Shown piece after piece: positions 1-54,049 of a stretch of 54,049 nt of DNA. The stretch comes from a virus. The stretch lies in the IMG/VR virus record IMGVR_UViG_3300009370_001261, positions 1 through 54,049 of that record, one strand, 5' to 3'. The notes below the pieces were generated by a model. The model had not been told where the DNA came from. It saw nothing but the letters and a program-made list of their open reading frames with translations, and did not search any database. Both the position numbers and the translations under genes were made by a program. Positions within the stretch are counted from its first letter, which is position 1. Each line of letters begins with the position of its first letter.

Positions 1-513
1 ATAATGTGTGTTAGTAATTTTAGTGAATTATTAAAAATGATATTAGATTTACGAGAAAAATATAATAAACAAGGATGGCAAAGAGTTCAGATAGATACAC
101 CACATTTAAAAGAACCACCACACTATGATATGTTAATATTACCTAAAGATGAATTTTTACCGTATATGATAGACCATCTTGATTTTATGTATGCACATAA
201 TCATAAGTCAGATATTAATAAGTTCGATGATTTAGAAATAGCCAAATTTAAAAGAGTAGTGGATTATTTTGAAACTACTGTTAAAGATGATGAATATTTA
301 TCTAATGGTAGAAGTGATTTTTATAATTTTTTTACACAGCATGATAAAAGACGTAATACTGATTTTTTAAAAATCTTTCCAGAGTATACTAATTTTTTTG
401 AACAATGTAAAAAATCAACAGTAAACCATATTTCTTCTGCAGAAAGATTGAGAAGGAGAGAAGAAGCAAGAAAAAGAATTATGGAAAGAAAAAATAAAAA
501 GGAGATTATTTAA
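1..513 (+). CDS. C-terminal part of a twitch-type radical SAM protein (partial)
   Basis: The frame is open to the left edge, so the true start may lie outside the window; the first ATG is at base 4. The visible 169 residues have no CxxxCxxC motif. The closing pattern (FYNFFTQHDKRRNTDFLKIF followed by PEY) resembles the end of twitch-domain radical SAM proteins common in surface-glycan clusters, where an aromatic/Asp/Arg-Arg pattern precedes FPEL. The last 30 residues are highly charged (RLRRREEARKRIMERKNKK). It is followed after one base by the next gene, in the same operon as the sugar genes. The family assignment rests on this short C-terminal similarity only, so a different unknown protein is possible. 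Confidence 0.45.
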   Translation: MMCVSNFSELLKMILDLREKYNKQGWQRVQIDTPHLKEPPHYDMLILPKDEFLPYMIDHLDFMYAHNHKSDINKFDDLEIAKFKRVVDYFETTVKDDEYLSNGRSDFYNFFTQHDKRRNTDFLKIFPEYTNFFEQCKKSTVNHISSAERLRRREEARKRIMERKNKKEII

Positions 514-514
514 T

Positions 515-1651
515 ATGAAGAGAGCATTAGTATGTGGAGCAGGTGGATTTATTGGTTCACATTTAGTTAGGAGATTAAAAAAAGAAGGATATTTTGTCAG
601 AGGTGTTGATTTAAAATATCCAGAATTTAGTAAAACAGAGGCAGATGAATTCATCAAAGGTGATTTAAGAAATTTATCTATCGTGGATGTCTGTATAGAT
701 GGAGTTGATGATGATGGAATGATTCATCCAACCAAGATAGAAAATTCACCTGTTTATAATGCAATATGTGGTAATTCACAACCATATACGGAATATCATG
801 CTCGTATGGTTAGACTTGGTAGAGCAAAGGCTGGGTATATGACTACTGAGGATTTTTTAGAATTTGATAAAAATTTTAAATATTTAGAACCACCACACGA
901 AAATGAATATGTACGAGTAAAACAAACGGGACATTTATATGCTGGTTGGGATGGTGCACATAGAATATCTTGTGAAAAAAAGAGAGGTAAAAAAACTATT
1001 AAGGTTGAATTAATGAGTGGTGATTTTAAACATAAAGGATATTCAAATATTATAGATGTACCTAAAATATTTGATAATATAGATTATGATGATTATATTA
1101 TCATAAAAGATGATGATATGTTTCCTAATTATACAGATAGAGACGACTTAGATATTATTTGCAAAGACAGAAAAGTTTTATGTGAATATATATTAAAGGA
1201 ACTCGAAGTATATAAAGAATACGGTTATGAAATAGTTGTAAAAGAAAAAGGTGTTAGACATCATATTGATTTGATACCACCAGGTTTTGTTGATATGAAT
1301 TACAGAATTGATTTGTTGGATGAGTTCCCTTATCTACAACAATTTCATCACCACACAAATAAGATAGAAGTTAAAGATGAATTTTATGATTTTCTATTAG
1401 AGAGAAAGATAAAGAAAGAATTTGAATATTTAATTATGTTTGGCCAAGATGGAACTTTCGAAGTAAATTTTCCTAATCCAGTAGATGATTTGGTTATAAG
1501 ATTTATGGAGTGGGTTTGGCAACCACACAAGTCAAGACATATTAATTATGTAATAAATAATATACAAGATACTTCAGAATTTATTGATATAGTTACAAGT
1601 TATACTAACATAGAAATAGATGATGATTATATGAAGGAGTTATTAAAATGA
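515..1651 (+). CDS. Chimera: GDP-mannose 3,5-epimerase N-terminus fused to ParB-like and nucleotidyltransferase-like domains
   Basis: Residues 1-66 match the start of GDP-mannose 3,5-epimerase: GAGGFIG dinucleotide motif at 8-14, then VDLKYPEFSKTEADEFIKGD. The Rossmann fold then stops abruptly and no SSA..Y / YxxxK region follows. Residues about 70-165 look like a ParB/sulfiredoxin-type domain (AGWDGAHR at 143-150). Residues about 185-350 resemble a nucleotidyltransferase fold (DDYIIIKDDDMFP, then DDLD at 210-213). The missing C-terminal part of the epimerase is found fused to another gene at 4084-4512. As it stands this protein cannot be an epimerase. The last two domains together may form a nucleotidyl-transfer enzyme, an inference from fold resemblance. 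ATG start with GGAG 8-11 bases upstream. Confidence 0.6.
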   Translation: MKRALVCGAGGFIGSHLVRRLKKEGYFVRGVDLKYPEFSKTEADEFIKGDLRNLSIVDVCIDGVDDDGMIHPTKIENSPVYNAICGNSQPYTEYHARMVRLGRAKAGYMTTEDFLEFDKNFKYLEPPHENEYVRVKQTGHLYAGWDGAHRISCEKKRGKKTIKVELMSGDFKHKGYSNIIDVPKIFDNIDYDDYIIIKDDDMFPNYTDRDDLDIICKDRKVLCEYILKELEVYKEYGYEIVVKEKGVRHHIDLIPPGFVDMNYRIDLLDEFPYLQQFHHHTNKIEVKDEFYDFLLERKIKKEFEYLIMFGQDGTFEVNFPNPVDDLVIRFMEWVWQPHKSRHINYVINNIQDTSEFIDIVTSYTNIEIDDDYMKELLK

Positions 1652-2445
1652 ATGTAGGAATAATTGGAATTGGTGTTGTTGGTGGTGCTATAAGACACGG
1701 GTTTGAAAAGTTAGGACATAATGTTGTAATACACGATGTTAAACATAAGACGAAAATCGAAGATGTTATAGATACAGATATTGTTTTTGTGTGTGTACCT
1801 ACACCAAGTGCACCAAATGGTGATTGTGATACGAGTATAGTGGAGAGTGTTGTTAGAGAGTTGGCAGATTTGAAATATGATGGGATAGTTTGTATTAAGA
1901 GTACTGTCAAACCAGGTACTACTGAAAAATTGAGTAAATACTATCCAAGTTTAAATCTTAGTTTTGTACCTGAATTTTTAAGAGAAAGATGTTCAATTTC
2001 AGATTTTATTGATAATCATGATTTGTGTGTTATTGGAACTGAGGATGAATATACTTTTGCAATGATTAAAGAAGTTCATGGTAAATATCCAGATAATGTA
2101 ATTCAACTATCAGTAACAGAGGCAGAGTTTGTAAAATATTTTAGTAATACTTACAATGCCACATTGATAACATTTGCAAATAATTTTTATGAAATTTGTA
2201 AAAAGATGGATGTTAATTATACAAATATCAAGGACGCAGTTGTACATAGAAGTCATATTAATGACCAATATTTAGATTGTAATGATAATTGTAGAGGATT
2301 TGGTGGTGTTTGTTTACCTAAAGATACAAAAGGATTATCAAATTTAGTAGAAGAATTAGGATTAGATGGAGAGTTGTTTAAAACTATTTTAAGAGATAAT
2401 GAGAAATATAAAACCACCGTTTTTGACGGAATGAGGGAGAAATAA
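1648..2445 (+). CDS. UDP-glucose/GDP-mannose dehydrogenase family protein lacking the C-terminal domain
   Basis: The family oxidises a nucleotide-sugar C6 alcohol to the acid with two NAD+. The N-terminal NAD motif is GIIGIGVVGGA (residues 4-14). The central part has PEFLRE and the catalytic-cysteine motif GGVCLPKD (Cys222). Normal members are 390-440 residues with a third, UDP-binding domain; this one ends at 265, just after the central domain. The missing part normally binds the nucleotide, so it may be inactive, use another substrate or need a partner. Start overlaps the previous stop (ATGA); good GGAG upstream. A full-length paralogue lies at 27970. Confidence 0.75.
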   Translation: MNVGIIGIGVVGGAIRHGFEKLGHNVVIHDVKHKTKIEDVIDTDIVFVCVPTPSAPNGDCDTSIVESVVRELADLKYDGIVCIKSTVKPGTTEKLSKYYPSLNLSFVPEFLRERCSISDFIDNHDLCVIGTEDEYTFAMIKEVHGKYPDNVIQLSVTEAEFVKYFSNTYNATLITFANNFYEICKKMDVNYTNIKDAVVHRSHINDQYLDCNDNCRGFGGVCLPKDTKGLSNLVEELGLDGELFKTILRDNEKYKTTVFDGMREK

Positions 2446-2446
2446 T

Positions 2447-3379
2447 ATGAAGATATTAGTTACAGGATCTGAAGGATCACTAATGCAATATGTAATTCCA
2501 GTATTGTTAAAAAATGGACACGAAGTAGTTGGTGTTGATAATTTTGCAAGATATGGTGAAATAGAAAGAGATAGGGATTATGAATTTGTTAGAGGTGATT
2601 TAACTGATAAATCTTTTGTAGATAGTATAATGAAAGGTATTGATGGGGTTGTTCAGGCAGCAGCATTAATATATGGAGTAGGTGGATTTCATAAATATCC
2701 AGCGGATATTATATCTAAAGATAGTGTTTTACATCAAAATATATTATGGGCAATGGTAGAGAATAATGTTAAGAAAATATCATACATTAGTTCATCTATG
2801 GTTTATGAGAGATGTCATTCACATCCAAGTAAAGAAGAAGATGCATTTGAATCTATTATTCCTTCTACTGATTATGGGTTATCTAAGTTGGTAGGAGAAA
2901 AAATGTGTATAGCATTTGAAAAACAATATGGTATTAAATATGTAATTTGGAGACCATTTAATATACTTACACCACACGAAAAGAGTGGAGAAGAACAAGG
3001 TATCAGTCATGTTTTTGCAGATTTTATTACCAGTTTAGTAGTTGAAAAGAAAAATCCATTACCTATAATTGGTAATGGTAATCAAGTTAGATGTTTTACT
3101 TGGATTGAAGATGTAGCAAATATGATTGGTGATTGGTCATTTGAAGATAAAACAGATAATGAGACTTATAATGTAGGTAATCCTGAACCTATTACAATGA
3201 AAGATTTGGCTAGATTAATATATCAAGGAGATGATGAGTTAAAGTTTGAAACTACAAAGGATTATCACGATGATGTTTTAATTAGGATACCAGATGTTAG
3301 TAAGATAGAAAGAGAATTAGGATTTAAACCAACTGTAAAGGTAAAAGAAGCTATTAGAAGATGTTTGGAATTAGTGTAG
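2447..3379 (+). CDS. NAD-dependent sugar epimerase/dehydratase
   Basis: Extended short-chain dehydrogenase of 310 residues. The N-terminal NAD motif is GSEGSLM, so the third glycine of GxxGxxG is replaced by Met. Catalytic YGLSK is at 143-147, preceded by SSSMVYE. The C-terminal half has RCFTWIEDVA and the YNVGNPEP motif typical of UDP-/GDP-sugar epimerases. It sits between the two halves of the disrupted GDP-mannose 3,5-epimerase and overlaps the next gene by 19 bases. Substrate cannot be deduced. GGAG Shine-Dalgarno just upstream. Confidence 0.8.
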   Translation: MKILVTGSEGSLMQYVIPVLLKNGHEVVGVDNFARYGEIERDRDYEFVRGDLTDKSFVDSIMKGIDGVVQAAALIYGVGGFHKYPADIISKDSVLHQNILWAMVENNVKKISYISSSMVYERCHSHPSKEEDAFESIIPSTDYGLSKLVGEKMCIAFEKQYGIKYVIWRPFNILTPHEKSGEEQGISHVFADFITSLVVEKKNPLPIIGNGNQVRCFTWIEDVANMIGDWSFEDKTDNETYNVGNPEPITMKDLARLIYQGDDELKFETTKDYHDDVLIRIPDVSKIERELGFKPTVKVKEAIRRCLELV

Positions 3380-4512
3380 TTCAGAATTTTATTTGTAATA
3401 TCCCAGAACGATTAGAATTAGTTAAAAATAATACTCCCGTAGTTGGTGAGGTTTGGGGAGATTATGAGTTTTTTGTTAATTTTAATGATGAGGATAATTT
3501 TGAAGAAGTATATTCTATTTACGAAGAACATATTCCTAAGTTAAATTTTTATAATAATTTAGAAAAGGATTGGGCCCGAGTTACTTTGGCCCTTGTTGAA
3601 GAAGTAGAAACTTCCCATGTAGTCTTTTTAAATGAGGACCAAGAATTTTTTATGACAAAAGAGGATTGGTCAAATATTATAAATGAGGCTATTATTGAAA
3701 ATGATGTTGATTATATTTTAATGAATAAAATTGATAAGTACAATAAAAAGGCTTATGTTAATGGTGAATTGGAAAATCCAGATGATCCAAGTTCTATGAT
3801 TATTAAAATGTTATGGGATAAGTATCCATCACCTGGATATAAAGAAGGTAAGTATGTTTATTTTTACGATGGTAAATATGCTCCACATAAAAGAATAAGT
3901 GTAGAGGCAGTATATAGAACGGAATGGTTTGTAGATAGATTAAAAGAATTTATTCAGAATGAAAATATAGTTAAAGATAAAGACCTTGTTATTATGAATA
4001 ATCAAGTTCAACCAATAGATATTCCCTTTAAAAAGAAAAATCTATGTAATTTTTATGAAGGTTATTATGATTTTTATAATGGCATGGCAAGATTTCCTGA
4101 TATATTTGGACCAGAAGGAACATATGATGGTGGGAGAGAAAAGGCACCTGCTGCATTATGTAGGAAGGTTATAGAATCCAATGGTGAAATAGAAGTTTAT
4201 GGTGATGGAAAACAAACTCGTTCATTTCTTTATATTGATGAATGTGTTGAAGGAATTAGACGATTAATGGAATCGGATTGCAAAGAACCACTTAATATAG
4301 GTTCAGATGAAGTTATTTCTATTAATGATTTTGCACAAATGATTATAGATATTTCTGAAAAAGAAGTTGTTATAAAGAATATAGATGTACCACAACTTGG
4401 AGTTCGTGGTAGAAATTCAGATAATACTTTGATAAAAGAAAAACTTGGTTGGAGCCCAACACAACCATTGAGAGTTGGTATAGAAAAAACATATCGTTGG
4501 ATTGAGATGTAG
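3361..4512 (+). CDS. Chimera: glycosyltransferase-like N-terminal domain fused to GDP-mannose 3,5-epimerase C-terminus
   Basis: Residues 1 to about 240 look like a GT-A-type glycosyltransferase fragment (opening VVQNFICNIPERLELVKNN, and an acidic NEDQEF that could serve as the DxD metal site). From residue 242 (MARFPDIFGPEGT) to the end the sequence closely follows the C-terminal part of GDP-mannose 3,5-epimerase: GGREKAPAALCRKV, GDGKQTRSFLYIDECVEG, LNIGSDE, VRGRNSDN and LGWSP. The matching N-terminus is in the gene at 515. The middle of the epimerase, with its catalytic Tyr/Lys, is absent from the window, so epimerase activity is not expected. Either the fused tail is a relic or it serves as a nucleotide-sugar binding module. 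Confidence 0.65.
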   Translation: MFGISVVQNFICNIPERLELVKNNTPVVGEVWGDYEFFVNFNDEDNFEEVYSIYEEHIPKLNFYNNLEKDWARVTLALVEEVETSHVVFLNEDQEFFMTKEDWSNIINEAIIENDVDYILMNKIDKYNKKAYVNGELENPDDPSSMIIKMLWDKYPSPGYKEGKYVYFYDGKYAPHKRISVEAVYRTEWFVDRLKEFIQNENIVKDKDLVIMNNQVQPIDIPFKKKNLCNFYEGYYDFYNGMARFPDIFGPEGTYDGGREKAPAALCRKVIESNGEIEVYGDGKQTRSFLYIDECVEGIRRLMESDCKEPLNIGSDEVISINDFAQMIIDISEKEVVIKNIDVPQLGVRGRNSDNTLIKEKLGWSPTQPLRVGIEKTYRWIEM

Positions 4513-4552
4513 TATGAAGAAAAAAATACATTATATGAAGAGTGGAATATAG

Positions 4553-5371
4553 ATGAGTAAATTAAAATTAGATAATGTTACATTACTTGGACTTGAATCT
4601 GTTGAATCTGATATTGATAAATTTAAAAAGGCAGCAGATATATGTAGAGAGTATGTTGATTTTGGTAAAGTTAAGTTATTAACACCATGGCCAGAAAAAT
4701 TAGATGATCCAGATGGGGTTTATATTGATAGAATAATTAGTCCAGAGAAATATCAACAGTTTTGTATAAATGAAATGAACAATCATTTTGATACAGACTA
4801 TGTTTTAACGTTTCAATCAGATGGTTTTATTTTAAATCCAGATGCCTGGACAGATGAATTTTTTAACTATGATTATATAGGTGCTCCTTGGGGAGATAAT
4901 AGATATGCAGTTGGTAACGGAGGATTTTCATTTAGAAGTAAAAAGTTGATGAATTTTGTATCAGATAACATTGAAATTATGCATGTTAAGAATTTAGCTC
5001 ATAGTAATACAACTCCCGAATGGATATCATCAGTATATGTTATGAATAGAGTACCTGCAGTACATAATGAGTGGGTGAAGGTTTTTTTTAAACACTGTAT
5101 TAATGAAGATAATTTAATTTGTCAATATAATGGACCATTTTTAGAATCCCGAGGATTTAAATTTCCAACATCAGATTTTGCAAGAGATAAATTTAGTACT
5201 GAGGCCTCAGCTCCTGAAGATGATAGCATTTATACTTATAAGGATTCAACGGGAATTTGGAGAGGACAATTTGGATTCCATGGTAAATATTTGAATATAG
5301 AAAAATGGAATGATAGAGAGAAGTTTAATATTTATAATTATACATTATTAGAGGAATGGAAAAGTGAGTAA
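4553..5371 (+). CDS. DUF5672-type putative glycosyltransferase
   Basis: 272 residues. The core YVLTFQSDGFILN (about residues 84-96), then YDYIGAPWGDN and VGNGGFSFRSKKLM, is the signature of DUF5672 proteins, which resemble GT-A glycosyltransferases and occur in glycan clusters. FQSDG is in the position of the metal-binding DxD. No membrane segment. The stop overlaps the next start by 8 bases. A 12-codon reading frame fills the 40 bases before the start and is probably not significant. Confidence 0.7.
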   Translation: MSKLKLDNVTLLGLESVESDIDKFKKAADICREYVDFGKVKLLTPWPEKLDDPDGVYIDRIISPEKYQQFCINEMNNHFDTDYVLTFQSDGFILNPDAWTDEFFNYDYIGAPWGDNRYAVGNGGFSFRSKKLMNFVSDNIEIMHVKNLAHSNTTPEWISSVYVMNRVPAVHNEWVKVFFKHCINEDNLICQYNGPFLESRGFKFPTSDFARDKFSTEASAPEDDSIYTYKDSTGIWRGQFGFHGKYLNIEKWNDREKFNIYNYTLLEEWKSE

Positions 5372-6863
5372 AAAAATATTTTTTGGACACGATTATAAAG
5401 TATGGCATGAACTTGGTAATGGTAATCCGCCAGATTTTTATGAGAATAAGGATAAATATGTAGATGGTCACCCACCACACGCATGGGAGAATATTCGACA
5501 CGACGTTCATCTGTATTATCAAAATCATAGTAATAGAGTAGATGGTAAATATGAAATTGTTGATCATAATTATAATTTTTTAGTTGATAATGATATACCA
5601 TTTATGTATCCTATGGGAACAAGTATAAATCCAGCATATTGGTTAGGACTTGAACAAAAAAGATATGTATTAGGACATGATGAAAATCACCGGCCAATCT
5701 ATGATGAAGATCCAATAAAATGTAAACCTCTTTTTTCTTATATTCCTGAAAAAATTAAAAACCATATGAGAGAAGGGAAGGTTTTAATAACTATAGATAT
5801 GTCTTTTGAGGGGTTTCCTATAAATCAATATCATAAAAATTATGGTGGATATATGAATTTATGTGAGGAAATACATAAAGCAGCAGAAAGATTTAAATTT
5901 CCACCAAAAAATATAGCTTTAACCAATGAAAATCCATATAATGAAAAAGCGTATTCAGTATGGTGTACTGAACATAAACCAAAAGAAAAAATGAATGTTA
6001 TAACTACTGGACATATGAGTTCTTATGTTAATGCATACATAAAGGCAGAAGATGCTTTTGGTGATAACTTTGAGGGGGCGTTTAATTATAAAAAAGATAA
6101 TTTAGAAAAAATGAAAAAATATATGAATTTTACTCGAAGGGACAGGGACCAAAGAATATTTTTATCTTTGGCGTCATGTTATCATGGTATTCTTGATGAT
6201 GGATTTAATTCGATGTGTGTTTCTCGTGGAATAATACCTACTTCTGAAGATTATGAAAAGAATTATGCTAATGATCCTCAGCTCATAAGTGATGTCATAC
6301 CTGGTAAATGTCGGCGTTTTGCTAAACACGAGACGACTTCTAAATATTTTTCAAAATCTAATCTTAAAGAATTTGTTAATAGATTACCAATGATAGTAGA
6401 TGAACCTGATGTAGCAGCAAAAAATTTATCACTTGGTCCATGGGATTTATCACCATATCATAATTCATTTTTCGCCCTTGTTTCTGATACTATGTGGGAT
6501 GAAGGTATGACTGTTTTTTTGTCTGAAAAGTCATATAGACCATTTGCTTGTTTTTTACCAGTAATTTATTTGGCAACACCTTTTCATTTTAAACGTGCCA
6601 AAGAATTGGGATATAAATCCTTTTCACCATTTATCGATGAGTCATATGATGTAGAATTGAATCATCCTATCAGGGCAAACCTTATTAGTTTGGAAATGAA
6701 GAAAATATGTGATAAGAGTGTTAATGAATTATTAGATTGGTATGGGAATCAAGCCGATATTTTAATACATAATAATAGAACTCTGAGAAAGGATCTTAGT
6801 TATGTAAATGGTATAGAAAGAGTATTAAAATTATATGAACGTATGGTGGAGGAATCAAAATGA
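5364..6863 (+). CDS. Putative sugar-transfer enzyme, ESYD-signature family (paralogue 1)
   Basis: 499 residues, no membrane segment. The C-terminal part has a signature shared with the genes at 6986 and 19519: SEKSYRPFACFLPVIYLATP, then KELGYKSFSPFIDESYD, then an acidic/Arg helix. This layout (EK...P..........P.....L..GFKTF...DESYD) resembles the nucleotide-sugar binding C-terminal fold of exostosin- and fucosyltransferase-like GT-B enzymes; that resemblance is my inference. The N-terminal 350 residues are variable between paralogues, as expected for an acceptor-binding half. Overlaps its upstream neighbour by 8 bases. Confidence 0.5.
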   Translation: MSKKIFFGHDYKVWHELGNGNPPDFYENKDKYVDGHPPHAWENIRHDVHLYYQNHSNRVDGKYEIVDHNYNFLVDNDIPFMYPMGTSINPAYWLGLEQKRYVLGHDENHRPIYDEDPIKCKPLFSYIPEKIKNHMREGKVLITIDMSFEGFPINQYHKNYGGYMNLCEEIHKAAERFKFPPKNIALTNENPYNEKAYSVWCTEHKPKEKMNVITTGHMSSYVNAYIKAEDAFGDNFEGAFNYKKDNLEKMKKYMNFTRRDRDQRIFLSLASCYHGILDDGFNSMCVSRGIIPTSEDYEKNYANDPQLISDVIPGKCRRFAKHETTSKYFSKSNLKEFVNRLPMIVDEPDVAAKNLSLGPWDLSPYHNSFFALVSDTMWDEGMTVFLSEKSYRPFACFLPVIYLATPFHFKRAKELGYKSFSPFIDESYDVELNHPIRANLISLEMKKICDKSVNELLDWYGNQADILIHNNRTLRKDLSYVNGIERVLKLYERMVEESK

Positions 6864-6973
6864 AAAAAATTATATTATTTTTCAAAAATATTTATAAAAA
6901 AATAAAAATGGAATTGTATTTTAAGAAAAAAATAAAGGAACTTAAAAAGAGAGATCCATTTATTTATAAATAG
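6860..6973 (+). CDS. Small basic protein of unknown function
   Basis: 37 codons starting at the ATGA overlap with the previous stop, with a strong Shine-Dalgarno (GGTGGAGGAATC) 5-12 bases upstream. The product is MKKIILFFKNIYKKIKMELY followed by a Lys-rich tail ending in DPFIYK. It could form an amphipathic basic helix. No family recognised. The ribosome binding site and coupling support expression. Confidence 0.45.
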   Translation: MKKIILFFKNIYKKIKMELYFKKKIKELKKRDPFIYK

Positions 6974-6985
6974 GAAAATTAAGTT

Positions 6986-8578
6986 ATGAAAAGAAAAAAG
7001 AAATTAGTTATGGGGTTTGATTGGATTGGTCCAAATGGTGTATTTTTAAATGGGGTTGATAAAAAACATCTTGATTTAATGATTGAATATGGTGCAAATA
7101 GTACAAAGTTTAGAGAAAAATTTGCAGAGAAATATATTGATACATCTTTAGAAAGTTATCCTGATACTTTACAACCATCCGTAGGACATATGGGTTTATT
7201 AGCACATTCACAGGCTAAGGCAGATCCTGATGAATGGAAAATAGAATATGTCCCAACTTTCTTACTTACGAATGATGTTACTAATAATGTAGAGTTAACA
7301 GATGCACATACTGATAAAAATCAGCCAAATCTATATTGTTATAATATTGAGATTTATGGTAATCCAGTTAATATATTTGGTCGTGGAAAAGGTGGACATG
7401 ATAAATCTTTTATAGAAATGATGCCAGAAGAGGTTAGAGAAGATGTTCGTAGAAAGAAGTGTGTTATTGTCATAAGTCAGATAGCAGAAGGATATTTGGC
7501 CCCAAATTATCACAATCCATATCAATTTTTTGAGTATTTATATCAAGATTTAGATGAATTTAATATACCACCAACAAATGTTTTTTTAATTATAAATGAT
7601 TTTTTTATACAAAAAACACATGATAAGATAAAAAATGAAATTTTAAATATTGATACACCGAGTATTAATCTTTTACCTGTATGTTATTATCAAGATGTTT
7701 ATAGAGCAAATCTAAAAGAAAAAATAGAAAGTGGAGATGGTAATACTTTAACAAAACATTTAAATCGGTGGAAAAATTCAAGAGATAAAATTAGAGATTA
7801 TTATTTTTTATCATATAATAGAAATCCAAAAGAACATAGAAGAATTTTATGTACATTACTTTATAAAAATAATTTATTAGATAAGATGAATTACAGTATT
7901 GGTTCAGGCCATCACGAAGAATCAGATAAAGGAGAGTGGTCCCACTTGAAGGATATTTCTTGGAGAGATCCAATATATTTTAAGTGGATATCTAATCGAT
8001 TTTGGATTGATTTACAATCTGATTATATTGAATTAGCAAAAAAACTCCCCATATTTTGTTCTGATGATCATATAGATGATATGAATAAATCAATAGATTA
8101 TGGAGTCCAAGTAGTAGATAATCACTATAAAAATTCTTATATTCATATAGTAACTGAGTCTGCATATTGGGAGGGGGCAATGATTTTTTCGGAAAAAACA
8201 TTTAAGCCTATAGCCTATTTTCAACCATTTATAATGGTTGGTAATCCGGGAATGTTGAAAAAATTACGAGAACTTGGATTTAAAACTTTTCATCCATTTA
8301 TTGATGAGTCTTATGATTTAGAAGAGAATCATGAATTGAGAATGAAAATGATTATTGAAGAAATAAGAAAATTAAATTCCAAGACAGTTAATGAAATTCA
8401 CGAATTCTACTGGTTTTTCTCAGAAATATTGGAACATAATTTTAAGACACTTTTTGATAACAAATGGAGTATAACACATACTTTTATTTTTGAAACACTA
8501 TGGAATCATTTAGATGATAAAAAGGTATATTCTGAATTTGGTATTAATAGAAACCGAGCACTTTTTTGTGAAGAATAA
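6986..8578 (+). CDS. Putative sugar-transfer enzyme, ESYD-signature family (paralogue 2)
   Basis: 530 residues. C-terminal signature SEKTFKPIAYFQPFIMVGNP, MLKKLRELGFKTFHPFIDES, ELRMKMIIEEI closely follows the gene at 5364 and the second module of the gene at 19519. It also shares SYNRNPKEHRR (about residue 272), which resembles the Asn/Arg start of GT-B C-terminal domains. The N-terminus begins with a basic stretch MKRKKKLVMG and has no signal peptide. Likely acts on a glycan built by this cluster (inference). Confidence 0.5.
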   Translation: MKRKKKLVMGFDWIGPNGVFLNGVDKKHLDLMIEYGANSTKFREKFAEKYIDTSLESYPDTLQPSVGHMGLLAHSQAKADPDEWKIEYVPTFLLTNDVTNNVELTDAHTDKNQPNLYCYNIEIYGNPVNIFGRGKGGHDKSFIEMMPEEVREDVRRKKCVIVISQIAEGYLAPNYHNPYQFFEYLYQDLDEFNIPPTNVFLIINDFFIQKTHDKIKNEILNIDTPSINLLPVCYYQDVYRANLKEKIESGDGNTLTKHLNRWKNSRDKIRDYYFLSYNRNPKEHRRILCTLLYKNNLLDKMNYSIGSGHHEESDKGEWSHLKDISWRDPIYFKWISNRFWIDLQSDYIELAKKLPIFCSDDHIDDMNKSIDYGVQVVDNHYKNSYIHIVTESAYWEGAMIFSEKTFKPIAYFQPFIMVGNPGMLKKLRELGFKTFHPFIDESYDLEENHELRMKMIIEEIRKLNSKTVNEIHEFYWFFSEILEHNFKTLFDNKWSITHTFIFETLWNHLDDKKVYSEFGINRNRALFCEE

Positions 8579-8597
8579 ACTTTTTAATGAAATTTAT

Positions 8598-9224
8598 ATG
8601 GGTAAAATAGATAAACAATATTTAATAGATTTTGAAACAGAAGTTAAAGAAATTTATGAATCTGGTAAGATTACAGCGCCAGTTCATTTGAGTGGTGGTA
8701 ATGAAGAACAACTTATAAAAATATTTGAAGATGTTAATAAAGATGATTGGGTATTTAGTAGTTGGAGAAATCATTATCATGCACTTTTACATGGAATTCC
8801 AAGAGATACACTTATGGATTTGATTGTTCGTGGTAAAAGTATGAGTGTGTATTCTAAAGAACCAAAGTTTTATTCGTCTGCAATAGTTGGTGGTATTGTT
8901 CCAATATCACTTGGAACGGCAAAGGCACTTAAAATGAAACAAGATGACACTTTAAATAAAAATTATTACAGAGATAATAAAAGAAAAGTGTGGTGTTTTA
9001 TTGGAGATATGACATTTGAAACTGGTATTTTTTATGAGGCCCATAAATATGCAAATAATTTTGATTTACCATTACAATTTGTAGTTGAAGATAATGGTCT
9101 TTCTACTAATACACCAACAGATAAGACTTGGAACGGTAGAAGAGATATACCAAGCGATATAATTTATTATAAATATGAACGTGAATATCCACATCACGGT
9201 ACAGGAAATTGGATATTATTCTAA
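8598..9224 (+). CDS. Thiamine-diphosphate dehydrogenase E1 alpha-like subunit
   Basis: 209 residues from the preferred start. The ThDP/Mg motif is GDMTFETGIFYEAHKYANNF followed by LPLQFVVEDNG, matching the GD...30 residues...N pattern of E1 alpha/transketolase family enzymes. SSWRNHYHALLHGIPRD and GGIVPISLGTAKALK are the usual E1 alpha active-site strands. It is shorter than normal E1 alpha (about 330-370). An earlier in-frame ATG at 8514 would overlap the previous gene by 65 bases and add a non-homologous tail, so 8598 is preferred, though neither has a strong ribosome site. Partner is the next gene. No E2 or E3 is nearby, so a 2-oxo acid dehydrogenase complex is unlikely. Confidence 0.75.
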   Translation: MGKIDKQYLIDFETEVKEIYESGKITAPVHLSGGNEEQLIKIFEDVNKDDWVFSSWRNHYHALLHGIPRDTLMDLIVRGKSMSVYSKEPKFYSSAIVGGIVPISLGTAKALKMKQDDTLNKNYYRDNKRKVWCFIGDMTFETGIFYEAHKYANNFDLPLQFVVEDNGLSTNTPTDKTWNGRRDIPSDIIYYKYEREYPHHGTGNWILF

Positions 9225-9754
9225 TGAAGTATAAAGATGAAATAATAAGAAGTATGGAGTGGTTAGCTGATAAAGATGATACAATCTTTTTTGGACAATC
9301 AGTTTTGTATAGTGGTAATGCAATTTATAATACATTAAAAACATTACCAGAAGAAAAGAGAATTGAATTACCCGTATTTGAAGAAATACAAATGGGAATG
9401 AGTACTGGTATGGCGTTAGAAGGATTAGTTCCTATTAGTTGTTTTCCGAGATTTGATTTTTTATTAAGGTGTATGGATTCATTAGTTAATCACTTGGATA
9501 AAATACAAGAAATGACTGAAGAAACATTTAAACCAAAAGTTATAATGAGAACTTCTATTGGTTCAACAAATCCATTAAATGGTGGTGTTCAACATACTAA
9601 TGATTATACTGAACCATTTAAACAAATATTGACTGAAGTTGGTGTGGTTTTATTAAACGAACCAGAAGAAATATTTCCTACATTTGAAAGTGCATATGAA
9701 CGAGATGGTTCATCTTTAATAATTGAGTGGGGTGATTATTATAATGAAAAATAA
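9224..9754 (+). CDS. Thiamine-diphosphate dehydrogenase E1 beta-like subunit, pyrimidine domain only
   Basis: 176 residues from ATG at 9224, which overlaps the E1 alpha stop (TAATG). Contains the pyrimidine-binding domain: ELPVFEEIQMGMSTGMALEG with the Glu that activates ThDP, then GLVPISCFPRFDFLLRCMDS and the GSTNPLNGGVQHTND loop. The usual C-terminal transketolase_C domain (about 130 residues) is absent. With the alpha subunit it would make a minimal ThDP enzyme of about 385 residues. In secondary metabolism such E1 alpha/beta pairs (AviB1/AviB2 of avilamycin) are implicated in adding two-carbon branches to deoxysugars; that role is proposed here from the neighbours. Confidence 0.75.
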   Translation: MKYKDEIIRSMEWLADKDDTIFFGQSVLYSGNAIYNTLKTLPEEKRIELPVFEEIQMGMSTGMALEGLVPISCFPRFDFLLRCMDSLVNHLDKIQEMTEETFKPKVIMRTSIGSTNPLNGGVQHTNDYTEPFKQILTEVGVVLLNEPEEIFPTFESAYERDGSSLIIEWGDYYNEK

Positions 9755-10655
9755 AATAAACCTCGATGATAAAAATATATTAGTAACTGGTGGTAATGGT
9801 ATGATAGGACGACAATTAGTTGAATTATTATATGATACAACATCAGCTAATATAATGGTAGCCGATTTACCAAATGTTGATTTAAGAGATAGAAAGGATT
9901 GTAAGGATGTTTGTGAAGGACAAGATATAGTATTTCATCTTGCTGGAATCAAAGGTTCGCCTATAAGGTGTATGGAATCTCCAGCATCATTTAGTGTTCC
10001 AATGATTCAGTTTAATGCCAATATGGTAGAAGCAGCATATAACGCGAATGTAGATTGGTTTTTATACACGAGTTCAGTTGGTGTTTATCATCCAGCAGAG
10101 GTATTTGTTGAAGATGATGTATGGGAAACATTTCCATCTGAAAATGATTGGTTTGCTGGGTGGGCTAAAAGAATAGGTGAAATGAATGTAGAAGCATATA
10201 TGAAACAATATGATTGGAATAAATGTTCTATTGTTCGACCTGCTAATGTTTATGGTCCTTATGATAATTTTGGTCAATGGTCTATGGTTGTTCCGTCATT
10301 GATTAAAAAGGCACACGAGAATGATGTATTAGAGGTTTGGGGTGATGGTTCACCTATTAGAGATTTGATTTATTCAGAGGATGTAGCACGAGGTATGTTA
10401 CATATGGTAGAGAATAAAGTTACAGAACCAGTAAATCTCGGAAGTGGAAATGGTGTAACTATTAGAGAGATAGCAGAAATAGTTGCTAATTATTTTAATA
10501 AAGAGATAGTATGGGATAAAACAAAACCTATGGGTGATTCAAAACGATTGATGAGTATGGAAAGATCAGAAAGTCATGGTTTTAAATCAACTGTTGATTT
10601 TAAAGATGGTATTTTAAAAACTATTGAATGGTATTTGGAGTCAATAAGTGAGTAA
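9744..10655 (+). CDS. NAD-dependent epimerase/GDP-fucose-synthase-like protein with altered catalytic site
   Basis: 303 residues from ATG at 9744, overlapping the E1 beta stop by 11 bases. N-terminal GGNGMIG, then DLRD, FHLAGIKGSP, TSSVGVYHP. The catalytic YxxxK is FAGWAKRIGE: the Lys is present but the Tyr position is Ala (GCT, codon at about 10155). C-terminal half: RPANVYGPYDNF, GDGSPIRDLIYSEDVA, NLGSG, all typical. Either a neighbouring aromatic residue replaces Tyr or the protein is inactive/regulatory. Sits between the ThDP enzyme and the PLP dehydratase. Confidence 0.75.
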   Translation: MKNKINLDDKNILVTGGNGMIGRQLVELLYDTTSANIMVADLPNVDLRDRKDCKDVCEGQDIVFHLAGIKGSPIRCMESPASFSVPMIQFNANMVEAAYNANVDWFLYTSSVGVYHPAEVFVEDDVWETFPSENDWFAGWAKRIGEMNVEAYMKQYDWNKCSIVRPANVYGPYDNFGQWSMVVPSLIKKAHENDVLEVWGDGSPIRDLIYSEDVARGMLHMVENKVTEPVNLGSGNGVTIREIAEIVANYFNKEIVWDKTKPMGDSKRLMSMERSESHGFKSTVDFKDGILKTIEWYLESISE

Positions 10656-11832
10656 TTTTCAACATACGGATATACCAATAAAATATCCTTTAGCAAAAGA
10701 AACAATAACAGAAGTAGAAATACAGAGGTTAATTGAGTGGTTAAAAAAATATCCACGATTAACCAAAGGAGAACTCACAGTTGAGTTTGAAAAAAAATGG
10801 GCTGAATATATAGGAACAAAATATTCTGTTTTTGTTAATTCTGGTTCTTCTGCAAATCTTTTGATGATTTATGCATTAAAAGAACTCGGTAAGTTAAATG
10901 GTAAAGTGATTGTTCCATCAGTTGGTTGGGTTACTACCATTTCACCGTTGTTACAATTTGGAATAGAACCTGTTATGGTTGATGCAGATAAAAAAACATT
11001 TGGTATTGATTTGGAACAAACAGAATTTCTTCTAAAAACGGAAGATATTTCTGCTATAATATTTGTTCAAGTTTTAGGTGTTCCACATTATAAAGAAGAA
11101 TTATTGAGATTATCAAAAAAATACAATGTTCCATTATTAGAAGATGGTTGTGCAGCACTTGGTTCAAGTTATGAAGATGGGACTATGGTTGGTCAAGTAG
11201 GTGATATGTCCACTTTTTCATTTTATTTTGGTCATCAATTTTCAACCATTGAAGGTGGAATGATAAATACTGATGATGAAGATTTATATCATATGTTATT
11301 AATGTTACGAAGTCATGGTTGGGGAAAGGATTTACCAAATGATTTATATAAACAATTAATGGAAAAAAATGATATTGACCCATTTCATGAACCTTTTACA
11401 TTTTTAATTCCTGGCTTTAATTTGAGGTCTACAGATTTACAGGCATTTATTGGACTTAGACAAGTAGAAAAGGCAGATTGGATATCAGAAATGAGGACAG
11501 AAAATCATATTGAATATGCAAAACAATTAGATGGACATTTTGAATTTCAAGATTGGGGAAATGATAATCCGTGTAGTATTTCATTCGGAGCTTTAGCAGA
11601 AAGTAAAGAACATAGAAAAGAGGTTGTTAATAGATTGGTAGAAAATAATATAGAAACTCGTATATTTAGTGCAGGTAATCTTGGATTACATCCATTTTGG
11701 GTAAATAGATATGGTGAATTTCATGGTGAAGTGGCAGATAAAATCCATTCACGAGGATTTTTCTTACCTAATTATCCAGAGTTAGAAATAGATGATATTT
11801 ATTATATAACTGGAGTTTGTAAACATGAATAA
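10648..11832 (+). CDS. DegT/DnrJ/EryC1/StrS-family PLP enzyme, 3-dehydratase type
   Basis: 394 residues with the full fold type I architecture: TKGELTVEFEKKWAEYIG, VNSGSSANLL, LEDGCAALGSSY, RSHGWGKD, GFNLRSTDLQAFIG. In aminotransferases of this family the PLP lysine lies in a motif like SFxxxKxxTTGEGGM; here it reads SFYFGHQFSTIEGGM with His196 at that position. His in place of Lys is the mark of sugar 3-dehydratases (ColD, the RfbH/E1 enzymes), which remove the C3 hydroxyl of a 4-keto-6-deoxy nucleotide sugar. The expected product is a 3,6-dideoxy-4-keto sugar. Overlaps both neighbours by 8 bases. Confidence 0.85.
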   Translation: MSNFQHTDIPIKYPLAKETITEVEIQRLIEWLKKYPRLTKGELTVEFEKKWAEYIGTKYSVFVNSGSSANLLMIYALKELGKLNGKVIVPSVGWVTTISPLLQFGIEPVMVDADKKTFGIDLEQTEFLLKTEDISAIIFVQVLGVPHYKEELLRLSKKYNVPLLEDGCAALGSSYEDGTMVGQVGDMSTFSFYFGHQFSTIEGGMINTDDEDLYHMLLMLRSHGWGKDLPNDLYKQLMEKNDIDPFHEPFTFLIPGFNLRSTDLQAFIGLRQVEKADWISEMRTENHIEYAKQLDGHFEFQDWGNDNPCSISFGALAESKEHRKEVVNRLVENNIETRIFSAGNLGLHPFWVNRYGEFHGEVADKIHSRGFFLPNYPELEIDDIYYITGVCKHE

Positions 11833-13867
11833 TAAAATATTTCTCGCGGATTTAACACATACTGGATCGGGGTTGATGGCATTAACTTTTCCATTGGGAA
11901 CGAGTTATGTAGCTGGATATTCAAATAAAGTTTTGAGTAATGAGTTTGATTTTAAATTATTTAAATTACCAGAGGATTTAATTAAGGCAATTTCAAAAGA
12001 ATCCCCACTTGTTTTAGCATTATCTAATTATAGTTGGAATATAGAATTGGGATATAAAGTAATAGAATGGGCTAAAGATTTAAATCCTAATTTAATTACA
12101 GTTTTTGGTGGTCCAAATTTCCCAACTGAATCTTCTGAAAAAGAAGCTTTTTTAAAATTTAGGTCAAAGTTAGATTTTTATATTGAAAGTGAGGGAGAGA
12201 TTGGTTTTGTAGATTTGTTACAAAAACTTAAAGAATATGATTTTAATGGTAAAGATTTAAAAGGGTCCCAAGAAAAAATTATAAATTGTACTTATCTCGA
12301 TGAAAATTGTTTAATTGAATCAACCATCCAAAGGATTACAGATGTAAATATGTTACCTTCACCTTATTTAAATGGTAGTATGGATGAATTTTTTAAATTA
12401 CCACTTATTCCGATGATTGAAACTAACAGAGGATGTCCTTTTTCTTGTACTTTTTGTGCAGATGGTTTAAAATATAAAAATAAAGTTTATAGTTATGATA
12501 CATCACGAGTAAGAGAAGAACTCCATTATATTTATGAAAATGTAAAAAATAATGGTTTTAAGGTGGATGAACTTAGAATTAGTGATCTTAATTTTGGTAT
12601 GTTTAGAGAAGATAAAGAAACTGCGGGATATATAGCAGAATTACAAAGTAATTATGGCTGGCCAAAACTTGTTAGAGGATCGTTAGGAAAAAACAGACAT
12701 GATAGAATCATGGATATGTTAGGTTTACTAAAAGGAACTTTTCCAATGGGAGCGGCATTACAGTCTACTGATGAAACTGTTTTAAAAAATATTAAACGTA
12801 GTAATATATCTGTTGAATCTTATAAGAAAGTAATAAGGTTTATGAGAGGAACAGATAAAAAATCTAAAACTTTTAGTGAACTCATTTTGGGACTACCAGG
12901 GGATTCTAAAAAAACTCATTTTAAATCATTGAAAACTGTAATTGAAAATAAAGTTAATACAATTAGACAATTCCAAGCAATATTACTCAGTGGTACAGAA
13001 ATGGCTAACCCACAGACCAGAGATGAATTTAAGTTATTAAGTAAACATAGAATAATGAGTGGGGCAGTAGGAAAGTATAAATTTGGAGATGATGAAGTTC
13101 CTATAACAGAAATAGAAGAAATTATAGTAGGCTCAAAAGATATGTCATTTGATGATTATGTAACTTGTCGTAAAATGTTATTGATTATTGAAACATTTCA
13201 TAATAATGCACTTTTTGAAGAATTTTTCTTGGCATTAGAAAAACTCGGTATTCCAGAATGGGAATGTTTAGTTTATATTTTGAATCACGATGAGATTTAT
13301 ACTTCTAAGATAAAAGAAATTATGTTAAGTTATGTTAAATCTACAGAACATGGTTTGTATGAAACTTATGAACAGGCAAAAACACATTCAGTTCGTCCCG
13401 GCCGTTACGAAAAACATTTATCTGGAGAAATAGGTTCACGTGAATTAGTAGAACATAAGGGATTGTTATACAATGAAATGGATGATCTTGTACAGATAAT
13501 GGTTAAAGTTTCAAAGAAGTTTATGGAGAAACATGGAGTTTTGTCAAGAAAGACAATAGATTACTTTGAACAATTAGGATATTATATTATATGTGCAAAG
13601 GGTAATATTGTTGATACAGATTTAGAATATGATTGGGAATTTAATTATAATTGGACGGATATTGGTAAATTAAACTTTGAAATCGATCCTCGTAAGATAA
13701 AACGATATACTGAAAATCTTTCATTTAAATTTTTTCATAATAAAGATCAAAAGGATAGAATTAAAAATGCAATAGCGCTTCATCCTAATCATCCTACAGC
13801 GGCACCAATGTTGTATAATCAGAATATGAAAATGTTATATAGGAAATTTAAACCTCATGAAATTTGA
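11825..13867 (+). CDS. Cobalamin-binding-domain radical SAM enzyme
   Basis: 680 residues. N-terminal B12-binding-like domain (LALSNYSWNIELGYKVIEWA, VFGGPNFP, ESEGEIGFVDLL), then the radical SAM core with the 4Fe-4S motif at Cys204, Cys208, Cys211 (RGCPFSCTFC). Further SAM-barrel marks: ELRISDLNFG, GAALQSTDETVLKNIKR, SELILGLPG. A C-terminal region of about 250 residues has no recognised fold. This class does methylations and carbon-skeleton chemistry; within this cluster a C-methylation or rearrangement of a sugar is plausible (inference). Paralogue at 22106. Confidence 0.8.
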   Translation: MNNKIFLADLTHTGSGLMALTFPLGTSYVAGYSNKVLSNEFDFKLFKLPEDLIKAISKESPLVLALSNYSWNIELGYKVIEWAKDLNPNLITVFGGPNFPTESSEKEAFLKFRSKLDFYIESEGEIGFVDLLQKLKEYDFNGKDLKGSQEKIINCTYLDENCLIESTIQRITDVNMLPSPYLNGSMDEFFKLPLIPMIETNRGCPFSCTFCADGLKYKNKVYSYDTSRVREELHYIYENVKNNGFKVDELRISDLNFGMFREDKETAGYIAELQSNYGWPKLVRGSLGKNRHDRIMDMLGLLKGTFPMGAALQSTDETVLKNIKRSNISVESYKKVIRFMRGTDKKSKTFSELILGLPGDSKKTHFKSLKTVIENKVNTIRQFQAILLSGTEMANPQTRDEFKLLSKHRIMSGAVGKYKFGDDEVPITEIEEIIVGSKDMSFDDYVTCRKMLLIIETFHNNALFEEFFLALEKLGIPEWECLVYILNHDEIYTSKIKEIMLSYVKSTEHGLYETYEQAKTHSVRPGRYEKHLSGEIGSRELVEHKGLLYNEMDDLVQIMVKVSKKFMEKHGVLSRKTIDYFEQLGYYIICAKGNIVDTDLEYDWEFNYNWTDIGKLNFEIDPRKIKRYTENLSFKFFHNKDQKDRIKNAIALHPNHPTAAPMLYNQNMKMLYRKFKPHEI

Positions 13868-13958
13868 TAATTTTATAGAAGAGTACAATAAGAATGGTTT
13901 TGTTATAGTTGATAATTTTTTGCCTGAAGAAGGTGCTAATATAGGAGAAATAAAATGA
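13857..13958 (+). pseudogene. Truncated oxygenase start, copy A
   Basis: 33 codons, starting inside the end of the radical SAM gene. Product MKFDNFIEEYNKNGFVIVDN then FLPEEGANIGEIK. It is a diverged version of the N-terminus of the 2-oxoglutarate oxygenase at 14059 that ends after one helix and strand at a TGA overlapping the next ATG. Probably the remnant of a paralogous oxygenase gene. Confidence 0.6.
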
Positions 13959-14129
13959 AACATGATTATAGTAGTTTAATAGATGATTATAAAAAAAATG
14001 GATTTGTAATAGTTGATAATTTTTTGCCTGAAGAAGGTGCTAATATAGGAGAAATAAAATGAAACATGATTATAGTAGTTTAATAGATGATTATAAAAAA
14101 AATGGATTTGTAATAGTTGATAATCTTTT
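13907..14129 (+). repeat. Direct repeat, about 104-base period, at oxygenase gene start
   Basis: The block 13955-14058 is a tandem duplication: its first ~70 bases recur at 14059-14125 and its last ~44 bases recur from copy A at about 13907-13954. The period is 104 bases, not a multiple of three, and each unit ends in GGAGAAATAAAATGA. The near-perfect identity says the event is recent, or the repeat is actively maintained, or it is an assembly artefact. Confidence 0.8.
13955..14062 (+). pseudogene. Truncated oxygenase start, copy B (hybrid)
   Basis: 35 codons, product MKHDYSSLIDDYKKNGFVIV then DNFLPEEGANIGEIK. The first about 22 codons equal copy C (the real gene at 14059), while the last 13 codons equal copy A. 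It ends with TGA overlapping the ATG of the real gene. The ribosome site (ATAGGAGAAATAAA) is identical before copies B and C, so ribosomes can reinitiate along the chain. It looks like a tandem duplication product and probably has no protein function. Confidence 0.6.
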
Positions 14130-14688
14130 ACCAAAAGAAATAGCTAATAAATTAGAGAGTATGTATACTAAGGATGGAAACGAATGGGAATTTATTGATC
14201 AATATAGGGATCAAGGATATAGTAAAGGTAAATATGGTAAAAGCTATACTAATTCATCATATTTTCCAGGAGTAGAAGAAGCATATACTGCTAAGTTTTG
14301 GCGGTCAAATAAATTAGAAGTGGAAACATCAAGTATATTTGATGAATACTTTAAACCAGCTTTAAAATCCATTTCCCAATCAGAGTTAAGTGAATATGAT
14401 GTAAGGTGCTATAAACTTGATGAAGGTTGTCATTATAGAACACATATTGATGATTGGTTAGGTGTGATTGGTTGTATTTATTATATTAATAAAAATTGGA
14501 TATGGGATTGGGGTGGAATACTTCATGCAGGAATGGATAATGGTGGTGATCAAATTATCCCAATATTTCCTAAATTTAATCGGGCTGTTTTTATAAGTCA
14601 TGGTGAATTTAGATTTCCCCATTTTATTAGTCCAGTAACTAATTACGCATTAAATTCAAGACTTTCAATGATTTCATTTAATAAGTAG
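14059..14688 (+). CDS. 2-oxoglutarate/Fe(II)-dependent oxygenase
   Basis: 209 residues with the double-stranded beta-helix iron site: HID at 129-131 (YRTHIDDW), distal His188 (FPHFISPV) and a following Arg in NSRLSMISF that would bind 2-oxoglutarate. YINKNWIWDWGGIL matches the central strand of the 2OG-FeII_Oxy family. In T4-like phages such enzymes often lie near structural or surface genes. Here it would hydroxylate or oxidise a sugar or lipid intermediate (inference). Its start is the third of three tandem copies; SD AGGAGA 7 bases upstream. Confidence 0.8.
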   Translation: MKHDYSSLIDDYKKNGFVIVDNLLPKEIANKLESMYTKDGNEWEFIDQYRDQGYSKGKYGKSYTNSSYFPGVEEAYTAKFWRSNKLEVETSSIFDEYFKPALKSISQSELSEYDVRCYKLDEGCHYRTHIDDWLGVIGCIYYINKNWIWDWGGILHAGMDNGGDQIIPIFPKFNRAVFISHGEFRFPHFISPVTNYALNSRLSMISFNK

Positions 14689-14698
14689 GAGATAAATA

Positions 14699-15736
14699 AT
14701 GTATTTTAAAAATAAGAAGGTGGTTATAACAGGCGGAAGTGGTTTTGTAGGAACACATTTTATTGAGGAATTACTCAATAGAGGTGCACAAGTTAGAACT
14801 TATGTACATAAAACACCATTGAAGATAAATCCACTTTCGTTAAAAGATGACGAGAGAATTGAAGTTTTACAGAATATTAATTTAGAAAAATTAGAAGATG
14901 CTATAAAATTAATAGATGGTGCTGATTATGTAGTTCATTGTGCAGGGTACATAGGACATCCTTCGTCAATAGCCACAGATTTTCAACTTTCATTAAATCA
15001 AATTACAGTTATTACTAATGTTTTAGAGGCATGTGTTAAAACAAATGTTAAGGGATTTTTAGACCTAAATAGTTCAACAGGTTATCCCGATAGACGATAT
15101 CCAATTACAGAGGATGAATATTGGGATGAAGAACCATATATTTCTTATTATGGATATGGTTGGATGCGAAGGTATAGAGAAAAAGTTATGGAACACGCCT
15201 CACATTTATCTGATATGAAAATTGGTATAGCAAGAGGAACTGCAATATTTGGACCCCATGACAATTTCAATTTAGAAACTTGTCATGTAGTTCCAGCACT
15301 TATAAAACGATTATTGAGTGGTGAAGATCCATTTGTAGTGTGGGGAAGTCCAGATGTAGTTAGAGATTTTCTTTATGTAAAAGATGTTATAAATGGATGT
15401 TTGTTGGTTTTAGAGAAAGGCGAATCAATGAGACCGTATAATGTTGGATATGGTTCTACTGTAACCATAGGTGATATTGTAGATGCACTTCAAGATGTGA
15501 GTGGTAAATTTCCTGATGTAGAATGGGATAATTCTAAACCAACCACAATTCCATTTAGGTCTTGTAGTACAGAGAGAATACAAAATGAACTTGGATTTGA
15601 ACCCAAGTATACATTTAGAGATGCGCTTCAAGAAACAGTTGAATGGTATAAAGAGAATGATGATAACTATGTAGAGGATTATAGTTATAGTTGTTATCCA
15701 TCGTGGGAAAGATCACTTAAAGAGGACAAAAAATGA
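14699..15736 (+). CDS. NAD-dependent epimerase/dehydratase, Lys-to-Arg at the catalytic pair
   Basis: 345 residues. GGSGFVG dinucleotide motif (10-16), VVHCAGYIGHPSS, LNSSTGYPD. The catalytic YxxxK region is YGYGWMRRYREKVMEH, so Tyr is kept but the Lys position is Arg. Then RGTAIFGPHDNF, WGSPDVVRDFLYVKDV, YNVGYG. Its overall pattern is like the gene at 9744 (GWAKR there, GWMRR here), so both belong to one GDP-fucose-synthase-like subgroup. SD GGAG 8 bases before ATG. Ends with 4-base overlap on the next epimerase. Confidence 0.8.
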   Translation: MYFKNKKVVITGGSGFVGTHFIEELLNRGAQVRTYVHKTPLKINPLSLKDDERIEVLQNINLEKLEDAIKLIDGADYVVHCAGYIGHPSSIATDFQLSLNQITVITNVLEACVKTNVKGFLDLNSSTGYPDRRYPITEDEYWDEEPYISYYGYGWMRRYREKVMEHASHLSDMKIGIARGTAIFGPHDNFNLETCHVVPALIKRLLSGEDPFVVWGSPDVVRDFLYVKDVINGCLLVLEKGESMRPYNVGYGSTVTIGDIVDALQDVSGKFPDVEWDNSKPTTIPFRSCSTERIQNELGFEPKYTFRDALQETVEWYKENDDNYVEDYSYSCYPSWERSLKEDKK

Positions 15737-16698
15737 AAGTATTAATAACAGGTGGTGCAGGTTATCTTGGTTCTATATTAGTTCCAAAATTATTGAACTT
15801 AGATTATAACGTAACAGTTTATGATAATTTAATTTATAATCAATTATCATTAATTGATTTGTGTTATATTAAAAATTTTAAATTTGTTCAGTCTGATGTA
15901 CGAGATAAAGAAAATTTGTTAGGATATATTAAAGAAGCTGATATAGTTATACCATTGGCTGCCATAGTTGGATTTCCTGCGTGTGATAGAGATAAAAAAA
16001 TGGCAACTGAAATTAATTATGAGCAGATAAAATTTATTGTAGATAATTTATCTAAAGAACAAAGAATAGTATTTCCAAATTCAAATAGTGGGTATGGTAA
16101 AAGAGCAGATGGAATGTATTGTACTGAAGAATCACCATTAAATCCTGTTAGTCATTATGGACAAACGAAAGTGGATGCAGAAAAAGTTATAATGGATAGT
16201 GGAAATGGGATAGGGTTAAGATTAGCTACTGTTTTTGGTATTTCACCACGAATGAGATTAGATTTACTCGTAAATGAATTCGTTTATAAGGCTTTAACAG
16301 ATAGATATATTACAGTATTTGAAAAAGATTTTATTAGAAATTATATTCATATTAGAGATGTTGCGTATACTTTTAATTTTATGATAGATAATTATGATAA
16401 ATATAATGGTGAAATTTTTAATGTAGGATTAAGTGATAGTAATTTATCTAAAGAAGAACTTGTAGAGAAGATTAAAGGATATATTCCAGATTTTGCAATA
16501 ACTTATTCGGATTATTATGAAGATCCAGATAAAAGAAATTATTTAGTTTCTAATGAAAAAATTGAATCAACTGGTTGGTCGCCAACATATTCTTTGGATG
16601 ATGGAATCGAAGAATTGATAATGGCATATAAAATTATAGTTAATTTTGATATGAGTAAATTTAGAAATTCATTTCCATTAGGATATGGTAAGGTATGA
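15733..16698 (+). CDS. NAD-dependent sugar epimerase
   Basis: 321 residues. GGAGYLG at 7-13, VIPLAAIVGFPACDRD (the usual position of the ribose contact), SNSGYGK, catalytic HYGQTK (Tyr/Lys intact), RLATVFG, RNYIHIRDVAYTFN and FNVGLSDSN. It is closely related to the gene at 29217, which shares GGAGYLGS, LAAIVGEPSC, RMSTLFGVSYRVR and YNVGFNDLN. That subfamily occurs in LPS/capsule clusters; substrate unknown. Overlaps both neighbours by 4 bases. Confidence 0.85.
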   Translation: MKVLITGGAGYLGSILVPKLLNLDYNVTVYDNLIYNQLSLIDLCYIKNFKFVQSDVRDKENLLGYIKEADIVIPLAAIVGFPACDRDKKMATEINYEQIKFIVDNLSKEQRIVFPNSNSGYGKRADGMYCTEESPLNPVSHYGQTKVDAEKVIMDSGNGIGLRLATVFGISPRMRLDLLVNEFVYKALTDRYITVFEKDFIRNYIHIRDVAYTFNFMIDNYDKYNGEIFNVGLSDSNLSKEELVEKIKGYIPDFAITYSDYYEDPDKRNYLVSNEKIESTGWSPTYSLDDGIEELIMAYKIIVNFDMSKFRNSFPLGYGKV

Positions 16699-17168
16699 TT
16701 AAAGATTTAGAACAATTTACACCAAGTGTCGGGGAAGATTTTCGAGGGGACATCTATACAATATGGGACGAGTCATATCCAAAGTTAGATTGGAGAAAGG
16801 ATAAGGTTTCACATTCGAGAAAAGATACTCTGAGAGGATTACACGGTGACTTTAAAACATGGAAATTAATAAGTTGTATTCAAGGAAGTGTTTATTTAAT
16901 TGTTGCAGATAATCGTCCCGATTCACTAACCTATAAGGATTGGGATTCATTTGTGATATCGGCAGAAAATAGAAAACAAGTTTTAGTTCCACCTGGATGT
17001 GGTAATGGACATTTTGTATTAAGTGATGACTGTGCATTTCACTATAAAATGGCATATGATGGAGATTATGTAGACATAGATGACCAATTTGTTATAAAGT
17101 GGGATGAGGAGATGTGGGCGTTTGAATGGCCACACAATAATCCTATATTATTTGGGAGAGATAAATAA
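16695..17168 (+). CDS. dTDP-4-dehydrorhamnose 3,5-epimerase-like (RmlC family)
   Basis: 157 residues, a little shorter than typical RmlC (about 180). Family marks: DFRGDIYTIW, VSHSRKDTLRGLHGD with the catalytic His50, QGSVYLIVADNRPDS, QVLVPPGCGNGHFVLSDDC, FHYKMA. It would epimerise C3 and/or C5 of a 4-keto-6-deoxy nucleotide sugar, consistent with the dideoxysugar enzymes upstream. ATGA overlap with the previous gene. Confidence 0.85.
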   Translation: MIKDLEQFTPSVGEDFRGDIYTIWDESYPKLDWRKDKVSHSRKDTLRGLHGDFKTWKLISCIQGSVYLIVADNRPDSLTYKDWDSFVISAENRKQVLVPPGCGNGHFVLSDDCAFHYKMAYDGDYVDIDDQFVIKWDEEMWAFEWPHNNPILFGRDK

Positions 17169-17169
17169 T

Positions 17170-17955
17170 ATGAAAACACTTTGGGTTTTTGGAGACAGTT
17201 TTAGTGAAGATGTTAACAATGATATTTCAGTACATAACGGAGAAGTGGATAAGTATATTAAAAAATACTTAAATGGGATTCCATATGAAATCTGGAGTGA
17301 AATATTAGCAAAAAAATTAGGATTTAAATATAAAAATTATGCAGTTGTAAATGGATTATCTTTTGATTTTCATCTTACGAATACGAAGTGGTATAATTAT
17401 AATTCTAACGATTATATGATCAATAATGTTTCATATCTTTCAAGTAAATTTAAAAAAGATGATATTATATTCTTGGGATTTACAGATATGGCAAGAATGT
17501 GTTGGCCAACCGATGAGGGGATGGAATGTCACCTTCCTAATAGTGATAGAAGTTCTTTGATAAAAAATGAAAATAAGGTAATAGAATTATTAATGGCTCA
17601 AAAAACTAAATATGATTTTTATGCATTAAAAATGATTAATGAATTAAAAACACTTGAAACTTTATCTAAATTAGTAGGATTTAAATTATTTTACTGGGAT
17701 TGGACTTCGGCGTTGGAATGTATTATGTTTAAACATAATCTTCTTGATGAAAAATGGATCATTCCTATTGTTTATTCTAATGATTCAAGTTGGAGTGAAA
17801 ATATGGATACTAAGAATCTAAAATGGGATGTGCTAAACCAGTGGTCTATGTTTGAAGAAACAAATGGTGATATTAAGGATTGGCATGTTGGTAAAGAGGG
17901 GAATGAAATTCATGCAAATCATCTATATAATTATTTACGAGAGAATTTAAAATGA
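17170..17955 (+). CDS. SGNH-hydrolase-like protein
   Basis: 261 residues from ATG at 17170; an upstream in-frame start at 17104 lies inside the RmlC gene and encodes unrelated residues. Block I is FGDSFSED with nucleophile Ser10; block V is DWHVGKEGNEIHANHLYNYL (Asp/His pair). ITDMA-like FTDMARMCW is near block II/III. SGNH enzymes in glycan clusters commonly add or remove O-acyl groups. No signal peptide, so it would act in the cytoplasm. A second SGNH gene follows directly. Confidence 0.65.
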   Translation: MKTLWVFGDSFSEDVNNDISVHNGEVDKYIKKYLNGIPYEIWSEILAKKLGFKYKNYAVVNGLSFDFHLTNTKWYNYNSNDYMINNVSYLSSKFKKDDIIFLGFTDMARMCWPTDEGMECHLPNSDRSSLIKNENKVIELLMAQKTKYDFYALKMINELKTLETLSKLVGFKLFYWDWTSALECIMFKHNLLDEKWIIPIVYSNDSSWSENMDTKNLKWDVLNQWSMFEETNGDIKDWHVGKEGNEIHANHLYNYLRENLK

Positions 17956-19526
17956 AGGAAGATATAAAATTTACGAGAGACTTAAAAATGATCAAAGATT
18001 TATTAATTGTAGGTGATAGTTTTTCATTTGGATCGGGATTACCAGGTATGAATCCAGAGGGAGTGGGATATACTACATCAGGATCACCAGCCGAAGATTG
18101 TTTTGGTAAACTGATTTCTGATAAACTAAGGTTAAATTATTATAATATTTCAAGTCAGGGAATAAGTAATGATTATATGGTTAGAAATTTTATGAGATGG
18201 TACGGTGAGTACATTACAAATGGTGAATATTCACAACATTTATGGAAGATTAGAGAAACATTTCCCAATCCACAAGAATTATTGGTTATTGTTGGTTTGA
18301 CATATAAAGTTAGATGGGAAGCATGGGATGATGAGACTGGAGATTGGATAGCATTTTCACCAGTGATGTCGTCTAACAATGTCTCAGAGTGGATAGCTCA
18401 CTCGCGTAAAGATAAAGAAAATCAAAAGAGAGCCGATTTTAGACTTAAATATGAACATTCTGAAGTAGAAGAAAGAAGTAGATATTTAAACAATATACTT
18501 ACGTTACAATCTTTTTTTCAAAGTAAGAATATAAAATATATTTTTTTCGAAGTTGATACAGACAAAAATTTTCACAGCGGAGATACGAGTAGTTTTAAAG
18601 CAACCAGGTCTGTTCCATTTGATAAGATGGTAGGTTTTGAAGAATATCAAACATTAATAAATTATGAAAATTTTGTAGACTGGACTTTTACTGGATATAT
18701 AAACAATAATGAATTGGGTGGTTATACTCAGTGTAAACATCCAGATGTAAAATCACATAAAATTTGGGCAGATTATTTAATTGAGAAAATTATAGAGATA
18801 GGTTATGGAGATCACGTGAAATTTAAAACACCATTTCTCGACTATCGGATACCAGGTTCTCAGTTTGGTCAAGTAGATTATGTTATAGATAAATCAAATG
18901 GAAAGACAGATGGAATATATGTAGAGATAGGAGCTGGTCATCCAATTCACATAAATAATAGTTATAAATTAGAAAAAGATTATAATTGGAAAGGTATATC
19001 GATTGACTGTGAAGATCCAAAAAATGCATCACGTATTAAGGCCGATAAGTGCGAGAGTTTATCAGTTGAAGAGTATGAAAAATTTTGGTATAGTATTCGT
19101 AAAAATCCAATAGTTGTAACAGATGCAACAACGGTAGATTATAATAAATTATTTGAGTCATATAATTTACCTAAAAATATAGATTATCTGCAAATAGATA
19201 TAGACCCTCCAAAAAATACATACCAGGCCCTGTTGAATATCCCATTTGAAGATTATAATATTAAAATTATTACATATGAACATGATTGTCCCTGGGAATG
19301 TAATCTACTCGGACCAGATAAAGATATGATAATAGAAAAATTGAAGTCGGAAACTTGTCCAGATGAAGAAATAAAGGCATATTTAGCAGTAGCTGAAAGA
19401 AAAAAAAATATTAAACTGGTACATTTAAGGCAGATGGCTAAAGATTATCTACTTGGACTGGGATATGTATTAGATGTAAAAGGTGAACCAGAGGATTGGT
19501 ACGTAAAGGATGAAAAAAATGATTAA
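17952..19526 (+). CDS. Fusion: SGNH-hydrolase-like domain plus FkbM-like methyltransferase domain
   Basis: 524 residues. N-terminal domain: VGDSFSFGSG (nucleophile Ser23) and CKHPDVKSHKIWADYL (DxxH-like block V). C-terminal domain from about 310: GIYVEIGAG at about 322-329 (SAM motif I), then WKGISIDCEDP, IDYLQIDIDPP, as in FkbM-type methyltransferases, which usually have VDVGANxG. This couples possible O-deacylation/acylation with O-methylation in one chain. A second in-frame ATG at 17988 is also plausible because homology starts there. Overlaps both neighbours. Confidence 0.65.
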   Translation: MKEDIKFTRDLKMIKDLLIVGDSFSFGSGLPGMNPEGVGYTTSGSPAEDCFGKLISDKLRLNYYNISSQGISNDYMVRNFMRWYGEYITNGEYSQHLWKIRETFPNPQELLVIVGLTYKVRWEAWDDETGDWIAFSPVMSSNNVSEWIAHSRKDKENQKRADFRLKYEHSEVEERSRYLNNILTLQSFFQSKNIKYIFFEVDTDKNFHSGDTSSFKATRSVPFDKMVGFEEYQTLINYENFVDWTFTGYINNNELGGYTQCKHPDVKSHKIWADYLIEKIIEIGYGDHVKFKTPFLDYRIPGSQFGQVDYVIDKSNGKTDGIYVEIGAGHPIHINNSYKLEKDYNWKGISIDCEDPKNASRIKADKCESLSVEEYEKFWYSIRKNPIVVTDATTVDYNKLFESYNLPKNIDYLQIDIDPPKNTYQALLNIPFEDYNIKIITYEHDCPWECNLLGPDKDMIIEKLKSETCPDEEIKAYLAVAERKKNIKLVHLRQMAKDYLLGLGYVLDVKGEPEDWYVKDEKND

Positions 19527-22104
19527 CAGTATTTATGAGTACGATTATTCTGAGATAAATAAATTACTTATGAGATTATTCGGCCCTCCAATAGCAGCAG
19601 ATGGGGTAGGTGTACGCAATGGATATAAATTTGTTCCTGTTGAAGGTAGTAATAAATATTTTACAGAGTTGGATGTTGATTTTCTTCCTCATATAGAAGC
19701 TACATATGATGATAATTTTTATATTTTATTAAATGATACATGCGAAGGAAACTTCAACCCACACTGGCTTGATAAATTACACATGGATTTAAAAAAATCA
19801 ACTATTGATCCAACGACAATTTATTATTTTACAAATACTTTAGATGCCAGTGAACTATATGAAAAATATTGTATTGAACGAAATATATCTATAAAAAATA
19901 GAATAAATTTTTTCTCATTTCCATTTTTACTTTTACAAGTATGGGTAACTATGAAAATCTTTAAGGAACAATCGGACAGTAGTGATTTTTGGTCAGAAGA
20001 AGTAAATACATGGACTAAGTATAAGAGTCCACAGCTTGAAAGGGATTTTTCTATAATACCCCAGAGGAAATTTGTTAATCTAAACAATGTAAAGAAACCA
20101 CATAGACAGATTATTGTTGATTTTATACGAAATTCAAATTTTGATGAAAATGAAATTTATTATAGTGTCGGATGGGAAAAGCAATATTTGCACGGTATGG
20201 GAGATTTAACTGAAATTGAAAAGTATTATAATAGTTGGAATGATGAGTTGAATATATATGAATCTAAATTACCAGATGGATTTTTGGATAATGGAACTAA
20301 TATGTTAGAAAGCACACTGGGACTACTTATGTTTTATGATATCCGGCCTTTTCATTGGGATTCATTTTTCTCGATAGTGAGTGAAACATTACCTGGAGCG
20401 TACTGGATAGAAGATGAAGATGGTGGCAGAGAGAGAAAAGAAGGTGAATATCGTATGGAAACTACAACGAAATTCCCTTTTGTGACAGACAAGATTAATG
20501 GTGCAATATTAAATAGTTCTTTATTTCTGGTAATGGCCGAATGCGGAACGTTAAAATTTTTAAGAAAGATGGGATTCAAAACCTTTTCAGAAGTGATTGA
20601 TGAAAGTTATGATGATGAACCAGATATTAATAAAAGAATAAACATGATAACGAATCAAGTAAGTGAATTATATAATAAATCTAATGAAGAACTTTATGAT
20701 ATACTTTTAGCGGCCGAGGCCACTATAAATTATAATTTTATGTATATTCAGGAACCAAGTTTAATACTGGACACGTTACAAGAATCCCTTAAAGAACTAA
20801 TTGAAATTGGTAAAATTCCATGTTATTATCCGGATGAAATTTATATAAGTATTTATGATGACGCTGAGTTAGAATCAAATTTTGGTTTGTTTGGGGGATG
20901 TCAAAGTTCTTTAAAGTTTATTTTAATAAATCCAAAAGAAGATAAATTAAAAAAATATATACATTTTATTAATATTGGATACCCTGGTTATTTTGTGGAT
21001 AAAGAATTAGAAAATATTGATAATAATATTTTAAATGATAATATAAATGGAAGGTGCGTAATAATATTTCATTTGCCATACGAAGGGCAATCAGGAATGG
21101 AAGATAACAATGATTTAGAAATAATAGAAAAATGGATTAATACTAATAGATTAAACCCTGATAATATTTATTATTTTGTGGGTAATTTTATTGTAGATGA
21201 AATCGCAAAAAAATGTAATATTACTTATAATGTGATTCCCACCAATCTTGTGTACTCGTGGGTACAAGATTCTGTCTATAGGGGATCCATCAATGGAATC
21301 CCTTCTAGCGAAGATTGTGAACTTATAGATATTCAACGTATTAATCGTTATTTTGAATTAGATTTATCTTTTAATCCAGTAGATGATAGAAATCTCTTTT
21401 TAAGTTATAGTCACGCTACAAAAGATTATAGAGTAGATTTTTATGTTAGTCTTTTAGGTAAGAATTTATTGGACAGGGGTAAAATTTCACTTAGAAGTCT
21501 TTCTGATTTCGAGCCTGATATTACATTTTCTTATGAAAATAAAAATGATCAACAAAATTTTATTGAATTAAAAAATAGAAGTCCGTTCATTCTCGATGTG
21601 CCAATGGATCTGGAAGATAATTGGATTCATTATGATTCTAAAGTGGTCTTTGAACATTATACAAGTACTTTTATTTCGGTTGTATTGGAAACATTAATAG
21701 TACCTGATACAGTTCAATTAACTGAAAAGATATATAAATCAATAATAGCATTACATCCTTTTATGGTGATTGGAAATCCAAGATATTTGGAATCATTGAA
21801 GAAGGTGGGATTTAAAACATTTGATAAATGGATAGATGAATCTTATGATAGAGAAATGGATTATAAAAAAAGAGCATCGAAAATTTTAAATGAATTAGAT
21901 AAATTTTCAGATAAAACTATAGAAGAACTAAAATTAATTAGAAAAGAAATGTTACCAACTTGTGAGCATAATCGTCAAATACTTTTGGATATGATAAAAG
22001 AAAATAAAGGACTTCGGGCTGTGTCTAAAATAGATAGAAATACATTTAATAAATTTAATGAGATATATAAGAAATTAGAAGTAAAGGATGAAAAAAATAA
22101 TTAA
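19519..22104 (+). CDS. Two-module putative sugar-transfer enzyme, ESYD-signature family (paralogue 3)
   Basis: About 861 residues from ATG at 19519, chosen because AAGGA ends 8 bases before it; a start at 19510 would overlap that site. The protein holds two copies of the family module about 413 residues apart. Module 1 ends with TDKINGAILNSSLFLVMAEC, KFLRKMGFKTFSEVIDESYD; module 2 with TEKIYKSIIALHPFMVIGNP, ESLKKVGFKTFDKWIDESYD. Module 1 has lost the KP(I)..PF core, module 2 keeps most of it. A tandem internal duplication with one degenerate half is the likely history. Function inferred as glycan transfer only. Confidence 0.5.
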   Translation: MINSIYEYDYSEINKLLMRLFGPPIAADGVGVRNGYKFVPVEGSNKYFTELDVDFLPHIEATYDDNFYILLNDTCEGNFNPHWLDKLHMDLKKSTIDPTTIYYFTNTLDASELYEKYCIERNISIKNRINFFSFPFLLLQVWVTMKIFKEQSDSSDFWSEEVNTWTKYKSPQLERDFSIIPQRKFVNLNNVKKPHRQIIVDFIRNSNFDENEIYYSVGWEKQYLHGMGDLTEIEKYYNSWNDELNIYESKLPDGFLDNGTNMLESTLGLLMFYDIRPFHWDSFFSIVSETLPGAYWIEDEDGGRERKEGEYRMETTTKFPFVTDKINGAILNSSLFLVMAECGTLKFLRKMGFKTFSEVIDESYDDEPDINKRINMITNQVSELYNKSNEELYDILLAAEATINYNFMYIQEPSLILDTLQESLKELIEIGKIPCYYPDEIYISIYDDAELESNFGLFGGCQSSLKFILINPKEDKLKKYIHFINIGYPGYFVDKELENIDNNILNDNINGRCVIIFHLPYEGQSGMEDNNDLEIIEKWINTNRLNPDNIYYFVGNFIVDEIAKKCNITYNVIPTNLVYSWVQDSVYRGSINGIPSSEDCELIDIQRINRYFELDLSFNPVDDRNLFLSYSHATKDYRVDFYVSLLGKNLLDRGKISLRSLSDFEPDITFSYENKNDQQNFIELKNRSPFILDVPMDLEDNWIHYDSKVVFEHYTSTFISVVLETLIVPDTVQLTEKIYKSIIALHPFMVIGNPRYLESLKKVGFKTFDKWIDESYDREMDYKKRASKILNELDKFSDKTIEELKLIRKEMLPTCEHNRQILLDMIKENKGLRAVSKIDRNTFNKFNEIYKKLEVKDEKNN

Positions 22105-22105
22105 G

Positions 22106-24094
22106 ATGAAGAATTTATATTTAATTGAGCCTTCATTTATTTTTGGTGGCACCCAAGTTCGATTATCTTATTCTACTGGATTAATCTGGTCTTATTGTAG
22201 AACGAATGATATTATAAATAAAAATTATAATTGTGAATTTTTATACATAAGAACTAATATAGATGATTTTTTTAAAAAAATAAAAAATCCATCAGTAGTA
22301 GGTTTCTCTTGTTTTGTTTGGAATTGGAAATTTAATACTATATTAGCAAAAAAGATTAAAGAAAAGTATCCAGATTGTTTAATTGTTTATGGGGGTCAAC
22401 ATACACCGTCGCAGGATAGATTAAAACATGAACAGGATTTTTTTGAGAAAAATTCACACGTAGATATTTCAGTTTATTTTGAGGGAGAAGTTACATTTGA
22501 AGAAATATTAGTTGAAAATTTAAAGGATGAATCAAATTTTAAAAGTATATTGGGATGTTCAGTTATGAATTCTGATTCAAGTGCACATACTACATTATCA
22601 AGACCGAGAATAGAAGATATTGATTCAATGCCAAGTCCATATTTAGATGGATTATTTGATGAACTTATAAAAGATAATCCTAATAATTTAGATTTTATAT
22701 GTACTGTAGAAACTGTTAGGGGATGTCCTTATAGATGTACTTTTTGTGAGATTGGACATTTGAATTGGCAAAAAATTAAACCACAAGGCCTTGAAAAAAT
22801 AAAAAAGGAATTCGAATGGATTGCAAAAAATGGAATATTATATGTAGATAATGCCGATTCTAATTTTGGATTATATAAAGAAAGAGATATGAAAATATCT
22901 AAATTATTAGTTAAATTAAAAGAAAAATATGGATACCCACATACATTTTGTAATTCATGGGCAAAAAATAAAGGAAAGGAATGTCTTCCAATTGCTAAAG
23001 TTCTTCATGATGCTGGAATGGGTAAAGGATTAACTCTTGCGTTACAATCAATGCATAAACCAACTTTAAATGCAATAAAAAGACGTAATATTAGTGGAGA
23101 TGATATACGTGGATTTTTAGAATCAAGTAAAAAATTAAAAGTACCAGTTTATTCTGAACTTATTATAGGTTTACCAGAAGAAACTTTAGAATCATGGCTG
23201 AATGGATTTTTTGAATTGATGGGATACGATCAACATAACTATCTTGGTATTTATGCTTTGAGTGTTTTACCGAATACACCATTTGGAGATCCAGAATATT
23301 TAAAGAAATGGGGGGTAAAATATAAAGTTACGGCTCCACTTTTTTTTCATATAACATCTGACGAATATTCTGACCAAGAATATGAAGAAATTTGTTATGA
23401 AACAGATACTATGCCATATGAAGATATGTTAGTTGCATATTACTATAAGTGGTTTTTTCAAACATTTCATTTTTTTGGTTTTATTCAATTCATATCAAGA
23501 TTTTTTGTAAATTATTTATCAATAGATTATAAATATTTTTATATTAAAATGTTAGATTATTTTGAGGAGAGAGATGATACTGTTTTGGGACAAGAAATGG
23601 TAAATTTTAAAAAACAAATGCGAAATGTTTTTGAAGATTTAGGTGATTGGGGTCAATTAGCAGAAGATGGTCGTAGTTGGGAACCTGAAGAATATACTTC
23701 TATGAATATAATAAAAGAAAAAGAGAAATTTTATAGAGAAATAGGTGATTTTCTTTTAAGTGAAATCTGTGATGATCATAATATAGTAAAAAATATTATT
23801 AAATATCAATTGTGCTCATTGGTATCACCAGATAAACAGTATCCACATCAATTTAATGTAGATTATAATATACAGGAAGTAATAGAAAAAAATAATGTTT
23901 TAGAATTTTACCCTTATAGTTATATAGTAGATACTGTTGTACCAATTAAGAATTATAATAATGATATAATCAAATGGTGTACAGACCTCATTTGGTGGGG
24001 AAGAAAAGATTCTAAACTAAAGACAACTTTAACAGAAATTAAACAATATAAGGAGTTATATAATGGCAAAGGAACAATCAGAACAAGAGTATAA
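22106..24094 (+). CDS. Cobalamin-binding-domain radical SAM enzyme (second copy)
   Basis: 662 residues. N-terminal region has VGFSCFVWNWKFNTILAKKI, VYGGQHTP and YFEGEVTFEEIL, matching the B12-binding half; radical SAM cysteines are 207, 211, 214 (RGCPYRCTFC). YVDNADSNFG, ALQSMHKPTLNAIKRRNISG and SELIIGLPEET continue the barrel. It parallels the gene at 11825 segment by segment, so the two are paralogues with probably different substrates. Start uncertain: ATG at 22088 has no room for a ribosome site, while 22106 begins with the natural MKNLYLIEPS. Confidence 0.75.
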   Translation: MKNLYLIEPSFIFGGTQVRLSYSTGLIWSYCRTNDIINKNYNCEFLYIRTNIDDFFKKIKNPSVVGFSCFVWNWKFNTILAKKIKEKYPDCLIVYGGQHTPSQDRLKHEQDFFEKNSHVDISVYFEGEVTFEEILVENLKDESNFKSILGCSVMNSDSSAHTTLSRPRIEDIDSMPSPYLDGLFDELIKDNPNNLDFICTVETVRGCPYRCTFCEIGHLNWQKIKPQGLEKIKKEFEWIAKNGILYVDNADSNFGLYKERDMKISKLLVKLKEKYGYPHTFCNSWAKNKGKECLPIAKVLHDAGMGKGLTLALQSMHKPTLNAIKRRNISGDDIRGFLESSKKLKVPVYSELIIGLPEETLESWLNGFFELMGYDQHNYLGIYALSVLPNTPFGDPEYLKKWGVKYKVTAPLFFHITSDEYSDQEYEEICYETDTMPYEDMLVAYYYKWFFQTFHFFGFIQFISRFFVNYLSIDYKYFYIKMLDYFEERDDTVLGQEMVNFKKQMRNVFEDLGDWGQLAEDGRSWEPEEYTSMNIIKEKEKFYREIGDFLLSEICDDHNIVKNIIKYQLCSLVSPDKQYPHQFNVDYNIQEVIEKNNVLEFYPYSYIVDTVVPIKNYNNDIIKWCTDLIWWGRKDSKLKTTLTEIKQYKELYNGKGTIRTRV

Positions 24095-24242
24095 AGAGGT
24101 AACGGATGTAATTAGGTGGGAAATATCTAATTTAATGGAAATAGCTAATAAATTAGAGATTATTTTAATCCAGATAAATAATACTTTACGAGATATTAGA
24201 CAGTATGGTGTTGGAGCCGACAGTAAAAATTCAGAGGAATAA
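24063..24242 (+). CDS. Small protein of unknown function
   Basis: 59 codons with a strong Shine-Dalgarno (ATAAGGAGTTATA) before ATG; overlaps the end of the radical SAM gene by 32 bases. The product begins MAKEQSEQEYKEVTDVIRWE and has a heptad-like helix (ISNLMEIANKLEIILIQINN). No family recognised. Probably a helical oligomer. Confidence 0.55.
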   Translation: MAKEQSEQEYKEVTDVIRWEISNLMEIANKLEIILIQINNTLRDIRQYGVGADSKNSEE

Positions 24243-24264
24243 AAGGTTTTAAACACATTTCATA

Positions 24265-25269
24265 ATGTTAAGTGATAAAAGTACAATATTAATTACAGGA
24301 GTTGCTGGCCTGATAGGTTCAAGGTTAGCTGATTGGATAATAGAAAATACAGATCATAAAGTTATTGGTATTGATGATTTAAGTGGGGGGTATATTAATA
24401 ATGTTAATAAAGATGTGAGTTTTTATAAATTTGATTTGGTAGAGGGGGATCAATTAAATCATGTTTTTGAAAGGGAAGCACCTGACATTGTTTATCATTT
24501 TGCTGCTTATGCTGCAGAAGGATTAAGTCCTTTTATGAGAACTTTTAATTATAAAAATAATCTGATTTCTACAGCTAAGATAGTAAATTGTTGTATCAAT
24601 TATGAAATAAAGAGGTTAATATTTACTTCCACTATGGCTGTTTATGGTCATGGTAAACTACCGTTTGATGAAGAAGATGTACCCAATCCTATTGACCCGT
24701 ATGGTATAGCAAAGTATGCTTGTGAAATGGACATTCAAGTTGCAGGTGAACAACACGGTTTAGATTGGTGTATAATCAGACCACATAATGTTTATGGCAT
24801 TAAACAAAATATTTGGGATAAATATAGAAATGTCTTAGGAATTTGGATGTGTCAGTATATGAATGAAGAACCAATGTCAATTTTTGGTGATGGTGAACAA
24901 AAAAGAGCATTTAGTTTTATTGATGATACCCTTGAACCTTTATGGAAATCTGGGATTCAAGAAAATTGTTCAAAACAAATTATTAATTTAGGTGGAACTA
25001 AATTTTATACTATTAATGAAGTAAATAAAATTTTACGGGATGTTATAGGAAATGGTAAAAAGGTTTATACAAAACCAAGACATGAAGTGAAAGATGCACA
25101 TTCAACTTGGAGTAAATCAGTAGAGTTATTAGGATATAAAGATATAACATCATTACATGATGGATTAAAAGAAATGTGGGACTGGGCACAAGAACAACCT
25201 AACAACACAAGAAAATTTTGGGAAAGTTATGAAGTAGAAAAAGGTATTTATGATTTTTGGAAAAAATAA
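24265..25269 (+). CDS. UDP-glucose 4-epimerase-like NAD-dependent epimerase
   Basis: 334 residues. GVAGLIG at 12-18, DDLSGGY, YHFAAYAAEGLSPF, TSTMAVYG, catalytic YGIAK, RPHNVYG, GDGEQKRAFSFIDD, NLGG. The layout is that of GalE/WbpP-like 4-epimerases and all catalytic residues are present. The tail (RKFWESYEVEKGIYDFWKK) extends beyond the usual end. Leads into the carbamoyltransferase gene after 4 bases. Confidence 0.8.
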   Translation: MLSDKSTILITGVAGLIGSRLADWIIENTDHKVIGIDDLSGGYINNVNKDVSFYKFDLVEGDQLNHVFEREAPDIVYHFAAYAAEGLSPFMRTFNYKNNLISTAKIVNCCINYEIKRLIFTSTMAVYGHGKLPFDEEDVPNPIDPYGIAKYACEMDIQVAGEQHGLDWCIIRPHNVYGIKQNIWDKYRNVLGIWMCQYMNEEPMSIFGDGEQKRAFSFIDDTLEPLWKSGIQENCSKQIINLGGTKFYTINEVNKILRDVIGNGKKVYTKPRHEVKDAHSTWSKSVELLGYKDITSLHDGLKEMWDWAQEQPNNTRKFWESYEVEKGIYDFWKK

Positions 25270-25273
25270 TTAA

Positions 25274-26764
25274 ATGAAAATATTAGGAATAAACGCATTA
25301 AACCACGACGCCGCTATCACACTTATAGAAGATGGTGAGATTTTGTTTGCAGGTCATAGTGAGAGATATAGTGGGGTTAAAAACGATTCTGATTTAAATG
25401 CAGCACTATTTGCAGATTGTTATAGACAAGGTGGTAAACCAGATAAGGTGGTTTATTTTGAAAGACCATATTTAAAAAAGTTAAGACAATTAAGAGCAGG
25501 TCAATATGGAGAAGTTTTATCTCGTAAAAATTTACCATCATATTATTTAAGAGATTATATTGGTAATTCAGAAATAGAGTATGTCCAACACCACCAATCT
25601 CATGCTGCAGCAGGTTACTTTACAAGTCCATATGAAGAATCAGCAATAGTAGTTATAGACGCAATAGGTGAGTTTGAGACGTGTAGTATTTGGTATGCGT
25701 GGGGAAGTCATTTTGAAAAACGATATAGTTTAAAATATCCAAAATCACTTGGTCTTTGGTATAGTGCAATGACTCAACGATTAGGATTGAAACCACAAGA
25801 GGATGAATACATCTTAATGGGAATGGCTGGTTGGGGAACACAAGATCACAAACTAAAGAATAGTATTCGCGAAGATTTCTTTAATGATTCTGATAAACTT
25901 ATTGATTTAAAGGACAATTTACATAGAGGTTGTTTAGATTGGAATCCCGAATACTACCCAGATGATGATAGTGATGATTGGAAATTCAATATAGCGGCAA
26001 ACGTTCAATGGATATGTGAAGAAGAAATCCGTAAAGTATTCAGTTTAGCAAAACGATTAATTCCTGAGACTAATAATTGTGTTTATATGGGTGGAGTAGC
26101 TCTAAATTGTGTAGCAAACTCTATTATAGCCCAAAGATACTATCCTGACTTGTGGATACTACCAAATCCAGGTGATGCAGGTTCATCACTCGGTTGTGCA
26201 GCATATGTTTATGGGGAACACGTGAATTGGAAAACATCATTTACTGGTTATGATATAGAAGGTCGTTATCCAAGAAAGAAAGTATTAGATGAATTGTTAC
26301 AAGGAAATATCGTTGGTGTGGCAAACGGAAGGGCGGAGTTCGGTCCTCGAGCATTAGGAAACCGTTCTCTACTGGCAGACCCTCGTGGCGATGAGATAAA
26401 GGATAGGGTAAATGAGATAAAACATAGACAAAAGTTTCGTCCATTTGCCCCATCCGTCCTTGAAGAACACGCACATGAAATCTTTGATATGCCAGTTAAG
26501 AAATCTCAGTTCATGCAGTTCGTAGCACCCTGTAAATATCCCGATAAGTATCCAGCAATTTGTCATGTGGATAATACTTCACGAGTTCAGACGGTTAGCA
26601 TGGATGATAATCCTGGTTATTACAAACTCATTAAAGAGTTTTATGAGAAAACGGGCTGTCCGATGGTATTAAATACAAGTTTAAATGTAAAGGGAAAACC
26701 AATAGTGAATAGTTATCTTGGTGGAGTTGGATTTTCTAAAAAATATAATGTAAAGGTGTTTTAA
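25274..26764 (+). CDS. NodU/CmcH-type carbamoyltransferase
   Basis: 496 residues. Family marks in order: GINALNHDAAITLIEDG, QHHQSHAAAGYFTSPY (metal-site histidines), VVIDAIGE, GLWYSAMTQRLGL, YMGGVALNCVAN, FGPRALGNRSLLADPR, KHRQKFRPFAPSVLEE, MVLNTSLNVKGKPIV. These enzymes move the carbamoyl group of carbamoyl phosphate to a sugar hydroxyl via an adenylate. The region from about 26300 to 26480 is richer in G+C than its neighbours, possibly because of motif conservation or a separate origin. Ends just one base into the next start (TAATG). Confidence 0.9.
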   Translation: MKILGINALNHDAAITLIEDGEILFAGHSERYSGVKNDSDLNAALFADCYRQGGKPDKVVYFERPYLKKLRQLRAGQYGEVLSRKNLPSYYLRDYIGNSEIEYVQHHQSHAAAGYFTSPYEESAIVVIDAIGEFETCSIWYAWGSHFEKRYSLKYPKSLGLWYSAMTQRLGLKPQEDEYILMGMAGWGTQDHKLKNSIREDFFNDSDKLIDLKDNLHRGCLDWNPEYYPDDDSDDWKFNIAANVQWICEEEIRKVFSLAKRLIPETNNCVYMGGVALNCVANSIIAQRYYPDLWILPNPGDAGSSLGCAAYVYGEHVNWKTSFTGYDIEGRYPRKKVLDELLQGNIVGVANGRAEFGPRALGNRSLLADPRGDEIKDRVNEIKHRQKFRPFAPSVLEEHAHEIFDMPVKKSQFMQFVAPCKYPDKYPAICHVDNTSRVQTVSMDDNPGYYKLIKEFYEKTGCPMVLNTSLNVKGKPIVNSYLGGVGFSKKYNVKVF

Positions 26765-27564
26765 TGAATATATTAGTTATAGGAGATAGTTGTAAAGATG
26801 TTTTTGTTTATGGAGACATAGAAAGAATAAGTCCAGAAGCACCAATACCAGTTTTTAAACCAACACATACAGAAGAAAATGATGGTATGGCAAAAAATGT
26901 TGCAAATAATATTGAGTCATTAGACATGCACATTTATACTATAACGAATGGAAATAGTATTGTAAAGAAACGATATGTAGAAAACCGTTCCAGTCAAATG
27001 GTATTGAGAGTTGATGAACATGATTATTGTGATAGAATAAAAATAAAAAAATTACAAGGTATAATGAATAATAAATTTCAATCTTATACCTTAATGGGTA
27101 CTGTAGATAAGATTGATGCAATTATCATATCAGATTATTGTAAAGGATTTTTAGAAGAAAGTGATATAGAACATATTTGTAAATACAATAAAAATGTATT
27201 CGTGGATACTAAAAAGAAACTTGGTGAATGGATTAAAGACGCAGATTTTATTAAAATAAACGAATTAGAATATCAGAAGAATCATGAAGTATTATCAGAA
27301 AATGGACTTGAAGAAAAACTTATTGTTACATTAGGTAGTAAAGGGTGTAGATATAATGGAAAAGATTTTCCAGTAGAAGAAGTTCCTGTAAAGGATGTTA
27401 GTGGAGCAGGAGATACTTTCATTGCAGGATTAGTTCGTGGTTATTTAGATACAAATAATATAGAGAGTGCAATAGAATTTGCACAAAAATGTACGACAGT
27501 TGTAGTTCAACAGCACGGTGTTGCTACAGCCACATTAAAAGAATTAGAAGGTGGAGAAAGTTAA
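26764..27564 (+). CDS. HldE/RfaE-type heptose kinase-like protein (PfkB family)
   Basis: 266 residues. N-terminus VIGDSCKDVFVYGDIERISP then EAPIPVFKPTH is characteristic of the HldE kinase domain; the C-terminal DVSGAGDTFIAGLVRGYLD holds the catalytic Asp217. The family GGAANVA helix is changed to DGMAKNVANN, and about 35 residues are missing between ITN and GNSIVKKRYV compared with HldE (about 315 for the domain). It would phosphorylate a sugar 7-phosphate at the anomeric carbon if active. The next gene product may belong to the same pathway. Confidence 0.75.
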   Translation: MNILVIGDSCKDVFVYGDIERISPEAPIPVFKPTHTEENDGMAKNVANNIESLDMHIYTITNGNSIVKKRYVENRSSQMVLRVDEHDYCDRIKIKKLQGIMNNKFQSYTLMGTVDKIDAIIISDYCKGFLEESDIEHICKYNKNVFVDTKKKLGEWIKDADFIKINELEYQKNHEVLSENGLEEKLIVTLGSKGCRYNGKDFPVEEVPVKDVSGAGDTFIAGLVRGYLDTNNIESAIEFAQKCTTVVVQQHGVATATLKELEGGES

Positions 27565-27565
27565 G

Positions 27566-27970
27566 ATGAGTTACACAAGAAAATACTTACCGACTATAAG
27601 TGAATTAATAGATAGATTATCTATTGTACAGTTAAAGGAAGTTTTTATACCAGAACATAAAGAAAAATATGCTAAGGAAATTAAAGAGATAGTAGAAGAT
27701 TTAGATGAATTGATCTATTGGGAGAAACCAACAGGTGAAATGATTAGAGCTATTGTGGTATTGGCTCAGATGAACTTACATATTTGGCATAATGAATCTC
27801 AATTTAGAGCAGGTGAAGGTGATGGAAATCTTGAATTGACTCACGGGTTAAATGGAATTAGAAATACTGCAAAAAATAAGATACAAGAAAATCTTGTAGA
27901 GGGGGGAAGAAAAGATTATAAGATAGATTGTATAGCATCTGAGTTTGATGACTGGGAAGTAAGCTGGTAA
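27566..27970 (+). CDS. Unknown protein, faint DUF4254-like pattern
   Basis: 134 residues from ATG at 27566 with GGTGGAG about 10 bases upstream; an in-frame start at 27551 lies inside the kinase gene. Marks: LPTISELIDRLSIVQLK and LAQMNLHIWHNESQFRAG followed by LNGIRNTAKNKIQE. The second resembles the N..LWh.ED..R ... IN..RN..IE layout of DUF4254 proteins, which sit beside heptose genes in bacterial LPS clusters. The kinase neighbour fits this, but the similarity is weak. Confidence 0.35.
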   Translation: MSYTRKYLPTISELIDRLSIVQLKEVFIPEHKEKYAKEIKEIVEDLDELIYWEKPTGEMIRAIVVLAQMNLHIWHNESQFRAGEGDGNLELTHGLNGIRNTAKNKIQENLVEGGRKDYKIDCIASEFDDWEVSW

Positions 27971-29220
27971 TGAATATAGGATTTATAGGATTAGGAAAAC
28001 TTGGTTTACCTTGTGCATTAGCAGTGGAATCAAGAGGTCATAAGGTAGTTGGTTATGATCCTTCAGAACAAGTTAAGGATATTATTGATACTAAAAAACT
28101 TCAATATCAAGAAATATGGGCTCAAGAGTATTTAGATAAAAGTAAAATAGAAATAAAATCAATTGAAGAAGTTGTAGGAGAATCTGAAATTATTTTTGTT
28201 TCAATACAAACACCACATGAGGATGAATTTGAAGGAATAACAAGAATACCAGATGAACGAGAAGATTTTGATTATACTTATTTGAAAAAAGGTATAAAAG
28301 ATTTAGAACAAGAAATATGGCATCAACAATCTAAAAAAGTTGTTATTATTATTTCTACAGTTCTACCAGGAACAATTCGTAGAGAAATAAAACCATTTAT
28401 AGACCATAATCCATATTTTAAATTATGTTATAATCCATTTTTTATTGCTATGGGCACAACAATGAGGGATTTTTTACATCCAGAGTTTGTATTATTTGGA
28501 CACGATGATGATTGGGCCCTTAATAAATCAGAAAAATTTTATAAAACGATAACACACGCTTCTGTATATAAAACAACAGTAGAAAATGCAGAATTAATAA
28601 AAGTTTTATATAACACTTTTATATCTACAAAATTAGCATTTACAAATACGGTAATGGAAATGTGTCATAAATTACCAAATACAAATGTTGATGAGGTAAT
28701 GAACGCACTTGCAATGGGTGATGAAAGAATTATTTCATATAAGTATATGAGTGGTGGAATGGGAGATGGCGGTGGTTGCCACCCCCGTGATAATATAGCA
28801 TTAAGTTGGTTATCACGAGAATTAGATTTATCACATGATTGGTTTGATAATATTATGAAACAACGAGAAAATCAAACTGATTGGTTGGCCAATTTGGTAG
28901 AAGATCACTGTAAAGATAAGAAAATTTTGATACTTGGAAAGTCATTTAAACCAGAAACTAATATTACAACAGGAAGTCCATCTATTTTATTGAATAATAT
29001 ATTGGAAGAACGAGGACACGAGGTTTATATGTGGGATCCATATGTAGATACACATAAATTACTTACTGGTGAAGAACCAATGATTTATTTTATTGGTACA
29101 AAACATCCTGATTTTACTACTTATTCATATAATAAAGGTTCTATTATAATTGATCCTTGGAGATATATTCCAGAACAAGATAGTTGTGAAGTAATTCATG
29201 TAGGAGATAGTTTAAATTGA
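27970..29220 (+). CDS. UDP-glucose/GDP-mannose 6-dehydrogenase family protein (full length)
   Basis: 416 residues. NAD motif GFIGLGKLGLP (4-14), VSIQTPHE, STVLPGTIRREI, catalytic Cys270 in GGGCHPRDN, and a complete C-terminal domain (ILGKSFKPETNITTGSPSIL, MWDPYVD). All three domains are present, unlike the gene at 1648. Expected to make a nucleotide-uronic acid. Insertion FEGITRIPDEREDFDYTY after the TPH motif is unusual. Overlaps neighbours at both ends. Confidence 0.85.
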   Translation: MNIGFIGLGKLGLPCALAVESRGHKVVGYDPSEQVKDIIDTKKLQYQEIWAQEYLDKSKIEIKSIEEVVGESEIIFVSIQTPHEDEFEGITRIPDEREDFDYTYLKKGIKDLEQEIWHQQSKKVVIIISTVLPGTIRREIKPFIDHNPYFKLCYNPFFIAMGTTMRDFLHPEFVLFGHDDDWALNKSEKFYKTITHASVYKTTVENAELIKVLYNTFISTKLAFTNTVMEMCHKLPNTNVDEVMNALAMGDERIISYKYMSGGMGDGGGCHPRDNIALSWLSRELDLSHDWFDNIMKQRENQTDWLANLVEDHCKDKKILILGKSFKPETNITTGSPSILLNNILEERGHEVYMWDPYVDTHKLLTGEEPMIYFIGTKHPDFTTYSYNKGSIIIDPWRYIPEQDSCEVIHVGDSLN

Positions 29221-30116
29221 GAATATTAATAACAGGAGGAGCAGGTTATCTTGGTTCTAAATTAACAGAAATACTTTTAAGTCAAGAACATAATGTAATT
29301 GTATATGATAATTTATTTTTTGGTTCAGTAGGAATAATTCCATTTTTAGATAATCCAAAATATAAATTAATTAAAAATACAATAAATAATCTTGAATTGA
29401 TAGAGACTGTTATAAAGAGTGTAGATTATGTTGTTCATTTGGCAGCAATAGTAGGAGAACCAAGTTGTAAGCAATATGAAAGTTCGGTGTATAATGTAAA
29501 TACAGGAGCCACGGAATGGATTAGTAAATGTGCATATAACTATGATATACCATTATTATTTTTAAGCACTTGTAGTAATTATGGGAAAACTGATGAAGTA
29601 GTAACAGAAGATTCACTATTAGAACCACTTGGATTATATGCAGATTCTAAAATTCAGGCAGAAGAAATTGTATTAGATAACAAACAGTTGGTATTGAGAA
29701 TGTCTACATTATTTGGGGTGAGTTATAGAGTTAGATATGACATAACGATAAACGAGTTTGTATATCAGTATTATAGGGATAAATTGTTAAAAGTTTATGG
29801 TGAAGATACTTGGAGACCATATCTTCATGTTCAAGATGCCTGTAATATGATTATTCAATGTATGGAAAAAGATTTACGAGGAGTTTATAATGTAGGATTT
29901 AACGATTTAAATTATCAAAAGAAAGAAATTGTAAATACGATAGTAGATTATTTAGGTGAAGGAAAACTTGAATATGTTAAATTTGATGATCCAAGAGATT
30001 ATAAAGTTAATTTTGATAAAATACAAAAAGAATTGAAATATCAATATAAGTTTTCACTTAAAAATGGCATTCGTGAGTTATATGAAGAAATTCAACGAGG
30101 AGTTATTCTCAAATAA
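29217..30116 (+). CDS. NAD-dependent sugar epimerase (TTG start)
   Basis: 299 residues. Start is TTG overlapping the previous TGA, with TAGGAGAT about 9 bases upstream; no ATG fits and the Rossmann strand (RILITGGAGYLGSKL) begins at codon 2, so TTG is well supported. Further marks: LAAIVGEPSCK, STCSNYGK, RMSTLFGVSYRVR, RPYLHVQDACNM, YNVGFND. The catalytic Tyr/Lys is in GLYADSKIQAEE. Close relative of the gene at 15733. Last gene of the glycan cluster; the stop lies within a hairpin. Confidence 0.85.
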   Translation: MRILITGGAGYLGSKLTEILLSQEHNVIVYDNLFFGSVGIIPFLDNPKYKLIKNTINNLELIETVIKSVDYVVHLAAIVGEPSCKQYESSVYNVNTGATEWISKCAYNYDIPLLFLSTCSNYGKTDEVVTEDSLLEPLGLYADSKIQAEEIVLDNKQLVLRMSTLFGVSYRVRYDITINEFVYQYYRDKLLKVYGEDTWRPYLHVQDACNMIIQCMEKDLRGVYNVGFNDLNYQKKEIVNTIVDYLGEGKLEYVKFDDPRDYKVNFDKIQKELKYQYKFSLKNGIRELYEEIQRGVILK

Positions 30117-30135
30117 CTTCTAATATTTTCGTTTT
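30102..30135 (+). terminator. Hairpin at the end of the glycan cluster
   Basis: GTTATT (30102-30107) pairs with AATAAC (30112-30117) around CTCA, followed by a T-rich run to 30135. The stem is short and AT-rich, so termination may be weak, but it lies exactly at the last stop of the cluster and before a promoter-like motif. Confidence 0.4.
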
Positions 30136-30139
30136 CTTA

Positions 30140-30147
30140 TATTTATA
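30140..30147 (+). promoter_or_regulatory. TATTTATA promoter-like motif before gene 30178
   Basis: TATTTATA with 30 bases between it and the ATG, in a 61-base gap. The same octamer is found 29 and 33 bases before the starts at 36147 and 48099, each just after a gene-end hairpin. The downstream context TAG(TT)GATGAA..TAT...TTTAGGAG is also shared with the site at 48058. Probably the phage late-promoter core. Confidence 0.5.
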
Positions 30148-30177
30148 GTTGATGAACTATATTTAGGAGACGATAAT

Positions 30178-30615
30178 ATGATACTTGAAATTTTATTCCC
30201 ATTATTTATAATACTTTATTGGTTTTCAGAAGGAGTAACGGAAGGTTATACTTGGGCAAAACCAAAACGTAGAAATTCAAACAAACTTATTCACCCGAAT
30301 AATAAATCAAATGGCTTAATGGATTATCATGGATGGCGTGTGCTAGAACAAATAGGAATATGGGGTACAGTATTCACTTCATTTTTTTATACTTTACCGT
30401 TCCAAACCTGGTTTTTAACTGGATTGGGATCATGGCTTATTGGTACAGCAGTTTATGAAATGGCACTTAACCATGTAGATAAAGGAACAATTTACAAACC
30501 TAATACTTTTAAGTGGCACATTTGGGGATATGATATACCATGGCTAGTAGGTAAGTTTATCTGGGTTATATTTACAGTTGGTGTATTAATTTTAGGATAT
30601 GGAATAATTAGATGA
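30178..30615 (+). CDS. Integral membrane protein of unknown function
   Basis: 145 residues, strongly hydrophobic: segments near 1-18 (MILEILFPLFIILYWFSEG), about 60-82 (WGTVFTSFFYTLPFQTWFL), 82-98 and 123-143 (FIWVIFTVGVLILGYGII), so about three to four membrane spans. Preceded by TAGGAGACGATAAT. It is the first gene after the promoter-like motif and carries no capsid-targeting peptide, unlike the genes that follow. No family recognised. Confidence 0.6.
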   Translation: MILEILFPLFIILYWFSEGVTEGYTWAKPKRRNSNKLIHPNNKSNGLMDYHGWRVLEQIGIWGTVFTSFFYTLPFQTWFLTGLGSWLIGTAVYEMALNHVDKGTIYKPNTFKWHIWGYDIPWLVGKFIWVIFTVGVLILGYGIIR

Positions 30616-31601
30616 TTAAATTAAAAGATTTATTATATGAAAATAAGGCTGGTGATGTAGAGGATAAAATCCGTAAGGTATTCTTGATGGAACCGGGTAG
30701 TTTTAACACTGGTTGGAAAATGTCTAAACGACAATATAAAGGACTTATAAAAACTTTAAAAAAACAGTTTGGTAGTGTAGTAGATAAAGTTGTAAAAGAA
30801 CTTGAAAAATATAAATATATTGAACCACAAGGACCAATGATTGTTTGGAATGATAGTGTTCAAAATGATGGAACTGTTATTAGTGAGGGAGTAAATGACC
30901 CTGGTATATTCAAAGCAGTATTCCTTAGTGGAGGACCTGGAAGTGGAAAAACTTATGTTGCATCTCAATTATTCGGAATCCCCGAAAAAGTTAATGTATC
31001 ATATTCTGGACTTAAAATGGTAAATCAAGATACAGAATTAGAAAATTTTCTGAAAAAGTATTTTGGAACTGTTGATATTGATAATATGCCCGATGAATTA
31101 TTCAAACAACTTACAGATCCAACTTATGATGATTATAGTGGAATGAGAGGTCGTACAAAAGAACTTAGTAAGACTAAATTAAAAATATACACACAAGGTA
31201 GATTGGGTGTTATTATTGATGGTACTGGACATAAATTTAAAGACATAAAAGACCAAAGAGATGATTTAATAAAACTGGGATATGATACTTTTATGGTATT
31301 TGTTAATACTTCATTAGAAGTTGCACAAAAACGAAATGAAGAACGACCACGAAGATTACCGGCAAACCTTGTAGAAAAATCGTGGAAAGAAGTTCAAAAT
31401 AACATGGCATATTTCCAGGGATTATTTGGTGGTGCTAATTTTCTATTGGTTGATAATAAAAAACATTTAAGTCCAAAACAGGCACAGTCTAAATTTAATA
31501 TGTTGGTTGGTAAAGGTATTGGTAAATTTTTAAAGAAACCAATTAAGAATAAACAAGCTTTGAAATGGATTGAAAAACAAAAATTGTTGAAGAAACGATG
31601 A
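30612..31601 (+). CDS. Capsid-targeted P-loop kinase-like protein
   Basis: 329 residues. N-terminus MIKLKDLLYE with L-Y-E at the gp21-type cleavage position; a further possible site is VISE before GVNDPG (about residue 95). Walker A is SGGPGSGKT with Lys113; VVIDGTGHKF-like IIDGTGHKFKDI and VAQKRNEERPRR resemble zeta-toxin/polynucleotide-kinase enzymes (base/sugar kinases). After cleavage the mature protein would start at residue 11. Substrate unknown; the family includes polynucleotide 5'-kinases and UDP-GlcNAc kinases (zeta toxins), so it could be either a repair enzyme or an anti-host effector. Start ATGA-overlaps the previous stop. Confidence 0.7.
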   Translation: MIKLKDLLYENKAGDVEDKIRKVFLMEPGSFNTGWKMSKRQYKGLIKTLKKQFGSVVDKVVKELEKYKYIEPQGPMIVWNDSVQNDGTVISEGVNDPGIFKAVFLSGGPGSGKTYVASQLFGIPEKVNVSYSGLKMVNQDTELENFLKKYFGTVDIDNMPDELFKQLTDPTYDDYSGMRGRTKELSKTKLKIYTQGRLGVIIDGTGHKFKDIKDQRDDLIKLGYDTFMVFVNTSLEVAQKRNEERPRRLPANLVEKSWKEVQNNMAYFQGLFGGANFLLVDNKKHLSPKQAQSKFNMLVGKGIGKFLKKPIKNKQALKWIEKQKLLKKR

Positions 31602-32635
31602 TTAAATTAAAACAACTAATAAATGAAGATTGGTGGAGTGATTTAGACCAATCAGGTCAGGCAGCTTACATAAAATCTCACCCACAAAGTAAAAAGGCAC
31701 AGGATGCCAAAAAGAAAGAAAAAAAATCAGGAAAACCTAATCAACCTGGTCTTGGAACGGGTAGTAAAAATCTAACTGGTCCTAAATCAAAAGAAGATGC
31801 ATTAGGTGATAATCCAAAAAAAGAAGCAGCCATAGTTCAAGGTATAAAGGCAATGGCTTCTAAAAATAGGGGTAAACATCCTAAAGACCAAGATAAATCG
31901 GTTGATATTGGTGACAAAGAAACTACTAATTTATGTGATGTAACTGTACCAGGAACCAATATATTCTGTGCTGATAGTAAGGGAATACCACGAGCTAAAA
32001 TGCCACAATTAAAATCTAAGCCGTGGAAAAGGGGTGAAGGTGAACCTTGGGTATATAATGAAAAAACTGGACAACATGAACCTACAAAATTTGAAGAAAC
32101 GGATGAAGAATATGCACAAAGAGTTCCAGCCTCTAAATTACCACAAGACGGACAGGGAGAGGTAAATACAGAAGATGCATTTAAAAGAAATTTAGAGTCA
32201 ATTGGAGTTAAAATGTCTGAACCAAAACCTATGAGTGTTAGAGATATGAAGGCAACTCAAAATGAATTAAAACCTGCAAATGTTGCGTTTATGAGTGATG
32301 TATTAATGAATGCAACTCCACCACCACACAAAGACAAAGATGCAGAAAAAAAGTGGAAACTATCAGAGAAATTACGAGAACCTGTTATTGTTTCAAAGGA
32401 CGGATATATTTTAGACGGACATCACAGATGGGGAGCGTTAGTTGCACTTGATATTGCAAACGGTGGTAGTGGTGAAATTGAAATGAATGTAAAAATGGTT
32501 GATGCTGGAGCAGAAGAATTAGTAGAAAAGACAAATGAGTTTACACAGAAACAAGGATTGCAAACTAAACCGGCAGAGAAAAAGAAGAAGAAAGAAAGTA
32601 TAATTAGAATGGTGGATTTACTCAATGGCAGGTAA
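31598..32635 (+). CDS. Capsid-targeted ParB/Srx-like protein
   Basis: 345 residues. N-terminus MIKLKQLINE (I-N-E site) followed by DWWSDLDQSGQAAYIKSHPQ, which is paralogous to the start of the gene at 50103 (DWWSEKSVKDQAQYIKDHPA). A long low-complexity Lys/Gly/Pro linker follows (about 40-210). The C-terminal domain has PVIVSKDGYILDGHHRWGAL with DGHHRW at 273-278, the core of ParB/sulfiredoxin-type domains, which can be CTPases or DNA-nicking enzymes. The gene ends with a Lys-rich tail. Start overlaps the previous stop as ATGA. Confidence 0.65.
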   Translation: MIKLKQLINEDWWSDLDQSGQAAYIKSHPQSKKAQDAKKKEKKSGKPNQPGLGTGSKNLTGPKSKEDALGDNPKKEAAIVQGIKAMASKNRGKHPKDQDKSVDIGDKETTNLCDVTVPGTNIFCADSKGIPRAKMPQLKSKPWKRGEGEPWVYNEKTGQHEPTKFEETDEEYAQRVPASKLPQDGQGEVNTEDAFKRNLESIGVKMSEPKPMSVRDMKATQNELKPANVAFMSDVLMNATPPPHKDKDAEKKWKLSEKLREPVIVSKDGYILDGHHRWGALVALDIANGGSGEIEMNVKMVDAGAEELVEKTNEFTQKQGLQTKPAEKKKKKESIIRMVDLLNGR

Positions 32636-32945
32636 AGGCGATTGCTACGAAGTCAACGGAAGATTTGTAAGCAGGGGGCATGATAAAGATTTAGTATTAT
32701 GTCATGGACTTGCTATACTATCCACAGACGGTAAGCCATTCGGTCATGCTTGGATAGAAAAGGGAAATATGATATTAGATTTCAGTAATGGTAGAAAGAT
32801 AGTATTAGCTAAAAAGAAGTATTATGAGTTGGGTGGAATACCCGCAAATGGTAAAAAGATATATAAGTATTCAGTTGAAGAAACTATGACAAATATGTTA
32901 AAGCATGGGCATTGGGGACCTTGGGATTATAATCCACGGAGATAA
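32625..32945 (+). CDS. Small Cys/His protein, possible papain-like fold
   Basis: 106 residues with no targeting peptide. GDCYEVNGRF (Cys7), LCHGLAIL, GHAWIEKGN, ILDFSNGRKIVLAKKKYYEL place a Cys, a His in HAW and an Asp in LDFSN in the order seen in some small thiol-protease/transglutaminase-like folds. This is a pattern guess, not a family match. It overlaps the ParB-like gene by 11 bases, so the two may work together. Confidence 0.45.
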   Translation: MAGKGDCYEVNGRFVSRGHDKDLVLCHGLAILSTDGKPFGHAWIEKGNMILDFSNGRKIVLAKKKYYELGGIPANGKKIYKYSVEETMTNMLKHGHWGPWDYNPRR

Positions 32946-32948
32946 ATT

Positions 32949-33134
32949 ATGATAAAATTGAAAAAAATATTAACAGAAGCACCAAAGAAAAATAAGTGGA
33001 AGATTCAAATAGAAGTTGAAATTCCAGAAGGTAAAGGCTATCATTATTTATACAATATATTTTACGGTGGGGTGTTAAGTGGATATGAAAAACACGAAAA
33101 TTGGAAAATTAAAAAGCTGGTAATAAAACAATGA
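32949..33134 (+). CDS. Small capsid-targeted protein
   Basis: 61 residues. Begins MIKLKKILTE (L-T-E site) then APKKNKWKIQIEVEIPEGKG. The 51 residues after the predicted cut are mainly beta strands with basic and aromatic residues. No family recognised. The previous stop is three bases upstream. Confidence 0.55.
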   Translation: MIKLKKILTEAPKKNKWKIQIEVEIPEGKGYHYLYNIFYGGVLSGYEKHENWKIKKLVIKQ

Positions 33135-33397
33135 TTAAACTAAAAGATATAATAGAAGCACTTGCAAGTGGATACGCAAATAGAACAGATTTTAAAGGGC
33201 TGAAAAAGAATAGTGTAGTTAAATTGCATGATGGAACAATAGCAAAGATTTTAGAAAGAGTGGCTCCAAGAATACCACAATTTTTTGCAGTAGTAGAAAA
33301 GGTTGGCACAAAGATGAAGAATACTGCCGGTAAGAAAGCTAAAGTAGGTGATACAATTAAATTTGCAGAAGCATATATTAGAGAGAGAATAAAATGA
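33131..33397 (+). CDS. Small capsid-targeted protein
   Basis: 88 residues. Begins MIKLKDIIEA, with I-I-E at residues 7-9. The rest (KKNSVVKLHDGTIAKILERV, KKAKVGDTIKFAEAYIRERI) reads like a small SH3-like or KOW-like beta barrel, as VVKLHDGTIAKI and VGDTIKF suggest. Function unknown. Start and stop overlap its neighbours as ATGA on both sides. Confidence 0.55.
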   Translation: MIKLKDIIEALASGYANRTDFKGLKKNSVVKLHDGTIAKILERVAPRIPQFFAVVEKVGTKMKNTAGKKAKVGDTIKFAEAYIRERIK

Positions 33398-33675
33398 TTA
33401 AATTAAAAGATTTATTAACGGAAAAGAAAACTATATCTATTGATACTGCACAAGATATGAGAAAGGCAGGTTATTGGATATTAGTGTCTAATAACTTGAA
33501 GAAAGTAATTGCGGTAGATAAAGATGAAAAGAATTTAATGAATATACAAAAGCAAAATAGAGGTAAATTTAAGTTATTTGAACCATTAAAAACTATAAAA
33601 ATATCACCAGAACAACAACGTGAATACCATAGATTACATAAACTGATTTGGAAGAATAGTGGGTTCGGTGGATGA
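33394..33675 (+). CDS. Small capsid-targeted protein
   Basis: 93 residues. Begins MIKLKDLLTE (L-T-E). The following part alternates strands and helices (MRKAGYWILVSNNLKKVIAV, ISPEQQREYHRLHKLIW) with no recognised domain. The first 30 bases of the gene are nearly identical to those of the next gene. ATGA overlap on both sides. Confidence 0.55.
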   Translation: MIKLKDLLTEKKTISIDTAQDMRKAGYWILVSNNLKKVIAVDKDEKNLMNIQKQNRGKFKLFEPLKTIKISPEQQREYHRLHKLIWKNSGFGG

Positions 33676-34571
33676 TTAAACTAAAAGATTTATTAACGGA
33701 AATTTCTTGGGAAAAAACTCAACTACATATGATGAATAGTACAATGATTCCACTATCTAAAAAAGTAGTGAATATGATTGTTGGTGATGTAGATGTTCCC
33801 ACATTTCACGTTACGGATTTTAAAGGGTTAAAAGCCATAAAGAAACTTCAAGGTACATCAAAGGCATTATCCACATTTACTACAAATGCACAAAGTAATA
33901 TAGGTAATTTAGGTGGTGTAAGAACAGACGGTGGATTTCTTGTACATCTTATCGGTAAATTAAAGATAGCTTCGACTGATGACATATTCTCCCGGCCAGA
34001 TAAAACTGGTATGAGATGGGTTGGTAGTGAACCAGACCACCAATCATCCCTTACACATATTTTAAACAAAGCATCGGATAGTGATATAGGAAATAAAATA
34101 AGAGGTGGGATGTATTTTGCATTTGATAAATCATATAAAAAATTAAAGTTAAAATATACAATAGATAGGGCAATAGATAAAGTTACTCTATATAATAAAG
34201 ATGGAAGTGAATTTACTGACATTAAAAAACTATTTAACTTGTATGAAAAGGAAGTATTAAAGGTATTAAAGAAATATCAGAAACAATTAAATAAACATTT
34301 TGGAGACCCACAGCCATACAAAGGTGATTGGTATTGGAATGAATTAGTAGTTGATAAAATCATGATAGTGGATGTATTAGCATATGTGAAAGATAAGTAT
34401 TACTATGATGATGAAACATTTGAAGATGACAATATTACATTTGACGAACAAGAAAGGAGAAAGGAAATTGAACAAGCACAAAAAATGTTTGGTAGTAAAA
34501 TAGAAATAACGAATGAACCAAAAGATATAAACAAATGGATTTCCGACAGGGGAGGAGATGCATTCTTTTAG
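33672..34571 (+). CDS. Capsid-targeted protein, possible ADP-ribosyltransferase-like fold
   Basis: 299 residues. Begins MIKLKDLLTE (L-T-E) then ISWEKTQLHMM. TFHVTDFKGLKAIKKLQGTS, KALSTFTTN, GGFLVHLIGKLKI resemble the H-x-T, gl..i...q, STF order of ART-type NAD-binding folds such as those in toxins; I cannot place the catalytic Glu with confidence. The C-terminal half is acidic (DDETFEDDNITFDEQE). If an ART, it would parallel T4 Alt, a packaged ADP-ribosyltransferase. Family assignment is tentative. Confidence 0.5.
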   Translation: MIKLKDLLTEISWEKTQLHMMNSTMIPLSKKVVNMIVGDVDVPTFHVTDFKGLKAIKKLQGTSKALSTFTTNAQSNIGNLGGVRTDGGFLVHLIGKLKIASTDDIFSRPDKTGMRWVGSEPDHQSSLTHILNKASDSDIGNKIRGGMYFAFDKSYKKLKLKYTIDRAIDKVTLYNKDGSEFTDIKKLFNLYEKEVLKVLKKYQKQLNKHFGDPQPYKGDWYWNELVVDKIMIVDVLAYVKDKYYYDDETFEDDNITFDEQERRKEIEQAQKMFGSKIEITNEPKDINKWISDRGGDAFF

Positions 34572-34587
34572 AGTGGAGAATAAAATA

Positions 34588-34911
34588 ATGGCACAATTCC
34601 ACATAGACGAACCGAGAGAAATCGGAAAACAAAAAGTTAAAGTATCAAAGAAAGATATGATGATAGTGAAGGATGAATTGCAAGAGAAAGTATTACGAAA
34701 AAAGATTAGAGAGATTGTTATGCAGAATTTAACAGAATCAAAGTCAAAGTTAAAGGCAGGTAAAAATATAGTTGAAGCTGAAGTTGATTATGACGAAGAT
34801 TATATTACAATTACTTTGTATATGAATAAAAAAATAATGCAACATACCACAATTACAGTAGATGGTGGATATGTAGATACAGAAACAGCTAATGTAGTGA
34901 AGTTAAAATAA
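34588..34911 (+). CDS. Small protein with internal prohead-protease-like site
   Basis: 107 residues from ATG at 34588 (GTGGAG 10 bases upstream); an earlier in-frame start at 34558 lies inside the previous gene. VLRKKIREIVMQNLTE, about residues 35-50, is an amphipathic helix ending in L-T-E, similar in make-up to the helices preceding sites in the genes at 49721 and 51278. The rest (EAEVDYDEDYITITLYMN, TTITVDGGYVDT) is beta-rich. No family recognised. Confidence 0.5.
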   Translation: MAQFHIDEPREIGKQKVKVSKKDMMIVKDELQEKVLRKKIREIVMQNLTESKSKLKAGKNIVEAEVDYDEDYITITLYMNKKIMQHTTITVDGGYVDTETANVVKLK

Positions 34912-35015
34912 TGTTTTGGGATTTTATATTAGAAAAGTTTGATTTATTATTATTAACAGCAATAGTATTTGTAATACTATATTATGTAATGAAATTAGGT
35001 AATGATAAAACTTAA
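34911..35015 (+). CDS. Small single-pass membrane protein
   Basis: 34 codons; ATG overlaps the previous stop (TAATG) and the end overlaps the next gene by 14 bases. Product has MFWDFILEKFD then a membrane span LLLLTAIVFVILYYVM and a short polar tail. Such miniature membrane proteins are common in phage but this one has no known function. It also positions the ribosome for the next start. Confidence 0.5.
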   Translation: MFWDFILEKFDLLLLTAIVFVILYYVMKLGNDKT

Positions 35016-35499
35016 AGACCTTATAGTAGAACGAATGACTAATCAGGTATTTTTACCACGTGACAATTTTGATCCACTTAAGCTACCAAAGGGAAAACTC
35101 AAAATAACTGGAGTGAATGGATATTCGAATAAACCAATAGGTGCATTTTGGACTTCATCTTGGAGTATGAAAACATTAAGTAGTGGATGGGCAGAATGGA
35201 CTAAATGGGAAATGCCAGATTGGAATAGTGGTGATGGAGTTGTATTTGAGGTAAAAAGTGCTAAACTTTATACTATTAATAATAAGAAAGATTATGAAAA
35301 ATTAAGAGAGAAATTTCCATATGAGAGTAAAAGTTATGGCGGAGAAAATTTTTTAGATTGGCCAAAATTAAGTAAAAAGTATGATGGTATTAATGTTAAA
35401 AATCCATATGCACACCAAGCTTTACATGCTTGGGATGTAGAGAGTACAGCTTGGTTTAATATGAAACCATTAAAATTTATTGGAACTGTAGCAATATGA
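35002..35499 (+). CDS. Capsid-targeted protein, possible ADP-ribosyltransferase-like fold (second)
   Basis: 165 residues. Begins MIKLKDLIVE (I-V-E site). KPIGAFWTSSWS, SSGWAEWTKWEMPDW and FLDWPKLSKKYDGINV, then LHAWDVESTAWFNMKP, match a widespread uncharacterised pattern (KP.GLW.S...GW..W ... DW..l...YDGI ... WD.eS..WF). I associate this pattern with ART-like folds, but that is a recollection, not a computed match. The gene is followed by a vestigial MIKLK start. Confidence 0.5.
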   Translation: MIKLKDLIVERMTNQVFLPRDNFDPLKLPKGKLKITGVNGYSNKPIGAFWTSSWSMKTLSSGWAEWTKWEMPDWNSGDGVVFEVKSAKLYTINNKKDYEKLREKFPYESKSYGGENFLDWPKLSKKYDGINVKNPYAHQALHAWDVESTAWFNMKPLKFIGTVAI

Positions 35500-35513
35500 T
35501 TAAATTAAAATAA
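35496..35513 (+). pseudogene. Vestigial MIKLK gene start
   Basis: ATGATTAAATTAAAATAA encodes MIKLK and stops. It overlaps the previous TGA exactly as complete targeting-peptide genes do (ATGA seam). It looks like the left seam of a cassette whose body was deleted. Confidence 0.55.
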
Positions 35514-35542
35514 TTTTTAGATAAATAGGAGAAAAATAAGTT

Positions 35543-36109
35543 ATGGGAGAACATCAAAGACACGTAAAGGCAAGAGAATCCATTTTACGAAACGAAACAC
35601 CAGATAAACGAATAATGGTGGTAATGGAAGATAAAAAGGAAAAAGAGGCTCGTGAAAAAGAGAAACAGACAGAGAGAGATAGAATAAATGGTAGAATGGA
35701 AGCATTACAAGAGGCAAAAATGCCATGGTTTTGTCCTAACTGTGATAAAGTGATGAAAAAGAAACTTGATGATAAAATGTATAGATTATATAATCAATGT
35801 TTTGATTGCCAAATAACTTTTGAAAATAAACTCCGAGTAGAAGGTAAATTTGAAGAGTGGGAAAAACAAAAAGTATTAAAAAATAAACTTTCATGGTTAA
35901 ACGAACAAATAGAAAGTGTAGATGAATGGAAAACAGAAACTACTCCAGAGTTTTATAACCAGGTTGGTATAAAAGATGTAGAAATAGAGAAAGAGAAATG
36001 GACACAGAACGATGAAAAGGTAATTGAAATGGTAGACGAGGCTCTTAAAGATTTATTTAAAATGAAAAAAGAAGTAGAGGAAGAATTGTCTAATAGTTTG
36101 GTAAACTGA
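35543..36109 (+). CDS. Zinc-ribbon protein of unknown function
   Basis: 188 residues with no targeting peptide. FCPNC and CFDC (about residues 63-66 and 86-89) form a CxxC...CxxC zinc site, flanked by an Arg/Lys/Glu-rich helix (EKEAREKEKQTERDRINGRM) and a C-terminal coiled coil (EKVIEMVDEALKDLFKMKKE). AGGAGAAAAATAAGTT precedes the ATG. Similar zinc-ribbon proteins accompany structural genes in T4-like environmental phages; role unknown. A hairpin and promoter motif follow the stop. Confidence 0.55.
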   Translation: MGEHQRHVKARESILRNETPDKRIMVVMEDKKEKEAREKEKQTERDRINGRMEALQEAKMPWFCPNCDKVMKKKLDDKMYRLYNQCFDCQITFENKLRVEGKFEEWEKQKVLKNKLSWLNEQIESVDEWKTETTPEFYNQVGIKDVEIEKEKWTQNDEKVIEMVDEALKDLFKMKKEVEEELSNSLVN

Positions 36110-36117
36110 TATTTATA
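36095..36117 (+). promoter_or_regulatory. Hairpin plus TATTTATA motif before gene 36147
   Basis: AGTTT (36095-36099) pairs with AAACT (36103-36107) around GGT, and TATTTATA follows at 36110-36117 with 29 bases to the start codon. Same arrangement as at 30140 and 48058. Confidence 0.45.
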
Positions 36118-36146
36118 TATGGTAAATTGTAATTTGGAGAATTTTA

Positions 36147-39100
36147 GTGTATAAGAAGATTTTAAATGAGTTTAGTGGAGATAAAATAGGAGATTTTATA
36201 GTAGAAAACGATGTAATTTCTATTATAAAAGAAGGTGCAGATACTGTAAGAGCTCCTGTAGATGATGGACCTGGAACATTTTACAGATCATTAAATCAAT
36301 ATAAACAAGAAACAACGGATTGGGTAAAACAATTACAAAACGATTTAGGATATAAAGTAATAGGATATATTTTAAGTGATGGTGCAATGGATCCGGAAGA
36401 AGATTATACTATGGATTATAGGGACGTTCCTGCAATTTCATATGGAGCCAAGAAAAAGTATAAAACCAGATTACGTGATGTAATTGAAAATCTTGGTTGG
36501 AGAGTGATGAAATGGATGGGAGTAGATGATACAAATGTATTGTTTGCAGGTCCACCAATAGCTTCTGGTATTGATGCGGGTGGTCGTATGGAAGATAATA
36601 TACGGAATACGTCTGATATTGCAGAAAAATCACCTAAATTTAAAGGTGGTCGCCCAAGACTTCATGTAGAAAATAAAGTATTTTCTCCAGAATGGTGGAA
36701 ACAAAATTTGGTAGAAGGGGTTACACAATTTTATGGTCTTTCAATTGAAGAATTACTTAATACTGTATTAAATTTCAAGGGAAAAACTCTTATTTATTTT
36801 GATACTGAAACTCTTGGATTCCAACCTAAAACTGATTATTTACAACTTACTGAAATAGCTGCAATCGCGTATAGTGGAGATACATTTAAAGAAGTTGGTA
36901 AATTAGATTATAAGGTTAATTTAAATAAAGCAGCAAAAAATGTTATGAAGAAAGGAACTCCTGAACGTAAGAGTTGGGATGATCATGTTAGTCCTCGTGA
37001 TAAGTTACAAACTCCACAAGACGTATTGAAGATGACTCGGTATGGTAGTAAAACAGCACCGTTTGTATTGGAGGCACATTCATTAAATATATTATTTGAA
37101 TTCATAAATAAGTATAAAAATCCAATTTTAATTGCTCACAATGCACCATTTGATTTAAAATATCTTGGTGTTCGTGCAAGCAAATATGGAATTAAAATGA
37201 AAAAGTATAAATCATTAGATACTTTAGCATTAAATAGAATGTTTTTTATTCCGTTGTTAAAATCAGTTGAAAAAAGTGATGAATTAGATTTAATATTGAA
37301 AAGCTTAACCAAGACTTCTAAAACAGGCAGAAAGAATGTATCATCTACACTTGGAAATTTAAGTAAAGCTATGAAAATAGATACTTCCAGTTGGCACAAT
37401 GCATTAGCAGATGTTGAAATGATGGTTGGAGTATTATCTAAAATGATAGAATTTCTAAAAAAATATAAAAATACAGATATAGAGAAATTGCATCGTGCAG
37501 AAGTTGAAAAGGTTGCTAAACAACGTCATAAAAAGAAACACAAAAAGAAAAGAAAGGAATCTATAGAGGAAGGTAGAAAATTAAAAGTTTTAGGAATTTA
37601 TCCTGGAAGATTTCAACCATTTGGGAGACATCATTATAAAGCTTATAAATATATGGCGAAGTTGTTTGGAAAGAATAATACATATATTTCAACTTCTAAT
37701 AAAGTAGATACAAAACGGTCTCCATTAAATTTTAAAGAAAAACAACAATTGATCTCTAAAATGGGGGTTCCAAGTAATAAAATTATTCTTAGTAGACTAC
37801 CGTATTTATGGAATAAACTAAACCCATTAAATCTTGATCTTGAAAATGTGGTTTTAGTATATGCTTTTGGGGTAAAAGATAAAGGTCGTATTACAGGTGG
37901 TAGTAAGAAAAGTGGTGGGAAATTATATTTTCAACCATATGAGAAGAATAAAAATAATCTGAAACCTGCTTCAGAACATTCTTACTATGTAGAAGTTCCT
38001 CATATATCTTTTAAAATAGAAGGTAAAGAAATTAGTGGAACTTGGATGAGAGAATTATTAGGATCTTCAAAGTATGAAGGTAAAAGGGAAAAAATTTTTA
38101 AGGAATTATTTGGTTATTTTGATAAAAGAATATATAAACTTGTAACTGATAAATTTAAGAAAATTTATGAAAGTGTCAGTAGGGATACAGTATTTTCTCC
38201 AGAATGGTGGAAAAAAGAAATGTTATTGGAAGGTGGAGCGGCCGGACACCTAAATCATCCATTTGATGATAAAGATTTAACATTTGGTGATTTAAAGAAA
38301 ATAATTAAATTAGGAATTGGTGGTAAGTTAAATAGAGAAGATAATGTTACAGAAAAAATGGATGGTCAAAACATTATGGTGTCATGGAAAGATGGTGAGT
38401 TAATAGCTGCCAGAAATAAAACTCAATTAAAAGGTTGGGGTAAAAATTCCATGACAGTAAATCAAGTTGTTAGTAAATTTAAAGGTCATGCGGTAAAATC
38501 TGTAAAAGATGCTTATGTTTTTGCAATAAAGGATTTAAATAGTGCAATAGGATCTTTAACAGAAAAACAAAAGAGAAAGATTTTTAATGACGGTCATAAT
38601 TTTATGAATTTAGAAATTATGTATGCTGCAAATCCAAATACTATTGATTATGATATTTCTGAATTAATTTTTCATGGTGCATTAGAATATGATGAAAAGG
38701 GAACTCCTATTGGAGAAGTTAAAGGAAGTGCTAGAATGTTGGAGGGAATGATTCGCCAGATAAATCAAAATATACAAAAAAAGTTTAAAATATCTAAACC
38801 AAATTTTTTGGATGTTCCTAAACACCAAGATTTTGGAAAATTAAAACCAAAATTTTTGAAACAAGTTGATAAGTTACGAAGTGAATTTGGACTTAATGAT
38901 TCGGATACGATTAGTGTATATCATCAAAGTTTTTGGAAAGAATATATTTATAATGCTAGTAAACAACATAATTATAAAATTCCTGATAGTGCTTTATTAG
39001 GATTAACAAAACGATGGGCATTTTTTGATAAATCGTATTCTGTTAGAGATATGAAAAGGGATATTGATAATGAAGTTTTTTTAGACTGGGTATTATCTAC

Positions 39101-39461
39101 TGATAAAAATGACCACACTAAAATTGTTAAAAGTAATATGAGACCGTTTGAGGTTTTATTTTTTGAAGTAGGGGTTGAAATTCTAAAAGGAGTTTCTGGA
39201 TTTATAGCTGCATCTCCAGATAAAACAGTTCTTCAAATAAGAAAGGATGTTACAAAGGCAATTAAAGCTATTAAAGGTGGTGGTGATATTAAGAAAATAA
39301 ATAGACTATCAGTTTTACTTGATAGATTAAATGCAATTGGTGGATTAAAATCAATAGTGCCGAGTGAGGGCATTGTTTTTAAATATAACGGAAAAACTTA
39401 TAAATTTACTGGAAGTTTCGCTCCTGTAAATCAAATCTTATCGTTAGTAACGTTTGGTTGA
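36147..39461 (+). CDS. Polyprotein: exonuclease, nucleotidyltransferase and nucleic-acid ligase domains separated by prohead-protease-like sites
   Basis: 1104 residues, GTG start with TTGGAG 8 bases upstream. N-terminus MYKKILNE gives an L-N-E site at residue 8, and I-K-E at 29. Residues 30-190 are unknown, ending VFSPEWWKQNLVE before Gly191. Residues 191-475: DEDDh exonuclease (DTET with Asp219/Glu221, HNAPFD with Asp336, HNALAD with His417/Asp422). KESIEE before Gly476 starts a cytidylyltransferase-like domain (GRFQPFGRHH, His495/His496; ISGTWMREL). VFSPEWWKKEMLLE before Gly696 starts a ligase-like domain (EKMDG with Lys737; EGIVFK 1074-1079). The repeated VFSPEWWK...E-G linker supports processing into separate enzymes that together look like a DNA/RNA end-repair kit. 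Packaging in the head is inferred. Confidence 0.75.
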   Translation: MYKKILNEFSGDKIGDFIVENDVISIIKEGADTVRAPVDDGPGTFYRSLNQYKQETTDWVKQLQNDLGYKVIGYILSDGAMDPEEDYTMDYRDVPAISYGAKKKYKTRLRDVIENLGWRVMKWMGVDDTNVLFAGPPIASGIDAGGRMEDNIRNTSDIAEKSPKFKGGRPRLHVENKVFSPEWWKQNLVEGVTQFYGLSIEELLNTVLNFKGKTLIYFDTETLGFQPKTDYLQLTEIAAIAYSGDTFKEVGKLDYKVNLNKAAKNVMKKGTPERKSWDDHVSPRDKLQTPQDVLKMTRYGSKTAPFVLEAHSLNILFEFINKYKNPILIAHNAPFDLKYLGVRASKYGIKMKKYKSLDTLALNRMFFIPLLKSVEKSDELDLILKSLTKTSKTGRKNVSSTLGNLSKAMKIDTSSWHNALADVEMMVGVLSKMIEFLKKYKNTDIEKLHRAEVEKVAKQRHKKKHKKKRKESIEEGRKLKVLGIYPGRFQPFGRHHYKAYKYMAKLFGKNNTYISTSNKVDTKRSPLNFKEKQQLISKMGVPSNKIILSRLPYLWNKLNPLNLDLENVVLVYAFGVKDKGRITGGSKKSGGKLYFQPYEKNKNNLKPASEHSYYVEVPHISFKIEGKEISGTWMRELLGSSKYEGKREKIFKELFGYFDKRIYKLVTDKFKKIYESVSRDTVFSPEWWKKEMLLEGGAAGHLNHPFDDKDLTFGDLKKIIKLGIGGKLNREDNVTEKMDGQNIMVSWKDGELIAARNKTQLKGWGKNSMTVNQVVSKFKGHAVKSVKDAYVFAIKDLNSAIGSLTEKQKRKIFNDGHNFMNLEIMYAANPNTIDYDISELIFHGALEYDEKGTPIGEVKGSARMLEGMIRQINQNIQKKFKISKPNFLDVPKHQDFGKLKPKFLKQVDKLRSEFGLNDSDTISVYHQSFWKEYIYNASKQHNYKIPDSALLGLTKRWAFFDKSYSVRDMKRDIDNEVFLDWVLSTDKNDHTKIVKSNMRPFEVLFFEVGVEILKGVSGFIAASPDKTVLQIRKDVTKAIKAIKGGGDIKKINRLSVLLDRLNAIGGLKSIVPSEGIVFKYNGKTYKFTGSFAPVNQILSLVTFG

Positions 39462-39478
39462 TTTAATGTGGAGTTTGT

Positions 39479-39505
39479 ATGAAAAATGATTGGACTACGA
39501 AATGA
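39479..39505 (+). CDS. Very short leader reading frame
   Basis: ATG with TGTGGAG about 5 bases upstream encodes MKNDWTTK and stops at a TGA overlapping the ATG of the next gene (ATGA). The next start has no ribosome site of its own, so it may be translated by re-initiation. It could also be chance. Confidence 0.3.
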   Translation: MKNDWTTK

Positions 39506-40179
39506 ATAAACTTGAAAAGAGAATGTTAAAACTCATAAATGAAGCATCTCCAAGTGGAACGGATAGTGGACTTGGTATAATTACAGGTGATGCATGGCCC
39601 GATGGTCTTTACACTAAACGTGGAGAACGGAGAATAGTAACACCTGCAAGTTTAACTCGTGGTATGAAACAAATTGATTTCCCTGCATCAGACAACATTT
39701 ATGGTGGTAAAGGAAGTTTAAATAATTTGAAACGAGCAGAACGAGATAAGGCAATGGTATTTCGTTATTTAAGTGGTCCAGAAGAATACGCATCAATAAT
39801 GGCAGATGAATTAAGGGATGATACTCCACCATTGGCACCTAAACAAAGATTATATGGAATACATGGATTTCATAGGAAACAAGAATACACAATTCCACCA
39901 GAAACTCATAATTTTCATTCTACTGCAGAAACTCTCATAAAACCAACTACCGCTCCAGAAGGAACTGAAAGTGGTGGAGTTCCAAATACACCAGAACCTG
40001 GATCCAAAGAAAGTGGTGGAACTGGATATAGACAAAAACAGGAGGGTGGTCAATCCTTATTCGCTAAAAATGAAAAATTATGGGGAAAGTGGACAGACCA
40101 TAGAATAGGAAGTAAAATAGATAGTAGAGAATGGAAGGGAAATAAATTAGTTGATTTATTACCGAAGGGGAAAAAATAA
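39502..40179 (+). CDS. Possible capsid-targeted protein
   Basis: 225 residues from ATG at 39502 (an in-frame TTG at 39490 adds four residues). Begins MNKLEKRMLKLINEA: I-N-E at the gp21-type site. The rest is Gly/Pro/charge-rich with little predicted core (APEGTESGGVPNTPEPGSKE). It looks like a disordered virion protein. Stop overlaps next start (TAATG). Confidence 0.5.
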   Translation: MNKLEKRMLKLINEASPSGTDSGLGIITGDAWPDGLYTKRGERRIVTPASLTRGMKQIDFPASDNIYGGKGSLNNLKRAERDKAMVFRYLSGPEEYASIMADELRDDTPPLAPKQRLYGIHGFHRKQEYTIPPETHNFHSTAETLIKPTTAPEGTESGGVPNTPEPGSKESGGTGYRQKQEGGQSLFAKNEKLWGKWTDHRIGSKIDSREWKGNKLVDLLPKGKK

Positions 40180-40490
40180 TGGCAATTACAATAGATGTAA
40201 AAGTTGGAGATACTATTCTTACCGGAAAATTTAAGAATAAGAAAACAGTAATTAAAAAAATTGGTGTAGATAAACATGGAATGCCGACTATAAACGATAG
40301 AAAAGTCGTAACGTTTAGAATACACAAAAAAGTCAATATATTTGATAAAGATTTTACTGAAGATGTAGAACGTGATAATGATGGATATGGTAAATACAAA
40401 GAACCAACGGATAGTGAATTTGATGAACCTTCAAAAACTAAAAAATTAGAAGGTAAATCGACATACAAACAAATAATGGAGATTAAATAA
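40179..40490 (+). CDS. Conserved small protein of unknown function
   Basis: 103 residues. KVGDTILTGKFKNKKTVIKK then IGVDKHGMPTINDRKVVTF resembles small proteins commonly found in T4-like structural regions; fold likely an SH3-like barrel (VGDTILTGKF) with an acidic tail. Overlaps neighbours by TAATG. No role known. Confidence 0.5.
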   Translation: MAITIDVKVGDTILTGKFKNKKTVIKKIGVDKHGMPTINDRKVVTFRIHKKVNIFDKDFTEDVERDNDGYGKYKEPTDSEFDEPSKTKKLEGKSTYKQIMEIK

Positions 40491-40804
40491 TGGAATGGTT
40501 AAAAAAACTAATTATTGCGATTTTAGGACTTTTCGGTTTGAGTACGTTATTGAGTGCAAAAAAATCAAAAGAAGCTAAAGAATTAAAGAAAGTCATTAAA
40601 GAGAATAAGAAAAAAGAAGAAGTAGTGGCACACGAAATAGAAACCTTACAGAAAAATAAGAAAAAAAACAAGAAAGAAATAACAAAGTTAAAAAGAAAAT
40701 TAACACGAACTAAAAATGAAGTCAAGAAAATGGAAACAGCCTTTGAAAATGATGATGTGGATGATGCGGCAGAGTTTTTAAGGAAATTTTCCAAAAGTAA
40801 ATAA
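40490..40804 (+). CDS. Membrane-anchored coiled-coil protein
   Basis: 104 residues. N-terminal membrane span LIIAILGLFGLSTLL (about 7-22) preceded by MEWLKK, then an unbroken basic/acidic coiled coil (ELKKVIKENKKKEEVVAHEI and KKNKKEITKLKRKLTRTK) to about residue 85. N-in anchor plus coiled coil is the layout of an inner-membrane spanin, and the gene at 41114 could be a partner. No sequence match proves this. Confidence 0.45.
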   Translation: MEWLKKLIIAILGLFGLSTLLSAKKSKEAKELKKVIKENKKKEEVVAHEIETLQKNKKKNKKEITKLKRKLTRTKNEVKKMETAFENDDVDDAAEFLRKFSKSK

Positions 40805-40822
40805 TTATATATACATATATAA
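40805..40822 (+). promoter_or_regulatory. Perfect inverted repeat before gene 40834
   Basis: TTATATAT and ATATATAA form an 18-base perfect palindrome around AC, directly followed by GGAG of the next ribosome site. It could be a promoter core, a weak hairpin ending the previous gene or an RNA structure controlling the site. Confidence 0.35.
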
Positions 40823-40833
40823 GGAGAAATTAA

Positions 40834-41112
40834 ATGGCAGATGCAGGAACATTATTTAGGTCATTACCAACGGATCAAAAGCTTGGTGATTACAATGGTA
40901 TAACAAAAGTAAATTCAAGTACCACTGTAGATTTTACAGGCTCAAATGCCGGTGCTGGATTTATAGTTGAAGATGTAACAAATGTAACTATTCATGGATC
41001 TGGTGGTGGAACTTTACCTGGTACTACATTAACTGCAGATACACTTTATCCAATAGGAGTAAAGAAAGTAGTAATTGGTGCAACTGGTGTAGTTTACGTA
41101 TTACATAGATAA
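40834..41112 (+). CDS. Small Gly/Thr-rich structural protein
   Basis: 92 residues with a strong AAGGAG ribosome site. MADAGTLFRSLPTDQKLGDY then short beta strands (STTVDFTGSNAGAGFIVED, GVKKVVIGATGVVYVL) suggest a small all-beta virion protein made in quantity, possibly a head or tail decoration. No family recognised. Confidence 0.5.
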   Translation: MADAGTLFRSLPTDQKLGDYNGITKVNSSTTVDFTGSNAGAGFIVEDVTNVTIHGSGGGTLPGTTLTADTLYPIGVKKVVIGATGVVYVLHR

Positions 41113-41113
41113 T

Positions 41114-41488
41114 ATGAAGTATATTTGGATAATACTGTTGTCCACTTTTTTGTTTGGTCAACATACATTTACAGCCGATGAAGTATTAGGATTTGCAAAT
41201 AAGATAAAATCTTTACAAGCTGATAGTTTAAATTTAGCAAATCAAGTTGGTATTTCAGAAGAATTAGTAGTTAAATATGAAGAACATATACGGACTGATT
41301 CTCTTTTGTTGATACAAAAAGACGAGCAAATTTTACTGTTAAGGGAACAGAATGAAAATTTGGAAGAACAGTCTAATTTGAATAAACCATCGTGGTATGA
41401 AAATAAGTGGCTTTATTTCACATACGGAGCAGCATCAGTAATTATACCAACTTATTTAGGAATAAAAATAGTGGAAGTAACAAAGTAA
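41114..41488 (+). CDS. Secreted coiled-coil protein with C-terminal membrane segment
   Basis: 124 residues. Signal peptide MKYIWIILLSTFLFGQ, cleavage likely after FGQ or near HTFT; then a coiled coil (KIKSLQADSLNLANQVGISE and LIQKDEQILLLREQNENLEE); and a C-terminal membrane span (YGAASVIIPTYLGIKIVEV). This resembles a unimolecular spanin in layout, but no lipobox cysteine is present, so the N-terminus is not lipidated. It overlaps the terminase start (TAATG). Confidence 0.5.
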   Translation: MKYIWIILLSTFLFGQHTFTADEVLGFANKIKSLQADSLNLANQVGISEELVVKYEEHIRTDSLLLIQKDEQILLLREQNENLEEQSNLNKPSWYENKWLYFTYGAASVIIPTYLGIKIVEVTK

Positions 41489-43062
41489 TGAGTAGACCTA
41501 ACATAAAAGAAATAATAAAGGCTGAGTATATAAAATGTGCTAAAGACCCAATATATTTCCTAAAAAAATATGCGGTTATTCAACACCCAATTGAAGGAAA
41601 AATTCCATTTACTTTATATGACTTTCAGGAAAAAACATTGGAAGATTTTAATGATCACAATTACAACATTATATTAAAAGCCCGTCAATTAGGAATATCT
41701 ACTCTTGTGGCAGGTTATTCATTATGGTTGATGACTTTTCAGAGTGATAAGAATATATTGGTAATCGCTACTAAACAGGATACAGCTAAAAACCTTGTAA
41801 CAAAAATACGAGTGATGCACGCAAATCTTCCAAATTGGGTAAAATCCAGTTGTACGGAGGATAATAAATTATCATTAAAATATTCTAATGGTTCACAAGT
41901 AAAAGCCATTTCAAGTGGTGAAGATAGTGGTAGGTCAGAAGCATTATCATTATTGATATTAGATGAAGCTGCATTTATTCCAAAAATTGATACAATATGG
42001 ACTGCCGCACAAAGTACACTATCTACTGGTGGACAATGTATAGCATTATCTACACCGAATGGTGTTGGTAATTGGTTTCACAAAACTTGGACTGACGCAG
42101 AAACTGGGAAGAGTGATTGGAATTTTATTAAACTTCACTGGTCATTACATCCGGATAGAGAACAGGATTGGAGAGATGAACAAGATAAACTACTTGGACC
42201 TTCAATGGCCGCACAAGAATGTGATTGTGACTTCATCACTTCAGGTCAAACTGTAATTGATGGTGTTATATTAGAAGAATATAAGAATAAACACGTAGAA
42301 GATCCTATGGAAAAAAGAGGATTTGATAGTAATTTGTGGGTATGGAGACCGCCCGATTATAACAGAGATTATGTAGTAAGTGCTGACGTTGCTCGTGGTG
42401 ATGGATCTGATTTTTCAGCATTTCATGTAATAGATGTAGAAAATTTAGAACAAGTAGCAGAATATAAAGGAAAAATATCTACAAAAGATTTTGGTAATTT
42501 ATGTATGAATACAGCAGTAGAATACAATAATGCATTACTCGTTATTGAAAATGCATCAATTGGTTGGGCAGCAATACAACAAGTAATAGACAGAAATTAT
42601 GATAATTTATTTTATACGAGTAAAGATTTACATTATGTAGATGTTCAACGTCAAGTAATAAATAAATATAGAAATGAAGAAAGGAAAATGGTTCCTGGTT
42701 TCAGTATGACAATGAAAACAAGACCATTAGTGATTGCTAAATTAGAAGAGTATTTTAGAGAAAAGACTGTAATAGTTCATTCTTCCAGATTGATTGAGGA
42801 ATTATTTGTATTTATTTATCATAACATGAAAGCACAAGCAATGGAAGGATATAATGATGACCTTCCAATTAGTCTTGCGATAGGTATGTGGGTAAGAGAT
42901 ACAGCATTACGACTAAAATCAGAGGGAATAGCATTACAGAAAGATGTATTAAATAGAGTGTTAGATTATGACGCAGTTTACCAACCAACAGAAAATCAAA
43001 ATGATTATTGGGAAATGGAAACTGGTAGAGAAAAAGAGGATTTGACATGGTTGATTCGATAG
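41488..43062 (+). CDS. Terminase large subunit, gp17 type
   Basis: 524 residues from ATG at 41488 (TAATG with previous stop); a start at 41407 would overlap the previous gene. ATPase: variant Walker A KARQLGIST (64-72), Walker B LLILDEAAF (Asp159/Glu160), STPNG coupling motif. Nuclease: SADVARGDGSDF with Asp300, LVIENASIG and DDLPISLAI acidic residues. Complete motor for packaging DNA into proheads. The last 16 bases overlap the next gene. Confidence 0.95.
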   Translation: MSRPNIKEIIKAEYIKCAKDPIYFLKKYAVIQHPIEGKIPFTLYDFQEKTLEDFNDHNYNIILKARQLGISTLVAGYSLWLMTFQSDKNILVIATKQDTAKNLVTKIRVMHANLPNWVKSSCTEDNKLSLKYSNGSQVKAISSGEDSGRSEALSLLILDEAAFIPKIDTIWTAAQSTLSTGGQCIALSTPNGVGNWFHKTWTDAETGKSDWNFIKLHWSLHPDREQDWRDEQDKLLGPSMAAQECDCDFITSGQTVIDGVILEEYKNKHVEDPMEKRGFDSNLWVWRPPDYNRDYVVSADVARGDGSDFSAFHVIDVENLEQVAEYKGKISTKDFGNLCMNTAVEYNNALLVIENASIGWAAIQQVIDRNYDNLFYTSKDLHYVDVQRQVINKYRNEERKMVPGFSMTMKTRPLVIAKLEEYFREKTVIVHSSRLIEELFVFIYHNMKAQAMEGYNDDLPISLAIGMWVRDTALRLKSEGIALQKDVLNRVLDYDAVYQPTENQNDYWEMETGREKEDLTWLIR

Positions 43063-43718
43063 TATATTCGAGAATATGTGAGTTCTGTAAAATTGAAAGA
43101 TTTTATAAAACAAAACAGGGATTAAAATACGGCGTGAATCATAATAAAAAATGTAGAAGCTGTGCCAGTTCTGGTAAAAATAATGGAAATTATGGTGGAT
43201 ATGGATATACTGATGAAGTTAGAAAAAAGATGGGTGAATTAAAAAAAGGAACTAAACAGTCAGAAAAAACAAAACTTAAAATAAGTGAAACTATGAAAGA
43301 GTATAGAAAAAATACAATAAATTCTTTTACACTTGAAAGTAGTAGAAAAAAAATTAGTGAATATCGTATCGGTAAAAAAGCGTCTGCTGAAACTAAAGGG
43401 AAAATGAGATTGGCACACCTTAAACGGATTGAGGAAATCAACGGATATGTATATCCAAACTACAATCCAGAAGCATGTAAAATAATAGATGAATACGGTA
43501 AAAAACATGGATACAACTTCCAACATGCAGAGAACGGTGGTGAATATCACATTAAAGAATTGGGATATTTTGTAGATGGTTATGATAAAGAAAAAAACGT
43601 GGTTATAGAATATTATGAAAAGCATCATGATAAGCAGATAGAAAATGATAAAATACGAAAACAAGAAATTATTGATTTACTTGGATGTAAATTTATAGAA
43701 ATTAATTATAATAAATAA
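43047..43718 (+). CDS. Free-standing homing-endonuclease-like protein
   Basis: 223 residues. N-terminal zinc finger CEFC...CRSC (about 11-38); NUMOD3-like DNA-binding repeats (RKKMGELKKGTKQSEKTKLK, RKKISEYRIGKKASAETKGK); a C-terminal nuclease domain with GGEYHIKELGYFVDGYDKEK then VVIEYYEKHHDKQIENDK, where Glu/Asp and His/Asp residues fit a PD-(D/E)XK/EDxHD-type site. It lies between the terminase and the intein-containing portal, a classic spot for a homing element targeting a conserved neighbour. Overlaps the terminase end by 16 bases. Confidence 0.7.
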   Translation: MVDSIVYSRICEFCKIERFYKTKQGLKYGVNHNKKCRSCASSGKNNGNYGGYGYTDEVRKKMGELKKGTKQSEKTKLKISETMKEYRKNTINSFTLESSRKKISEYRIGKKASAETKGKMRLAHLKRIEEINGYVYPNYNPEACKIIDEYGKKHGYNFQHAENGGEYHIKELGYFVDGYDKEKNVVIEYYEKHHDKQIENDKIRKQEIIDLLGCKFIEINYNK

Positions 43719-43727
43719 GAGGTTAAA

Positions 43728-46700
43728 ATGGCAGATACAACATTAAGAAGTAGACTCAAAAGACTTTTCAGCACCAACGTGATCGTTAGACACGCAGGTG
43801 GTAAAAAGTTAAAAATAGCAGATACAAATAGAGTTCAACAAGCTACACGAAATAGTCTTGTGGATAGATGGTCCAGAATACACACTAATTTAACAACTGG
43901 TGGATACGGACACGCACAGGCAATTAGTTTTCAAGCTCAACGACTTGCACTATTTAGAGATTATGAGGAAATGGACGCTGATGCTATCATTTCAAGTGCT
44001 CTTGACATTTATGCAGATGAATGTTTAAGTTCAGATACTATAATTCCATTATTAGATGGCCGTAAATTAACAATTAAAGAATTATTTGATGAAAATGATC
44101 GAAACTTTTGGTTATACGGATTAGATGATACTGGGAATTTTATACCATCTAAAGCGGATAAGGTGGTATACAAAGGCAAATCTGAAGTGTATGAAATTAC
44201 ATTAGAAGATGGTACTATCTTAAAATCGACAGGAAACCATAGATGGGTAAATGGGAGCGGTGAATTAGTGTATACAGATACTTTAAGTGTTGGTGATGGT
44301 ATATATGCATTAAATACTAAACTTAGTGATAAAAAATTAAACGGGTATTTAATGATAAAAAATAATGGAAAATTTGATTTTGTTCATAGAATCGTTGCAA
44401 ATTCAATAGATATTTTGAAAAATATGAGAAAATCTAAATCTACGAAAGCAGTTATACATCATTCGGCATTTGATAAGTTAAATAATTCACCTGATCATTT
44501 AGAGTGGTTAGAACCTGATGATCATTGGAAAGTCCATGCAAAGTTTAATAAAGAGCTATGGTCAGACAAAAATATGGTGCATGAATATAAAGAAAAAACA
44601 ACAATGGGGCATAAAAAATACTGGACTGATGAAAATAGAAGAAAAAAATCAATAGAACAGCATGAATTTATGAATAATTTTTTGAAAAATACTACATTTG
44701 AAGATAGACAAAAATTATATGCAAATTTTGGTAGAGATAATGGAATGTATAATAACGGAAATAAACTTGAGGGTTCTAAAAATGGTAGATGGTTAACTGA
44801 TATTGATAGATTAACTGATATTGATTTAGTGGAAGTAGTAGAGTTTTTAATGGAAAATTATACGGGAGGTAGAGATACAAATGTATTTAATATAATACAA
44901 AAGAAATATAATTTTAATGTTGAAGAGTTACAAAAAGTAAAAAATAAAATATGTGAATTATATAATATAGATAATATAAAATCATTACCACGAAAATATA
45001 ATGCAATGATAAATACTCACTTGTTAGATGAGATGAGATTAGTTATTGATGATTTTGAAAAAAATCCCAAACGAAATTATGATAAATTATGTAATAAAAT
45101 AAACACAAGTAAACGTGTTTTTAATAACATTTTATATGAAAGTGGATACAAACATTTTTCAGATTTTGTAGGCAGTTCTAATCATAGAATTGTTTCTATT
45201 AAAAAACTTGAGGCTGTGGAAGATGTTTATGATATAGTAAACGCTGGTGAAAATCATATATATGCATTAGAATCCAATGATGGGTCCAAAATATATACTC
45301 ATAACAGCACTATGAAAAGTGAGTACGGTCAAGTTTTAGAAATTAGATCAGAAAATGAAAATATAAATGATATATTACACAACCTATACTATGACGTTTT
45401 GAATATAGAATTCAATTTGTGGCCGTGGGTTCGTAATATGTGTAAATATGGTGATTTTTATTTATATTTAGATATTAAAGATAAATATGGTATTACAAAT
45501 GTAGTCCCACTTTCAGCATATGACGTAACTCGTATTGAAGGTGAAGATCCAGAAAATCCATATATGGTACAGTTTGTAGTAGAAGAGGGTGATACTCGAC
45601 ATACTGGTAGAATGAGCGGACAAAAGGAATTAGAAAACTATGAAATAGCTCATTTCAGACTATTGAGTGATTCTAATTTCCTACCATACGGAAAGGGTAT
45701 GATTGAAGGCGGTCGCAAAATCTGGAAACAACTTTCATTAATGGAAGACGCCATGTTAATTCATCGTATTATGAGAGCACCAGAAAAACGAGTATTCAAA
45801 TTTGATATTGGAAACATTCCACCAGCTGAAGTTGATAATTTTATGCAGAAGGTTACAAACAAAATGAAGAAGGCTCCAGTTATGGATCCAAAAACAGGAG
45901 ATTACAACCTTCGGTATAACATACAAAATCTTACAGAGGATTTTTTCATTCCTGTTCGTGGTGGGGATAGTGGAACAGAAATTGATACTTTGAGTGGTCT
46001 TACATACGAAGCTGTGGATGATATAGAGTATCTACGAAACAAGTTAATGGCATCATTAAAGATACCAAAGGCGTTCCTTGGATACGAAGAAAATGTAGGA
46101 TGTGTAGTTCCTGAAACTGAAATTCCATTGTTAAATGGTGAAGTAAAAACTGTTAAAGATATTATTGAAGATTATGAAAATGGAATTAAACATTATACAT
46201 ATGCGATAGACCCAGAAACTAATATGATTGTTCCTGGTGAAATAGAATGGGCTGGATATACTAAAAAAGATGCTGAATTAGTTAGGGTTAATTTAGATAA
46301 TGATAAATATATTGATTGTACACCAGACCATAGATTTTTAACGAGAGATGGTGATTGGGTTGAAGCTCAAGATTTAGAAGAAAATCAATCTTTAATGCCG
46401 TTGTATTTAGATGAAACTACACAAAAGAATAAACATGGATACGTAACTGTTTATCATCCTGGAACCGGTGTATATCAAGAAGTTCATAGATTAGTAGCAG
46501 AACATTATAATATGGTAACAGCTGGTAGTGGAAAGGTCGTTCATCATGCTGATTTTAATAAAGTTAATAATAATCCCGAAAATTTTGATTGTTCTATGAA
46601 TTACATGGAACATCGACAATATCATAGTCGGTTAATTAATAAGACTATGAATTCTCCAGAAAATATCAGAAAACGTGTTCAGAAACAACGTACTGATAAT

Positions 46701-48041
46701 CACTTTGTGACTGCTGGAAGAAAGGGTGGTTTGAAATCTACTGATCGATTAGTCGCCTGGAATAAAAAACATGGTGTTTGGAATAAAGATAAAAATATTG
46801 ATGTCGAATGCAAACATTGCGGAACAATGTTTAATGTTCAATCATATAGAAAAAATACAGCATCATATTGTTCTTTCCGGTGTAGAGATGTAGCATATTC
46901 TATAAATAAAACTGGTAATACTTATAATACCAAGTATATTATTGATTATGATTACTTAGTTACTATTGCTAAAGAATGCTCTTCTTTTAAAGAATTAGAA
47001 ACAAAATTAGATTTGACAAGAAGTACGTTAAATCGAGCCTTCTATTATCATAACATAGACAAGGTTCAGTTTCTATTCAAGTACATGCCACATGCATTAA
47101 AAAACAAAAACTTTATGCAGAATTATAGACAACATGAAAAACAATATTTGAATCATACAGTCAGTTCAGTAGAGTTTTTAAGTGAAGTAAAAGATACTTG
47201 TGATTTAACAATTACAAAATATCATAATTTCGCAACAAATGCTGGGGTGATAATTCACAACTCAAAAGCGACTCTTGCGGCAGAAGATGTTAGATTTGCA
47301 AGAACAATAGAAAGACTACAACGAATCATTACAAGTGAATTAACTAAAATTGGTATAGTCCACTTATATGCACAAGGTTATACAGACCAAGAGTTAGTCA
47401 ATTTTGATTTGGCATTAAAAAATCCATCTACAATATATGAAGAGGAAAAGATAGAGTTATGGAATAACAAACAAAGTCTTGCTTCAAGTATGATGGACTC
47501 TAAAATAGCAGACACAGAGTGGATTTATGATAATATATTTAAGTTTACCGAAGATGAAAAGAAGGATGTTAGACTTGGATTGATTAAAGACCAAAAACGT
47601 AAGTTTAGATGGGAACAGATAGAACAAGAAGGAAACGACCCAGTTCAAAGTAATGAAGCAGTAGGAACACAAGGAGCAATGATAGCAGGCGGTGGTGGTG
47701 AACAAGAAGGTGGTGGAAGTCCATTTGGTAGAACCGGTAAAGAATTAGATATGGAAATGCCAGATGACGGATGGCCAGGAAGTGGTCGTCCAAAAGAGGG
47801 ACCTAAACACGGTAAAGATTCAAGTGTTAGAGGTCGAGATCCATTAGGTGCTCACGATAAGAGAAAAGGTGGCAGTGGAAGTCCAAAATATGGTCTTGCA
47901 CTAGCACATTATGATGCATTAAAGAAGAGTTTAGGTAAAGTCGGTAAGGAAGATAGAAAGATTCTATTTGAAGCTGGTGATGTAGAACAAGAATATAAGA
48001 ATGAAGTATCTTCTTCATTAAATAATGGATCAAATGATTGA
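43728..48041 (+). CDS. Portal protein, gp20 type, interrupted by two in-frame inteins
   Basis: 1437 codons; after removal of residues 99-526 and 792-1178 the exteins join to about 622 residues. Extein blocks: DIYADE then STMKSEYGQVLE; FRLLSDSNFLPYGKGMIEGG; LMASLKIPKAFLGYEENVG then SKATLAAEDVRFARTIERLQ, all hallmark gp20 sequence. The C-terminal 90 residues are Gly/Pro-rich (EQEGGGSPFGRTGKELDMEM) and longer than T4 gp20 (524 residues). The portal ring is the head nucleation vertex and the DNA gate, so splicing is required for a functional virion. GAGG 7 bases before ATG. Confidence 0.95.
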   Translation: MADTTLRSRLKRLFSTNVIVRHAGGKKLKIADTNRVQQATRNSLVDRWSRIHTNLTTGGYGHAQAISFQAQRLALFRDYEEMDADAIISSALDIYADECLSSDTIIPLLDGRKLTIKELFDENDRNFWLYGLDDTGNFIPSKADKVVYKGKSEVYEITLEDGTILKSTGNHRWVNGSGELVYTDTLSVGDGIYALNTKLSDKKLNGYLMIKNNGKFDFVHRIVANSIDILKNMRKSKSTKAVIHHSAFDKLNNSPDHLEWLEPDDHWKVHAKFNKELWSDKNMVHEYKEKTTMGHKKYWTDENRRKKSIEQHEFMNNFLKNTTFEDRQKLYANFGRDNGMYNNGNKLEGSKNGRWLTDIDRLTDIDLVEVVEFLMENYTGGRDTNVFNIIQKKYNFNVEELQKVKNKICELYNIDNIKSLPRKYNAMINTHLLDEMRLVIDDFEKNPKRNYDKLCNKINTSKRVFNNILYESGYKHFSDFVGSSNHRIVSIKKLEAVEDVYDIVNAGENHIYALESNDGSKIYTHNSTMKSEYGQVLEIRSENENINDILHNLYYDVLNIEFNLWPWVRNMCKYGDFYLYLDIKDKYGITNVVPLSAYDVTRIEGEDPENPYMVQFVVEEGDTRHTGRMSGQKELENYEIAHFRLLSDSNFLPYGKGMIEGGRKIWKQLSLMEDAMLIHRIMRAPEKRVFKFDIGNIPPAEVDNFMQKVTNKMKKAPVMDPKTGDYNLRYNIQNLTEDFFIPVRGGDSGTEIDTLSGLTYEAVDDIEYLRNKLMASLKIPKAFLGYEENVGCVVPETEIPLLNGEVKTVKDIIEDYENGIKHYTYAIDPETNMIVPGEIEWAGYTKKDAELVRVNLDNDKYIDCTPDHRFLTRDGDWVEAQDLEENQSLMPLYLDETTQKNKHGYVTVYHPGTGVYQEVHRLVAEHYNMVTAGSGKVVHHADFNKVNNNPENFDCSMNYMEHRQYHSRLINKTMNSPENIRKRVQKQRTDNHFVTAGRKGGLKSTDRLVAWNKKHGVWNKDKNIDVECKHCGTMFNVQSYRKNTASYCSFRCRDVAYSINKTGNTYNTKYIIDYDYLVTIAKECSSFKELETKLDLTRSTLNRAFYYHNIDKVQFLFKYMPHALKNKNFMQNYRQHEKQYLNHTVSSVEFLSEVKDTCDLTITKYHNFATNAGVIIHNSKATLAAEDVRFARTIERLQRIITSELTKIGIVHLYAQGYTDQELVNFDLALKNPSTIYEEEKIELWNNKQSLASSMMDSKIADTEWIYDNIFKFTEDEKKDVRLGLIKDQKRKFRWEQIEQEGNDPVQSNEAVGTQGAMIAGGGGEQEGGGSPFGRTGKELDMEMPDDGWPGSGRPKEGPKHGKDSSVRGRDPLGAHDKRKGGSGSPKYGLALAHYDALKKSLGKVGKEDRKILFEAGDVEQEYKNEVSSSLNNGSND
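44022..45305 (+). mobile_element. Intein 1 in portal (428 residues) with HNH-type endonuclease domain
   Basis: Cys99 at the N-terminus (CLSSDTIIPLLDGRKLTIKE), block B with STGNHRW, block F DVYDIVNAGENHIYALES, and block G IYTHN followed by Ser as the +1 residue. Between them an HNH-like core VIHHSAFDKLNNSPDHLEWL. All residues for class 1 splicing are present. Inserted between DIYADE and STMKSEYG. Confidence 0.9.
46101..47261 (+). mobile_element. Intein 2 in portal (387 residues) with HNH-type endonuclease domain
   Basis: Cys792 at the N-terminus (CVVPETEIPLLNGEVKTVKD), block B CTPDHRFLTRDG, block F TCDLTITKYHNFATNAG, block G VIIHN then Ser. Internal VVHHADFNKVNNNPENFD is an HNH core, followed by a CKHC...CSFRC zinc finger. 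Inserted in the conserved ENVG/SKATLAAEDVRF block. Different endonuclease context and linker from intein 1, so it was acquired separately. Confidence 0.9.
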
Positions 48042-48065
48042 TTATTAGAAGTTTTTATATTTATA
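48021..48065 (+). promoter_or_regulatory. Gene-end hairpin plus TATTTATA motif before gene 48099
   Basis: AATAAT (48021-48026) and ATTATT (48041-48046) pair, with ATCA/TGAT inside, followed by AGAAGTTTTT; TATTTATA is at 48058-48065 with 33 bases before the ATG. Downstream AG-GATGAA-like and TTTTAGGAG context matches that at 30140. Confidence 0.45.
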
Positions 48066-48098
48066 GATGAAGAAATATACTATTTTAGGAGTTAAATT

Positions 48099-48965
48099 AT
48101 GAGTCAAAGAGTAAAACACTCGAAGATCAAGAATACTGGAATACTTTTCGAGTTATTATCCCGTCAAATTACAGTAGACGTGATGAATAATAGTGGTAAG
48201 AGTAAATCCGTTGATATTTTGAAGAAATTTTTTAATGAGAATACTGAACTTGGGAAAGAAAACCAATTATATCAAGTATTATTAAAAGAAAATTACAATT
48301 CAACACGAAAAGCAGAAAAACTGTTAGAAGCTGTATTAAGATCAAGAGAAAAACTACAGAATAAAAAATTACGAAGTGAAAAGTATAATTTAATTAAGGA
48401 AATTAAGAAAAATTACAAAGTTGAAGATTTTTTTAATGCTAGAATCCCTAATTATAAGGTATATGCCTCAATATACAAAACATTTCTTGCAGAAACCACT
48501 CCGGTATTTGATCCAGCAGATGAAGTGAATAGTTCATTCACTATTGTAGAGCACGTCACAAGAAATAAAAGAAAAACAAGAAATACAGATAGCAAAACTC
48601 TTACTGAATTTAAGGGTGAAGATAAAGATTTACGATTGCTTTCATATCAATTAATGGTAGACAATTTTAACTCTAAATATAAAACTTTAAATTCAATGCA
48701 AAGAAATTTGTTAAAAGAGTATGTAAATAACATTTCCAATACTAATTCATTAAGAGAATTTATCAATGGTGAAGTTAAAAAAGTAAAAGAGATTTTAACT
48801 AAAACTTTACCAAAAATAGATGATAAGATCACGAAAATTAAATTAACAGAAGCAATAAATCAAGCTGATACGCTAACAAAAGGAAAAATTGTAAGAGATA
48901 AACAGGTTGTATCATTAATGAGATATTATGAACTTATTGGAGAATTGAGAAATGTCACGAAATAA
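48099..48965 (+). CDS. Conserved unknown head-region protein
   Basis: 288 residues, mostly helical and basic (RHSKIKNTGILFELLSRQ-like start MSQRVKHSKIKNTGILFELL; KAEKLLEAVLRSREKLQNKK). It lies between portal and protease, where T4 has the small core proteins gp67 and gp68, so a prohead-core role is possible. Contains some L/I-x-E triplets, though none in a clear linker. No family recognised. Confidence 0.5.
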   Translation: MSQRVKHSKIKNTGILFELLSRQITVDVMNNSGKSKSVDILKKFFNENTELGKENQLYQVLLKENYNSTRKAEKLLEAVLRSREKLQNKKLRSEKYNLIKEIKKNYKVEDFFNARIPNYKVYASIYKTFLAETTPVFDPADEVNSSFTIVEHVTRNKRKTRNTDSKTLTEFKGEDKDLRLLSYQLMVDNFNSKYKTLNSMQRNLLKEYVNNISNTNSLREFINGEVKKVKEILTKTLPKIDDKITKIKLTEAINQADTLTKGKIVRDKQVVSLMRYYELIGELRNVTK

Positions 48966-49527
48966 TTTAATTAGAAAAATAGTTAGAGAACTTATTAAAC
49001 AAGAATTGGGTGAAGCAAACTCAACTGGAAGTGTAGGTGGTAGTTATAACACTCCACATGCTTTCAAGGGAAGTAATAAGAAAGGTAAGAAGAAGGGTAA
49101 GGCTGGTTATACGAGAGGTCATGACGAACCAACTCGTGGAACTGGCTTATTTGTTGCAAAGGATACAAAGTTGAGAAAAGAATCCATAAATGAATCTAAA
49201 ACTCCAGGATTTACTAATAGACAATTTGGAGAACCATTGCCAACTTTTTCCGATATTATGAAAAATCATAAATCAAAGGTACGGGAAGGTAAATATCATG
49301 ATTATAGAAATGATGAATCATTAACTCCAAGACAAAAAATTGGTCAGTCAATGAAAGAAGTCCGTGATAAATTAAATGAGTTAGATAAACTGGTTAAGAT
49401 GAACGTCAAGCTTAAGAATGAATTATCCGTGGATTCCAGAAGCTACTGGAAAAACACTCATAAAGCCATGGGCAAGATTAGTGAAAAATTGGTGAAATTA
49501 TCAAATCGTATTGGGAAGATGTATTAA
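48952..49527 (+). CDS. Head-region protein with prohead-protease-like sites
   Basis: 191 residues. N-terminal amphipathic helix NLIRKIVRELIKQELGE (L-G-E at about residue 20) then ANSTGSVGG; a second site SINE before SKTPGF (about residue 82). A Lys/Gly-rich loop (KGSNKKGKKKGKAGYTRGHD) lies between, and a coiled-coil end (EVRDKLNELDKLVKMNVKLK). Cleavage would yield a short helix, a basic linker and a coiled-coil piece, as expected of a core/scaffold protein. Overlaps the previous gene by 14 bases. Confidence 0.5.
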   Translation: MSRNNLIRKIVRELIKQELGEANSTGSVGGSYNTPHAFKGSNKKGKKKGKAGYTRGHDEPTRGTGLFVAKDTKLRKESINESKTPGFTNRQFGEPLPTFSDIMKNHKSKVREGKYHDYRNDESLTPRQKIGQSMKEVRDKLNELDKLVKMNVKLKNELSVDSRSYWKNTHKAMGKISEKLVKLSNRIGKMY

Positions 49528-49535
49528 GGTCTAAA

Positions 49536-49724
49536 ATGCCCTTTACAGAAAACAAACAGTCCTATTTGGACTCTTTGTTTAGTATTTCTACTTTACTAAA
49601 AAGATGGCACACTGAAATACAAAACAAAGATATAAGTAAGAATTATATGATTGATTCATTAAGTAAGTGGATCAAAAAACTTGAAGAACTACGACATACA
49701 ATAATGATGGGAAAATCAGAATGA
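49536..49724 (+). CDS. Small helical protein
   Basis: 62 residues, MPFTENKQSYLDSLFSISTL then RWHTEIQNKDISKNYMIDSL. Predicted helices, no family. Overlaps the next start as ATGA. Confidence 0.4.
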   Translation: MPFTENKQSYLDSLFSISTLLKRWHTEIQNKDISKNYMIDSLSKWIKKLEELRHTIMMGKSE

Positions 49725-50101
49725 AAATAACTAAAACACAATTAAGAAGAATAATCAAAGAAGAAATTCAGTTACTAACTGAACGTAGTCTTTCCGGTGA
49801 AATGGAAGAATTAAAACTCTATATTGACAATGATTCTCAATTATATAATGGTACATATATTCCTATACTAAAGAATTTATCTAAAAAGAAACAAAACGGT
49901 AAATATAATAAATCATTAGCATCAAAAGGATTCATATATCTTGTTAATGATGGTGCAAATAAATACGTAAAAGACTTTGGTGGAAATGCAAGAGATATAT
50001 TTCCCAAACGACAAAGAATTATGTTGGCAAAAGATTATGTAGATGAATTTGAACAACAATATAAAAATCAAGAATATGATTTTATGAAAGTGGAGAAATA
50101 A
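49721..50101 (+). CDS. Capsid-targeted protein candidate
   Basis: 126 residues. N-terminal helix MKITKTQLRRIIKEEIQLLTE then RSLSGEMEEL: L-T-E site at residue 21. The helix resembles those ending in I-T-E in the gene at 51278 and L-N-E in the polyprotein at 52100. The rest is a mixed alpha/beta region (KGFIYLVNDGANKYVKDFGG) without a recognised fold. ATGA overlap with the previous gene. Confidence 0.5.
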   Translation: MKITKTQLRRIIKEEIQLLTERSLSGEMEELKLYIDNDSQLYNGTYIPILKNLSKKKQNGKYNKSLASKGFIYLVNDGANKYVKDFGGNARDIFPKRQRIMLAKDYVDEFEQQYKNQEYDFMKVEK

Positions 50102-50102
50102 T

Positions 50103-50663
50103 GTGTTAAAAATGAAAACTATATTTAAAGAAGATTGGTGGAGTGAAAAGAGTGTAAAAGATCAAGCTCAATATATCAAAGATCATCCCGCTAGTGATAA
50201 AGCTAAATCAGTTAAAAAATCTCAAGAAAAACAAGCCGATACCAGAAAAAAATTAAGCAAAAAAGATTATGAAGTAGATGCTGCTACAGGCAAAGCAGTT
50301 AAGAAGAAAGAAAAGAAAAAAGAAGACCCAAAGAAAAAAGATAAACACATACAAGCGATTAAGAAGGGAATGTTCCCCGGCTCTAAAGAATATAAGAAAT
50401 TTATGGAAGAAGGTATTGGTGAATCCATGAACGAAACAAAATATAGAGGATATGAAATAAAACGTCAGAATAGAAAGGATGGACTTCCACTTATTATACC
50501 AGCGTTACAAAAATCTGCGTCAAATATGAAAGATGCGAAGAAACAGATTGATAAATTTGGAAACAAAAAATTTATGGCTAAAAATGAATCCATAAAGAAA
50601 TCAAAAAAACCAAGTTACAAATTTGCAGAATTACATGATAGACTTATCAACAGGAGAATATAA
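50103..50663 (+). CDS. Capsid-targeted protein candidate, paralogous start to gene 31598
   Basis: 186 residues from GTG at 50103. GTG is preferred over ATG at 50112 because the resulting start MLKMKTIFKEDWWSE aligns residue for residue with MIKLKQLINEDWWSD of the gene at 31598, and the following AQYIKDHPASDKAK matches AAYIKSHPQSKKAQ. Lys-rich low-complexity middle (KKKEKKKEDPKKKDK). A later SMNE before TKYRGY (about residue 117) is another possible cleavage site. Likely a DNA-binding internal protein (inference from basic charge). Confidence 0.5.
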   Translation: MLKMKTIFKEDWWSEKSVKDQAQYIKDHPASDKAKSVKKSQEKQADTRKKLSKKDYEVDAATGKAVKKKEKKKEDPKKKDKHIQAIKKGMFPGSKEYKKFMEEGIGESMNETKYRGYEIKRQNRKDGLPLIIPALQKSASNMKDAKKQIDKFGNKKFMAKNESIKKSKKPSYKFAELHDRLINRRI

Positions 50664-51275
50664 ATGGCTAAGCAGCTAATTGTAGATTATTTACCATTTT
50701 CGGTAAGTAGAGAACAAATAAACGAATCACTAAAAACTAACCAGGGCAGATTAATCGTACACGGAGTATTACAGAGAGCAGACGCTAAAAACCAGAATGG
50801 ACGTGTATATCCTGGTAAAATCCTCGCACGAGAAGCAAAGAAATATTCCGAAGGGTTTATTAATCAAAAACGGGCAATGGGTGAATTAGACCATCCAGAA
50901 TCATCCGTGGTAAATTTACAAAATGTATCTCATAATGTCACAGAAATGCATTGGGAAGGAGCTAACCTTGTTGGAACAGTAGAAGTATTGGGGACTCCAA
51001 GTGGAAACATTCTAACAGAATTATTTAAGGCGGGAATCAAATTAGGTATATCATCAAGAGGTATGGGTTCAGTGGAACCACTTAAAGAAGGTGAAGGACA
51101 ACAAGTGGGTGATGATTTTGAGTTAATTGCATTTGATTTTGTTAGTAATCCAAGTACACACGGTGCATTTCTATATCCACTTAAAGAGGGTGTAGATAAA
51201 GTAGAAGATGGTAGAACTTGTGGTAAATACTGTAAAGTAGAATTTATAATTAACGATATTATTAGAGGAGAATAG
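50664..51275 (+). CDS. Prohead core protease, gp21 type
   Basis: 203 residues. Family marks: GRLIVHGVLQRADAKNQNGR, GELDHP with catalytic His77, NLQNVSHNVTEMHWEGANLV, TPSGNILTELFKAGIKLG, SSRGMGS with Ser130/131. T4 gp21 digests the prohead core and cleaves head proteins after [L/I]-x-E, and the same sites occur in many genes of this window. AGGAG before ATG. The distal tail (EDGRTCGKYCKVEFIINDII) is unusual. Key enzyme for the cargo hypothesis. Confidence 0.9.
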   Translation: MAKQLIVDYLPFSVSREQINESLKTNQGRLIVHGVLQRADAKNQNGRVYPGKILAREAKKYSEGFINQKRAMGELDHPESSVVNLQNVSHNVTEMHWEGANLVGTVEVLGTPSGNILTELFKAGIKLGISSRGMGSVEPLKEGEGQQVGDDFELIAFDFVSNPSTHGAFLYPLKEGVDKVEDGRTCGKYCKVEFIINDIIRGE

Positions 51276-51277
51276 TA

Positions 51278-51760
51278 ATGAAATTAAATGAATCAGTAAA
51301 AATGCACACTCTTAGTGGAAATAAAAAGTTTATGACTAAAACTGCTATTCCAATTATTAGAAAATATGGTGTTAAGAATATGAAAGCACATCTTGTAGGA
51401 GGTACATTTTTAGAGTTAAGATTTGCTATTGATTCTAATAAACTTAAACAGTTAGATAAAGAATTAAAGAAAAAGAATAAAACTGCTTATGGTGGTATTG
51501 TTGAAAATAGGATAACCAAACTGACTGAATCACAGTTAAGAGAAATGATTAGAGAAATGATTACGGAAGATGGTGATGCATTTGACGCTCCAATTCCTGC
51601 ACAAGTAAAACGATACATGGGTAAATTTATCGGTGCAGTTCAAGGTGCTAAATTAAACAGAAAACGAACAGGTGCTATTCTCGGTCAAGTAGTTAATGCA
51701 CTTGGTATTGAACCAAATGAACTAATGAGATATGTTAGATTAGTTAAAAAGGGACTATAA
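51278..51760 (+). CDS. Head-region protein with internal cleavage-like site
   Basis: 160 residues. N-terminal part begins MKLNESVKMHTLSGNKKFMT; LTESQLREMIREMITE (about residues 84-99) then DGDAFDAPIPA gives an I-T-E site in the middle. The C-terminal piece is helical and basic (IGAVQGAKLNRKRTGAILGQ). It could be cut in two by the protease encoded just upstream. No family recognised. Confidence 0.45.
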   Translation: MKLNESVKMHTLSGNKKFMTKTAIPIIRKYGVKNMKAHLVGGTFLELRFAIDSNKLKQLDKELKKKNKTAYGGIVENRITKLTESQLREMIREMITEDGDAFDAPIPAQVKRYMGKFIGAVQGAKLNRKRTGAILGQVVNALGIEPNELMRYVRLVKKGL

Positions 51761-51762
51761 AA

Positions 51763-52023
51763 ATGAAAGATAGACAAATATACGAAATGAATAAAAAATG
51801 GCGTGAATATCGTCTTGAAGAAACTAAAGAACCCATTACAGAAGGTGTTAAGAATGAATTGGCAGATGTAATGACAAGATATTTACTTGGAAATAGAAAA
51901 ACTGCAGTTAAGCAATTAGAAAAATTGAGTAAAAAGTTTGATGCTGAAGGTGGAATGGATCAAGAATATTATGGGTATGTTTATACTCAATTTTTAAGAG
52001 TGATAAATAAAGTAGTAAGTTAA
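51763..52023 (+). CDS. Small helical protein with cleavage-like site
   Basis: 86 residues. MNKKWREYRLEETKEPITEG has an I-T-E followed by Gly (residues about 26-28), then helix (VKNELADVMTRYLLGNRKTA, VKQLEKLSKKFDAEGGMDQE). Possibly a prohead core component released by the protease. No family match. Confidence 0.45.
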   Translation: MKDRQIYEMNKKWREYRLEETKEPITEGVKNELADVMTRYLLGNRKTAVKQLEKLSKKFDAEGGMDQEYYGYVYTQFLRVINKVVS

Positions 52024-52024
52024 A

Positions 52025-52048
52025 ATGAAACCTGGTCACCATACTTGA
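52025..52048 (+). CDS. Short reading frame ending in a TGA in frame with the next gene
   Basis: ATG encodes MKPGHHT and ends at TGA. The same frame then stays open (PYSGEEHPVWVKHEEE) into the gene at 52100, so a single stop separates a plausible N-terminus from the body. No ribosome site is visible before this ATG. Confidence 0.3.
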   Translation: MKPGHHT

Positions 52049-52099
52049 CCTTATAGTGGTGAAGAACACCCAGTTTGGGTGAAACATGAGGAAGAACCT

Positions 52100-54049
52100 A
52101 TGGACGAATATAAATCAAGATTATCAGCCTATCTTAGTGATATGGTAAGAGAAGAACTTGAAAAATACGATGGTGGATTCACCGATGAGTGGAATGACCA
52201 ACGAAAAAAGAATGCTGAAGTCTTAGGATATAAACTTTCGGGTAAAAGTGATATAAAAGAGGGAGCAACTGAATTTTGGCAGGATATGTTTAGACCAGGT
52301 AATATTCCAAACCAATACATAAACCAATTAATAAAGAAAAAAGGTGAACTTCCATCTAAGTCTCATATAAAAAAAATATACAGAGATAATGGAAATCCAA
52401 GTTCAAGTCAATTATCAAAGGCATTTAAACAGTTAGCAAAAGAAAAATATATTAAAAAACAAGGTAGTTTATGGAAATGGGAATCAGGTTTTGCTTGGAG
52501 AACTGGTACAGAATTAGAATCCGTAAATGAAAAAAGAATAAAAAATTCACCTTTAAGAAGAAATATTACATCTACATTTAAAGATTTAGATAAAAAATTT
52601 AGAAAAAAATTAACCAGTAGTGACATAGATAATGTAGCATCTCATATAACATCTAAGAATAGATATTTTCCTAAAGACTTGGCTAATGTTGCAGCTGAGT
52701 ATTTTTATGCATATAAACGACGCAAGTTAAAAATAAACCAAGCAATACAGGCTACTATAAATTATCAAAGAGGATATCCGTATAAAACCTATCGTACTGG
52801 TACAGAATTAGAATCCGTAAATGAAACTAAAAAGAGAGATTACAAAGCAGAATACAAAAAATATGGTTCATCTACAAAAGCAAAAAAATATAGAGCAGAA
52901 TTAAATAAGTATAACAGACAAAAAGGTACTTACGGTAACGGAGATGGAAAAGATGCTTCACATAAGGGAGGAAAAATCGTGGGATTTGAAAAGGAATCTA
53001 CTAATAGAGGTAGAGCCGAAAAGAGTAGATTGAAAAAAGAGATTACAGTAAAGGAAGGAAACTTCAAAATATCTAAACGAGATGCTAATAAATACAATAA
53101 ATTAGCACAAAAAGGTAACCCAGTAGGATTAGATTTAGATATTAGACCGGGTTGGTTAAGTTGGGAAGATGGAGATTATAAAACTCAATCTATAATTGGA
53201 GATGATGAAAATGGTAGAGAACACGAAATTAGATTTTCAGATGTGGTTAGAGTTAATGAATCTATGAACGAACAAAAATTAAGAAAAGTCATTAGAGATA
53301 TTTTGAATGAAGGCAAACCAAAGATTTATTCACTTCCAACAAGAAAACAAGATATTATCTATAAAATGTTATGGCATAGAAATCAACCAAAATGGCATAC
53401 ACCAGGAGAATTTGAACAATTTATTAAAAAGTATTTTAACAATTACCTTCCACCTCATATTGCTGACGGATTGAAAAAAACAAAGAGCGCTGAAGATTTT
53501 GTTAAATTTGTTAGAAAATTTGATTTCAAAGAAAGTGTTAATGAAGCAACAGAATTTATCGCAATTTACAACAGAAAAAAGATTATAGTAAAAGGTGATA
53601 GCCTTTATGATGCTAAATTACAAGCTATTAAACAATTAAAAGTTCCAAAATCAAAACAAGGTTATTTATCTATTATGTCTAAAAAAGGATATGATGACCA
53701 ACAATTTAGATATGAAAACATAAACGAAGCGAAAGTTCCAAAAAACATTAAAATATCTAAGCAAGGATATGTAAAACAAGTTCGTCATCCAATGACAAAT
53801 AAAATATTAAAAGCTATATATGTAAAAGGAAATAAATACCAGTATAATTCAGTATATAAAACATATAATAGTGTAAGGGGTAATCAACTATTATACAAGA
53901 CTGATATTGAGGGTATTAAGTATGAGAATATAAACGAAGGCATTTCCCAAGGTGATATTAAAGTAATTGATACACATGATATTCCTTCTTTTAAAGAAAC
54001 TAAACATTCTTACGAATTAGTGTATGTAATAAAACCAAGAGTTTTAGGT
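52100..54049 (+). CDS. Polyprotein with many prohead-protease-like sites (open at right edge)
   Basis: At least 650 codons with no stop before the edge; start ATG at 52100 with GAGGAAG 6-12 bases upstream. Candidate cuts fall after residues 144 and 242 (SVNE), 404 (ILNE then GKPK), 482 (SVNE then ATEF), 543 (NINE then AKVP), 613 (NINE then GISQ), giving fragments of about 98, 162, 78, 61 and 70 residues. RTGTELESVNE occurs twice, exactly 98 codons apart, and ENINE twice. LRKVIRDILNE at about 394-404 resembles the targeting helices of other genes. Fragment ATEFIAIYNRKKIIVKGDSL looks like a small DNA-binding domain. Likely a core/internal-protein precursor cut during head maturation. Confidence 0.6.
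   Translation, partial: MDEYKSRLSAYLSDMVREELEKYDGGFTDEWNDQRKKNAEVLGYKLSGKSDIKEGATEFWQDMFRPGNIPNQYINQLIKKKGELPSKSHIKKIYRDNGNPSSSQLSKAFKQLAKEKYIKKQGSLWKWESGFAWRTGTELESVNEKRIKNSPLRRNITSTFKDLDKKFRKKLTSSDIDNVASHITSKNRYFPKDLANVAAEYFYAYKRRKLKINQAIQATINYQRGYPYKTYRTGTELESVNETKKRDYKAEYKKYGSSTKAKKYRAELNKYNRQKGTYGNGDGKDASHKGGKIVGFEKESTNRGRAEKSRLKKEITVKEGNFKISKRDANKYNKLAQKGNPVGLDLDIRPGWLSWEDGDYKTQSIIGDDENGREHEIRFSDVVRVNESMNEQKLRKVIRDILNEGKPKIYSLPTRKQDIIYKMLWHRNQPKWHTPGEFEQFIKKYFNNYLPPHIADGLKKTKSAEDFVKFVRKFDFKESVNEATEFIAIYNRKKIIVKGDSLYDAKLQAIKQLKVPKSKQGYLSIMSKKGYDDQQFRYENINEAKVPKNIKISKQGYVKQVRHPMTNKILKAIYVKGNKYQYNSVYKTYNSVRGNQLLYKTDIEGIKYENINEGISQGDIKVIDTHDIPSFKETKHSYELVYVIKPRVLG
52502..52826 (+). repeat. 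Two copies of a 31-base direct repeat coding TGTELESVNE
   Basis: Identical 31-base blocks at 52502-52532 and 52796-52826, 294 bases (98 codons) apart and in the same frame. They encode the sequence around a predicted protease site, so duplicating the spacer would duplicate a cleavable unit. Confidence 0.8.

Follow-up and report, generated by a model that had tools for sequence, protein, structure and literature searches.

Organization of the 36147–39461 gene

The gene at 36147–39461 was a single unbroken frame in the window (the whole 54,049-nucleotide stretch of DNA analyzed) and in two IMG/VR contigs, all 100% identical. It lies upstream of terL, away from the gp22 position, and encodes in order a VDDGP module, a DEDDh exonuclease, an NMNAT/cytidylyltransferase-type enzyme, and a KxDG ligase-type enzyme (Table 1). 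The last three are multiple conflict-type domains within one phage polypeptide; their occurrence in one gene had been proposed in an initial annotation made from the sequence, and was confirmed by motifs and family matches. All of the catalytic motifs examined in these modules were intact. Pfam and PHROGs scans of the chain found no peptidase domain.

Table 1 Features of the 36147–39461 gene and its neighbors in the window
Feature	Coordinates	Strand	Remarks
Two-module relative: MIKLKDLLYE/N targeting-type start, VISE92/GVNDPG ahead of P-loop kinase	30612..31601	+	
MIKLKQLINE/DWW start, ParB-like nuclease region	31598..32635	+	
MIKLKDIIE/A start, small protein	33131..33397	+	
MIKLKDLLTE/K start, small protein	33394..33675	+	
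MIKLKDLLTE/I start	33672..34571	+	
MIKLKDLIVE/R start	35002..35499	+	phrog_8582
Predicted polyprotein gene, 1104 aa	36147..39461	+	GTG start, GGAG 7 nt upstream
N-terminal propeptide/targeting-like segment MYKKILNEF..DFIVENDVISIIKE, residues 1–29, predicted cut E29/G30	36147..36233	+	
Module 1, "VDDGP" module, residues 30–177	36234..36677	+	conserved in relatives at other positions
Linker VFSPEWWKQNLVE, residues 178–190, predicted cut E190/G191	36678..36716	+	
Module 2, DEDDh 3'-5' exonuclease, ends in basic tail	36717..37559	+	PF00929, phrog_192
SIEE475/G476, predicted cut ahead of nucleotidyltransferase	37560..37571	+	
Module 3, NMNAT/cytidylyltransferase-type (HIGH superfamily) nucleotidyltransferase	37572..38176	+	phrog_395, fold matches
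Linker VFSPEWWKKEMLLE, residues 682–695, predicted cut E695/G696	38190..38231	+	
Module 4, KxDG covalent-nucleotidyltransferase (ligase-like)	38232..39458	+	motifs I, III, IV, V
Stand-alone "VGD" module	40179..40490	+	occurs inside polyproteins of relatives
Prohead core serine protease, T4 gp21 homologue, presumed cutter	50664..51275	+	PF03420, phrog_207
Second putative polyprotein at scaffold (gp22) position, runs off window	52079..54049	+	

The protease encoded at 50664 matched PF03420 (1.2e-25) and phrog_207 (5e-51) and was 31% identical to T4 gp21 (E = 7e-23), with the ELDHP and GISSRG motifs aligned. In Microcystis phage Mel-JY01 the protease was 61% identical, and LISE/A was found in the region of its MCP that corresponds to the LTE/A site of T4 gp23. 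In other phages the P-loop kinase of 30612–31601 sits inside polyproteins. The frame at 52079 contained RTGTELESVNE twice, YENINE[AG] twice, and many [LIV]xE sites.

The four modules

The VDDGP module had no Pfam or PHROG match, and the AlphaFold model of residues 1–190 was poor (pLDDT 43). When single modules were aligned by MAFFT with the full 1104-residue chain they were misplaced, and that alignment was discarded; two further alignments lowered the quality of the module-1 alignment and were left out. The exonuclease module matched PF00929 (E = 6e-8, above the cut-off) and phrog_192 (E = 1.6e-15), and acidic motifs I–III and the catalytic His of the DEDDh family were found (DTET219, HNAPFD331, HNALADVE417).

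The nucleotidyltransferase module matched the cytidyltransferase family phrog_395 (E = 1.3e-7) and contained the motifs GRFQPF487 and SGTWMREL630; GRFQPF is followed by GRHHY, instead of HxGH (canonical (H/T)xGH). Its AlphaFold model had pLDDT values mostly of 70–90 and matched NadD/NMNAT in Foldseek with probabilities of 0.99–1.00, and from this model the enzyme looks NMNAT-like. The KxDG module carried ligase motifs I (EKMDGQ736), Ia (ARNK755), III (MNLEI820), IV (EGIVF1074), and V (KFTG1086), and motifs I, III, IV, and V were invariant in six diverse relatives. Its match to PF09414 (RNA_ligase) was under the cut-off (E = 0.025), Foldseek gave weak matches to T4 Rnl1, Rnl2, and archaeal RNA ligases, and searching PDB sequences with the ligase profile yielded no meaningful match. 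At least 567 relatives of this module were present in IMG/VR. A profile search of genome contigs recovered only four, binned in MAGs, which we interpreted as phage-derived.

Sequences at the module junctions

An [LI]xE-type propeptide end stands directly ahead of the module at four junctions in the chain. The initial annotation had recognized three, a VFSPEWWK..LxE-G linker ahead of both the exonuclease and the ligase and SIEE-G ahead of the nucleotidyltransferase, and each was found where it had placed them, with VFSPEWWK at residues 178–185 (then NLVE190/G191) and 682–689 (then MLLE695/G696). The fourth, IIKE29/G30, precedes the VDDGP module; homologues of this N-terminal segment precede the same module in L026, L024, L061, and L145, each ending in [LI]xE. 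Burial of a linker in one fold had been named as evidence against processing; for the transferase–ligase linker, AlphaFold left residues 678–700 unstructured (pLDDT <50) between two folded domains.

The accompanying argument, that a linker repeated before unrelated enzymes is hard to explain except by processing, was too strong: this linker is mobile, the F[ST]xxWW form recurring ahead of several other modules in relatives, and alone it proves little. Local duplication of one domain as the source of the two FSPEWWK copies was rejected, because the two modules that follow them are not related to each other and the identical linker fronts other modules in relatives. A broader survey found [LIVMF]xE in 115 of 123 non-redundant upstream linkers of six module types (sum of shuffle means, ~77); the chance level was 31% of 33-residue windows inside modules and 55% in other ORFs. 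At the kinase junction the motif was found in 14 of 14 at one exact position. Because [LI]xE motifs are also found inside the folds of the 36147–39461 protein (e.g., LTE/I at 234–236), under processing these must be assumed to be inaccessible to the protease.

Stand-alone relatives and module shuffling

The closest relatives of the exonuclease, in L093 and L094, are stand-alone genes whose products were 69–70% identical in the search. These begin MKTFKQFCE/G (MKTFKQFCE/GKTQLYG in L094), resembling the targeting peptides of T4 internal proteins (MKTYQEFIAE/A in ipII and ipIII; MKTFKEF in ipI), and the L094 exonuclease ends with the identical basic tail followed by a stop. DNA identity between L094 and the 36147 gene changes from 0.30 to 0.73 precisely at the E190/G191 codon boundary. 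In L096 and L093 the exonuclease, nucleotidyltransferase, and KxDG enzyme are three separate genes, most with targeting-type starts, and in Pelagibacter phage HTVC008M the KxDG, VGD, kinase, and nucleotidyltransferase genes are consecutive. Homologues of the exonuclease, ligase, and kinase also occur as ordinary stand-alone genes. Across more than 500 related contigs the modules were shuffled into more than ten orders, the NMNAT and ligase sharing a chain in most architectures; in L003 a Nudix-like neighbor lies beside the NMNAT fold.

A distant relative of the nucleotidyltransferase, the cytidylyltransferase T4-GC190, was detected by mass spectrometry in purified virions of cyanophage S-SM1 (PMC3037559). 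T4-GC190 starts MKKFSAFLNE/A, and its profile match to the window module was distant (P 8e-5; hhalign probability, 62%). In S-SM1 it is adjacent to the KxDG protein T4-GC71, giving the same enzyme pair as here, but as separate genes and with only distant likeness to the window modules; PHROG 455 spans both. With an hhalign probability of 14%, kinship of our KxDG module to T4-GC71 is suggestive only. Phage Atu_ph07 encodes a multi-module protein including the kinase, gp53, within CDS 31–76, a region with 29 proteins seen in virions, gp53 being placed by location only (PMC6102473). Multi-module chains rich in sites were also seen among T4-GC119-type cyanophage proteins.

A probable polyprotein of internal head proteins

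We consider it very probable that this T4-type marine phage makes its 36147 product as a precursor polyprotein, from which a gp21-type protease cuts internal head proteins. Processing by a 50664-type protease is supported because stand-alone homologues start at the predicted bonds and because [LI]xE is found at shuffled junctions; a prohead setting is supported by the homology of the 50664 protease to gp21 and by the detection of the distant cytidylyltransferase relative in cyanophage virions. This comparative evidence upheld the polyprotein and prohead-protease parts of the initial annotation; its label of a "repair kit" is unproven.

We infer cleavage, packaging, ejection, and activity of the protein as follows. 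The N-terminal segment and internal linkers would act like T4 capsid-targeting propeptides, carrying the chain to the prohead core; there the 50664 protease would cut after [L/I]xE at E29/G30, E190/G191, E475/G476, and E695/G696. The mature head would then hold a separate VDDGP module, 3'-5' exonuclease, NMNAT-type nucleotidyltransferase, and RNA-ligase-like enzyme, and the freed modules would be ejected along with the DNA. The gene may have originated by fusion of genes that are separate in other phages, where most carry one such propeptide each. The initial annotation suggested that the enzymes could repair or circularize DNA ends on entry or act on host RNA. DNA-end repair is no more likely than RNA repair or NAD chemistry, because the KxDG module matched RNA ligases, if weakly, in fold and the nucleotidyltransferase looks NMNAT-like; the likeliest role, which is moderately supported, is immediate-early repair of nucleic-acid ends (probably RNA) together with NAD-linked counter-defense.

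The cleavage specificity and targeting role of T4 gp21 are taken from published work. The gp21-cut T4 proteins IPI, IPII, IPIII, and Alt (CTS) have at the N terminus a short propeptide that ends in [LI]xE, as here, and T4 and the window share a gp21-family protease, the gene order terL-portal-protease-(scaffold position), and the logic of ejected effectors. In T4, however, every internal protein comes from a separate gene with a propeptide of its own at the N terminus, whereas here several enzymes are strung together, each preceded by an internal site. In phiKZ, 201phi2-1, and SPN3US, gp21-related proteases cut many head and ejected proteins after xxE, and some propeptides are cut at several sites; the processing described for SPN3US is propeptide removal, whereas here a single chain is predicted to yield several enzymes.

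Other explanations of the chain

The modules might instead form one uncut, tethered enzyme, with the xE linkers being only flexible spacers that recombination spread along with the modules. Bifunctional NMNAT-Nudix (NadM) and similar fusions are known, Pnkp-type repair fusions being another model for such an enzyme, NadM and the T4 RNA ligases/Pnkp offer counterparts of the NMNAT fold, KxDG module, and P-loop kinase, the NMNAT and ligase share a chain in most architectures, and short motifs arise by chance. We nevertheless regard this as unlikely: putative protease sites lie between the modules here, which shuffle independently of one another, their order changes freely, one xE rule is common to unrelated modules, stand-alone relatives begin with targeting-type peptides at the identical point, the transferase–ligase linker is unstructured, and a gp21-type protease is encoded nearby.

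Injection of the whole chain, with processing after entry by a peptidase of the chain itself or of the host, would make it a polyvalent protein (Iyer et al. 2017). Those proteins, e.g., P1 DdrB and N4 vRNAP, are likewise large, multidomain, equipped with conflict-type enzymes, and predicted to enter with the DNA, and processing by their built-in metallopeptidase (MPTase) domain has been proposed (PMC5512222). The absence of a peptidase domain in the Pfam and PHROGs scans, junctions that fit gp21-type [LI]xE sites cut in trans by a capsid-maturation protease, and propeptides like the T4 head-targeting sequences make this highly improbable. Cleavage could also merely clear the head of a scaffold or core protein whose enzymes are passengers or degenerate, as happens in T4 when gp21 cuts gp22, gp67, and gp68 down to peptides (PMC9026906), and the site-rich frame at 52079 occupies the gp22 position. 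The 36147 gene does not, its examined catalytic motifs are intact, and its exonuclease and ligase, like the kinase, have ordinary stand-alone homologues; we give this account almost no credence.

A polyprotein cut by the gp21-type protease is our preferred reading. Polyproteins have long been seen as a typical strategy of RNA viruses and retroviruses; in the open-license literature, preprints excluded, we found no description of an enzyme polyprotein processed by the head protease in tailed phages. If correct, our reading would extend the strategy to tailed phages, the capsid-maturation protease doing the processing, and would tie together the packaging, stoichiometry, and activation of the enzymes they inject. 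With [LI]xE marking module junctions as a sequence rule, large "hypothetical proteins" in marine and jumbo phages could be read as enzymes strung together for injection, and the question of what such phages inject would become directly testable.

Two states of the ligase junction

In many relatives the cleavage Glu of the ligase junction was Met, with a Shine-Dalgarno sequence in 32/33 versus 0/41; the swapped states are the protease site LLxE/GG and AAGGAG-9 nt-ATG-GG. Because Glu was replaced by Met or Cys in about 43% of contexts, cleavage exactly at this junction is not universal. The boundary seems to be openable by either proteolysis or internal translation initiation. Cutting in the Glu state would give an enzyme delivered in the head; in the Met state the frame stays open, and internal initiation would additionally yield free enzyme in the cell. 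It is probable, with less assurance than for the 36147 gene itself, that capsid-delivered polyproteins whose modules are freed by the head-maturation protease are widespread in marine T4-type phages, with the ligase-junction site repeatedly giving way to a start codon preceded by an internal ribosome-binding site. The two states suggest an evolutionary switch between delivery of the enzyme and its synthesis in the cell; they have been exchanged at least seven times.

Results

Anatomy of the polyprotein gene

The polyprotein is encoded by a single open frame of 1104 codons (36147–39461), with a GTG start and GGAG 7 nt upstream; two IMG/VR contigs hold an identical copy. Its motifs are intact. 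The initial annotation had read the gene as an exonuclease, a nucleotidyltransferase and a ligase joined by cleavable linkers; re-examination of the sequence confirmed its junction positions and added a site, E29/G30, that it had overlooked.

Parts of the 36147–39461 chain in order from the N-terminus (a slash marks a predicted protease cut)
Part	Feature	Place
First	Propeptide-like segment	Ends IIKE29/G30
Second	VDDGP module, function unassigned	After E29/G30
Third	Linker VFSPEWWKQNLVE190/G191	Before exonuclease
Fourth	DEDDh exonuclease with basic tail	After E190/G191
Fifth	SIEE475/G476	Before NMNAT/cytidylyltransferase-type domain
Sixth	NMNAT/cytidylyltransferase-type domain	After E475/G476
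Seventh	Linker VFSPEWWKKEMLLE695/G696	Before ligase-type module
Last	KxDG ligase-type module	

In an AlphaFold model of residues 476–1104, the NMNAT–ligase linker (678–700) lay between two confident domains with pLDDT <50; thus, this junction is not buried in one fold of the model. Foldseek matched the NMNAT-type domain to NadD/NMNAT structures (probability 0.99–1.00 for the best), and the ligase-type module weakly to T4 Rnl1, Rnl2 and archaeal RNA ligases (E ≥ 0.017, probability about 0.6–0.75).

Unfused counterparts

The junctions coincide with the starts of stand-alone genes. The nearest relatives of the exonuclease module (loci L093–L095, 69–74% identity) are stand-alone genes whose start, MKTFKQFCE/GKTQLYGLS, aligns with LVE190/GVTQFYGLS in the window. 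Over the 240 nt that follow the E/G codon boundary, DNA identity between the window and L094 was 0.73, against 0.30 in the 27 nt that precede this boundary; L094 has the same basic tail and then a stop, where the window continues into SIEE/G. L093 carries three separate genes, for a KxDG enzyme (MLRFKEYLSE/A), a GRFNPP nucleotidyltransferase, at whose N-terminus no xE propeptide-type start was seen, and the exonuclease (MKTFKQFCE/G). Separate genes are also found in L096, for ligase (MRLHSFKDFVNE/S..LLIE/GGSFGH), nucleotidyltransferase (MILEFKQFVE/S) and exonuclease (MKIESYSNYTTLQE/A), and consecutively in Pelagibacter phage HTVC008M, for KxDG (MYNDLLVE/D), VGD, kinase (MIPFILKE/GLYDPG) and nucleotidyltransferase (MKTLKELL). 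Two window sequences, the stand-alone 40179 gene and the kinase part of 30612, have counterparts in other phages that lie inside polyproteins as modules.

Module shuffling and junction motifs

Ligase scans of IMG/VR found at least 567 relatives; in the loci inspected, the ligase mostly formed part of a long chain, the longest measuring 1701 aa, and six module profiles revealed more than ten module orders. The motif [LIVMF]xE was present in 115 of 123 non-redundant linkers upstream of the six module types: exonuclease 13/15 (shuffle mean 8.2), NMNAT 31/32 (19.7), ligase 31/35 (23.3), DDGP 19/19 (14.2), VGD 7/8 (4.4) and kinase 14/14 (6.8). The background frequency was 31% for 33-aa windows taken within modules and 55% for those from other ORFs. 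Before the kinase, the motif held one same position in all 14 contexts, directly preceding the GVNDPG-type start. F[ST]xxWW linkers occur before the ligase in two related loci (L015, L083) and before other modules in four (L024, L043, L074, L082).

In a huge-phage locus (L009, 4419–5735), the exonuclease has a 2H-phosphoesterase-like module in front of it, with the junction SINE/NKMWYK. About 500 phage records have matches to another site-rich multi-module family, the cyanophage T4-GC119 proteins (e.g., S-SM2 ADO97451; L195, 3992–6118); module KKHSDLYTDENPKGTI is common to this family and the marine polyproteins.

The prohead protease and its predicted sites

A gp21-type prohead protease is encoded at 50664–51275 (PF03420, E=1.2e-25; 31% identity to T4 gp21). 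It lies in a T4-like gene order that runs from terL (41407) through the portal gene (43728) to the protease itself (50664) and then, at the scaffold position, the site-rich ORF 52079. T4 gp21 cuts after L/I-x-E (PMC9026906). The protease of Mel-JY01 is 61% identical to that of the window, and the Mel-JY01 MCP N-terminus has LISE/A in the segment equivalent to the one that bears the LTE65/A site in T4 gp23. Upstream of 36147, six window genes (30612, 31598, 33131, 33394, 33672 and 35002) have in common an MIKLK[DQ]-type start that closes with xE and is followed by unrelated sequences, the pattern of T4 ipII and ipIII with their common MKTYQEFIAE/A start.

The ORF at 52079–54049, at the T4 gp22 position and open at the window end, is a second long site-rich ORF with repeated linkers (RTGTELESVNE, YENINE[AG]), and is likely another polyprotein. 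A short module, [E/]DWW[ST]..QxxYIxxHPxS, recurs right after xE in 31598–32635, 50103–50663 and two related loci (L026, L040), in some cases at the N-terminus of a separate protein and in others in the interior of a polyprotein.

Virion proteins of cultured phages

In purified S-SM1 virions, the putative cytidylyltransferase T4-GC190 and gp21 were detected (Sullivan et al. 2010; PMC3037559). T4-GC190 begins MKKFSAFLNE/A and is distantly homologous to the window nucleotidyltransferase (phrog_395 in common; hhalign P=8e-5, probability 62%). The adjoining T4-GC71 bears a KxDG motif, and PHROG 455 spans both proteins; the homology of T4-GC71 to the window ligase is only suggestive (hhalign P=0.0019, probability 14%). 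Atu_ph07 gp53 (AUZ94865, 778 aa; MKWNDLNE/A...SEVTE/GVNDKHIFKA) contains the kinase and sits in CDS 31–76, a cluster with 29 proteins found in virions, counted for the cluster as a whole (PMC6102473).

Two states of the ligase junction

The residue just before the ligase GGxxGH was Glu in 41 distinct contexts, Met in 29 and Cys in 2; the window has Glu, the protease version. At the DNA level, a core Shine–Dalgarno sequence lay 4–15 nt upstream in 32 of 33 Met-class junctions, 0 of 41 in the Glu class (two Cys cases among the rest), and 7% of other internal Met codons. A typical Met-class junction is GGAAAGGAGTTATTATTAATGGG, with AAGGAG nine nt upstream of the Met (e.g., L062, L028 and L041). 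Lys and Glu are encoded by AAG and GAG about 25% of the time, yet 22 of 26 distinct Met-class cases used the codon pair AAG GAG, so that selection seems to act on the nucleotide sequence. The frame stays open through the Met-class junction, so both fusion and free ligase would be expected. A further-upstream [LIVMF]xE was also present in 24 of 29 Met-class contexts. A tree of 93 ligases requires the junction to have changed state about 10 times, with at least 7–8 of these changes forced by well-supported branches. We read the protease site and the internal translation start as two apparently interchangeable ways of opening one boundary. In L059 and L088, Cys replaces the junction Glu (ILLQCGG, ILLLCGG), and no internal start was evident at these junctions.

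Discussion

We propose that the polyprotein would enter the prohead core and be cut there by the 50664 protease, and that the modules would be released and then ejected. It would work like the T4 targeting/gp21 system, and it has the sequence features of the T4 internal-protein class, of which it is a putative member. It resembles polyvalent proteins, for which processing by a peptidase domain of their own has been proposed, but Pfam and PHROG scans found no such domain in this chain. In the open-licence literature we found no account of tailed phages that process an enzyme polyprotein with their head protease.

Function is the least certain part of this account. The family also has 2H-phosphoesterase-like (L009) and Nudix-like (related locus L003) modules, both assigned by eye; with the exonuclease, ligase-type and kinase modules, these are reminiscent of phage RNA-repair sets, as the NMNAT module is of NAD-linked counter-defence; the phage literature discusses both (PMC7824862, PMC9503650). 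We give about an even chance to a role in RNA repair with NAD chemistry. Processing of DNA ends, by repair or circularisation, as the initial annotation had suggested, seems less likely, and some role other than these two is about as likely as DNA-end processing.

Other features of the genome

The portal (gp20) gene at 43728–48041 is split by a pair of intein-like inserts that carry HNH motifs, and the L003 portal has intein-like inserts too. By eye, 515–30116 is a long run of nucleotide-sugar epimerase/dehydrogenase, aminotransferase, radical-SAM, carbamoyltransferase-like and glycosyltransferase-like genes.

Follow-up and report, generated by a model that had tools for sequence, protein, structure and literature searches.

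At the right end of a marine T4-like virus genome, an uncultured virus of bacteria, lies the 5' part of a 941-aa reading frame which we interpret, with fairly good confidence, as a cargo polyprotein of internal (ejection) proteins processed by a gp21-type prohead protease. The DNA analysed, called the window throughout, is the whole stretch of 54,049 nucleotides (positions 1 to 54,049) of the IMG/VR record IMGVR_UViG_3300009370_001261. Sequence comparison supports the reading frame, its sites and module boundaries, the swapping of leaders and cassettes, the position in an island, and the homology of the protease and of the capsid site; cleavage, packaging, ejection and the roles of the pieces are inferred.

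In the proposed scheme, a late gene would encode a chain of small, mostly basic cargo modules, and the N-terminal leader together with internal leader-like segments would attach this chain to the prohead core. The gp21-type protease encoded nearby would cut behind the E of [ILV]-X-E junctions, most of them ES[VI]NE, freeing modules of about 60-145 aa which would stay in the head and be ejected with the DNA, like the T4 internal proteins and Alt; recombination at the junctions would trade modules between polyproteins and stand-alone leader-tagged genes. If true, it would provide a clear example of a DNA phage whose prohead protease processes a polyprotein, and a compact means for abundant marine phages to vary a whole set of ejected proteins. 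No earlier description of such a polyprotein was found in the open-access literature.

The reading frame and its modules

The frame is open from 52049, directly after a TGA at 52046-52048, up to 54049, and a frame scan bore out the preliminary description in finding no stop between 52100 and the right edge. Extension to the right, which that description had called for, was provided by a near-identical contig (L002, IMGVR_UViG_3300007770_000522; 1 mismatch in the 9950-bp overlap): the stop is found at L002:10805, equivalent to window position 54904 and 855 nt past the edge, and further sites precede it. The protein has 941 aa if it starts at GTG 52079 and 934 aa if it starts at ATG 52100, and we cannot decide between the two; AGGA sits 7 bases 5' of the ATG, and the equivalent codon in relatives is ATG, TTG or GTG. 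The chain comprises about eight to ten modules. In the following list and below, an arrow marks the putative cut.

52025..52099, + strand: conserved 5' element, a mini-ORF M-K-P-G-H-H-T-TGA and then in-frame PYSGEEHPVW
52079..54049, + strand: 5' part of the putative cargo polyprotein ORF, starting at GTG 52079 or ATG 52100; dN < dS against relatives
52079..52261, + strand: module 0, leader KHEEEPMDEYKSR...REEL and a tail ending SDIKE↓; four other next modules in L103, L087, L004 and L108
52262..52531, + strand: module 1, FWQDMFRPG...RTGTELESVNE↓; homologues with differing neighbours in L110, L080, L009, L031 and L188
52502..52531, + strand: first copy of a perfect 30-bp DNA repeat ending GAATCCGTAAATGAA (ESVNE)
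52532..52825, + strand: module 2, KRIKNSPLRR...RTGTELESVNE↓; 94% identical in L004, 44% in L016
52796..52825, + strand: second copy of the perfect 30-bp repeat
52826..53260, + strand: module 3, RDYKAEYKKYGSS...VRVNE↓; phrog_6437, unknown function (PHROG E 1.2e-12)
53261..53311, + strand: embedded leader-like segment SMNEQKLRKVIRDILNE↓, resembling N-terminal leaders of stand-alone island ORFs
53312..53545, + strand: module 5, GKPKIYSLPT...KESVNE↓; bounded by sites, no homologue in fetched loci
53546..53728, + strand: module 6, ATEFIAIYNR...ENINE↓; 66% in L088
53729..53938, + strand: module 7, AKVPKNIKIS...ENINE↓; bounded by sites, no homologue in fetched loci
53939..54049, + strand: module 8, truncated by the window end; runs to ...LESINE↓ in L002

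Six [I/L/V]-N-E sites had been counted in the window part; there are in fact seven, or eight with one MNE. Their spacing, given as 60-160 residues, holds for gaps of 61-145 aa, the exceptions being two short pieces, 17 and 26 aa long, that look like leaders, and the duplicated flanks are real: ENINE occurs twice, as does RTGTELESVNE, which is a perfect 30-bp repeat at the DNA level. The whole ORF contains ten [ILV]NE, with site E positions at 151, 249, 394, (398), 411, 489, 550, 620, 722, 808 and 834. Shuffling the protein 5000 times gave a mean of 0.78 and never as many as ten, a 13-fold enrichment; elsewhere in the window, long + strand ORFs have 1.09 per 941 aa. The control motifs [ILV]ND, [ILV]EN and [ILV]QE are absent from the polyprotein, and the looser [ILV].E shows no more than a mild excess (17 against 12.4 expected, P 0.09).

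Module homology was determined by BLAST with composition correction; uncorrected BLAST over-extended across modules, and alignment of whole polyproteins put modules in wrong stacks. Counting the window, five different sequences are found after module 0, which ends SDIKE↓ or SDVKE↓ and has a leader of an unusual type, with its first clear site at aa 61. Module 1, which terminates in ESVNE↓ or ESVDE↓, is flanked differently in L110, L080 and L031; its AlphaFold model is unreliable (pLDDT 55), lowest at the C-terminal site. The borders of module 2 are kept in L004, where a different module follows, and in L016, where it ends ESIKE↓, and the module 6 homologue in L088 stands after an embedded leader TQLRNMIREELTYLNE↓ and before another module. 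Module 3 is present in 107 fetched loci, and modules 5, 7, 8 and 9 have few or no homologues. The comparison of boundaries asked for in the preliminary description was thus favourable to it, as module ends carry ESVNE, ESVDE, ESIKE or ENINE and different modules follow; homologues lacking the sites would have refuted it, and they retain them. Several overlapping genes with independent starts would equally have done so. This arrangement was rejected: the junctions lack a start codon with a Shine-Dalgarno-like sequence, the latter being absent from every junction of the polyprotein, and dN < dS for the parts compared with L110 and L004.

Pfam gave no significant match for the 941-aa protein. Among cultured phages, module 3 alone of the modules found a match, in two Synechococcus phages, and the leader found none. 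A Saprospiraceae host was considered and rejected, the only host-contig match being a 3.5-kb contig binned as Saprospiraceae, which is too weak.

A hypervariable island and the exchange of its cassettes

Dozens of marine contigs have the same hypervariable island, flanked by conserved head genes of the T4 type. With few exceptions, the gene order in 37 fetched contigs is gp21 - variable interval - p212 - rpsU - gp22 - gp23, and the interval between gp21 and gp23 varies from 1.7 to 9.4 kb and contains small ORFs together with longer ones bearing [ILV]-X-E sites, DUF3008 being a frequent N-terminal domain of the latter in relatives. The window polyprotein opens the island, separated from gp21 by two small ORFs. 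The neighbouring features are:

48952..49527, + strand: p191, encoded between portal and gp21; a 31-aa cassette (49195-49287) lies between ESINE↓ and VRE↓
49721..50101, + strand: small protein, leader MKITKTQLRRIIKEEIQLLTE↓ and cargo RSLSGEMEELKLYIDND
50664..51275, + strand: gp21-type prohead protease, the candidate processing enzyme (phrog_207, 5e-51; T4 gp21 5jbl_A, 5.7e-15)
51278..51760, + strand: two-part cargo ORF, embedded leader LTESQLREMIREMITE↓ followed by DGDAFDAPIPAQVKRYM
51763..52023, + strand: small cargo ORF with a leader ending KEPITE↓

The junction motif occurs 185 times in 77,206 aa of island ORFs against 40 times in 255,354 aa of conserved structural genes, at a median spacing of 75 aa (quartiles 62-113). 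Of 275 residues directly after ES[VI]NE, 152 are G, A or S. Island ORFs have a median pI of 9.7, and most modules are basic. Searches of Pfam, NCBIfam, PADLOC and PHROGs returned almost only unknowns, without any PADLOC match; DUF3008 and a few singletons are the sole recognised domains in 132 island proteins, and the predicted fold of a GHWDGYP-family cargo (pLDDT 70) had no significant PDB match. The cargo domain of this type at L002:14025-14483 also has counterparts, listed as hypothetical proteins, in GAP32-like jumbo phages, Caulobacter phages and cyanophages.

Six recognisable types of leader account for the starts of about half of the 360 distinct island ORFs, MKITKSQLRxIIREEIQxLNE↓ and MIKLKDLLxE↓ being two of them; a leader sequence in this system is MKITKSQLRQIIREEIQSLNE. 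Of 346 island ORFs, 68% have an [ILVM].E between aa 6 and 30, as against 32% of random internal stretches. Leaders are exchanged on one and the same cargo, the joint falling exactly after E: the cargo of window gene 49721-50101 stands behind MIKLKDLLLE↓ in L004 and L005, that of 51278-51760 is preceded by other leaders in L088 and L012, and the GTRW...GHWDGYP cargo has three different leaders with joints at -[NT]E↓. Modules also pass between stand-alone and internal positions, the L002 protein MKITKSQLREIIREEIQMLDE↓GRISPKKVQS being the counterpart of the internal L088 module ENINE↓AIVKPSKVQS. At the p191 junction, L005 and L006 are free of a cassette (ESVVNE↓GRYHAW), and cassettes of varied length are found in the window, L086, L103, L197 and L004. 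On a single contig (L007 and L105) there are two copies of the module ANASVIRK..., one preceded by a short leader and the other, in a different ORF, by ESVNE↓.

Ungapped homology breakpoints among the 360 distinct ORFs fall on [ILVM]-X-E in 31% of cases against 9.7% at random, with a maximum of 11.4% across 200 random trials, and the E of [ILVM][NK]E lies exactly at the breakpoint 178 times, offsets of more than 7 residues being seen about 10-30 times. Since the loci are not independent and near-copy contigs make raw counts overstate the effect, we repeated the test with one breakpoint per family: 22.7% fall on [ILVM]-X-E against 5.7% at random, and about three quarters fall off any site.

The nearest cultured phage by gp21, Microcystis phage Mel-JY01, has no polyprotein at the equivalent place. 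Its gp21-gp22 interval holds a 388-aa protein (L082:13401-14567) which by eye resembles an ADP-ribosyltransferase (Alt-like) and lies at the position of the relatives' cargo. An rpsU-like gene (ribosomal protein S21; L002:16230-16496 and relatives) lies in the head operon directly 5' of gp22 throughout the group. The window portal gp20 (43728-48041) is 1437 aa long where relatives have about 620, with two insertions which, judged by their starting with C, ending with HN before S and containing HNH endonuclease domains, look like inteins.

The candidate processing enzyme and known systems

The window gp21 keeps the catalytic His and Ser positions, GELDHP and GISSRG aligning with T4 H85 and S140. 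In 26 relatives, the gp23 propeptide site aligned to T4 gp23 E65 reads I/V-[DKSTN]-E↓[ASNF], and in one it is INE↓. The T4 gp21 motif is L/I-X-E, with several cuts per core protein yielding fragments (PMC9026906). The proposal that a gp21-type protease releases a chain of small domains is strengthened by the sites in homologues, the gp21 homologue and the I/V-X-E of the capsid, and the cutting itself and the presence of the cargo in virions remain inferred; the preliminary description had not noted the leaders, the trading of cassettes or the conservation of the junction as DNA. These are uncultured phages without protein data; L/I-X-E is a weak motif, V at P3 exceeds the T4 rule (V is found in the capsid sites of two relatives), and some junctions are degenerate (ESVDE, ESIKE, plain KKE).

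The T4 internal proteins are ejected proteins, and IPI blocks a restriction enzyme. IPI, IPII, IPIII and Alt share with the polyprotein a short leader ending hydrophobic-X-E, a gp21-type protease, basic variable cargo and an exchangeable leader, and the leaders MIKLKDLLxE↓ and MAKLKDLIKE↓ resemble those of T4 gp24 (MAKINELLRE↓) and IPII/IPIII (MKTYQEFIAE↓). The criteria of a leader ending L/I-X-E, its separability from the cargo and an encoded gp21-type protease are met, but one cargo per gene is not: T4 has single-cargo genes away from the head cluster, whereas here many cargos share one ORF, cassettes are exchanged inside the head cluster and longer leader types also occur. T4 gp21 strips ejected proteins of their capsid-targeting (CTS) propeptides (PMC7411985); in the giant phages SPN3US and phiKZ a gp21 relative likewise cleaves C-terminal to glutamate in proteins that are ejected, but this removes a propeptide and does not free a set of cargos from a single chain. 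Polyvalent proteins of phages and conjugative elements are multi-module chains thought to be co-delivered with DNA, and have been likened to RNA-virus polyproteins (Iyer et al. 2017, PMC5512222). Their domains are recognisable and mostly enzymatic, some with an in-chain metallopeptidase, whereas the modules here, of 60-145 aa, hardly ever contain a known domain and the prohead protease is a protein of its own; the criterion of multiple recognised effector domains is not met in Pfam or PADLOC.

The junctions might instead serve mainly as flexible linkers, or as recombination handles with a conserved DNA word at which cassettes are traded in frame, in a head or core protein that works uncut, like beads on a string; this we hold to be unlikely. 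What speaks for it is the DNA: ES[VI]NE is encoded by GAATCCGTAAATGAA in 72 of 170 junctions (15 bp identical), and TCC encodes its Ser in 104 of 174 (60%) against 6.1% elsewhere in island ORFs. Each of the 97 distinct contexts of the 15-bp word (G or A at the seventh base) in the first loci places it in frame, and the word alone retrieves the island from IMG/VR, most of the matches listed being in frame as ESVNE and most accompanied by the head genes of this group. A whole-contig search with GAATCYRTAAATGAA found it in five of six long contigs, clustered within about 2 kb in four and single-copy in one. From codon bias and word identity we infer that the junction is conserved or has spread as DNA too, which suggests that it also acts, or spreads, as a recombination handle; the strong bias could mean that the junction is kept or spread for recombination instead of cleavage, and we cannot tell a handle from recent common descent. 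However, many junctions are coded otherwise (ENINE, ESVDE, ESIKE, LTE) and keep hydrophobic-X-E, as at the capsid site, and leaders too are swapped at -X-E↓. For candidate ejected proteins without known function, ES[VI]NE and GAATCCGTAAATGAA provide a sequence tag.

It is quite improbable, in our estimation, that the polyprotein is a core scaffold like T4 gp22, gp67 and gp68, chopped at its sites into fragments that exit the prohead without being delivered. These proteins share with it several gp21 cuts per chain and the gene neighbourhood among core genes, and the pieces are small; but they are degraded scaffold not known to be modular or hypervariable, no gp22 family match to the ORF was obtained in PHROG or Pfam, and relatives have a separate gp22 homologue downstream. 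Hypervariability, and the same mostly basic modules in stand-alone leader-tagged genes, suit diversifying cargo better. Chance motifs or an assembly artefact can practically be set aside: the genome is AT-rich, the protein K/E/N-rich and the loose motif barely in excess, but the strong [ILV]NE enrichment, agreement of contigs from other assemblies and an architecture shared by dozens of relatives stand against them.

The 5' element

All of about 20 distinct sequences with the 5' element have the in-frame TGA (HHT, stop, PYSGEEHPVW). Hairpins are predicted, one with a covarying pair (52067-52081) and one spanning AGGA and ATG 52100; the fold z-scores are weak, and an Rfam search gave no match above chance. 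UGA suppression by a tRNA was rejected, as the window encodes none and 15 of 52 ORFs use TGA as a normal stop. It remains doubtful that the 15-bp in-frame word is both protease site and recombination handle, through which arrays of ejected proteins are reassorted between genomes, with the UGA-and-hairpin leader controlling or recoding the start. Recoding or translational control of the polyprotein by the 5' element is possible. Over codons 4-17, the divergent L013 excepted, variable columns are third codon positions, as if both sides of the TGA were translated; the predicted hairpins explain much of this pattern, and the matter is left open.
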